From the IMG/VR virus record IMGVR_UViG_3300025083_003877, positions 1-30,485 of that record: a stretch of 30,485 nucleotides of DNA. The stretch is one strand, 5' to 3'. Of the stretch, positions 1 to 30,485 are shown in pieces (position 1 is the stretch's first letter; the number at the start of each line of letters is the position of its first letter). Position numbers and translations under genes: made by a program. Below the pieces are notes generated by a model. That model searched no databases, had not been told where the DNA came from, and worked only from the letters and a program-made list of their open reading frames with translations. This DNA comes from a virus.

Positions 1-2
1 TA

Positions 3-836
3 CCTAAATTAGGTATTAAAGGTATACTCCAAGGCGATTTCATGTTTGATTCTTCTGCTATAGAAAAGGAAGTCATTGATGGTGTACCACATTACACGTT
101 TAAACCTAATACAATTAAGTATGCTGTAGAAGCAGATTCAAAATTAGGTAAAGAGGTAGCTAATTCCGTATTTGGTATTGTGTTCCATACAGGTTATAAC
201 GACTTGACTAGTAGTCCACAGTATGGTATTAATGTAAAAGGGCTTAAAAAGGTACCAGGTGTATGGGTTGACGATGCTGTATTTACAGATAGCACTGGTA
301 CTGTTAATTTGACAAAGGATGAGACAAAACAGATACGTGATTTAGTTAAAACGGCTGACACAATAAAAATTAATTACAGGGAGCTGCCATTAGATCTTCT
401 TAACATTTACGCTAACTCAGAGATTCAACAAGGTAAGTTTTTAGAGGATGCAGAAATGTCGTATAATGGATTTACTGACTGGTTTAATACTAGAATGAAG
501 AAAGAAATTGATAAACGTAAATCTAAAGCTGGTAAACTTAAAGTAGAGGAGAGTTTTAAGAAAAAATTAGCAGAAATACGTAATGATAAAGAAGATATCG
601 TTAATCTTTTTAAGGTAAGTAAGCTACTTTCGCAAGCAAAGCAAATTTTTATTAACAAGTATAATAACGCAGTATATAACACTAAACACTTTTTAGATGC
701 AGAGGACGGAACGCTTAAGGTGACTAATCCAGAAGGCTACGTCGCGGTAAGTAACGATGGTAATGCAATAAAATTAGTCGATAGACTTGAGTTTAGTAGA
801 GCAAACTTTAACGCTGGTAAACCAGGAGCGAAATAA
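3..836 (+). CDS. Conserved marine T4-like phage protein, 5' end outside the window
   Basis: The reading frame is open from base 3, so the start codon lies upstream. The first ATG in the window, at 42, is probably internal, because the residues before it (PKLGIKGILQGDF) read as good coding sequence. The visible part is about 277 residues, soluble, rich in Lys and Asp, with no membrane segment. A helical, charged middle section spans roughly residues 140-220 counted from the ATG at 42. It resembles a conserved protein of marine T4-like phages (possibly the DUF6267 group, from memory). No enzymatic motif was recognised. It ends in TAATG, which is also the start of the next gene, so the two are likely translationally coupled. 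It belongs to the cluster whose later members carry capsid-targeting-like N-termini; whether this one does cannot be seen. Confidence 0.75.
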   Translation, partial: PKLGIKGILQGDFMFDSSAIEKEVIDGVPHYTFKPNTIKYAVEADSKLGKEVANSVFGIVFHTGYNDLTSSPQYGINVKGLKKVPGVWVDDAVFTDSTGTVNLTKDETKQIRDLVKTADTIKINYRELPLDLLNIYANSEIQQGKFLEDAEMSYNGFTDWFNTRMKKEIDKRKSKAGKLKVEESFKKKLAEIRNDKEDIVNLFKVSKLLSQAKQIFINKYNNAVYNTKHFLDAEDGTLKVTNPEGYVAVSNDGNAIKLVDRLEFSRANFNAGKPGAK

Positions 837-1060
837 TGAGTAAAGATCAAGTAGCAGAACTAAGAGAAGATATAAGACGTCTAAATCAGACTATAATTAG
901 TGAGTGTAAGGATATTCATAACAGAATTAATCCTGTCGCTGAGGATTTAAAGGTTGTAGTAGATAAAACTAATAGACATGACAAGATTATATGGGCTACC
1001 GTAGTAGGTATTGTAACTGTATCTGGTATGTTTGCTAAACTTTTACTTTTACCATCATGA
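836..1060 (+). CDS. Small coiled-coil protein with C-terminal membrane anchor
   Basis: A 74-residue protein. Residues 1-48 are charged and predicted helical, with heptad-like spacing of hydrophobics (VAELREDIRRLNQTI). Residues about 51-70 form one membrane segment, ending almost at the C-terminus. This layout (cytoplasmic helix plus C-terminal anchor) is seen in XhlA-type small phage proteins linked to lysis or membrane association. The similarity here is one of architecture only, so no function is assigned. The start overlaps the upstream stop by one base (TAATG), and the stop TGA overlaps the next start (ATGA), so it lies in a tightly coupled operon. Confidence 0.7.
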   Translation: MSKDQVAELREDIRRLNQTIISECKDIHNRINPVAEDLKVVVDKTNRHDKIIWATVVGIVTVSGMFAKLLLLPS

Positions 1061-1650
1061 AGACGTTTAAAGAGTATTTCGAGCAAGAGGAGGTTAGGGA
1101 TACTGTTGGTATACTACCAGGTGGATTTAAGCCACCTACTCTAGGACACTTTTTAGCCTTAAAAGATTTGCTCGAAAAAGCTGATCGAGGTATTGTTTAC
1201 GTAGGTACAGGAGCGCGACCGCTTGTAGCAGATGATCCAAGTAAAGGATCTATCACACAACAGCAATCAAAAGCTATATGGGATATTTATAAAAATCATT
1301 TTAATAAACCTGTAGAGATTATTGAATCCCCTATTTCCCCAGTGAAAGATACTTATGATTTTGCTTTAGATAATGATGATGTAAATATTATTGTAGGTGC
1401 TGGGGGCCCTCGTAAGCTTAAGGGTGGTGGTTTTACGGATGGTGATATGAAAAGGTATGAATCATTTACTAAGAATAAAGAAAAGTATCCACATGTCGCT
1501 CTAAAAGAAATTGAATCTAAACAAGATATTAAGGGTGAAGTTGTAAGAAAGGCAATAGTGGATGATATTGATCTAGCAATAGAGAACTACTTTCCAGATG
1601 TACTTAACGAGACAGATAAAGATACCATAAAGTCAATACTTCAAGCATAA
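1057..1650 (+). CDS. Nucleotidyltransferase (cytidylyltransferase-like fold) with capsid-targeting-like N-terminus
   Basis: A 197-residue protein. Residues 18-32 (GILPGGFKPPTLGHF) match the N-terminal signature of the HIGH-type nucleotidyltransferase superfamily, with TLGH (28-31) as the (H/T)xGH motif that binds the nucleotide phosphates. A Ser/Thr-Gln segment near residues 64-72 precedes a helix. Such enzymes transfer an NMP or AMP to a phosphorylated small molecule; the substrate cannot be read. The first ten residues (MKTFKEYFEQ) closely resemble the capsid targeting sequence of T4 internal proteins (MKTYQEFIAE), which suggests, as inference, that the enzyme is packaged in the prohead. 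It starts in an ATGA overlap with the preceding gene. Its TAA stop is embedded in the late promoter of the following gene. Confidence 0.75.
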   Translation: MKTFKEYFEQEEVRDTVGILPGGFKPPTLGHFLALKDLLEKADRGIVYVGTGARPLVADDPSKGSITQQQSKAIWDIYKNHFNKPVEIIESPISPVKDTYDFALDNDDVNIIVGAGGPRKLKGGGFTDGDMKRYESFTKNKEKYPHVALKEIESKQDIKGEVVRKAIVDDIDLAIENYFPDVLNETDKDTIKSILQA

Positions 1651-1653
1651 ATA
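1646..1653 (+). promoter_or_regulatory. T4-like late promoter CATAAATA
   Basis: CATAAATA matches 7 of 8 bases of the T4 late consensus TATAAATA. It ends 5 bases before the ATG at 1659 and contains the TAA stop of the previous gene. With the usual late-promoter geometry, transcription would begin at about the A of the start codon. Confidence 0.65.
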
Positions 1654-1658
1654 TACAC

Positions 1659-2081
1659 ATGAGTAAGAGACAGGATAGAGCTAGCTTACAAGAGGCTTAT
1701 GAATCTGTAAACGAGATGGTTGGTGGAGCTCCTATTATAGCTGTAACTGGTCTTGATCCACAACAAACTAATAAATGTGGTTGTGGAAGCAATGAATGTG
1801 ACTGTGATAGTCATGGTCATGGTGGTGAGGAACATGATAATTCCGAAATTCACATGGCAAAAGCAGAACTTAAAAAAGCTGCTGATTATGCTACTCAACT
1901 TTCAGCTATATTAGATAATTTAGATGGACTGGAAGGCTGGACAGCTTCAAAAATCACTAAAGCCGCTGACTACCTATCGTCTGTGTATCACTGGTTGGAT
2001 TATGATGCTAACCAATCTCAAGACCCTGGTATGTTTAACGTAGGCTGTGAGCACAGCCCTGAGTATCAAGATAGGCCGTAA
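1659..2081 (+). CDS. Conserved phage protein with Cys/His cluster, probable internal or virion protein
   Basis: A 140-residue protein in three parts. The N-terminus (1-20) contains ASLQEAYE; LQE followed by A fits the gp21 cleavage rule (L/I)xE|A, so it could be a removable targeting peptide. Residues 39-60 hold a Cys/His-rich stretch with C40, C42, C47, C49, H52, H54 and H59, which looks able to bind a metal. Residues 64-118 form a helical domain with a WTASKITKAADYL core, a pattern I recall in many small proteins of marine T4-like phages. No catalytic motif was recognised. A late-type promoter sits directly upstream, consistent with virion-time expression. Confidence 0.7.
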   Translation: MSKRQDRASLQEAYESVNEMVGGAPIIAVTGLDPQQTNKCGCGSNECDCDSHGHGGEEHDNSEIHMAKAELKKAADYATQLSAILDNLDGLEGWTASKITKAADYLSSVYHWLDYDANQSQDPGMFNVGCEHSPEYQDRP

Positions 2082-2095
2082 TACACTATATTAAA

Positions 2096-2536
2096 ATGAA
2101 AAGCTTTCTACAGTATATACAAGAAAAATCAGTTGTTGGTTTAATTGAGTTCTTTGATATTGACGGTGTAGGTAAAACACCTGCTAAGCTAGACTCGGGT
2201 AACGGTGCATATAATGTATTACACGGTGAAGATATTCAAGAACAAGGTAATAAGGTGTTCTTTAGAACTGTTAACGGTAAGACCTTACTTAAAGATAAAA
2301 AGGGTGAGATAACTATTAACGTTGGAGCAGGTAATTCAGAGCATAGACCTGTAGTTAATTTCGATTTTAAGATAGGTAATAAGGAATTTAAAGATATTCC
2401 TTTCTCTATAGGTAATAGATCGACTAACTTATATAAAATACTTGTAGGTAAGGATTTTATTGAGAATAAACTCGATGCGCTAATTGACGTCAGTAAGGAA
2501 AATATAGCCGACGACGATTTAGAGGTTAAGTATTAA
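2096..2536 (+). CDS. Retropepsin/RimB-like aspartic protease with capsid-targeting-like N-terminus
   Basis: A 146-residue protein. Residues 30-43 (AKLDSGNGAYNVLHG) match the active-site region of the RimB (formerly 'ATP-dependent zinc protease', pfam05618) and retropepsin-like families, in which D-(S/T)-G supplies the catalytic Asp; here D33-S34-G35. ILVGKDFI (115-122) matches the second conserved hydrophobic-Gly strand. The family acts as a dimer with one Asp per chain. The first ten residues, MKSFLQYIQE, align position by position with the T4 capsid targeting sequence MKTYQEFIAE and end in IQE, a possible gp21 cleavage site. I infer a head-packaged protease, possibly injected with DNA. The gene is convergent with the next one and shares a 4-bp TTAA in which both stops lie. 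Confidence 0.7.
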   Translation: MKSFLQYIQEKSVVGLIEFFDIDGVGKTPAKLDSGNGAYNVLHGEDIQEQGNKVFFRTVNGKTLLKDKKGEITINVGAGNSEHRPVVNFDFKIGNKEFKDIPFSIGNRSTNLYKILVGKDFIENKLDALIDVSKENIADDDLEVKY

Positions 2537-3069
2537 TAATACCAAGCTGGTATATTTCTTTTAGTCCAGAGAGCGAATGGCTTATCATGGATAATATACT
2601 GCCTATACTGTTCAATAACAGGTAAGTTGTTAAAGTCTTTATTTAACTTTCTACAATCACAGTCTGCATTAATAGCTACTGCATATTCTGTTAAACCCTC
2701 TCTAGACATAATGGTATTATGAACATTATCTAGACACCATTGAATAAATGTCTTTGTAAAGTGCTCATTAGAGTCTGGCCAGCGAAACATACGCTCAGTG
2801 AACATTTCTAAGGTATGCTCCGCTAACCAAGTGAAGTTATCTTTTGTCTCTCTAGCCCATATTGAGCATTGATGCTTAAAATAACCTTTACCTCTTCGAC
2901 GCGGCTTACCTGTTGATGTACGTGGTGTAGATGGGTGATCTAAAACTTCTTGTGGAAACGCATGTGCTAACATAATTGCTCCTTCAATCTGCATTTTAGA
3001 TCTTACATGCTTATCACAAAGCTCGCGCGCTGATTGTATAGGGTCATCATCAGTTACAAAAATATTCAT
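2533..3069 (-). CDS. Conserved phage protein of unknown function (DNA-glycosylase-like layout is only a guess)
   Basis: A 178-residue protein beginning MNIFVTDDDPIQSARELCDK. It belongs to a type of protein I recall from many large phages: N-terminal MNIFV.DxDP, a CDKHV segment, then a helical core with HQCSIWARETKDNFTWL and a second helix ending in an ER pair. The arrangement of the first two helices loosely resembles pyrimidine-dimer glycosylases such as T4 DenV, but no catalytic residue can be assigned, so this is a guess. The middle (residues about 46-63) is Pro/Arg-rich. It lies on the minus strand just downstream of the mini-thioredoxin gene and is probably co-transcribed with it. Its stop shares TTAA with the convergent protease gene. 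Confidence 0.7.
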   Translation of the reverse strand: MNIFVTDDDPIQSARELCDKHVRSKMQIEGAIMLAHAFPQEVLDHPSTPRTSTGKPRRRGKGYFKHQCSIWARETKDNFTWLAEHTLEMFTERMFRWPDSNEHFTKTFIQWCLDNVHNTIMSREGLTEYAVAINADCDCRKLNKDFNNLPVIEQYRQYIIHDKPFALWTKRNIPAWYY

Positions 3070-3089
3070 AACTAATTATATGATAGTTC

Positions 3090-3326
3090 CTATTTATTAG
3101 TCTCAATAGCTTCTACTATTTCCTCAAAACCTTTAACTAACTCGAAATCATCTTTAGATCTTTTAATTAATAAGGTAGGTACAGATTTAACACCAAATTC
3201 TTTAAGAAGCTCTGGTTCATCATCTACATCGATCATGTCTACCTTTAAACTTTTCTGCTCTAGCATATTCTTTAACATGTGACAAGGGCCGCACCACTCA
3301 GCAGTGAATAATTTTATTGAAACCAT
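3090..3326 (-). CDS. Mini-thioredoxin / glutaredoxin-like protein
   Basis: A 78-residue thioredoxin-fold protein. WCGPC (C12, C15) is the classic dithiol active site, and SVPTLL near residue 57 holds the cis-proline. It would reduce protein disulfides; in T4-like phages such proteins often serve ribonucleotide reductase, but no reductase gene is in this window. I chose the ATG at 3326 (MVSIKLFTAEWC) over an upstream ATG that would add 12 hydrophobic residues and run into the divergent gene. A TATAAT box lies 7 bases upstream of the chosen start. At 78 residues it is shorter than E. coli thioredoxin (about 108), so it is of the minimal phage type. Confidence 0.85.
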   Translation of the reverse strand: MVSIKLFTAEWCGPCHMLKNMLEQKSLKVDMIDVDDEPELLKEFGVKSVPTLLIKRSKDDFELVKGFEEIVEAIETNK

Positions 3327-3333
3327 ATACAAT

Positions 3334-3339
3334 ATTATA
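3334..3339 (-). promoter_or_regulatory. Sigma70-like -10 box for the mini-thioredoxin gene
   Basis: TATAAT on the minus strand, ending 7 bases before the ATG at 3326. A TTGATA (3354-3359, minus strand) could be the -35 element, but the spacer is only 14 bp, so the -35 is weak. It overlaps the divergent late promoter. Confidence 0.4.
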
Positions 3340-3347
3340 ATAATAAG

Positions 3348-3355
3348 CATAAATA
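3348..3355 (+). promoter_or_regulatory. T4-like late promoter CATAAATA
   Basis: CATAAATA ends 5 bases before the ATG at 3361, the same spacing as at 1646-1653. It supports the ATG at 3361 as the true start rather than the upstream ATG at 3304. Confidence 0.65.
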
Positions 3356-3360
3356 TCAAC

Positions 3361-3879
3361 ATGAGAAAGTTATCTCAAAAAGAATTGGTACGAGAAGGAG
3401 TTGGTGACTTCATAAAGAATACTGTTAAAGGTTCAGCTGTTCTAGGTGGTAGAGTACTTAAAGGGTTAGCGAAAGCTGCTTCACCAACAGCTACTGATCA
3501 GCTTCGTAAATTCGGTAAAGCATTTAAGGATACAGATAAAGCAGTAATTGCAGCGACTACACCAATAGATCAAAGAATAGATAAGTACTTTAAAGATATG
3601 GGGTATAACGTTAATCGTACAACTGCAGGTGCAGATAAAGGTATATATGTTGTACAGGTAAGTGAGATAGGATACGACGACGATGGAAGTGAGGTTAACA
3701 ATATAATAAAAAAACCGTATGTTATTAGAGTTGAAAAAAGTGGAATTAAGATCTTAAGAGGGCCTAGAACACCAGTAAGTAGTAAAGGTCATGCCCGCTC
3801 ACAAGATTCAGCTGCACAAGATTCAGCTGCACAAACGCAAGGTGAACGGCCGCAACCTGCAGCTGCTAATGGCCAATAA
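3361..3879 (+). CDS. Conserved phage protein, probable virion-internal protein
   Basis: A 172-residue protein starting MRKLSQKELVREGVGDFIK. An upstream in-frame ATG at 3304 is rejected because it lies across the thioredoxin start and the promoters. Residues about 17-50 form a basic, Gly/Ala-rich helical section; 75-140 look like a small beta-rich domain; the C-terminal 35 residues are low-complexity, Gln/Ala/Pro-rich, and contain a perfect tandem duplication (QDSAA twice, encoded by a 15-bp repeat). The N-terminus with LVRE|G loosely resembles the targeting and cleavage pattern of T4 internal proteins. No enzymatic motif was recognised. It is expressed from its own late promoter. Confidence 0.65.
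   Translation: MRKLSQKELVREGVGDFIKNTVKGSAVLGGRVLKGLAKAASPTATDQLRKFGKAFKDTDKAVIAATTPIDQRIDKYFKDMGYNVNRTTAGADKGIYVVQVSEIGYDDDGSEVNNIIKKPYVIRVEKSGIKILRGPRTPVSSKGHARSQDSAAQDSAAQTQGERPQPAAANGQ
3801..3830 (+). repeat. Perfect 15-bp tandem duplication inside a coding region
   Basis: The unit acaagattcagctgc occurs twice head to tail (3801-3815 and 3816-3830). It is in frame and duplicates five residues in the disordered C-terminal tail. Confidence 0.9.
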
Positions 3880-4005
3880 TAAAGAAAGTTAAAAAAGTTT
3901 GCTGAAACACTTGCATTCCGGTTCTCAAATGAATAAGTGGTTAGTAGAGCGCTAAAAGAAACCTATATCTCTAAATCTAAAGCTCTATATTTAATATAAT
4001 TTCAG

Positions 4006-4033
4006 TTGACTTTCTTCTTGCACCTGCTATAAT
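4006..4033 (+). promoter_or_regulatory. Strong sigma70-like early promoter for queD
   Basis: TTGACT (4006-4011), 16-bp spacer, TATAAT (4028-4033). The -10 box ends 8 bases before the ATG at 4042, so the transcript would have a leader of no more than a few bases. Confidence 0.7.
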
Positions 4034-4041
4034 TATATTGT

Positions 4042-4677
4042 ATGAGGTTCACAAGCAATAAAGTAATTAATTTAGGATCTGCAGCTTTCAGGCAATGGAG
4101 ATCAACTCACAGTCACTGTCAATTTATTCACGGTTATAATATTACAGCTGATATAACGTTCGAGTGTGATGGATTGGATGAACGAAATTGGGTTATGGAT
4201 TTTGGAGGTCTAAAAGATCTTAAGAAAACTCTAGAGCATACATTTGATCATAAATTAGTTGTTGCATCAGATGATCCACAACTTGAATTAATCAAACAGC
4301 TAGATGCAGCTGGCGTAGCAGAAGTTGTTGTTCTAGATGGTGGTGTTGGCTGTGAGCGATTTGCAGAATTTGTATTAAAGACGTCTGATACTTATGTTGA
4401 TGAGGCAACAAGTGGTAGAGTGAGAGTACAGAGTGTACAAATTAATGAGCATGGTAGTAACTATGCTACTTGTTATAGAGGTAATAAGCAGACAGTTACA
4501 CAACAAGAGTTTGTAACCGGTGCAACTAACTCTATAGATGTCAAATTTGAAGAAGCTTCGGAGCAAAGTGATACAACTACCACTACTACAGGTAATATAG
4601 CTGGAGCAGCTAGAGTAGGACCAGCTCCTAAATCAAACAGTATGGGTAATCCTTTCGCTGGTACTTCATGGGGTTAA
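4042..4677 (+). CDS. queD: 6-carboxytetrahydropterin synthase-like protein (QueD/PTPS family)
   Basis: A 211-residue QueD/PTPS-family protein. In 7-deazaguanine synthesis QueD converts dihydroneopterin triphosphate to 6-carboxytetrahydropterin, the substrate of QueE, which is encoded 0.8 kb away. HCQFIHGY (25-32) aligns with the C-x3-HGH active-site strand of E. coli QueD: C26 would be the catalytic Cys and H30 a zinc ligand, but the usual second His of HGH is Tyr32. MDFGGLK (52-58) and FDHKLV (68-73) match the conserved DF..LK and LDH regions. Residues from about 175 on form a Ser/Thr-rich tail (a run of six Thr) that ends in NPFAGTSWG, a C-terminal extension beyond the enzyme core. It is convergent with phoH, sharing TTAA. 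Confidence 0.8.
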   Translation: MRFTSNKVINLGSAAFRQWRSTHSHCQFIHGYNITADITFECDGLDERNWVMDFGGLKDLKKTLEHTFDHKLVVASDDPQLELIKQLDAAGVAEVVVLDGGVGCERFAEFVLKTSDTYVDEATSGRVRVQSVQINEHGSNYATCYRGNKQTVTQQEFVTGATNSIDVKFEEASEQSDTTTTTTGNIAGAARVGPAPKSNSMGNPFAGTSWG

Positions 4678-5390
4678 CTATCAAGGATACCACATATAAA
4701 CCGTAGTATCTTACTACGTACAATCTCTTTGATACCGAATTTATATGCATAAATTCCATTATCTATACATTTTTCTGTATCAAACTTTTTAAAGGTATCT
4801 TCAAATCCCGTTTTACGTACATCAGATTGCTTACAATCACCAGCAACTATATATTTTGAGTTACGACCGAACCTTGTTAAGATAGTAGTAAGTTCACCTT
4901 GAGATAAGTTCTGTGATTCATCTACAATAATAATACTATTGTTAAATGTTAGACCTCTAACGAAGTTAACAGGTATCGCATCTATTAAACCTTTTTGTTT
5001 AAGCATAGAACATGCACCTTCACCAGCAATCTCTCTTACTTTCTCTAATAAAGGCATTGCATAAGGTGAAAATTTATCATCAACCTCACCTGGTAACGAT
5101 CCGAGACTTCTTTCTGCTGACTCTACTACAGATCTAATATAGATAATTTTCTCTATTTCACCCTCTTTAAGTAGTTCTAATGCAGCGTATACAGCTATAT
5201 ATGTTTTAGCGGTACCGGCCGGTCCATCAACAAAAGATATCTTTGTATTAGTATCAATAATACTTTCATAAAATTCCTTATGTTTAGGGTTAAAATAAAA
5301 AGGTCTCTTTATCTTAAAATTAAGTAACCAATTGGTACTAAATTCCTCTTCTAATATCTCGACAGGTTTTCGAGCAGTTTTTCGACTCAT
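4674..5390 (-). CDS. phoH: PhoH-like P-loop ATPase
   Basis: A 238-residue PhoH-family ATPase. It shows Walker A GPAGTAKT (about 56-63), Walker B IIIVDESQN (about 150-158) and the following TRFG..SKYIVAGD sensor region typical of PhoH. The family is a superfamily-1 helicase-like ATPase common in marine phages, traditionally tied to phosphate stress and probably acting on RNA; its role in phage is unsettled. It is encoded leftward between queD and queE. A perfect TATAAATA late promoter lies 7 bases before the start, so it appears late-expressed although its neighbours look early. Its stop overlaps the queD stop in TTAA. Confidence 0.92.
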   Translation of the reverse strand: MSRKTARKPVEILEEEFSTNWLLNFKIKRPFYFNPKHKEFYESIIDTNTKISFVDGPAGTAKTYIAVYAALELLKEGEIEKIIYIRSVVESAERSLGSLPGEVDDKFSPYAMPLLEKVREIAGEGACSMLKQKGLIDAIPVNFVRGLTFNNSIIIVDESQNLSQGELTTILTRFGRNSKYIVAGDCKQSDVRKTGFEDTFKKFDTEKCIDNGIYAYKFGIKEIVRSKILRFICGILDS

Positions 5391-5397
5391 TCTAAAA

Positions 5398-5405
5398 TAT
5401 TTATA
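5398..5405 (-). promoter_or_regulatory. T4-like late promoter TATAAATA for phoH
   Basis: A perfect TATAAATA on the minus strand, 7 bases before the phoH ATG at 5390. It abuts the -35 box of the divergent queE promoter. Confidence 0.7.
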
Positions 5406-5433
5406 TTGTAATCCGGAAATGCTATACTATAAT
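5406..5433 (+). promoter_or_regulatory. Sigma70-like early promoter for queE
   Basis: TTGTAA (5406-5411), 16-bp spacer, TATAAT (5428-5433), then 6 bases to the ATG at 5440. The predicted transcript starts at or beside the start codon. Confidence 0.65.
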
Positions 5434-5439
5434 AGGTAT

Positions 5440-6198
5440 ATGGACTTAGATAAAGAGACTTTGATCTTGTCAGATGATAAGATTTTCTATACTATAGAAG
5501 GGGAAGGTGAATATGTCGGGCAGCGTTCACTGTTTATGAGGATGGCGATGTGTAACCTAACTTGTATTGGGTTTGCATCTGAAGACTCTCCTCACGGTTG
5601 TGACTCTTATGTCTCTTGGACTGTGAAGAATAAGATGACCTTCAATGAGATCTTTAAGATGATGGAAGACAATAACTGGATTGAGAAGCTCGAGAAGGGT
5701 ACGATCTGGAAACTCACTGGAGGTGAGCCTCTTATTCAACAAAAGCAATTGCTTAAGCTTGTAGATGAGTTTATCTATCGATATGCATTTGAACCTAAGA
5801 TTGACTTTGAGACTAATGCTACTCTTATGCCTGATCCAAGATGGCATGATGAGCTTGGTGCTACCTTTACTACTTCACCTAAGCTAACTACTAATGGTGA
5901 TCCTGAGTCAAAGACTTATAAGCCAGAGGTACTTAAGTATCATAGAGAGATTGGTTCAGGCTTTAAGTTTGTTATCAATGACCCTGATGCTGATATCAAA
6001 GAGATTTGGAATAAGTATGTTGAAGATGAGCATGGCATTAATGTTCCTCGTGAGCGTATTTGGTTTATGCCTTGTGCTGGTTCTCGAGAAGAACATATTG
6101 AGAATGCTATAGCTGTTGTTGAGTATGCTAAAGCAATGCATGTACATTTCTCACCTCGATTACATCTCCTAGTTTGGAATATGGCGTTAAAGGTATAA
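5440..6198 (+). CDS. queE: 7-carboxy-7-deazaguanine synthase-like radical SAM enzyme (QueE)
   Basis: A 252-residue protein. FYTIEGEGEYVGQRSLFMR (16-34) is the QueE N-terminal signature, in which the substrate-binding region precedes the iron-sulfur motif. Three cysteines follow in the order C38-x3-C42-x11-C54-D, not the usual radical-SAM CxxxCxxC; C54-D matches the last Cys and Asp of canonical QueE, so the loop is expanded. LTGGEP (about 93-98) is the SAM-binding GGE motif. QueE ring-contracts 6-carboxytetrahydropterin to CDG, on the way to preQ0. I chose the ATG at 5440 because an upstream in-frame start (5332) would run through phoH and both promoters. With queD it supplies part of a deazaguanine pathway used for tRNA queuosine or phage DNA modification; QueC, FolE and a transglycosylase are not in this window. 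Confidence 0.9.
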   Translation: MDLDKETLILSDDKIFYTIEGEGEYVGQRSLFMRMAMCNLTCIGFASEDSPHGCDSYVSWTVKNKMTFNEIFKMMEDNNWIEKLEKGTIWKLTGGEPLIQQKQLLKLVDEFIYRYAFEPKIDFETNATLMPDPRWHDELGATFTTSPKLTTNGDPESKTYKPEVLKYHREIGSGFKFVINDPDADIKEIWNKYVEDEHGINVPRERIWFMPCAGSREEHIENAIAVVEYAKAMHVHFSPRLHLLVWNMALKV

Positions 6199-6236
6199 TG
6201 AATATATATTCGTTTCTTGCTAATTTTTAAATGAGT

Positions 6237-6244
6237 AGTAAATA
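6237..6244 (+). promoter_or_regulatory. Putative late promoter AGTAAATA
   Basis: AGTAAATA ends 5 bases before the ATG at 6250, the recurrent spacing of late motifs in this window. The first two bases differ from TATAAATA. Confidence 0.5.
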
Positions 6245-6249
6245 ACAAT

Positions 6250-7008
6250 ATGAGAATTGCTTTTAGTGGTACAGCAAATAGCGGTAAGTCAGTAATGATA
6301 AAGAGTTTTCTCCATACGTGGACAAATTACGAATCACCGGCAGATACATATCGCGACACTCTTAAAGAAAAGGGCTTAGATCATTCATCTAATACTACCC
6401 CAGAAACGCAAACTGTTATATTAGATTCTCTAATTGATCAACTTCTGGGTAAAAAGGTTTCAGATAATGTCGTATATGATAGGTGTTCGTTAGATGCTGT
6501 TGCATATACAATGTGGGCAAACGGTAAAGGTATTGAAGGTTTTACAGATGAGTTTGTTAAAAAGCAGATTACGATGTCGCGTGAATCGTTACGATCGTTA
6601 GATATTATATTTATGACTCGCTTTAATGAACAACAAGGAGTTGTTGATGATGGTGTTCGTGATACAGATGTTAATTTTATTAAGGAAATGGATAATATTT
6701 TCTACACTTTATATATGCAGTATATGACTCAGGCTGATGCTGATGTATTTTATCCAAAAGGTGACTCACCGTGTGTTATATTATTACCAGATAATCCTCA
6801 ACAACGTATTGAATTAATATCAGAATATGTAACACCAGAGGGTGGAATGTATGGAGATGAAGAATCTATTTTAAATCCAAATAATATTGATGATCTTGAG
6901 TCATTAGTTCGTATGCAAAAAGCAGAACTAGATAGAGAAGAAAACGAGAAGGAACTCTTTAAGCAATTTGGGTTAAAGCAAGGTGAATCTGATCGTTTTA
7001 AATTTTAA
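6250..7008 (+). CDS. NadR-like P-loop ATPase/kinase (AAA_28 type)
   Basis: A 252-residue protein. FSGTANSGKSV (5-15) is a Walker A motif, and VVYDRCSLDAVAYTMW (about 76-91) matches the conserved segment after the LID in NadR/AAA_28-type kinases. A Walker B-like LDIIFMT lies near 117-123. The NadR kinase domain phosphorylates ribosylnicotinamide, but the fold also covers other small-molecule kinases, so the substrate is open. The C-terminal 50 residues are charged and helical. The gene is convergent with the next leftward gene and shares TTAA with it. The upstream motif is of the late type, which is unexpected for a metabolic kinase and suggests a role in late infection. Confidence 0.75.
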   Translation: MRIAFSGTANSGKSVMIKSFLHTWTNYESPADTYRDTLKEKGLDHSSNTTPETQTVILDSLIDQLLGKKVSDNVVYDRCSLDAVAYTMWANGKGIEGFTDEFVKKQITMSRESLRSLDIIFMTRFNEQQGVVDDGVRDTDVNFIKEMDNIFYTLYMQYMTQADADVFYPKGDSPCVILLPDNPQQRIELISEYVTPEGGMYGDEESILNPNNIDDLESLVRMQKAELDREENEKELFKQFGLKQGESDRFKF

Positions 7009-7601
7009 AACGTTTGAATTTGGAAACCTAAAGCAGAGCTAGTTAAAGTGTAGGCAATCGAACCGCTGTCTATATTAATTGCACTTAAGTCAACATAGTT
7101 TGTTGCTTTATCCGATTCTACAAACTGTACAAACTTTTGTGATGCATTTTCTAAAACTGGTGCAGATGGTAAAATTATATAATTAGTATTAGAAAAATTA
7201 TTATCAAAGTTAAATCTTACAACATGCGAAGCGACAACATATTCAACAGAGGCAATATTGGTACTTGCAACAGTTACTGCAGAAAACTCATCATCACCTG
7301 ATAGAGTAACTAAAGCTTTTGTAGTATTACCAACAATTGTAGCGCTTAATTCTGCTACATCTGTATCAACTTGACTAGATAGAGAGTTAAAATTAGCTGA
7401 AAGTGTATCAATATCAGTAGAATGTTGCGTAATTGTTGTACCAAACGTTGTATTATCTAATCCAATTATAAAATTGGCAAAATCCATAATATTAGTACCT
7501 TCGTCTGTCTCAATTAAAAGCAAATCACCGTCGGCTACAGAAAACGTTTCAGGTAATTCTTTAATATTGTAGATTAAATTTTTATTATCAACGCACGGCA
7601 T
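7005..7601 (-). CDS. Putative virion/fibre-associated protein with coiled coil
   Basis: A 198-residue protein starting MPCVDNKNLIYNIKELPE. The reading frame extends 70 codons further upstream, but the perfect TATAAATA located 5 bases before the ATG at 7601 and the divergent gene at 7651 fix this start. The N-terminal 50 residues (SVADGDLLLIETDEGTNIMDFANFI) look like the conserved N-terminal block of small structural proteins in marine phages. Residues about 55-90 have a heptad-like TDIDTLSANFNSLSSQVDTD stretch predicted as a trimeric coiled coil. The last 110 residues are beta-rich, Ser/Thr/Asn-rich, with no Cys. This suggests a fibre or fibritin-like decoration protein; no specific family was recognised. 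Confidence 0.65.
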   Translation of the reverse strand: MPCVDNKNLIYNIKELPETFSVADGDLLLIETDEGTNIMDFANFIIGLDNTTFGTTITQHSTDIDTLSANFNSLSSQVDTDVAELSATIVGNTTKALVTLSGDDEFSAVTVASTNIASVEYVVASHVVRFNFDNNFSNTNYIILPSAPVLENASQKFVQFVESDKATNYVDLSAINIDSGSIAYTLTSSALGFQIQTF

Positions 7602-7606
7602 ATCTA

Positions 7607-7614
7607 TATTTATA
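7607..7614 (-). promoter_or_regulatory. T4-like late promoter TATAAATA
   Basis: A perfect TATAAATA on the minus strand, ending 5 bases before the ATG at 7601. It supports the short start of the structural gene. Confidence 0.75.
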
Positions 7615-7615
7615 G

Positions 7616-7643
7616 TTGAAATAGCGTTTTTGGAGTATAAAAT
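7616..7643 (+). promoter_or_regulatory. Sigma70-like early promoter at the head of the glycan operon
   Basis: TTGAAA (7616-7621), 16-bp spacer, TAAAAT (7638-7643), 7 bases to the ATG at 7651. A TATAAAATA string overlaps it, so a degenerate late promoter cannot be excluded. Confidence 0.5.
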
Positions 7644-7650
7644 ATAAGTA

Positions 7651-8490
7651 ATGAGTAAGATTGGTGTAGGTATTATAACATGTGATAGGGTAAATATGTT
7701 TAATGTTTGCTTTGAGTCTCTCAGCGATGAATGGTATGATGAGTTAGTAGTAGTTGATGATGGGAGAAAGGAATATCCTTTAAAAAGACGTGGTGCGGAA
7801 TTTATACGCACATCAGGAGGTGTAGGTGTAGGTAAGGCGAAGAATGCTGCTATACAGAATCTATTGGATAAGGATTGTGATTATATTATTCTTGTTGAAG
7901 ATGATATGAAATTTACTGGTAATTTGTTTGCAGAGTATATACGAGCTTATAAGACGACTGGCATTCATCACTTTATGTTTGCATATCATGGTCCTGCTAA
8001 TAAAGCTGGTATTAGTTACGGTAAGCCGGTACCTAGGTTGGTTTTCGATTACGGTCCATTTGATGAAGTACGTATCGCCCTTAATCAGCATTGTGTTGGT
8101 GCTGTTACCTTCTATACGAGAGAATCTTTAGAAGAGGTTGGTTTATATGATGAAAACTTTACTAATGCATTCGAGCACGTTGATCATTCTTATCAATTAG
8201 CCAAAAATGGTTTCAGTACACCGTACTGGTGGTGGGCAGATATTGCCAACAGTTTAGATTTTGTACAAGAGCAGAAGTGTTCAGAAGACTCTTCAGCTAT
8301 TAGACCACGATCAGATTGGCAATCTAACATTCAACAAGCAGCACAATATTTTATGAAAAAGAATAATGTATCGCCAGTGAAAGTCCCTGATACTCCACAG
8401 CAAGAAGTTGTAGAGATTATTAAACGTTATCAAAAAATAATTAATGAAAAAAGATCTAAAAGAAAAGCTAACGTTTCTGATAGCCGCTAA
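7651..8490 (+). CDS. GT-A fold glycosyltransferase (family 2-like)
   Basis: A 279-residue protein. VGIITCDRVNMFNVCFESL (6-24) and LVVVDDG (32-38) form the nucleotide-binding N-terminus of GT2-like enzymes. GVGKAKNAAI (about 59-68) is the typical stretch before the catalytic strand, and IILVEDDM (79-86) holds the metal-binding acidic motif (EDD in place of DxD). The W-rich YWWWAD (about 191-196) lies in the acceptor region. It would transfer a sugar from an NDP-sugar in the cytoplasm. It is the first gene of a long glycan operon and overlaps the next gene by 47 bases. The C-terminal 40 residues are basic and helical. Confidence 0.85.
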   Translation: MSKIGVGIITCDRVNMFNVCFESLSDEWYDELVVVDDGRKEYPLKRRGAEFIRTSGGVGVGKAKNAAIQNLLDKDCDYIILVEDDMKFTGNLFAEYIRAYKTTGIHHFMFAYHGPANKAGISYGKPVPRLVFDYGPFDEVRIALNQHCVGAVTFYTRESLEEVGLYDENFTNAFEHVDHSYQLAKNGFSTPYWWWADIANSLDFVQEQKCSEDSSAIRPRSDWQSNIQQAAQYFMKKNNVSPVKVPDTPQQEVVEIIKRYQKIINEKRSKRKANVSDSR

Positions 8491-9226
8491 GGTAGATCAT
8501 GAAGATCGTATTCGTAATATTCGAACGACTTTATCTTATCTACGGCATCATTTTGATGCTAATATTGTTATTAGCGAACAGGATACATCAAGTAAGCTAC
8601 ACGATATGTGTAAGGCTTTTAAGTGTCGTCACATCTATATTGAAACAGATGAATTTTTTAATAGGCAGCGAGGAGTTAACCTTGCAGCAAAAGAGGCAAC
8701 TACTCCTGTTATTGCTCATTATGATGCCGATATTCTCTTAAGACCTGAACAGATTGTTGGAGCTACTGAAGCAATTATAAATAAACGAGCACAATTAGTA
8801 TATCCATACGATGGAAACTTCTACGATGTACCGGAAACGTATTTTGATATTATTAATGAAACAAAAGATCTCCGCAATGTAGATTTAAATGATTGCACTC
8901 TATTTAATCCGCATTCAGTAGGTGGGGTTGTAATGTTTGATAGAGAGCATTATTGGAAATGTGGTGGAGCTAATGAGCATTTTAAGAGTGTTGGTTATGA
9001 AGATAATGAAATTAATGCTCGATTTAAAATTTTAGGTACTAAAATTATGCGTACGCAATGGCCATTATGGCATCTTACACATGCTAGAGGGGATACTTCC
9101 TTTAATCATAACCCATATATTAATTTTAATAGAGATTATTGCTTGGAAATTCAGAATATGAATAAAGTAAAGTTGCAAGAGCATATCGATCAATGGGACT
9201 GGCATAAAGATATTTTAGTAGGATGA
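8444..9226 (+). CDS. Glycosyltransferase (GT2 / galactosyltransferase-like)
   Basis: A 260-residue protein. TFLIAAKVDHEDRIRNI (10-26) is the GT-A start, and VIAHYDADILLRPEQI (about 89-104) carries the DAD (DxD) metal site. The C-terminal half has the GGANEHFKSVGYEDNEINAR block (about 173-192), which matches the Glyco_transf_7C/galactosyltransferase signature where the acidic YEDNE is the catalytic-base region. The start lies inside the end of the upstream gene; the stop overlaps the next start as ATGA. Donor and acceptor sugars cannot be read from the sequence. Confidence 0.85.
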   Translation: MKKDLKEKLTFLIAAKVDHEDRIRNIRTTLSYLRHHFDANIVISEQDTSSKLHDMCKAFKCRHIYIETDEFFNRQRGVNLAAKEATTPVIAHYDADILLRPEQIVGATEAIINKRAQLVYPYDGNFYDVPETYFDIINETKDLRNVDLNDCTLFNPHSVGGVVMFDREHYWKCGGANEHFKSVGYEDNEINARFKILGTKIMRTQWPLWHLTHARGDTSFNHNPYINFNRDYCLEIQNMNKVKLQEHIDQWDWHKDILVG

Positions 9227-10014
9227 TAACTTCGACGAGGGTAGGAAGATATGGAAACCTCTGCAATAGCATGTTTCAGTTTGCAGCTGTATTGGGTATG
9301 GCCAAAAAATGCAATTATGAAGTAGCAATACCTCATAATAAAACGTATTATGATGTAAATTATGAATGTAATAATACATCTATCTTTGATGGATTTGATA
9401 TTAGCATACCAACTCTAGAATCAAAAACCTCAACATTTACAGAAGTTGAGTTTCCATTTCATTATGTTGATCATAAAGTGGACGACTTTACAGATATGGT
9501 TGGTTATTTTCAGTCTGAACGTTATTTTGAAAATGCTATAGAGGAAGTAAGAGCTCAATTTCAATTTAAACAAGAGATTAAAGATAGAATTGATCTTAGC
9601 AAATATCCAGAACCATCTAGATGTACGTCTCTGCATATTAGATTAGGGGATTATATGAAAAAGAGACATCACCATCCTGTGTTGCCTCCCTCTTATTGGC
9701 GAAATGCTGTTAAAAAGGCAGGCTTAGATCACATTGTTATTTTTTCAGACGATAGTGAGCATGCTAAACGAATGTTTGGTGAATCAGATCAGATAGTTTA
9801 TTCAACAGAGAAAGACCCGTTTGAAGCGCTCTACCACATATCATTATGTAGAAATAATATTCTTTGTAACTCAACGTTCGGTTGGTGGGGAGCATGGTTA
9901 GGTGAAAATAAGTCAATTGATAAAGTTGTTGTAGCTCCGGAAATATGGTTCGGACCCGGGCATAATTCCTTCAACCCTAAAGATATTATTCCAAACAGAT
10001 GGCTAAAGCTTTAA
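9223..10014 (+). CDS. Alpha-1,2-fucosyltransferase-like glycosyltransferase (GT11)
   Basis: A 263-residue protein. RYGNLCNSMFQFAAVLGMA (9-27) matches the N-terminal GxGNxxFQ motif of GT11. LHIRLGDYMK (about 137-146) is the HxRxGDY motif that binds GDP-fucose. CNSTFGWWGAWLG (about 216-228) is the third conserved motif (NSTFSWW). The family transfers L-fucose, or a close analogue, from the GDP sugar in alpha-1,2 linkage to galactose-type acceptors. It sits next to a GT10 gene, and GDP-fucose-type synthesis genes follow, so donor and transferases are encoded together. It starts by ATGA overlap. Confidence 0.9.
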   Translation: MITSTRVGRYGNLCNSMFQFAAVLGMAKKCNYEVAIPHNKTYYDVNYECNNTSIFDGFDISIPTLESKTSTFTEVEFPFHYVDHKVDDFTDMVGYFQSERYFENAIEEVRAQFQFKQEIKDRIDLSKYPEPSRCTSLHIRLGDYMKKRHHHPVLPPSYWRNAVKKAGLDHIVIFSDDSEHAKRMFGESDQIVYSTEKDPFEALYHISLCRNNILCNSTFGWWGAWLGENKSIDKVVVAPEIWFGPGHNSFNPKDIIPNRWLKL

Positions 10015-10817
10015 AAATATATTTACAAGATTCTGCTTTTGCGCATTGTATATTTTCTAATAATCCAATGCCACCTAAGCAGCTTACAGATAAAGTTGAA
10101 TGGGTAAGAGAGGATACGTATAGTTCTGAGGATATTGTTGTCTGGACAGATATAGATATTCCATCTGCACTTTACAGACCTAGTTCAAACATTGCATGGT
10201 TGATAGAGGCGTGGGATCACATACCACACTTGTATAATTTTGTTCAAACAAATTCAAATAAATTTAAAGCTATCTGGACTCATGATAAAGTTCTTTTAGA
10301 AACGTGTCCTAATGCTGTTAAATTACCTTTTGGTGGTTGTTGGATTGATGAGTTTGATTGGGGTATACATAGTAAAACGAAAGAGTTTTCGATTATTGCA
10401 TCAGCAAAAAGGCAGCATCCTGGCCACATTCAACGTCATCAAATTATTGCTGGTGTGGACAGTAGAGTGGACGTATTCGGTGGAGGCTATAAATTTTTAA
10501 AAGATAAAATTGAGGGGCTTAGAGATTATAGATATCATTTTTGTATAGAGAACATTAAACGTGATTATTGGTTTACTGAAAAACTTATAGACTGTTTTGT
10601 AACTGGTACTATACCTTTATACTGGGGATGCCCCTCTATCGGTGATTTTTTCAATACAGACGGTATGATTTGTTATGATGAGGTAAAAGAGTTACCTGAT
10701 ATCTTGCAAACTTGTAATAAGGAATTATACTTAAGTAAAATGGACGCTATAAAAGAAAACTTTGAATTAGCTAAAAAGTATCGACTAGCGGAAGAAACAA
10801 TACCAGATATTATATGA
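9999..10817 (+). CDS. Alpha-1,3-fucosyltransferase-like glycosyltransferase (GT10)
   Basis: A 272-residue protein. The key block is YHFCIENIKRDYWFTEKLID (about 179-198), then FVTGTIPLYWGCPSIGDFF. This is the GT10 alpha-1,3-fucosyltransferase donor-binding motif (FxIENS...YVTEKL...G.VPVYWG). The N-terminal half is the acceptor-binding domain, with no signal peptide or membrane anchor, so it acts in the cytoplasm. It overlaps the GT11 gene by 16 bases, and its stop overlaps the GDP-fucose synthase start (ATGA). GT10 enzymes use GDP-L-fucose; related GDP-deoxy sugars are possible given the ColD-like gene nearby. Confidence 0.88.
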   Translation: MAKALKIYLQDSAFAHCIFSNNPMPPKQLTDKVEWVREDTYSSEDIVVWTDIDIPSALYRPSSNIAWLIEAWDHIPHLYNFVQTNSNKFKAIWTHDKVLLETCPNAVKLPFGGCWIDEFDWGIHSKTKEFSIIASAKRQHPGHIQRHQIIAGVDSRVDVFGGGYKFLKDKIEGLRDYRYHFCIENIKRDYWFTEKLIDCFVTGTIPLYWGCPSIGDFFNTDGMICYDEVKELPDILQTCNKELYLSKMDAIKENFELAKKYRLAEETIPDII

Positions 10818-11719
10818 AAATATTAGTTACAGGAGGAACAGGAATGGTTGGTCAACATCTACAAGAGATGTTCGCGCCGGATGAAATTTGGCATGGTAAG
10901 GTTATATTTGTTGGTTCAAAGGATTATAATCTTACTAAAAAGCTTGATGTAAGAAATATGTTTGCAAAGTATCAACCTGATACAGTAATTCATCTTGCGG
11001 CTAAAGTTGGTGGTATTCAAGATAATATAGCAAACCCAGTAGAGTTTTTACAAGATAATCTCTTAATAAATTCTAATATAGTTCTAGAAGCACAAAAATA
11101 TAATGTAAAGAAATTTATTGGTATTGGCAGTACGTGCGCTTATCCGGATAAAGTAGAAAATTATCCAATGACTGAAGATATGCTTCATATAGGAGAACCT
11201 GCTTCTTCTAACTTTGGGTATGGTTATGCAAAAAGAATGCTTACAGTACACCTTAAAACTATACGTGAAAGTAAAGGGTTAGATTATTTTACAATCTTTC
11301 CGAGTAACTTGTATAGTGAGTTTGATAATTTTGAAGATGATACAAAGGCTCATTTTGTGACTGCACTACTAAGGAAGATTAAAAATAGTGATGGTACTGT
11401 TCCTTTATTAGGTACCGGTACACCTTTACGTCAATTTATTCATGCTGAAGATCTCGCAAAGATTATTATGAAATGTCTTGATAGAGTAGTTAAGACAGAC
11501 TTTAATGTTTGTGATGATAATAAATCAATTAGAGATATTGCTGGCGCTGCTCTTTATGCTACTTTTAATAAACATCTTGAATTAAAATTTGATAATGATA
11601 AGCTTAAGGATGGTCAATATAGAAAGGATTGCTCTAATAAAAAGTTGCTAGAACTTTTTCCAGGATTCCAATTTATTCCTCTTGAAAATGGGCTGCAACG
11701 AGTTTATAATGCTCTTTAG
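10814..11719 (+). CDS. fcl: GDP-L-fucose synthase-like epimerase/reductase (Fcl/WcaG, or ColC-type)
   Basis: A 301-residue extended SDR protein. VTGGTGMVGQHL (5-16) is the NADP-binding GxxGxxG. HLAAKVGGI (about 60-68) and GSTCAYP (about 105-111) are diagnostic of the GDP-fucose synthase family. YGYAK (about 137-141) supplies the YxxxK catalytic pair. It would epimerise C3/C5 and reduce C4 of GDP-4-keto-6-deoxy-D-mannose to GDP-L-fucose. The related enzyme ColC makes GDP-L-colitose from the 3-deoxy analogue, and the ColD-like neighbour leaves that open. Its substrate would come from the GMD-like enzyme encoded 2 kb downstream. It is directly followed by thyX with no gap (TAG then ATG). Confidence 0.9.
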   Translation: MKILVTGGTGMVGQHLQEMFAPDEIWHGKVIFVGSKDYNLTKKLDVRNMFAKYQPDTVIHLAAKVGGIQDNIANPVEFLQDNLLINSNIVLEAQKYNVKKFIGIGSTCAYPDKVENYPMTEDMLHIGEPASSNFGYGYAKRMLTVHLKTIRESKGLDYFTIFPSNLYSEFDNFEDDTKAHFVTALLRKIKNSDGTVPLLGTGTPLRQFIHAEDLAKIIMKCLDRVVKTDFNVCDDNKSIRDIAGAALYATFNKHLELKFDNDKLKDGQYRKDCSNKKLLELFPGFQFIPLENGLQRVYNAL

Positions 11720-12340
11720 ATGAATACGGTTGAGCTTTTAGGACATTATGGATCAGACGAAATAATCGCATGTAGTGCATGGACGTCAACTAGTAGAGAA
11801 TTAGATGAAAAGAAGAGAGAGAGAATTCCGAAGCTCATCAACATGCTTTGGCGCGAGGGACACGAAACCCCTTTTGAGAAGGGTAGCGTCCATTTCCTTG
11901 TTGATTGTGATATTGCCAGTCATATTCATTTACTTAAGCATAGACTATCTTCGCTTAATGCTGAGTCAGCGCGATACAAAGAATTAAAAGAGGATAAGAC
12001 CTTTATTCCGGACGATTGGCCAGAAGAATGGAAGATAGAACTTGAAGTTTATACGGCAGCAGGCAATACTTTATATCATGAGGCTATTAAAGCGTTAGAA
12101 CCGTCTCTTGGACGTAAAAGAGCTAAAGAAAGTGCGCGCTTTTTTAAGACCTATAATAGTAAAATTCAATCTGATATTATGTTTAACATGAGAAGTTTTG
12201 CTAACTTTCAAAAGCTTCGTAATAGTGAGCATGCTCAAAAAGAGATTCGTGAAATTGCTCAACAAATGATTGATCTTGTTAGGGGAATACCTGATAATCC
12301 TTTTAAGCATACACTTGCAATCTGGGAAAAGACGTTATAA
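11720..12340 (+). CDS. thyX: Flavin-dependent thymidylate synthase ThyX
   Basis: A 206-residue protein. The ThyX motif RHR-x7-S is present as KHRLSSLNAESARY (about 73-86), with Lys in place of the first Arg. ETPFEKGSVHFLVDCDI (about 49-65) and LRNSEHAQKEIREIAQQM (about 165-182) match the conserved N- and C-terminal blocks. ThyX methylates dUMP to dTMP using methylenetetrahydrofolate, FAD and NADPH, raising dTTP for phage DNA synthesis. It is oddly placed, tightly packed between two nucleotide-sugar genes of the glycan operon, and so is likely co-expressed with them. Confidence 0.92.
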   Translation: MNTVELLGHYGSDEIIACSAWTSTSRELDEKKRERIPKLINMLWREGHETPFEKGSVHFLVDCDIASHIHLLKHRLSSLNAESARYKELKEDKTFIPDDWPEEWKIELEVYTAAGNTLYHEAIKALEPSLGRKRAKESARFFKTYNSKIQSDIMFNMRSFANFQKLRNSEHAQKEIREIAQQMIDLVRGIPDNPFKHTLAIWEKTL

Positions 12341-12341
12341 T
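12315..12341 (+). promoter_or_regulatory. Possible internal sigma70-like promoter
   Basis: TTGCAA (12315-12320), 15-bp spacer, TATAAT (12336-12341), 6 bases before the ATG at 12348. It lies at the end of thyX. The geometry matches the other early sites except for the shorter spacer. Confidence 0.4.
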
Positions 12342-12347
12342 AAATCT

Positions 12348-13511
12348 ATGGCAATCAATCTAGTATCAGATACTATTGATAAAGAAGACGTCGCTAATTT
12401 AGTCGACTGGCTCACTCAAGAGGAAATCCCACAACTTACTAAAGGTCCACTTACTAAAAAATATGAAACTAAATTCTCTAACTGGCTTGGTACTGCCAAC
12501 TCTGTGTTTGTCAATTCTGGTTCATCCGCTATTTTGCTTGGTCTTACTGCTCTCAAGTTTGGAGGAAAGCTAAAAAATAATAAGATTGTTGTTCCAGATG
12601 TTAGTTGGGCTACTGATGTAAGTACTCCTCTTATCCTAGGAATGGAAACTCTTATTGTTGATTGCAATCAGGAGGATCTTTCAGCAGATCTATATCATCT
12701 TGAGTCAATTTTTAGAGAGGAGAAGCCAGCGGCATTTATTCTAGTATCTGTTCTTGGCTTAGTTCCAAATATGGATCGAATTGTTAATCTTTGCAAAGAG
12801 TATGATGTTTTATTAATTGAAGATACCTGTGAGAGTATGGGTTCAGAGTATAAGGGTCAAAAGCTTGGAACCTTCGGATGTATGAGTTTTTTCTCTACTT
12901 ACTTTGGGCATCACATCTCAACCATTGAAGGTGGTATGATTGCTACTAACGATAAAGAAATTAATGATCTGCTTCTTATGATACGATCACATGGTTGGGA
13001 TAGAGACCTTGATGAAGCAACTGCTAAAGAACTTGCAGAGAGAAATAATATTAAAGACTTTGATAGATTGTTTACTTTCTATCTACCTGGTTTGAATGTG
13101 AGAGCTACAGATCTTCAAGCGAAGATTGGTCTTAATCAAGTAGATAAAATTGATAGATTTGCAAAGATTCGGAATAATAACTTTCATAATTATAATGATT
13201 GGTTAAAATATTCGTCTAATATATTTACACCAACTGAAAGAGAAGGTGATTTTGTCTCTAGTTTTTGTTATCCAATTATTTTACAAGAACGTGATAAGTG
13301 TATTGCCGAGCTAAAAGCTAATGATATTAATTGTAGACCACTTATTGCTGGATCACTAACAAGAAGTCCAATGTGGAAAAACTTCGGTGGGATGGAGGTT
13401 AACAATCCTAATGCAGAAACTGTACATGAATATGGTTTTTATGTACCTAATCATCAAGGTATGAGTGATCAGGAAGTGGAACAAATTTGTAACATTATTA
13501 AAAAATATTAA
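12348..13511 (+). CDS. colD: ColD-like PLP-dependent sugar 3-dehydratase (DegT/DnrJ/EryC1 family)
   Basis: A 387-residue protein, about the same length as ColD (388). Key features are FVNSGSSAILLGL (54-66), the PLP-aromatic region WATDVS (87-92), the PLP-N1 Asp in IEDTCESMG (157-165), and YFGHHISTIEGGMI (185-198), where the usual PLP-binding Lys is replaced by His (H188/H189). In this family that Lys-to-His change marks dehydratases such as ColD and RfbH rather than aminotransferases. ColD removes the C3 hydroxyl of GDP-4-keto-6-deoxymannose with glutamate as co-substrate, yielding the 3,6-dideoxy sugar for GDP-colitose. RSHGWDRDL (about 212-220) and LPGLNVRATDLQAKIG also fit. I chose the ATG at 12348, just after the thyX stop, over the in-frame start at 12270. 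Confidence 0.85.
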   Translation: MAINLVSDTIDKEDVANLVDWLTQEEIPQLTKGPLTKKYETKFSNWLGTANSVFVNSGSSAILLGLTALKFGGKLKNNKIVVPDVSWATDVSTPLILGMETLIVDCNQEDLSADLYHLESIFREEKPAAFILVSVLGLVPNMDRIVNLCKEYDVLLIEDTCESMGSEYKGQKLGTFGCMSFFSTYFGHHISTIEGGMIATNDKEINDLLLMIRSHGWDRDLDEATAKELAERNNIKDFDRLFTFYLPGLNVRATDLQAKIGLNQVDKIDRFAKIRNNNFHNYNDWLKYSSNIFTPTEREGDFVSSFCYPIILQERDKCIAELKANDINCRPLIAGSLTRSPMWKNFGGMEVNNPNAETVHEYGFYVPNHQGMSDQEVEQICNIIKKY

Positions 13512-13512
13512 A

Positions 13513-14505
13513 ATGAAAACAGCACTAATAACTGGTATTAACGGTCAGGATGGTTCTTATCTAGCAGAGCTTCTTCTTGATAAGGGTTATGAGGTTTGGG
13601 GAACAATTCGTCGTAATTCTTCACCAGAATATAATACAACAAGAGTAGATCATATTTTTAGTCGAGTTAATATGGTCTATGCTGACTTAACTGATATGTC
13701 ATCAATAGTTAGTGTGTTGCAACAGGCTGAAGGTCCTGATGAGATTTATAACTTAGCCGCGCAATCTCATGTTCGTGTTAGTTTTGATGCTCCGATATAT
13801 ACAGCTGAAGCTACTGGTCTCGGTACATTAAATTTACTTGAAGCAATTAGACTAACTTGCCCTAGTTCAAGAATATATCAAGCGTCTTCAAGCGAAATGT
13901 TTGGTAATAATATTGATAAAGATGGATTTCAGAGAGAAACTACTCCTATGGATCCGGTAAGTCCTTATGGTTGTGCGAAAGTTTTTTCATACAATATTTG
14001 CAATAACTATCGTAACAGTTATGGTATGCATATTAGTAATGGTATTCTATTCAATCACGAATCACCGAGACGCGGTATTAACTTTGTAACTAATAAAGTT
14101 GTTAACGGAGCTGTAGATATTAAGAATCGTCGTGCTAAAGAGATTGTACTAGGAAACTTAGAATCAAGCCGGGATTGGGGACATGCTAAGGACTACGTTA
14201 AAGCAATGTGGTTAATGCTTCAACAAGACGAGCCTGATAATTATGTATGTGCTACTGGTGAAACGCATACAGTACAACAACTTGTTGATTATACATTTAA
14301 TGCTTTAGGTATTTCAACTGATCTAGTTAAAACATCACAAAAGTTTGAACGGCCAGAGGAACTTCACCTACTCAAAGGAGACTCAACTAAGCTAAGAAAC
14401 AAGCTTGGCTGGAAGCCAGAATATAGCTTTGAAAAAATGCTCGATGAAATGATTTGGGTTGCTGCTAATAAAGATAATAAAGCTGTTGAAACTTACAAAC
14501 TTTAA
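13513..14505 (+). CDS. gmd: GDP-mannose 4,6-dehydratase
   Basis: A 330-residue SDR enzyme starting MKTALITGINGQDGSYLAEL; ITGINGQDGSYL is the GMD-specific NADP motif (GxxGxxG). SSSEMFG (about 126-132) with the catalytic Ser/Thr and Glu, YGCAK (about 152-156, YxxxK) and the FNHESPRRG block (about 177-185) are diagnostic of GMD. It converts GDP-D-mannose to GDP-4-keto-6-deoxy-D-mannose, the branch point for both GDP-fucose (Fcl) and GDP-colitose (ColD, ColC). The ATG at 13513 follows the previous stop by one base; the longer in-frame start (13465) would lie inside colD. No GDP-mannose pyrophosphorylase is seen in the window, so GDP-mannose probably comes from the host. Confidence 0.95.
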   Translation: MKTALITGINGQDGSYLAELLLDKGYEVWGTIRRNSSPEYNTTRVDHIFSRVNMVYADLTDMSSIVSVLQQAEGPDEIYNLAAQSHVRVSFDAPIYTAEATGLGTLNLLEAIRLTCPSSRIYQASSSEMFGNNIDKDGFQRETTPMDPVSPYGCAKVFSYNICNNYRNSYGMHISNGILFNHESPRRGINFVTNKVVNGAVDIKNRRAKEIVLGNLESSRDWGHAKDYVKAMWLMLQQDEPDNYVCATGETHTVQQLVDYTFNALGISTDLVKTSQKFERPEELHLLKGDSTKLRNKLGWKPEYSFEKMLDEMIWVAANKDNKAVETYKL

Positions 14506-14506
14506 A

Positions 14507-14929
14507 ATGTTTATATCACATCGCGGTAATTTAAATGGCCCAAATAAAGACGTTGAAAATCATCCCGACTACCTGATTGAAACCTTACAGCAAGGCTATA
14601 ATGTAGAGACAGATGTATGGTATCTTAAAGGTAATTACTATTTAGGACATGACTTACCTCAATATAAAATACAGATAGATTTTTTACTACAGCATAAATT
14701 GTGGTTGCATTGTAAAAATAATGCCGCATTTGTAAACTTATTAGAAGCAAAAACAAACTGCTTTTTCCAAGAAAGTGATTTAGTTGTATTAACAGGTCAT
14801 GGTTATAAATGGTACCATTCTGATAGTATAGATATGAATATTGAATATGATAGTAAAAGTGTTGTTGCAATTCCCAATCAACAATATAATATTAAAGATA
14901 TTAATATTTGTTCAGATTATTTACTATGA
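14507..14929 (+). CDS. Short PI-PLC/GDPD-like phosphodiesterase-fold protein
   Basis: A 140-residue protein. MFISHRGNLNGPNKDVEN (1-18) resembles the HRG....EN active-site start of the glycerophosphodiester phosphodiesterase superfamily. GYNVETDVW (about 31-39) matches the second motif (G.x.E.DV with catalytic Glu and Asp), and YYLGHD (about 44-49) is the third (HD). It is only about half the usual TIM-barrel length, so it may be a minimal or altered enzyme. It lies directly before a KdsC-like phosphatase (ATGA overlap), which suggests a step in making or recycling a phosphorylated glycan precursor; that role is inference. The start at 14507 is preferred to 14459, which would overlap gmd. Confidence 0.65.
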   Translation: MFISHRGNLNGPNKDVENHPDYLIETLQQGYNVETDVWYLKGNYYLGHDLPQYKIQIDFLLQHKLWLHCKNNAAFVNLLEAKTNCFFQESDLVVLTGHGYKWYHSDSIDMNIEYDSKSVVAIPNQQYNIKDINICSDYLL

Positions 14930-15447
14930 TTAAATTACTTATTTTAGATGTAGATGGTGTTCTTACCGATGGTAAGAAATACTACGATAATACAGGATTG
15001 GCAAAGTATAAAACGTTTTGTGATAAAGATTTTTCAGCTATTAAGAAATTTAAATCTGCTGGTGTAGAAGTAATTTTTCTTTCAGGGGATACTAATATTA
15101 ATGAGTCAATTGCAAAAAATAGGTTAATAGATTTTTATGCATCTAGAGGTGTATGTAAAAGCGCTTTCATAAACATATTTAAAAGTACATATGATATATT
15201 ACCTGATGAAATGTGTTATGTAGGTGATGATATTTTTGATTTAAATATTATGAAAGAAGTTGGGTATAGTTTTTGCCCCTCTGATGCTGTTAAAACAATT
15301 CGGGAATATTGCTGCGGTAATATTTTGAATAGAGTTGGAGGAGATAATTGTTTAGATAAGTTATTTGATGTATGTGAAAGTAGAAATATAATACCTCCTT
15401 TTGATGAAGAATTATTTTATAATTTAGATAAAGATGACAAGTTCTAA
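14926..15447 (+). CDS. KdsC-like HAD phosphatase
   Basis: A 173-residue HAD hydrolase. LLILDVDGVLTDGKKYY (4-20) is motif I with nucleophile D8 and acid/base D10, in the exact DVDGVLTDG form of KdsC and CMP-sialate-associated phosphatases. LSGD (about 52-55) is motif II, and YVGDDIFDLNIM (about 100-111) is motif IV. The cap-less C0 type and length match KdsC (about 188 residues). It would dephosphorylate a sugar phosphate before or within nucleotide-sugar synthesis. It overlaps the upstream gene (ATGA) and the kinase gene downstream by 14 bases. Confidence 0.88.
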   Translation: MIKLLILDVDGVLTDGKKYYDNTGLAKYKTFCDKDFSAIKKFKSAGVEVIFLSGDTNINESIAKNRLIDFYASRGVCKSAFINIFKSTYDILPDEMCYVGDDIFDLNIMKEVGYSFCPSDAVKTIREYCCGNILNRVGGDNCLDKLFDVCESRNIIPPFDEELFYNLDKDDKF

Positions 15448-16114
15448 CGTTACATTATATGGCCATTTGACATATGATACTATTTTTGATGGTAATAAAT
15501 CTTACGAAACAATTGGTAGTGTAGGTAACGTCTGGAAAGCTTTTATTAATTTTTCAAATAATATTAATGTTAGAATAGAACCAACGGAAATAGGAGAGGC
15601 TTTAATTTATGTCGATAAGGAAAAAGTTCGTCGAGCTTCGACAGCTACATTATCTGTAAAGACTAGAACCCCCTTCATACAAATATCGGATTGGTCACAT
15701 ATATTATACCTTAACCAGCTCAATGATTTAAGTTTTGTTAAAGAGGTATCCTTAACAAGTAAAAAAATATCTGCGGATATTTGTGCTGGTAACCCCCTTA
15801 AGGACTTGCAAGTTTTAAAGTATGTAGATTTACTTTTTATATCTGATGAAGACTTATGGATGCCTATAGAAGAACTCCGTAAATATGTTAAAGGTGATAT
15901 ACTTGTACATTATACATCTGGTAGCACATATTATGGGCAAGATACATTCTCAACGAAAGTAGAAGATATTTTGAAAGGTGTAAATATTCTTGGAGCAGGT
16001 GATACTTTTGCTGCAGCTACTATTACTAATTTGATTAGTAAAAAACCTGTTAAAGAAGCAGTTGCAATTGCACATTCTATGACATATAATTTAATTAAGA
16101 AGAATAATGAGTAA
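15434..16114 (+). CDS. PfkB/ribokinase-family sugar kinase, short form
   Basis: A 226-residue protein. GAGDTFAAA (187-195) is the PfkB signature 2, with D190 as catalytic base and the anion hole before it. TIGSVGNVWKAF (26-37) is a reduced form of the N-terminal substrate-binding GG..N.A motif. ISDED (136-140) corresponds to the N/SxxE metal site. It is shorter than typical ribokinases (about 300), with the lid region reduced. It would phosphorylate a sugar or sugar phosphate; the neighbours (phosphatase, isomerase, nucleotidyltransferase) make a nucleotide-sugar pathway the best guess, similar in logic to heptose activation (isomerase, kinase, phosphatase, nucleotidyltransferase). Confidence 0.8.
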   Translation: MTSSNVTLYGHLTYDTIFDGNKSYETIGSVGNVWKAFINFSNNINVRIEPTEIGEALIYVDKEKVRRASTATLSVKTRTPFIQISDWSHILYLNQLNDLSFVKEVSLTSKKISADICAGNPLKDLQVLKYVDLLFISDEDLWMPIEELRKYVKGDILVHYTSGSTYYGQDTFSTKVEDILKGVNILGAGDTFAAATITNLISKKPVKEAVAIAHSMTYNLIKKNNE

Positions 16115-17279
16115 AGTTAATATTTTAATACCTATTGCTGGTAAAGGACAGAGGTTTGTAGACGCTGATTATGCAATGCCAAAACAACTTATAATGGTAG
16201 GTGATACGCAAATGATTGATTTAAGTCTTGAGTCAATTGATAATAAGGATGAGTGTAATCTTATTTTCTGTATACGACGTGACCATGTAAGTGATTACTC
16301 GCTCGATACTATTTTAAAACAACGGTATGGTGATGATATTAAAATTATTATTTTAGATAAAATTACCCGGGGTTCTGTAGAAACATGTTTAATGGCTGAA
16401 GATCATATTAATAATGATGATCCACTGTTAATTTATACTTTAGATGTTTTCTTTGAACCGTTCTTTGACCCGATAAAAATTGATACCTCGGTTGATGGTA
16501 CTATTCTTACATTTAAAAGTAATAATAATGGATATAGTTATGCAAAATTAGATGACAATAATTTGGTTACACGAACTGCTGAAAAGGAAGTTATAAGTGA
16601 GAATGCTGCTGTGGGAGTGTATACGTTCTCCAAAGGTTCAGATTTTGTAAAATATGCTAAGGTAATGATCGATCAAGATATTACCACCAAAGGAGAATTT
16701 TATATCTGCCCCTTATACAATCTAATGATTGAAAACGGCAAGCGTATTACTATTGAAGAGGTTAATAAAATGCATTTGATGGGTACACCTAGTGAGCTTG
16801 AGTTTTTCTTAACTCATACACTAGTTAAATTTGGTGATAAACCTATTGCTATTTGCGCAGATCATTCCGGATTTAATCTTAAAAATCAAGCATGTGAGGT
16901 TTTAGATGCGCTTGGTATACGTTATGTTGATTATGGTACATTTGTAAATAAAGATTGTGATTATAATGATTATGTTTCACAAGCAGTTGAAGCAGTTAGT
17001 CGTGGTTATAGTGATCATGTTATTGCGTTTTGCCGAACAGGTCAGGGGGTTAATATAGCTGGTAATAAATATAAAGGTATTAGAGCAGCATTGATATCTG
17101 ATGAATATACTGCTGAGCATGCAGTAAGACATAATTGCGCTAATTATTTTTCTATACCAGCGAGAACTGTAGATAAAAAAATGTTCGAACTCATAATTAA
17201 CATTTTACAAGTAACCACGTTTGATGGTGGTAGACATATTCCAAGAATAACTAAAGCTGAATCAAATGAAAAAGTATAA
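16107..17279 (+). CDS. Fusion: sugar nucleotidyltransferase (N) + RpiB/LacAB-type sugar-phosphate isomerase (C)
   Basis: A 390-residue two-domain protein. Residues 1 to about 235 form a nucleotidyltransferase: IPIAGKGQRF (9-18) is the NTP-binding loop (GxGxR variant), MPKQL (24-28) follows, and TLDVFF (111-116) has the metal Asp. Residues about 245-375 form an RpiB domain: AICADHSGFNLK (248-259), DYGT (275-278), FCRTGQGVNIAGNKYKGIRA (308-327) with the catalytic Cys309, and the RHNCANYFSIPARTVD C-terminus. RpiB isomerises aldose and ketose 5- or 6-phosphates. Both halves keep their key residues, so both are probably active. The fusion would couple the first and last steps of one nucleotide-sugar pathway. 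It overlaps the kinase gene by 8 bases and the cupin gene by 14. Confidence 0.9.
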   Translation: MSKVNILIPIAGKGQRFVDADYAMPKQLIMVGDTQMIDLSLESIDNKDECNLIFCIRRDHVSDYSLDTILKQRYGDDIKIIILDKITRGSVETCLMAEDHINNDDPLLIYTLDVFFEPFFDPIKIDTSVDGTILTFKSNNNGYSYAKLDDNNLVTRTAEKEVISENAAVGVYTFSKGSDFVKYAKVMIDQDITTKGEFYICPLYNLMIENGKRITIEEVNKMHLMGTPSELEFFLTHTLVKFGDKPIAICADHSGFNLKNQACEVLDALGIRYVDYGTFVNKDCDYNDYVSQAVEAVSRGYSDHVIAFCRTGQGVNIAGNKYKGIRAALISDEYTAEHAVRHNCANYFSIPARTVDKKMFELIINILQVTTFDGGRHIPRITKAESNEKV

Positions 17280-17589
17280 TATAAAGGATATGGTAAATGG
17301 TTGGGTAGTTGGCAACTTTGATCCTTCAGTGTTAAAGACTGAAAAATTTGAAGTAGGTTATCATAAGTATAAGAAAGGGGCCCCGACGCAAAATCACTAC
17401 CATAAAAAAAGCACAGAAATTAATATTGTCGTTTCTGGAGATGTTGAAATAAATGGTGAAAGATTTCGTGAAGGTGAAATATTTGTACTTGAGCCATATA
17501 CTGTATCAGAGTCATCTTTTCATAAGAATACAGATTTAATTGTGATTAGAGATGCATCTTATACAGATGACAAATATATCGTAAATTAG
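17266..17589 (+). CDS. Small cupin-fold protein
   Basis: A 107-residue single-domain cupin. HYHKKSTEINIVVSGDVEI (about 43-61) is cupin motif 1, with two His and a Glu as metal ligands; GEIFVLEPYTV (about 68-78) and the later His (about 85) form motif 2. Small cupins in sugar clusters act as isomerases or epimerases, or as sugar-binding proteins; the role here is not readable. It overlaps the fusion gene by 14 bases, so it belongs to the same cassette. Its stop codon overlaps a late-type motif for the next gene. Confidence 0.8.
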   Translation: MKKYNIKDMVNGWVVGNFDPSVLKTEKFEVGYHKYKKGAPTQNHYHKKSTEINIVVSGDVEINGERFREGEIFVLEPYTVSESSFHKNTDLIVIRDASYTDDKYIVN

Positions 17590-17595
17590 TAAATA
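17588..17595 (+). promoter_or_regulatory. Putative late promoter AGTAAATA
   Basis: AGTAAATA ends 6 bases before the ATG at 17602 and overlaps the previous stop. The spacing fits other late motifs within one base. Confidence 0.4.
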
Positions 17596-17601
17596 TAGTA
17601 A

Positions 17602-18264
17602 ATGAATAAAGCTATCGTCATATTTGGTCAGCAGAGATTTGTAGATAAGGGTATATACTCTTTTAGAAAAAATATTGTGGATTTTGAGGAGTATGACATT
17701 TTTATCCATACTTGGAAAGACGAAAGTAAAGATGAAAGTGTTATATATGACTTATGGAACCCAACAGATATTATAATTGAAGAACCTAAACCTTTCGACG
17801 GGCCTGATTACGAGGTAACTCACAAATCTCTTTTTTATAGTACTAAACGAGGATTTGAACTTTTAAATAAATCAGATAAAAAATATGACGCAGTTATAAG
17901 AACAAGATTTGATATGTGTGTTGAAACACCTATCGATATTACAGCTTATGATTTGACACAATCTGCAATATTTTCACCTGATGTTTGTGGTAACCCTGCC
18001 GTATTATCTGATTTCTTAATGTTTGGTAGTGGTAATTGCATGAACATTTATCAAGAGATGTTTGATGATTATGAAAAATATAAAAGAGAAGGTGTACATG
18101 TTGGTGCTGGAGAAGAAATAATTAACCGAGCTATTTACGATATGGCATATACAAAAGTAAAAACTAACCATGAAGTATATGGTATAAGACCGGTCGGTCA
18201 TTATTGTTCTACATACTGGACAAACGTTGATAATCCTATAGTAACTAAGTATTTGCCTTCTTGA
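17602..18264 (+). CDS. Putative glycosyltransferase (WavE-like)
   Basis: A 220-residue protein. It starts MNKAIVIFGQQRFVDKGIYS, followed by YDIFIHTWKD (about 31-40) and DAVIRTRFDMCVE (about 95-107). The FGQxR, DIFIHTW and IRTRxD pattern is that of a group of uncharacterised glycosyltransferases around the WavE/LPS family, in which RxRxD takes the place of DxD. HVGAGEEIINRAIY near 167-180 is a plausible catalytic or acceptor region. Its position among glycan genes supports this. The specific donor is unknown. Confidence 0.65.
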   Translation: MNKAIVIFGQQRFVDKGIYSFRKNIVDFEEYDIFIHTWKDESKDESVIYDLWNPTDIIIEEPKPFDGPDYEVTHKSLFYSTKRGFELLNKSDKKYDAVIRTRFDMCVETPIDITAYDLTQSAIFSPDVCGNPAVLSDFLMFGSGNCMNIYQEMFDDYEKYKREGVHVGAGEEIINRAIYDMAYTKVKTNHEVYGIRPVGHYCSTYWTNVDNPIVTKYLPS

Positions 18265-18280
18265 TATAGTACTATATACT
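18253..18280 (+). promoter_or_regulatory. Possible sigma70-like early promoter
   Basis: TTGCCT (18253-18258), 16-bp spacer, TATACT (18275-18280), 9 bases before the ATG at 18290. Confidence 0.45.
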
Positions 18281-18289
18281 AACAGAGTA

Positions 18290-18871
18290 ATGATTATAGA
18301 ACAAGACATATATGATGGATCTTTAATTCATAACCGATTTGCGTATGAATATTTTCGTAAAGATGTTTCACCCGTCGGTAATATTGTAGCGTTTCGCGCT
18401 CCGATGGAAGTTAAAGACAATCTTATTGATTTGGAGGATACTTTAACTGATGATTTTATCTCGTCAAAAGATGCAATTAATTTTTGCTGGGAGATTCCTA
18501 ATATGTGTCCGTTGGGTGCGGTATCTTTTCAACGTTTATTTAACACTGCAGTAGCGCAAATTATTTCTGAATACATTAAGCTTCCTATTACAATGAAAGG
18601 TGATGATCTTATGGTAATAGATAAGTTTACAGGTTCTGATGGTGAAGAGCGTGATCAAGGTAAGGTAAGTGTATCGATTACATATAGTAAGGACAACGTT
18701 ACTCTTGGTCATACAGCACTTAATATTGATGCAGGTAAAGATGCCCCTGGTTTTGCATACTCTTCAAAGCTATCAGATGAAGACGCGGAAAGTTTTATGA
18801 TCAAAGTTTGCAATTACTTTAATTACGAAATTAGAGATCAATTTGTAGCTACTACAAAAGTAATTGTATAA
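18290..18871 (+). CDS. DUF366-like conserved protein
   Basis: A 193-residue soluble protein. IYDGSLIHNRFAYEYF (7-22), the AFRAPMEVKDNLIDLEDT region (about 34-51) and FCWEIPN (about 65-71) resemble the DUF366 family (pfam04017), which I recall as having a lipoate/biotin-ligase-like fold. That recall and the fold link are uncertain. SFQRLF (about 79-84) and HTALNIDAG (about 141-149) could contribute to a ligand site. No function is assigned. It has its own early-type promoter, and its stop forms TAATG with the next start. Confidence 0.65.
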   Translation: MIIEQDIYDGSLIHNRFAYEYFRKDVSPVGNIVAFRAPMEVKDNLIDLEDTLTDDFISSKDAINFCWEIPNMCPLGAVSFQRLFNTAVAQIISEYIKLPITMKGDDLMVIDKFTGSDGEERDQGKVSVSITYSKDNVTLGHTALNIDAGKDAPGFAYSSKLSDEDAESFMIKVCNYFNYEIRDQFVATTKVIV

Positions 18872-19707
18872 TGATTACAGGAACAGAGTATTATGGAGTT
18901 GATAAAGGCTTCTGTGAATGGAACTATATTCAAGGAGTTATTAAAGAGCTCAACTTTGATAGTGATACGCAGCTCCATGTGGTTAGTATGACCCAGGAAT
19001 GGGATTATCGCGATAAAGTAGTACTCAATACAAATAAGAGAAACGTTATCATTGGTCTAGCAGACGAGTTTATGACTGATAATGTTCCTCAAGAATGGAA
19101 AGATAACGCTACTACATTTAAGGCATATTTATTGCCGAGTCAAGAATGTAATAACGTCCATTCGTTTCCCCTCGGTTATAATAAGAAGCATAAAAAACTT
19201 ATTAACCGACCTATAAAATATAGACCAATTGATGTATTTTTTGCAGGTCACATGGCGTCAGTAAATAGACAACAATATATGAATCCTGTAATTAATTTCT
19301 TTCAGAATATGTCGTCTGATGACAGACCTAAACTAGATTTTAATATATCGAAAGGTTTTAATATGGGGCTAGATGCTGACACTTATTCAGAAAAACTTCA
19401 TGAAACAAAAGTTGTAGTATGCCCAGCTGGTAATGTAAGTATGGAAACATTTAGACATTATGAAGCTATGAGAAGTGGTGCTGTGGTAGTATCACCAAAA
19501 CTGCCAAATACAAAAATTTATAAAAAGGCCGCAATCTGTCAAGTAGATGACTGGTCTGGAAATGTTGGTAATACTATTATGGATTTGCTATCTGATCCAG
19601 ATATGTTACAATTGGTGCAGGATCGGCAGCAACAAACTTATAATAATAGGTTTACTGCAAAATCAGTCGCTAAATATATTAATGAACTTCTTCCAGTTAC
19701 AAAATAA
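18871..19707 (+). CDS. Exostosin-like (GT47-type) glycosyltransferase
   Basis: A 278-residue GT-B-like protein. IDVFFAGHMASVNRQQYM (about 119-136) is the start of the C-terminal donor domain. YSEKLHETKVVVCPAGNVSM (about 172-191) followed by ETFRHYEAMRSGAVVVSP (about 192-209) is the exostosin-type donor-binding motif (Y...L..SKF.LCP.G....S.R..EA...G.VPV). It would transfer a sugar in the cytoplasm to complete the glycan. It begins by TAATG overlap and overlaps gp62 by 26 bases. Confidence 0.85.
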   Translation: MITGTEYYGVDKGFCEWNYIQGVIKELNFDSDTQLHVVSMTQEWDYRDKVVLNTNKRNVIIGLADEFMTDNVPQEWKDNATTFKAYLLPSQECNNVHSFPLGYNKKHKKLINRPIKYRPIDVFFAGHMASVNRQQYMNPVINFFQNMSSDDRPKLDFNISKGFNMGLDADTYSEKLHETKVVVCPAGNVSMETFRHYEAMRSGAVVVSPKLPNTKIYKKAAICQVDDWSGNVGNTIMDLLSDPDMLQLVQDRQQQTYNNRFTAKSVAKYINELLPVTK

Positions 19708-20059
19708 ACTGTTCTACTCTAATAAGAGTAAGCAGCCTGAGCCCTTAGACTCGGAAGGCGAACAAGCATTTGTACCCTTTTTGTTTAATCGATGGCTTAC
19801 GATGTATAGTAAAGATACAGTTGGGTTTGTTAATGAGACCCTTAATAAATATTGCGGTATTTTTGATACAGATAAGCAAAAAACATATCAAATGTATTAT
19901 AACTTAATACCACGTTTAAAATTTAAACGAATTAGTTATATCAAAAAGGTAAAAAAAGATAAAGAGAAGCAAGATGAGACTGATCAACTTAAGATGATCG
20001 CAAAAAATAAAAATATGTCTGTTAGGGAGCTAGAGATATATAAGAACATGCTTGATTAA
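19682..20059 (+). CDS. gp62: DNA polymerase clamp loader subunit A, gp62-like
   Basis: A 125-residue protein. VPFLFNRWLTMYSKDTVGFV (about 31-50), LNKYCGIFDTDKQKTYQMYY, IPRLKFKRISYIKK and the final MSVRELEIYKNML align with the T4 gp62 order (K(F)MVENALS, MN...L....QF.YL, VPRGKRYGKWAK, then a helix). gp62 joins gp44 in the complex that loads the sliding clamp gp45 during replication. The protein is shorter than T4 gp62 (187). The open frame extends 45 codons upstream, but that part lies inside the glycosyltransferase gene and reads as a hydrophobic non-coding shadow, so the ATG at 19682 is preferred. The gp44 and gp45 genes are not in the window. Confidence 0.8.
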   Translation: MNFFQLQNKLFYSNKSKQPEPLDSEGEQAFVPFLFNRWLTMYSKDTVGFVNETLNKYCGIFDTDKQKTYQMYYNLIPRLKFKRISYIKKVKKDKEKQDETDQLKMIAKNKNMSVRELEIYKNMLD

Positions 20060-20071
20060 TTTTTAAGTTAA

Positions 20072-20079
20072 AGTAAATA
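20072..20079 (+). promoter_or_regulatory. Putative late promoter AGTAAATA
   Basis: AGTAAATA ends 5 bases before the ATG at 20085, the recurrent spacing. Confidence 0.5.
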
Positions 20080-20084
20080 TAGAC

Positions 20085-20501
20085 ATGGCACAAAGAAGTA
20101 TTGACACTCTTGCAACCCAGAAACATCTTATTGATCTGTCACCTAATAGCGAAGGTGATGTAGGACTATCGGATGAGTATGAACTTACAATGATTTTTGA
20201 CGATATCTTACTAGTTGAATATGTAGATGATAATGAAACAGGTGAAATTCAGCGTAATGGTATTTTCGTTCCGACCAACGCATTAACGAAGGCTTGGCGT
20301 AGGGCTAAGGTTATTCTAGCAGGGCCGAATGCAGAATATACCAAGCCAGGTGATATTGTAATCTTCCCTAATAATCTTGGTGTTACTGTTGCTAATATTG
20401 ATGTAAATGGCTCTACAATTAAAAGAGGTATTTTTCTAAATGAAGATAGACTATTTGGCATTTGCAAAATAAAGGATGATAATTCAAAGAGTAGCTCTTG
20501 A
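20085..20501 (+). CDS. GroES-like co-chaperonin (gp31 analogue)
   Basis: A 138-residue protein. FDDILLVEYVD (about 36-46) opens a GroES-type beta barrel. NETGEIQRNGIFVPTNA (about 48-64) corresponds to the mobile loop, which in GroES ends in an Ile-Val-Leu hydrophobic tripeptide that binds GroEL; here IFV. AKVILAGPNAEYTKPGDIVI (about 73-92) matches GEVLAVG....VKVGDIVIF. The N-terminal 30 residues and the Ser/Lys tail are extra. T4 gp31 replaces GroES to let GroEL fold the large capsid protein gp23, and the same role is likely here. It lies beside gp62 rather than near the capsid genes, and has its own late-type motif. Confidence 0.75.
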   Translation: MAQRSIDTLATQKHLIDLSPNSEGDVGLSDEYELTMIFDDILLVEYVDDNETGEIQRNGIFVPTNALTKAWRRAKVILAGPNAEYTKPGDIVIFPNNLGVTVANIDVNGSTIKRGIFLNEDRLFGICKIKDDNSKSSS

Positions 20502-20850
20502 TTCACTACTACTTAAAAATGTATGTGAAGTAAGATTTGTACGGCGACGACCTCGTGCGGGTGATAGCCCTGCAAGGCGTATGCTATGCACTAAGTCCTA
20601 TGAACTTTTAAACTCTGTTAACGGGCGTGTTACTTTAAACTACGCACCTCCAAGAGGTCCGAAAAAAATTAACGAAGCAGCAGAAAATGTTTTAGTTGTA
20701 TGGGATATTTTAATGCAAGATTATAGAACTATTAATATGAACTCTTGTGATTTAATTCAACAAATTCCGGATAAAGATTTTTGGGAATATTTTAATGAAA
20801 ACATTTATCCTATGTCACCTGAACAAAAATTTAACTTTATGAATTCATGA
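20476..20850 (+). CDS. Small conserved phage protein, WYL_2/DUF2693-like
   Basis: A 124-residue protein. VCEVRFVRRRPRAGD (16-30), then RRMLCTKSYELLNS (about 34-47), and later VVWDILMQDYRTINMNSC (about 73-90) look like an SH3/Sm-like small beta barrel of the WYL_2 (former DUF2693) kind found in T4-like phages; this is from memory and moderate. It has many Arg and Lys near the N-terminus, so nucleic-acid binding is possible. It overlaps the co-chaperonin gene by 26 bases, and its stop overlaps the next start (ATGA). Confidence 0.65.
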   Translation: MIIQRVALDSLLLKNVCEVRFVRRRPRAGDSPARRMLCTKSYELLNSVNGRVTLNYAPPRGPKKINEAAENVLVVWDILMQDYRTINMNSCDLIQQIPDKDFWEYFNENIYPMSPEQKFNFMNS

Positions 20851-21200
20851 ATGTATCTCTTGAAATTTTTTCCGATCATATAAAACCATACCTTTTACAA
20901 ACCGTCGCTATATGTACTGATCGTAAAATTATTAGAAAAGGTAAATTAAGAATTTTTCAAATAAAGCAGCACTATGCTAAATTGACTTTAGAAGATGAAG
21001 TAAGGACGCGTATATATGAAATACCGTATCCGTTTGAAATAACTAAACAAGGATCGAAAACTATTCTTTGCTACAAACTTAGCAAATTACTAAATTTTGG
21101 AGATTTAGATTTACAGGTTAAGTTTTTAGATTCATCAAAAAAGTCCAAAATATACAATGAAAATTTGTATATAATGCCACTACATGAAGTTGATTTATAG
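20847..21200 (+). CDS. Hypothetical protein of the replication block
   Basis: A 117-residue protein, basic and predicted mixed alpha/beta, without Cys motif or membrane segment. A beta-rich pattern runs through residues 30-90 (KGKLRIFQIKQHYAKLTLED...). I do not recognise a family beyond general similarity to small proteins of marine T4-like phages. It is coupled to the upstream gene by ATGA and lies directly before the helicase promoter, part of which overlaps its 3' end. Confidence 0.55.
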   Translation: MNVSLEIFSDHIKPYLLQTVAICTDRKIIRKGKLRIFQIKQHYAKLTLEDEVRTRIYEIPYPFEITKQGSKTILCYKLSKLLNFGDLDLQVKFLDSSKKSKIYNENLYIMPLHEVDL

Positions 21201-21217
21201 GGTTGATAGACTATAAT
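21190..21217 (+). promoter_or_regulatory. Sigma70-like early promoter for the helicase gene
   Basis: TTGATT (21190-21195), 16-bp spacer, TATAAT (21212-21217), 7 bases to the GTG at 21225. It supports the GTG as the true start of a near-leaderless transcript. Confidence 0.6.
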
Positions 21218-21224
21218 GATATAG

Positions 21225-22853
21225 GTGATTAATAACTTATTGCAACACTTTCCACAAGGATACGATCCAAACTCGTCTCAAGTTAAGCTACTTAAAAGTA
21301 TTGATGAAGCATTCGAGACAGGTAGTAAATTTGTAGTATGTAATGCACCTACAGGAAGTGGTAAGAGTTTTATATCAAAAACATTAGGTAATGTTGCAGA
21401 AGAGAGCCCTGATGAATTTCGTCAGCTAGTTACTTCATACGCTGCTTACAAACGTACCCAGAGTGGGTATACGTATCAAGATGAGTGTGATGAGATGCCA
21501 TCATTTGGTTGTACAGCTTTAACTATTACTAAGGCATTACAAGATCAGTATAAGGAGTTATTTAAAGATACTGCAGTCGTTAAGGGTAAGTCAAACTATC
21601 AATGCGCAATAGATGAGCGATATCCGGTTGATGTAGCGCCATGCTTGCATTCTGCTAATTTAAAGGCAGATTGCTGGGCTAAAAATAAGTGTACATATTA
21701 TGAGGCGAGGAATAAAGCTTTGGTATCGCAGTTTAATACTTTAAACTATAATATGTTTTTTGCTTTACCTAATCACCTTAAGAAAAGACAGTTTTTGATT
21801 TGTGATGAGGCTTCAGAGTTAGAAGATCAATTAGTTAAAGAATTTACTTGTAAAATTGACTACAAGTTTCTCGTAAGAATGGATGTTGATATTAGACCGT
21901 TGACAAAACGAATGCCGGCAGTTAAATGGTTAACAGAGCTGCAAATCGATCTTACTGATAAAATAGAAGAGATTAAAGATATTCTTGCTGTTAAGAAAAC
22001 AAATAATAAAAAGGCTATTCTAGATCTTACTACTAATATGCAACGTATAATGAACTTGCAAAGTAAAGTCGGGTTAGTTACCGATTCGTGGCAAGAGTCT
22101 GAGTACGTTTATGAAAAGGATGCTACAGGAATTACATTTATGCCCCTTAAGGTTAATAAGTTAGCATATAGATTATTTGATTATGCAGATAAGGTAATCC
22201 TAATGTCAGCTACAATTATTGATCCAGATAATTTTTGTAAATCTTTAGGAATTGAAGACTATAAATATGTTGAAGCTGAATCAACGTTTGACCCTAAAAA
22301 GGCTCCTATTGTTTGTAATCCAAAGTATAAGTTAAACTATCATACAATGGATAAGTACCTCCCTCGTATTATTAAGCAGGTAGCAGAAATATGTAATCAT
22401 CATGTAAACGATAAAGGTATTATTCATTCTCAAAATAATAGTATTACAGCTAAATTAGGTACTATGTTATATGGAGATAGATTTTTATATCGCGAGCCTG
22501 GTATTAAGAATGAGGATATTCTAGATAAACATATGTCTAGTGTAGATCCAACTGTGCTTGTATCACCGTCCATGTCGTATGGTGTTGACTTAAAAGGAGA
22601 TCTAGCGAAGTTTCAAATAATTATTAAAGCTCCTTTCTTACCTACCAAGGATGTTAGAATTGAACGAATGATGAAAAATGATTTTGATTGGTATCAAAAT
22701 AAAATGTTATGCTCGTTGATTCAATCATGTGGAAGAGGGGTTCGTTCTAAAAAGGATACATGTATTACATATATACTGGATGGTACTATTGTGGATAGTA
22801 TTTTAAGGTCTAAGCATAAGTTACCAAAATACTTCCTCGAAAGATTTGTTTAA
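21225..22853 (+). CDS. XPD/DinG-type superfamily 2 DNA helicase
   Basis: A 542-residue protein with a GTG start. CNAPTGSGKSF (about 39-49) is Walker A; LICDEASELEDQ (about 189-200) is the DEAx box (DEAS instead of DEAH); KVILMSATI (about 325-333) is motif III; IQSCGRGVRSKKD (about 504-516) is motif VI of the Rad3/XPD/DinG group. Four cysteines in the insert after motif I (NYQCAIDERY..., APCLHS, KADCWAKNKC, near residues 127-160) have the spacing of an XPD/DinG 4Fe-4S domain. Such helicases unwind with 5'-3' polarity. Its own early-type promoter and position after clamp-loader genes point to DNA replication or repair. It is not the T4 gp41 type. Confidence 0.88.
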   Translation: MINNLLQHFPQGYDPNSSQVKLLKSIDEAFETGSKFVVCNAPTGSGKSFISKTLGNVAEESPDEFRQLVTSYAAYKRTQSGYTYQDECDEMPSFGCTALTITKALQDQYKELFKDTAVVKGKSNYQCAIDERYPVDVAPCLHSANLKADCWAKNKCTYYEARNKALVSQFNTLNYNMFFALPNHLKKRQFLICDEASELEDQLVKEFTCKIDYKFLVRMDVDIRPLTKRMPAVKWLTELQIDLTDKIEEIKDILAVKKTNNKKAILDLTTNMQRIMNLQSKVGLVTDSWQESEYVYEKDATGITFMPLKVNKLAYRLFDYADKVILMSATIIDPDNFCKSLGIEDYKYVEAESTFDPKKAPIVCNPKYKLNYHTMDKYLPRIIKQVAEICNHHVNDKGIIHSQNNSITAKLGTMLYGDRFLYREPGIKNEDILDKHMSSVDPTVLVSPSMSYGVDLKGDLAKFQIIIKAPFLPTKDVRIERMMKNDFDWYQNKMLCSLIQSCGRGVRSKKDTCITYILDGTIVDSILRSKHKLPKYFLERFV

Positions 22854-22855
22854 GC

Positions 22856-22863
22856 ATTAAATA
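22856..22863 (+). promoter_or_regulatory. Late promoter ATTAAATA for gp15
   Basis: ATTAAATA ends 6 bases before the ATG at 22870. It marks the switch to virion genes. Confidence 0.5.
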
Positions 22864-22869
22864 TATACA

Positions 22870-23997
22870 ATGGTTAATTACACCTACAACTTTGAAGTTA
22901 AGGATCTCTTAACGCAGTTTGTAGCAGCTTTTGATGACACAGTTATTAAACGCTACGACAAAAATAATAATGCGCGTCAAGAAATCGGTGTTAGGTATGT
23001 GTTTGCTCCTAAGCAGCGAATAATGCACGATATAGTTAACAAAGCTAAAAATATAGAACTTCCAGTTGTTGCTGTTAATTTAGCTAGCGTAGCATATGAT
23101 ACGGAAAGAGTTTTTAATAAGCTTGATAATTTTGAAAATTATGCTAACGCTAATTCCGCTTCAGCTATTAGAACCCCCACACCGGTAAACTTAACTGTCA
23201 ACATGTCTATACTTTGCAGATACATGCAAGATATGGATCAAATTATTTCCAACTTCGTACCATATACGGACCCGTATATAATTTTATCATGGAAAGAGCC
23301 AGTATCAGATAATGTTAATAATTCTATAGAAATTAGATCTGAAGTTTTATGGGATAAAAATATTAATTTAAATACACCTACTGAAACAACATATAGTGAT
23401 AAATTTAGAATTATTGCAGACACATCATTTACTATTAAGGGTTGGTTATTTAGATCGAAAAATGAAAGATCTTCTCCAATTTACTTTATTGAAAATAATT
23501 TTGTAAACGTAAGGCCAGACTTTAACTTCAATCAAGGTCTATCGTCTCTAGAATATGAGTCGTTCTATGACTCATTAACATCAGTTGCAGATATAGAAAC
23601 AATTTCATTATCAGGTATACCTGATATTACAAATGTATACTTTAATACATCTGGTTCTTTATTACCAATTGATAATCCTATCACAATTAAACGGAGTTTA
23701 TCATCTGGAGGAAGAAGTTATACCTTTTATGGTGATAACTATGATAGAACAGAGTTTATAATGCTCAGTTCAAACAGCGCTATTACAACAGGTTTCACAG
23801 CAGTAAATACAACTTATACAGGTGAAGTGAGCGGCTACATTCTACCAAATAGTCAGTGGAATGTACTTAATAATCAAATCCTTAACATCATGATACCAGC
23901 TCTTACTGCTTCTGGTAAATTTGATGTTATTGTCAAAAACCAAGCGGGATGGAAGACTTCAGCAGAAATAGATGGCTTCCACTTCACCGCAGAATAA
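22870..23997 (+). CDS. gp15: Tail sheath stabiliser/completion protein gp15-like, with C-terminal Ig-like extension
   Basis: A 375-residue protein. The N-terminal 230 residues follow T4 gp15: FVAAFDDTVIKR (17-28), the IGVRYVFAPKQRIMHDI block (39-55), PVNLTVNMSILCRYMQDMDQ (about 104-123) with the following PYTDPY, and FTIKGWLFR (about 187-195). gp15 caps the tail tube and sheath and joins the tail to the neck. T4 gp15 is 272 residues. Here about 145 extra residues follow; the part from about 243 on (ITIKRSLSSGGRSYTFYGDN..., GKFDVIVKNQAGWKT) looks like an IPT/TIG Ig-like beta sandwich. The extension may be surface-exposed. Its TAA stop is embedded in the portal late promoter. Confidence 0.8.
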   Translation: MVNYTYNFEVKDLLTQFVAAFDDTVIKRYDKNNNARQEIGVRYVFAPKQRIMHDIVNKAKNIELPVVAVNLASVAYDTERVFNKLDNFENYANANSASAIRTPTPVNLTVNMSILCRYMQDMDQIISNFVPYTDPYIILSWKEPVSDNVNNSIEIRSEVLWDKNINLNTPTETTYSDKFRIIADTSFTIKGWLFRSKNERSSPIYFIENNFVNVRPDFNFNQGLSSLEYESFYDSLTSVADIETISLSGIPDITNVYFNTSGSLLPIDNPITIKRSLSSGGRSYTFYGDNYDRTEFIMLSSNSAITTGFTAVNTTYTGEVSGYILPNSQWNVLNNQILNIMIPALTASGKFDVIVKNQAGWKTSAEIDGFHFTAE

Positions 23998-24000
23998 ATA
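23993..24000 (+). promoter_or_regulatory. Late promoter AATAAATA for the portal gene
   Basis: AATAAATA ends 7 bases before the ATG at 24008 and contains the TAA stop of gp15. Confidence 0.5.
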
Positions 24001-24007
24001 ACTAAAG

Positions 24008-25792
24008 ATGGCTGATACTTCTCCAACAAATGACGGTAGAGCTGCTACGTTTGGCAGAAATCTAGTGAGTTATATCTCAAATAGATTACCGTACGCAAGT
24101 CAACAAGACGATCAACTCAATACGAAGTATAAGTACTTTGCAAAACATGGTACACAAAGGGCAGAAGCGTTAGCGAAAGCATCCGTTACATCTTCTAACC
24201 CGTACAATAATATACCTATCGGTGATTTTGGTAAAGATGGTTCTTTCCAGGATGTAATGTACGCATCTCTAGATGCTAATAAAAGTGGTCGGTTACGCGA
24301 CTATCGTATTATGGCAGCTTATTCTGAAGTATCAGATGCTTTAGATGAAATCTGCGACGAGTGTATTAATATTGATGAAAGTGGACGCGCAGCTAAAATT
24401 CACTACGAAAATATTGATCTTTCAGTAGATGATAAGAAAGGGTTAGATGAAGAGTTTGATAAATATGTTGATTTTTTCGAACTTAGATCAAAAGGTTGGC
24501 AGTATTTTCGTCAGTTGTTAGTTGAAGGTGAAGTCTTTTTTGAGCTTATTTTACATGAAGATTATACTCAAGAAGGTGTTTTAGGGTTAATGAATATTCC
24601 AGCGGAAATTGTCGACCCCGTTTATAACAATATTCAAAATATGCTTGTTAAAGGGTATATTTACAAAAAGCCAATTTTTAGCACCACTCAACCTGAAAAA
24701 ATAGAGAAAACTGAAATGATTCCAATGGAGCAAAATCAGTTAATTTATGCTAATTCAGGTGTATATAACGATACAAAGGATTTTGTAGTACCGTTTTTGG
24801 AGAATGCACGTCGACCATATCGTCAACTATCCTTAATTGAAGATGCAATTGTTATTTACCGACTAGTGAGGGCGCCAGAGCGTTTAGTATTTAACGTCGA
24901 TGTTGGTAACATGGCGCCACCTAAAGCAGAAGCTTATTTGCGCAAGCTTATTCAGAATTACTGGTCTAAAAAGACGTTCGATAATGATCAAAGTAGTGTA
25001 GTTAATAAGTTTAATCCACAATCAATGCTTGACGCGTTTTGGTTTGCTAAGCGTCAAGGGTCTGAGGGTACTTCTGTTACACAGCTTCCAGGAGGTGCTA
25101 ACCTTGGAGAGTTAGCTGACTTAATGTACTTTATTAAGAAGCTGTATCGATCACTTAAAGTACCGGCAACACGTATTGATCCAGAAGATCGTACAGTTGA
25201 TCCATCAAGTATCTTACGGGAAGAACTTAAGTTTGCAAAGTTTATTATTAGGCAGCAGCAGCGGTTTGCGACTGCAGTTAAGAGAGGATTTATTACCCAT
25301 CTTAAATTAAAGGGCTTATGGAAAGAGTTAGAGTTGGTTGAAACTAATCTAGAGGTTATCTTCAACCCACCAACTAACTATTTTGAAATGCGTGAGTCTC
25401 AGAAGTTAGAGCTTAAGGCTGGTAACTTTAATACCCTTGCGAGTAATGAATTTATATCTGTTACTTATGCACAGAAAAAGTATCTTGGTTGGAAGGATCG
25501 TGATATTCTTGCTAATAGAGAGTTCCTTCGTAAAGATGCTGAAATGCAATGGGAGTTATCTCAGATTCAAGCTGCGGGACCAATGTGGAAAGAGCAGCTA
25601 GCTGCCACCGCAGGAGCTGAAGCAGAAATTGGCGGCGAAGGTGGTGGTGTTGCAGGTGGCGGGGATGGTGGTATTCCTGAGTTTGGTGGAGGTGGTGCAG
25701 CAGATACAGGAGAAGCTGATACAGCAGATGCAGGAGCAGAAGAATTAGATGCCGCAGCTGACCTAGGGCCGGATGCAGGAGCTGATACGTAA
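24008..25792 (+). CDS. gp20: Portal vertex protein gp20
   Basis: A 594-residue T4-type portal protein. Landmarks are LRDYRIMAAYSEVSDALDEI (about 96-115), KGWQYFRQLLVEGEVFFELI (about 160-179) and ATRIDPEDRTVDPSSILREE (about 389-408), all highly conserved in gp20 of T4-like phages. It forms the dodecameric ring at the head vertex through which DNA is packaged, and nucleates prohead assembly. The last 70 residues are a low-complexity Gly/Ala/Asp/Glu tail, longer than usual and probably disordered. It ends just before a bidirectional terminator. The neighbouring gene order differs from T4 (see findings). Confidence 0.97.
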   Translation: MADTSPTNDGRAATFGRNLVSYISNRLPYASQQDDQLNTKYKYFAKHGTQRAEALAKASVTSSNPYNNIPIGDFGKDGSFQDVMYASLDANKSGRLRDYRIMAAYSEVSDALDEICDECINIDESGRAAKIHYENIDLSVDDKKGLDEEFDKYVDFFELRSKGWQYFRQLLVEGEVFFELILHEDYTQEGVLGLMNIPAEIVDPVYNNIQNMLVKGYIYKKPIFSTTQPEKIEKTEMIPMEQNQLIYANSGVYNDTKDFVVPFLENARRPYRQLSLIEDAIVIYRLVRAPERLVFNVDVGNMAPPKAEAYLRKLIQNYWSKKTFDNDQSSVVNKFNPQSMLDAFWFAKRQGSEGTSVTQLPGGANLGELADLMYFIKKLYRSLKVPATRIDPEDRTVDPSSILREELKFAKFIIRQQQRFATAVKRGFITHLKLKGLWKELELVETNLEVIFNPPTNYFEMRESQKLELKAGNFNTLASNEFISVTYAQKKYLGWKDRDILANREFLRKDAEMQWELSQIQAAGPMWKEQLAATAGAEAEIGGEGGGVAGGGDGGIPEFGGGGAADTGEADTADAGAEELDAAADLGPDAGADT

Positions 25793-25803
25793 ACACCAAA
25801 AAA

Positions 25804-25821
25804 GCCGCTCCTAGGAGCGGC
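25804..25821. terminator. Bidirectional rho-independent-like terminator
   Basis: A perfect 18-bp palindrome, gccgctcctaggagcggc, forms a 7-bp GC-rich stem with a CTAG loop. Six A residues precede it (25798-25803), giving a six-U tract for leftward transcription. To the right follows a weaker CTTGTT for the portal transcript. It separates gp20 from the convergent small gene. Confidence 0.85.
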
Positions 25822-25840
25822 CTTGTTAAATTAATATCAA

Positions 25841-26020
25841 TTATAGACTATCGTCCCAAACCAAGATAAGGTTAGAGCCACGATTTTCTAAAATTTGAGT
25901 GAGTACAGCACCACTAGTAGGTACTACAGTAGTATTGATAAAATCTGCGAGATAAGCCTCAGTGTAACGACCATCTGGTTGCCCACTTGTTGCTGGAACT
26001 ATAGTTACTTGGTAAGCCAT
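25841..26020 (-). CDS. Tiny leftward late gene, 59 residues
   Basis: A 59-residue protein starting MAYQVTIVPATSGQPDGRYT and ending ILVWDDSL. Support for reality comes from a late promoter ATTAAATA exactly 5 bases before the ATG, a strong leftward terminator 20 bases after the stop, and coding-like composition. It is predicted mixed, with a short amphipathic helix (EAYLADFINTTV) and a final beta strand. No family was recognised. It lies between the portal and neck genes on the opposite strand and may be a small virion protein. Apart from this gene, its promoters and the terminator, the 300-bp gap between gp20 and gp13 holds nothing else I can see. Confidence 0.65.
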   Translation of the reverse strand: MAYQVTIVPATSGQPDGRYTEAYLADFINTTVVPTSGAVLTQILENRGSNLILVWDDSL

Positions 26021-26025
26021 ATCAA

Positions 26026-26033
26026 TATTTAAT
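26026..26033 (-). promoter_or_regulatory. Late promoter ATTAAATA for the tiny leftward gene
   Basis: ATTAAATA on the minus strand, 5 bases before the ATG at 26020. Confidence 0.6.
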
Positions 26034-26084
26034 ACTTTGTATCTTATATACCATAACTTTTAGGTACCTTTTTTGAGGTAGTGG

Positions 26085-26092
26085 ATTAAATA
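26085..26092 (+). promoter_or_regulatory. Late promoter ATTAAATA for gp13
   Basis: ATTAAATA ends 5 bases before the ATG at 26098. It is divergent from the identical motif at 26026-26033. Confidence 0.6.
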
Positions 26093-26097
26093 ATTGT

Positions 26098-27249
26098 ATG
26101 GCATCTGCATGTGAAATAACACCTCTTTCAGCTTTCCTATCAACTAATCTTAATAATAAAATTGAAACGTATAATAGATTAGGTGATAGAATTAAAAGAG
26201 CTTTAGGCTATCCTGTTGTATCTTTAGAGATACATTCCGACCAGCTTAATGAAAATATTCAAATCGCAGTTGAATATTATACACGGTTTGCTGGTTATAC
26301 ACGTGAATACATGATTTTTGATTCTAACTTATATGAGACAAATAAAGGTATACGATTAGATCTTCTTTATACTCTTGCGAATACTGACTTAGATACAACT
26401 GCTAAAAAAATTGCAGGTACCAATCCACTAGGACCAAGTTCAGAGTTTTATGGTGAGACGCCTGATATTGTTTATACTGCTGAATCAGATGTATTATCAT
26501 CTGTGTTCGCGAGTTCATCTGCTTTATCGGCAGACTTTGCAGATGGTGTTAATGAAGGAGAATTATTCGATCACACGCTCGTTAATACATTAACAACCTT
26601 TGACGAATCTTTATCTGGTACGTTTATTGCTAATCAAAGGCGCACATTATCACGTGGAGGGTCTACTAGTAGTATGACAACGTATCAAAATGTATATGAT
26701 TATGATATAATGGATTACAGAAAGGTTATAGCTGTTACGGACTTTGAAGAAGGTTCAAATACTGGTATTAATACATTATTTACTTTAGAGCAGACTATGG
26801 CACAACAAACGTACTTCTCATATGCTATGGGTAATTATGGATTTGATCTAGTGTCTTGGTATACTCTTAAAGAATTTATTGATACACGCGAAAAAATGCT
26901 AGCCCTTAAACGAGATCTTGTATTTGATGAGCGGTCTCAATACTTAAGAATTTATCCGCAACCAAAACATGAGCGCTTTTACGGTGTAGTTTCCACTTAT
27001 TTAGAGCGTTCAATACGTGATGTAATTAAAGAGCAGTGGGTGTATGAGTATGCATTAGCCCTATCAATGGTTACTATCGGTCGAGTAAGAGGTAAGTTTG
27101 GTCAGGTTAGTTTACTTGGTGGAGGTTCTCTCAACTATGATTTATTGCAAGAAGGTCAGCAACGTAAAGCAGAGCTTGAAGAAGAGCTTATGACAGGGGC
27201 AACATCTGGATTTGGTAGTAATGATCCTGTTGGATTTATTGTTGGTTAA
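26098..27249 (+). CDS. gp13: Neck protein gp13-like
   Basis: A 383-residue protein. LGDRIKRALGYPVVSLEIHS (about 28-47) and DQLNENIQIAVEYYTRF (48-64) match the N-terminal block of T4-type gp13 (I..RLGAP...VE.T.DQ......A...Y). EQWVYEYALALS (about 313-324) and the tail LLGGGSLNYDLLQEGQQRKA...EEEL...GFIVG match its C-terminal signature (LPGG...DG..L...A......L.EEL...FGILVG). gp13 with gp14 completes the head for tail joining. The middle (about 95-210) is longer than in T4 gp13 (309 residues) and Ser/Thr-rich. Its last base is shared with the gp4 start (TAATG). Confidence 0.8.
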   Translation: MASACEITPLSAFLSTNLNNKIETYNRLGDRIKRALGYPVVSLEIHSDQLNENIQIAVEYYTRFAGYTREYMIFDSNLYETNKGIRLDLLYTLANTDLDTTAKKIAGTNPLGPSSEFYGETPDIVYTAESDVLSSVFASSSALSADFADGVNEGELFDHTLVNTLTTFDESLSGTFIANQRRTLSRGGSTSSMTTYQNVYDYDIMDYRKVIAVTDFEEGSNTGINTLFTLEQTMAQQTYFSYAMGNYGFDLVSWYTLKEFIDTREKMLALKRDLVFDERSQYLRIYPQPKHERFYGVVSTYLERSIRDVIKEQWVYEYALALSMVTIGRVRGKFGQVSLLGGGSLNYDLLQEGQQRKAELEEELMTGATSGFGSNDPVGFIVG

Positions 27250-27686
27250 TGAATAAAAACAAAAAATATCGCCAAGGTTTATTTGTACCTAATAATAAAG
27301 ATAAATTTATTGGGGAACGGGCAGTGTATAGATCTGGTTTAGAGTTAAAATTTTTTAGGTTTTGTGATAATAATCCAAAAGTATTAAGGTGGGGATCTGA
27401 AAATATTAAGATACCATATTATAACCCACTAACTAAAAGAACGCATAGGTACCATGTAGATAATTACGTTGTTATAAAGGAAGGTGAAAAAATTACAAAA
27501 TATTGTGTTGAGATAAAGCCATACAATCAAACAAAACCACCAACAACTAAATATAGAAAGCGTGAGCATCTCATATACGAGCAAAAGCAATATGTAACTA
27601 ATCAAGCTAAGTGGGCAGCCGCGAGGAAATATTGTGATGGTCGTAACTATAAATTTTTAATTTTAACAGAAAAGGAGATTTCATAA
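27249..27686 (+). CDS. gp4: Head completion protein gp4-like (nuclease-fold)
   Basis: A 145-residue protein. YRSGLELKFFRFCDNNPKVL (27-46), RWGSENIKIPYYNP (47-60), HRYHVDNYVV (66-75) and YCVEIKPYNQTKPP (84-97) match T4 gp4 (YRSS.E..F...D....V..W.SE...IPY, Y..DF.V, EVKP...PP). The E29, D71, and E87-x-K89 residues form a PD-(D/E)xK-like nuclease constellation. gp4 finishes packaged heads, possibly trimming DNA before neck attachment. It is coupled to gp13 by TAATG. Confidence 0.85.
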   Translation: MNKNKKYRQGLFVPNNKDKFIGERAVYRSGLELKFFRFCDNNPKVLRWGSENIKIPYYNPLTKRTHRYHVDNYVVIKEGEKITKYCVEIKPYNQTKPPTTKYRKREHLIYEQKQYVTNQAKWAAARKYCDGRNYKFLILTEKEIS

Positions 27687-27694
27687 GCTTTTGA

Positions 27695-27702
27695 CATAAA
27701 TA
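27695..27702 (+). promoter_or_regulatory. Late promoter CATAAATA for gp21
   Basis: CATAAATA ends 5 bases before the ATG at 27708. Confidence 0.65.
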
Positions 27703-27707
27703 TACGT

Positions 27708-28373
27708 ATGTCAGTTAAACTAAATCTTGTTTGTGAGAATCCAGATATCGTAGATCAGTTTGAAGTCTTCGAAGAGCAGACCAACAAGGACAGTGCAAAA
27801 TCTCTTTTTATTAAAGGTCCTTATATGATGGCTGAAGGAGTAAATCGCAATAAGCGTTTTTACCCACGTAATGAACTCGAGCGTGAAGTTGCTTCATATA
27901 ATGAAAATTTTGTAAAGCCAGGTCGTGCTATGGGTGAGTTAAATCACCCTTCATCTGCAGATGTTGATCTTGAAAGAGCATGTCACATGGTGACTGAGCT
28001 TACGCAAGATGGTAACGTTTTTTATGGTAAGTCAAAAGTACTTACAACACCATGTGGACAGATTGTTCGTTCACTAGTTAATGATGGTGTTAAAGTAGGT
28101 ATGAGTTCACGCGCGCTAGGTACTTTGGAGGAGAGTAGTGAGTATAACACCGTTCGTAATATGAAGCTTGTAGCTATAGATTGCGTTGCCGATCCATCAT
28201 ATCCGAAAGCTTTTGTTAATGGTATCTTAGAATCTAAGCAATGGGTACTTGCTGAAGATGGTAAGTATGAAGAAATTTATGATAAATTTGAAAAGAGTAT
28301 TGCTAAGCTTCCAAAGAGAGAAGTTGAGAAATACCTTCTCGAGCGCATTATGACATTTATTAATAAGATTTGA
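27708..28373 (+). CDS. gp21: Prohead core protease gp21
   Basis: A 221-residue T4-type prohead serine protease. MGELNHPSSADVDLERACHM (75-94) carries catalytic His80; GMSSRALG (131-138) carries the nucleophile Ser (S133 or S134); CVADPSYP (159-166) has D162. GPYMMAEGVNRNKRFYPR (37-54) is the conserved N-terminal block. The protease matures inside the prohead and cleaves scaffold, internal proteins and the gp23 N-terminus after (L/I)xE sites. That supports reading the MKSFLQYIQE-type N-termini at 1-4 kb as its possible substrates. It is expressed from its own late promoter. Confidence 0.95.
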   Translation: MSVKLNLVCENPDIVDQFEVFEEQTNKDSAKSLFIKGPYMMAEGVNRNKRFYPRNELEREVASYNENFVKPGRAMGELNHPSSADVDLERACHMVTELTQDGNVFYGKSKVLTTPCGQIVRSLVNDGVKVGMSSRALGTLEESSEYNTVRNMKLVAIDCVADPSYPKAFVNGILESKQWVLAEDGKYEEIYDKFEKSIAKLPKREVEKYLLERIMTFINKI

Positions 28374-28389
28374 TTAACATTTTAACCTG

Positions 28390-28397
28390 AATAAATA
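28390..28397 (+). promoter_or_regulatory. Late promoter AATAAATA for the small core gene
   Basis: AATAAATA ends 5 bases before the ATG at 28403. Confidence 0.55.
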
Positions 28398-28402
28398 ACA
28401 AT

Positions 28403-28567
28403 ATGTCTAAAGAAACTAAAGAAACATCTACAAAAGACAAAATAATTAAGTTTATTGATGCTATTTCTGGCGAAAACTACGCAGTCGCTAATAAATATTT
28501 ACAGTCAGCTGTTCAAGACAAGATCGAATCACGAATTCGTCAAGCAGCAGAAAAACCACTCTTTTAA
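28403..28567 (+). CDS. Small prohead core protein, gp67-like
   Basis: A 54-residue protein. KIIKFIDAISGENYAVANKY (13-32) followed by LQSAVQDKIESRIRQAAEK fits the pattern of T4 gp67 and its marine counterparts: a short helix, (I/L)xDAI.xG(D/N), A...F/Y...L..K...RI...... It ends LF. gp67 is an essential prohead core component in T4, encoded near gp20-gp21; here it lies between gp21 and gp22. It is preceded by a late promoter with exact 5-base spacing and is followed after 2 bases by gp22. The assignment is by pattern and position; sequence similarity is short. Confidence 0.7.
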   Translation: MSKETKETSTKDKIIKFIDAISGENYAVANKYLQSAVQDKIESRIRQAAEKPLF

Positions 28568-28569
28568 TT

Positions 28570-29421
28570 ATGAATAAAGAATTACTACCAACAGAACTAC
28601 AAGATGCTCTTACTGAAGAATCAGTTGGAACAATCGAGACTGCACTTAAAGAGAAAGTTGAGCTTTCTGTTGAAGCTGCACTGGCGGGCCAAGATGAACT
28701 TTATGCTGAAAAACTTGAGGCTCTTATCAATCAAATTGATAAAGACCATACAGTTAAGATGCAACAGATTGTCGAAGCTGTAGATAAGAACAATGCCTCT
28801 AAGTTAGGCAATGTTATTAAAAAATATGAAACAGAACTTAATGAGAGTGCTTCTACATTTAAAGAGACACTTGTTGAGTCTATTTCTAATTATATTGAAG
28901 AATACATTGACGAAGCAGTTCCAATGACTTCAATTGAAGAAGCAACTCGTAATAACACGGCTCTGACCGTTCTTAACAATCTTCGCTCAACACTTGCAGT
29001 TGACTCGTCACTTATGGCTGAGTCAGTTAAGACAGCAATTGTTGACGGTAAGAATGAAATGGACGAGCTCAAAGCTGAAATTGCTGAACTTAAGAAAACT
29101 AACGAAACTCTTAATGAGAATTATAATCAGGCTAAGTCTGCTGCATTCCTTGAGAATCGTTGTGCTAAGTTTAGTGGTAAGAAGTCTGCTTATCTTAAGA
29201 AAGTTTTATCAGATAAGTCTCCAAGATTTATCGAAGAGAATTTCGAATACACTGCACGTCTCTTTGACCGTAAGGAAAAAGAGCAACTTGAAGTTATTCG
29301 TGAGGAAGCAATCAGCAATCGCACTGTGAAGGCTGATGCTCCAAAAACAGTTGTTGAGGAGAAAGCTAAACCATCAGTACCATCAAACCCTTATCTTGAA
29401 GGGCTGGACTTGATGAAGTAA
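28570..29421 (+). CDS. gp22: Major prohead scaffold protein gp22
   Basis: A 283-residue, almost entirely helical, acidic protein between gp21 and gp23, as in T4. Residues about 20-115 and 150-190 are long heptad-rich helices (for example ELKAEIAELKKTNETLNEN). The conserved C-terminal block of gp22 is present: NRCAKFSGKKSAYLKKVL (about 197-214) and SPRFIEENFEYTARLFDRKE (about 217-236). The last 40 residues are Pro/Lys-rich and end GLDLMK. gp22 forms the scaffold core and is degraded by gp21. It follows the small core gene by two bases. Confidence 0.92.
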   Translation: MNKELLPTELQDALTEESVGTIETALKEKVELSVEAALAGQDELYAEKLEALINQIDKDHTVKMQQIVEAVDKNNASKLGNVIKKYETELNESASTFKETLVESISNYIEEYIDEAVPMTSIEEATRNNTALTVLNNLRSTLAVDSSLMAESVKTAIVDGKNEMDELKAEIAELKKTNETLNENYNQAKSAAFLENRCAKFSGKKSAYLKKVLSDKSPRFIEENFEYTARLFDRKEKEQLEVIREEAISNRTVKADAPKTVVEEKAKPSVPSNPYLEGLDLMK

Positions 29422-29444
29422 TTTAGTTTGATTCATAAACATTG

Positions 29445-29480
29445 AGGCATTCGGTGCCTGAGTCATTTGGGGTTACCCCA
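29445..29480 (+). promoter_or_regulatory. Two tandem RNA hairpins between gp22 and gp23
   Basis: Hairpin 1 has stem AGGCA/TGCCT (29445-29449 and 29455-29459) with loop TTCGG. Hairpin 2 has stem TGGGG/CCCCA (29468-29472 and 29476-29480) with loop TTA. Neither is followed by a U-run, so they are poor terminators. They may stabilise or partly end the gp22 transcript, or protect the 5' side of gp23 mRNA. The role is inferred. Confidence 0.6.
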
Positions 29481-29486
29481 TTACAT

Positions 29487-29494
29487 TATAAACA
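29487..29494 (+). promoter_or_regulatory. Possible late promoter TATAAACA for gp23
   Basis: TATAAACA differs by one base from TATAAATA and lies 23 bases before the ATG at 29518. Unlike the other late sites it would give a leader of roughly 15-20 bases. Confidence 0.45.
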
Positions 29495-29517
29495 AAAATA
29501 TATTAACTTAGAAAATT

Positions 29518-30485
29518 ATGAATAAACCACAATCATTTATTGATAAAGATCGCGCTAATGCCCTCTTGGAAAAGTGGGCTCCAGTGCTTGATTATACATC
29601 CGATTCCGTTAAGGCAATCGACGATGCTCACACCCGTTTAAACACGGCTGTTCTCTTGGAGAACCAAGAGAAATGGTGCTTGGAAGAGTCTAACTCCGCT
29701 GGTGGCGGTGCCCTTGGTGGTGCTGCACAAGGCGGTGTTCAGTTCAACCCAGCTTCGCAAATTGGATCCGGTGATACTTACGCACCTAACGATGCTCGCC
29801 TTCCTAAGGTGCTCATCCCGATGATCCGTCGTACATTCCCTGAGCTCATTACTAACGATATCGTTGGTGTTCAGCCCATGAGTGGCCCAGTTGGTCTTGC
29901 ATTCGCTTTGCGTTATGCTTACCAGTCTGATTCACTTGGTACTGGTGTCGATGGTAAATCTACTCCTTCCGAAGGAGATGGTGTTCCATATAATGGTTCA
30001 GCTAGCCTTCCGAACGCGGAACTTGGTTATCAGCTTCTTGATACTCGTTTCACTGGTGCATCCGGTGACAACCAGCTTTCAGGTGCTACTGGTTACTGGG
30101 ATTTCAACGGTAACGACCAAGGTGTTGCACAGATTCTCTCTGCTTTTGAGATTACTGGTAACATCCCGCAGGTTGAAGTTAAGTTCGAAAAGACAGCAGT
30201 TGAGGCCGGTACACGCCGCCTTGGTGCTCGTTGGTCCGTTGAGCTTGAGCAAGACCTTAAGAACATGAACGGCATCGACATTGACGCTGAGATCACTAAT
30301 GCAATGAGCTACGAGATCCAAGCTGAAATCGATCGTGAGATGCTCATGCGCATGATCCAAGCTGCACTTGGTGCTGGTTATGGTCCAGGTTTCTCGGTCT
30401 GGTCACCTGCTTCTGCAGATGGTCGCTGGCTCGTTGAGCGTAACCGTGACTTCTATCAGCGTTTGATTATCGAAGCTAACCGCAT
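29518..30485 (+). CDS. gp23: Major capsid protein gp23, 3' end outside the window
   Basis: The reading frame is open from the ATG at 29518 to the end of the window (322 full codons). LPKVLIPMIRRTFPELITND (about 95-114) and GVQPMSGPVGLAFALRYAY (about 116-134) are hallmark gp23 blocks. So is the EAGTRRLGARWSVELEQDLK stretch (about 209-228), followed by EIQAEIDREML. CLEESNSAGGGALGG (about 54-68) is a likely gp21 cleavage region that removes the N-terminal delta domain. gp23 builds the hexameric head lattice and in T4 needs gp31/GroEL to fold. Codons here are markedly richer in third-position C than in neighbouring genes, as expected for very high expression. Confidence 0.97.
   Translation, partial: MNKPQSFIDKDRANALLEKWAPVLDYTSDSVKAIDDAHTRLNTAVLLENQEKWCLEESNSAGGGALGGAAQGGVQFNPASQIGSGDTYAPNDARLPKVLIPMIRRTFPELITNDIVGVQPMSGPVGLAFALRYAYQSDSLGTGVDGKSTPSEGDGVPYNGSASLPNAELGYQLLDTRFTGASGDNQLSGATGYWDFNGNDQGVAQILSAFEITGNIPQVEVKFEKTAVEAGTRRLGARWSVELEQDLKNMNGIDIDAEITNAMSYEIQAEIDREMLMRMIQAALGAGYGPGFSVWSPASADGRWLVERNRDFYQRLIIEANR

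Follow-up and report, generated by a model that had tools for sequence, protein, structure and literature searches.

The 59-residue gene that lies leftward between the portal gene and the gp13-like adaptor gene of this uncultured, T4-like virus, whose hosts are marine bacteria, is under strong purifying selection, with dN/dS of about 0.1, and the site that it occupies is an old slot with exchangeable genes, mostly leftward and sharing the same promoter layout. In this layout a late-promoter motif ends 5 nt before the start codon, and from the spacing we infer that many late genes of the lineage, the major capsid gene excepted, have leaderless mRNAs. The joint explanation, that the 59-aa ORF is a true late gene, occupies an exchangeable slot and is expressed from a leaderless mRNA, appears to us reasonably probable. 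The window, by which we mean the whole stretch of DNA analysed, is a 30,485-base virus record with 35% GC. Its main features are the following.

24008..25792, plus strand: gp20 portal protein (phrog_213, 2.5e-103), left flank of the cassette site
25798..25824, minus strand: terminator-like hairpin (25824-25801) with U6 tract, directly beyond the portal stop
25841..26020, minus strand: 59-aa gene of the short family, 59 codons, ATG start, predicted beta-alpha-beta-beta fold
26033-26026, minus strand: late-promoter motif ATTAAATA, ending 5 nt before the ATG of the 59-aa gene; predicted transcription start 26020
26085..26092, plus strand: mirror late motif ATTAAATA, ending 5 nt before the gp13 ATG
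26098..27249, plus strand: gp13-like protein (head-tail adaptor Ad2; phrog_211, 4.4e-18), right flank of the cassette site
27695..27707, plus strand: late motif CATAAATA + 5 nt, preceding the ATG (27708) of the gp21-like prohead protease
28390..28402, plus strand: late motif AATAAATA + 5 nt, preceding the ATG (28403) of a 54-aa gene
29422..29518, plus strand: gap upstream of the major capsid gene, a counter-example; 96 nt without TAAATA, ATG at 29518

Spacing of the late motif

When every hexamer was scanned at 40 spacings (0–39 nt) before the first ATGs of the ORFs, TAAATA placed 5 nt before the ATG came out on top both in the lineage (254 cases against 1.14 expected, among 1068 ORFs) and in the window (9 cases against 0.05 expected, among 61 ORFs). 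An anagram control with 15 hexamers in the lineage gave 270 for TAAATA and 31 for the next one, AAATAT, which can overlap TAAATA. Since the lineage counts are not independent, near-copies were allowed for by sorting into 39 protein families those ORF starts that have TAAATA within 40 nt, and this family table provides the safer figure: the modal spacing is 5 nt in 20 of the 39 families, 6 nt in five, 7 nt in two and some other value in 12. Leaderless genes are recognised by a promoter element clustered at one short distance from the start, and the 5-nt peak is such a cluster. The motif stands at 5 nt in all 41 short-family starts, and 77 of 81 gp13-family starts have the modal spacing of 5. 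Portal starts carry TAAATA at 6–8 nt in 51 of 65 cases (the portal motif of the window, AATAAATA, ends 7 nt before the ATG), and 9 of the 30 long-family starts have it at 6 nt, so that some leaders would be 1–3 nt long.

The octamers ATTAAATA and NATAAATA found upstream of virion genes are TATAAATA-like, as in T4-type late promoters. In T4, KVP40 and Syn9, as here, the TAAATA core of TATAAATA/NATAAATA precedes virion genes (PMC1524935, PMC2984593), and the late consensus described for cyanophage S-PM2 is NATAAATA (PMC2984593). Mere occurrence is not the signal: the octamer ATTAAATA alone is not above chance in the window (5 found, 7.2 expected), and sigma-70-like sites are uninformative (38 found, 38.7 expected). 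The divergent gap between the ATGs of the 59-aa gene and gp13 is 77 nt long and contains TAAATA exactly once on each strand, in both cases at 5 nt. A sequence-only reading of this DNA had pointed to a perfectly spaced late motif and to two identical divergent motifs, and both are there, ATTAAATA lying exactly 5 nt before the ATG with its mirror copy 5 nt before gp13 on the other strand. What that reading took for a special mark of one tiny gene, its full regulation, does not distinguish it: the promoter layout recurs at gp13, at gp21 and at many of the lineage's other genes; the unusual part of the regulation, which it had not noted, appears to be the absence of a leader.

The rule covers many late genes but not all. 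TAAATA at 5–7 nt is missing from the gp4-like head-closure family, whose genes abut (73 members), from the family whose gene precedes gp23 (63 members) and from every one of the 35 members of the major capsid family (identified by phrog_138, 1.4e-84 in L082); given the capsid genes, the layout is not universal. The major capsid gene may be a leadered exception or may be read from an upstream promoter. Its upstream gap in the window (29422-29518), unlike those of its late neighbours, holds small palindromes and is without TAAATA. Judged from its distribution, the TAAATA element would be a promoter rather than a ribosome signal, as it is absent from the abutting gp4-like and pre-gp23 families and matches the T4/S-PM2 late consensus. 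A start context (A at -3, pyrimidine at -1) was also considered as a feature separating the motif genes and was rejected, the difference in raw counts having vanished once families were weighted equally. Elsewhere in the window, a minus-strand ORF at 7601 is listed from a GTG at 7811, and the ATG at 7601 has TATAAATA 5 nt before it; by the spacing rule the listed start is suggested to be too long.

Coding evidence for the 59-residue gene and its terminator-like hairpin

The proposed 59-residue minus-strand gene at 25841-26020 is borne out. Its product has 19 full-length relatives in IMG/VR, with 92–100% identity, and two partial ones, and the differences between the genes are mostly synonymous. 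Comparison of the window gene with L017 gave synonymous/nonsynonymous differences of 15/7 (dS 0.48, dN 0.054), with L018 20/7 (dS 0.76, dN 0.054) and with L059 26.2/17.8 (dS 1.32, dN 0.146), that is, dN/dS of 0.07–0.11. The frame is thus conserved and visibly under purifying selection.

The hairpin at 25824-25801 has 10 pairs, six of them G-C, followed by a six-T run on the leftward strand past the stop of the 59-aa gene, and it is the longest terminator-like stem between 20000 and 30485, where there are 8 such sites with 5.0 expected. A different finder, applied to 4000 random 110-nt segments from the lineage, gave terminator-like sites in 22. Of the genomes sampled, a terminator is seen in 12 of 13 from the 59-aa subgroup (the window among them), in none of 10 from the 51–55 aa subgroup and in one of 14 from the long family. 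The strong U6 terminator noted earlier is present here as a terminator-like 10-pair hairpin with a U tract; among those sampled it belongs to one subgroup.

The cassette site

Of 135 related loci, 80 were retained when scanned with the gp13 of the window (gp13 identities of 66–100%), and the occupancy of the site was determined by a profile search of these 80 loci and the window, in which each profile matched its own group. A leftward gene stands directly upstream of gp13 in 69 of the 80 loci, so homologues do recur at the same site. It belongs to the short family (51–59 aa where complete) in 41 loci and to a long family (120–137 aa, beta-rich model), also on the minus strand directly upstream of gp13, in 28, with incomplete long-family copies in L057 and L119. 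The two families were found together in no locus among the 80; the long-family profile A3 matched 0 of 8 short-type records and the short-family profile A2 0 of 12 long or other records, empty answers that are weak, and the records are fragments. On the other side of the cassette a portal match lies within 1500 nt in 56 of the 69 loci. Of the 13 loci without it, several are on truncated contigs, and L072, L083 and L085 have different genes upstream, on the plus strand.

The remaining loci vary. In L104 and L110, both distant relatives, the interval between portal and gp13 is 43 bp with no gene inside, and a long-family gene is seen on the plus strand after gp13 (L104:7583-7921, L110:4609-4947). 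Another plus-strand long-family gene lies upstream among different genes in L108/L109:4434-4754. Other content occupies the site in L111, L112, L115 and L116, and a plus-strand open frame of ~266 codons precedes gp13 instead of the cassette in L111, L115 and L116, the one in L111 being a sulfotransferase (PF13469, 1.9e-16). L060, L065 and L079 are loci without upstream sequence.

The site has seen exchange. On the gp13 tree (80 rows, quick method) a minimum of 4 changes is needed between the short and long states, and of 7 over all four states, and L057, a long-family locus whose contig ends before the portal, falls in a starred 20-row set that is otherwise short and includes the window. Together with the occupancy of the site, this makes it a slot with exchangeable genes. 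A comparison of the short and long families as one protein family detected no similarity, although the profiles are shallow (hhalign probability 1.7%, E 0.028, 15 columns). Short-family subgroups outside the clade of the window are 40–55% identical to the window 59-aa protein, and short-family genes adjoin gp13 proteins 69–100% identical to that of the window; the family is therefore not a recent gain, contrary to what had been proposed. The idea of a useful accessory element fares better, in view of the purifying selection and the exchangeable cassette site, and its own late motif, its hairpin and its exchangeability speak for the label moron-like, though not for the recent acquisition that it implies.

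Protein products of the two cassettes

AlphaFold2 (17-sequence alignment) models the 59-aa protein as beta-alpha-beta-beta with a pLDDT of 78. Searches with it gave no Pfam family at E <= 10, a single PHROG match at E 0.13 and three INPHARED matches at E 8–9, and its profile found nothing better than E 1.7 among PDB sequences. The fold has no BFVD match at E <= 0.001 (best 0.035), and in the PDB its best Z is 4.7, with many ferredoxin-like folds including bS6 among the matches. Mimicry of bS6 was rejected: the hhalign probability against one Saprospira S6 is 0.3%, there is no Pfam match and the fold Z is only 4.1–4.5. A phage bS21 as the link to leaderless translation was likewise set aside, as Ribosomal_S21 was found in none of 16 lineage records (fragments), with a control search positive in 6 of 14 genomes, and the 59-aa protein is without a Pfam match.

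The long family is modelled as beta-rich and jelly-roll-like (pLDDT 69). It has 72 BFVD matches at E <= 0.001, no function being named among the 50 listed; the top Foldseek matches in the PDB are Bacillus Ena appendages (E 8e-4), the best Z, 8.5, is to the PM2 spike, and the best PHROG match (E 0.0047) is a member of unknown function. Position, late motif and the beta-rich alternative cassette together suggest, tentatively, that the 59-aa product may be a small virion or assembly protein.

Shine-Dalgarno sequences and the host

Shine-Dalgarno sites were counted as GGAG, GAGG or AGGA between -18 and -5 in ORFs of 150 or more codons. The lineage has no enrichment (19 of 445 starts, against 26 of 445 at the control position) and the window has none in 30 ORFs; the same count gave 27/74 in HTVC008M, 24/40 in Mosig, 18/35 in Melnitz, 21/34 in T4, 27/53 in KVP40, 11/46 in phiM12 and 2/15 in Syn9. 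The absence of enrichment fits a host that ignores Shine-Dalgarno sequences, such as Bacteroidota. Ribosomes of Bacteroidia are reported not to recognise these sequences (PMC9976891), and T4-like viruses of marine Bacteroidetes have been predicted (PMC7198788). The host is probably a member of the Bacteroidota, and the host match itself is a single-gene hint: among the first 13 matches listed for the GDP-mannose dehydratase-like protein at 13516-14502 (PF16363), nine are from Bacteroidota (eight at 63–69%, one at 57%), and the other 67 of the best 80 of 526 genome matches are mostly cyanobacteria at 51–58%. In Flavobacterium johnsoniae the majority of mRNAs are described as leadered (PMC6847099), so leaderless late mRNA would be a trait of the phage and not just a habit of the host.

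The region 8444-18871 of the window is a long block of apparent glycosyltransferase and sugar-nucleotide genes, most of them named by eye. Within it 10814-11716 and 13516-14502 match Epimerase/GDP_Man_Dehyd, and one protein of the block has its best genome matches in Saprospiraceae.

Comparison with known systems

In the textbook system of T4 late transcription, mRNAs have leaders and Shine-Dalgarno sites. TAAATA clusters there 23–29 nt before the ATG (~28 nt), with a Shine-Dalgarno sequence in between, while in the lineage described here it stands at 5 nt without Shine-Dalgarno enrichment. In KVP40 and Syn9 it is scattered, mostly at 18–38 nt with a few shorter cases, and Syn9 has few Shine-Dalgarno sites yet no 5-nt peak; nor is there such a peak in two 50-kb stretches of phiM12, where no case falls at 5 nt. 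The Pelagibacter phage HTVC008M resembles the lineage in that its strongest hexamer-spacing signal is TAAATA at 5 nt (10 cases against 0.11 expected, in 90 kb) and differs in having kept Shine-Dalgarno sites and in its portal and gp13 genes, which are not adjacent. Its relatives Mosig and Melnitz show no 5-nt peak (one case each, 50 kb). The ten ORFs of HTVC008M with TAAATA at 5 nt (L121/L125, NC_020484) include those for CsgF (7562), a DNA end protector (18916, minus), head closure (18943), a baseplate tail tube cap (19456) and a baseplate wedge (31132). A search for late promoters in pelagimyophages was reported as unsuccessful (PMC7029224).

Rhodothermus phage RM378 (L211-L213, NC_004735), which has a Bacteroidota host, carries TATTTAA followed by 6 nt and ATG at 11 ORFs. 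The motif differs from that of the lineage and there is some Shine-Dalgarno use (17/116, against 4/116 at the control position); TATTTAA is possibly a near-leaderless motif of its own. The TA-led genes of bacteria, as described in PMC3160421, are a further parallel, as a -10-like element ~10 bp before the start codon is read there as a sign of leaderless mRNA; that element is of the host sigma-70 type and serves cellular genes, in contrast to the phage late-promoter motif and virion genes here. Leaderless phage mRNA is itself not new, being known from lambda (cited in PMC3160421), and phage transcripts are described as often leaderless (PMC5312081). In phages predicted to infect Bacteroidetes, a small reverse-strand bS21 gene is reported among the terminase, portal vertex, prohead protease and capsid genes (PMC9723584), an arrangement reminiscent of the present one, although the 16 fragmentary lineage records, unlike those phages, have no Ribosomal_S21 match. 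Among the openly accessible, published papers covered, we found none on leaderless late mRNAs in T4-like phages.

Proposed mechanism and alternatives

In T4 the late motif is placed at -13 to -6 from the transcription start (PMC1524935), and with this geometry a gap of 5 nt would make the A of the ATG position +1; the predicted transcription starts thus use a position borrowed from T4. We propose that a T4-type late RNA polymerase, presumably with a gp55-like sigma, would recognise NNTAAATA in the 77-nt divergent region, at -13 to -6 on either strand. The leftward RNA would start at 26020 and the rightward one at 26098, each at the A of the ATG, and both the 59-aa gene and gp13 would then have leaderless mRNAs, as the spacing suggests. 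Ribosomes would bind the 5'-terminal AUG without Shine-Dalgarno contact, and the leftward RNA would be ~220 nt long, ending at the hairpin and yielding, perhaps, a small protein of the virion or of its assembly.

The same motif might instead be a translation-initiation enhancer inside a leader, with the real promoters further upstream and the mRNAs leadered. This would suit a Bacteroidota host: Bacteroidetes are described as lacking Shine-Dalgarno sequences, translation in F. johnsoniae is stimulated by adenines at -3 and -6, and leaders are present on most transcripts of that species (all PMC6847099); moreover, the family-level context at -3 and -1 does not tell motif from non-motif genes. 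Against it, the motif matches that of a T4 late promoter, neither the abutting gp4-like family nor the one preceding gp23 has it, and the divergent gap has one copy per strand, each at 5 nt, so we consider an enhancer unlikely. Nor do we favour a regulatory or antisense RNA with an incidental ORF. Its transcript would indeed head toward the portal 3' end, to which the stop of the small gene lies close in some relatives, and an antisense RNA is known in S-PM2 (PMC2984593), but the codon-level selection, together with amino acids conserved across subgroups 40–55% identical to the window protein, leaves this explanation very improbable.

A moron in the strict sense, recently gained with its own promoter and terminator and of a benefit unrelated to the virion, would account for the late motif, the hairpin, the opposite strand and the exchangeability of the gene. 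We nevertheless think it improbable, since the 59-aa family is old and widespread in the lineage, the promoter layout is ordinary there, the terminator is limited to one subgroup among those sampled and the model of the alternative cassette is jelly-roll-like and resembles many small phage proteins.

The reading that we prefer, leaderless late mRNAs specified by the position of the promoter, would extend beyond the 59-aa gene. We suggest, with some reserve, that this uncultured, T4-like and probably Bacteroidota-infecting lineage may have shifted a large part of its late regulon to leaderless mRNAs through a late motif fixed 5 nt from the start codon, so that late proteins would be made by initiation at a 5' AUG in a host which itself uses leadered, non-Shine-Dalgarno mRNAs. 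If this is true, a takeover of translation is encoded in promoter spacing, and HTVC008M is a cultured partial example. The spacing would also serve as a simple rule by which late genes and their start codons could be called in uncultured marine phages, and a T4 motif fixed at a distance that removes the leader would link the evolution of phage promoters to the preference of the host ribosome.
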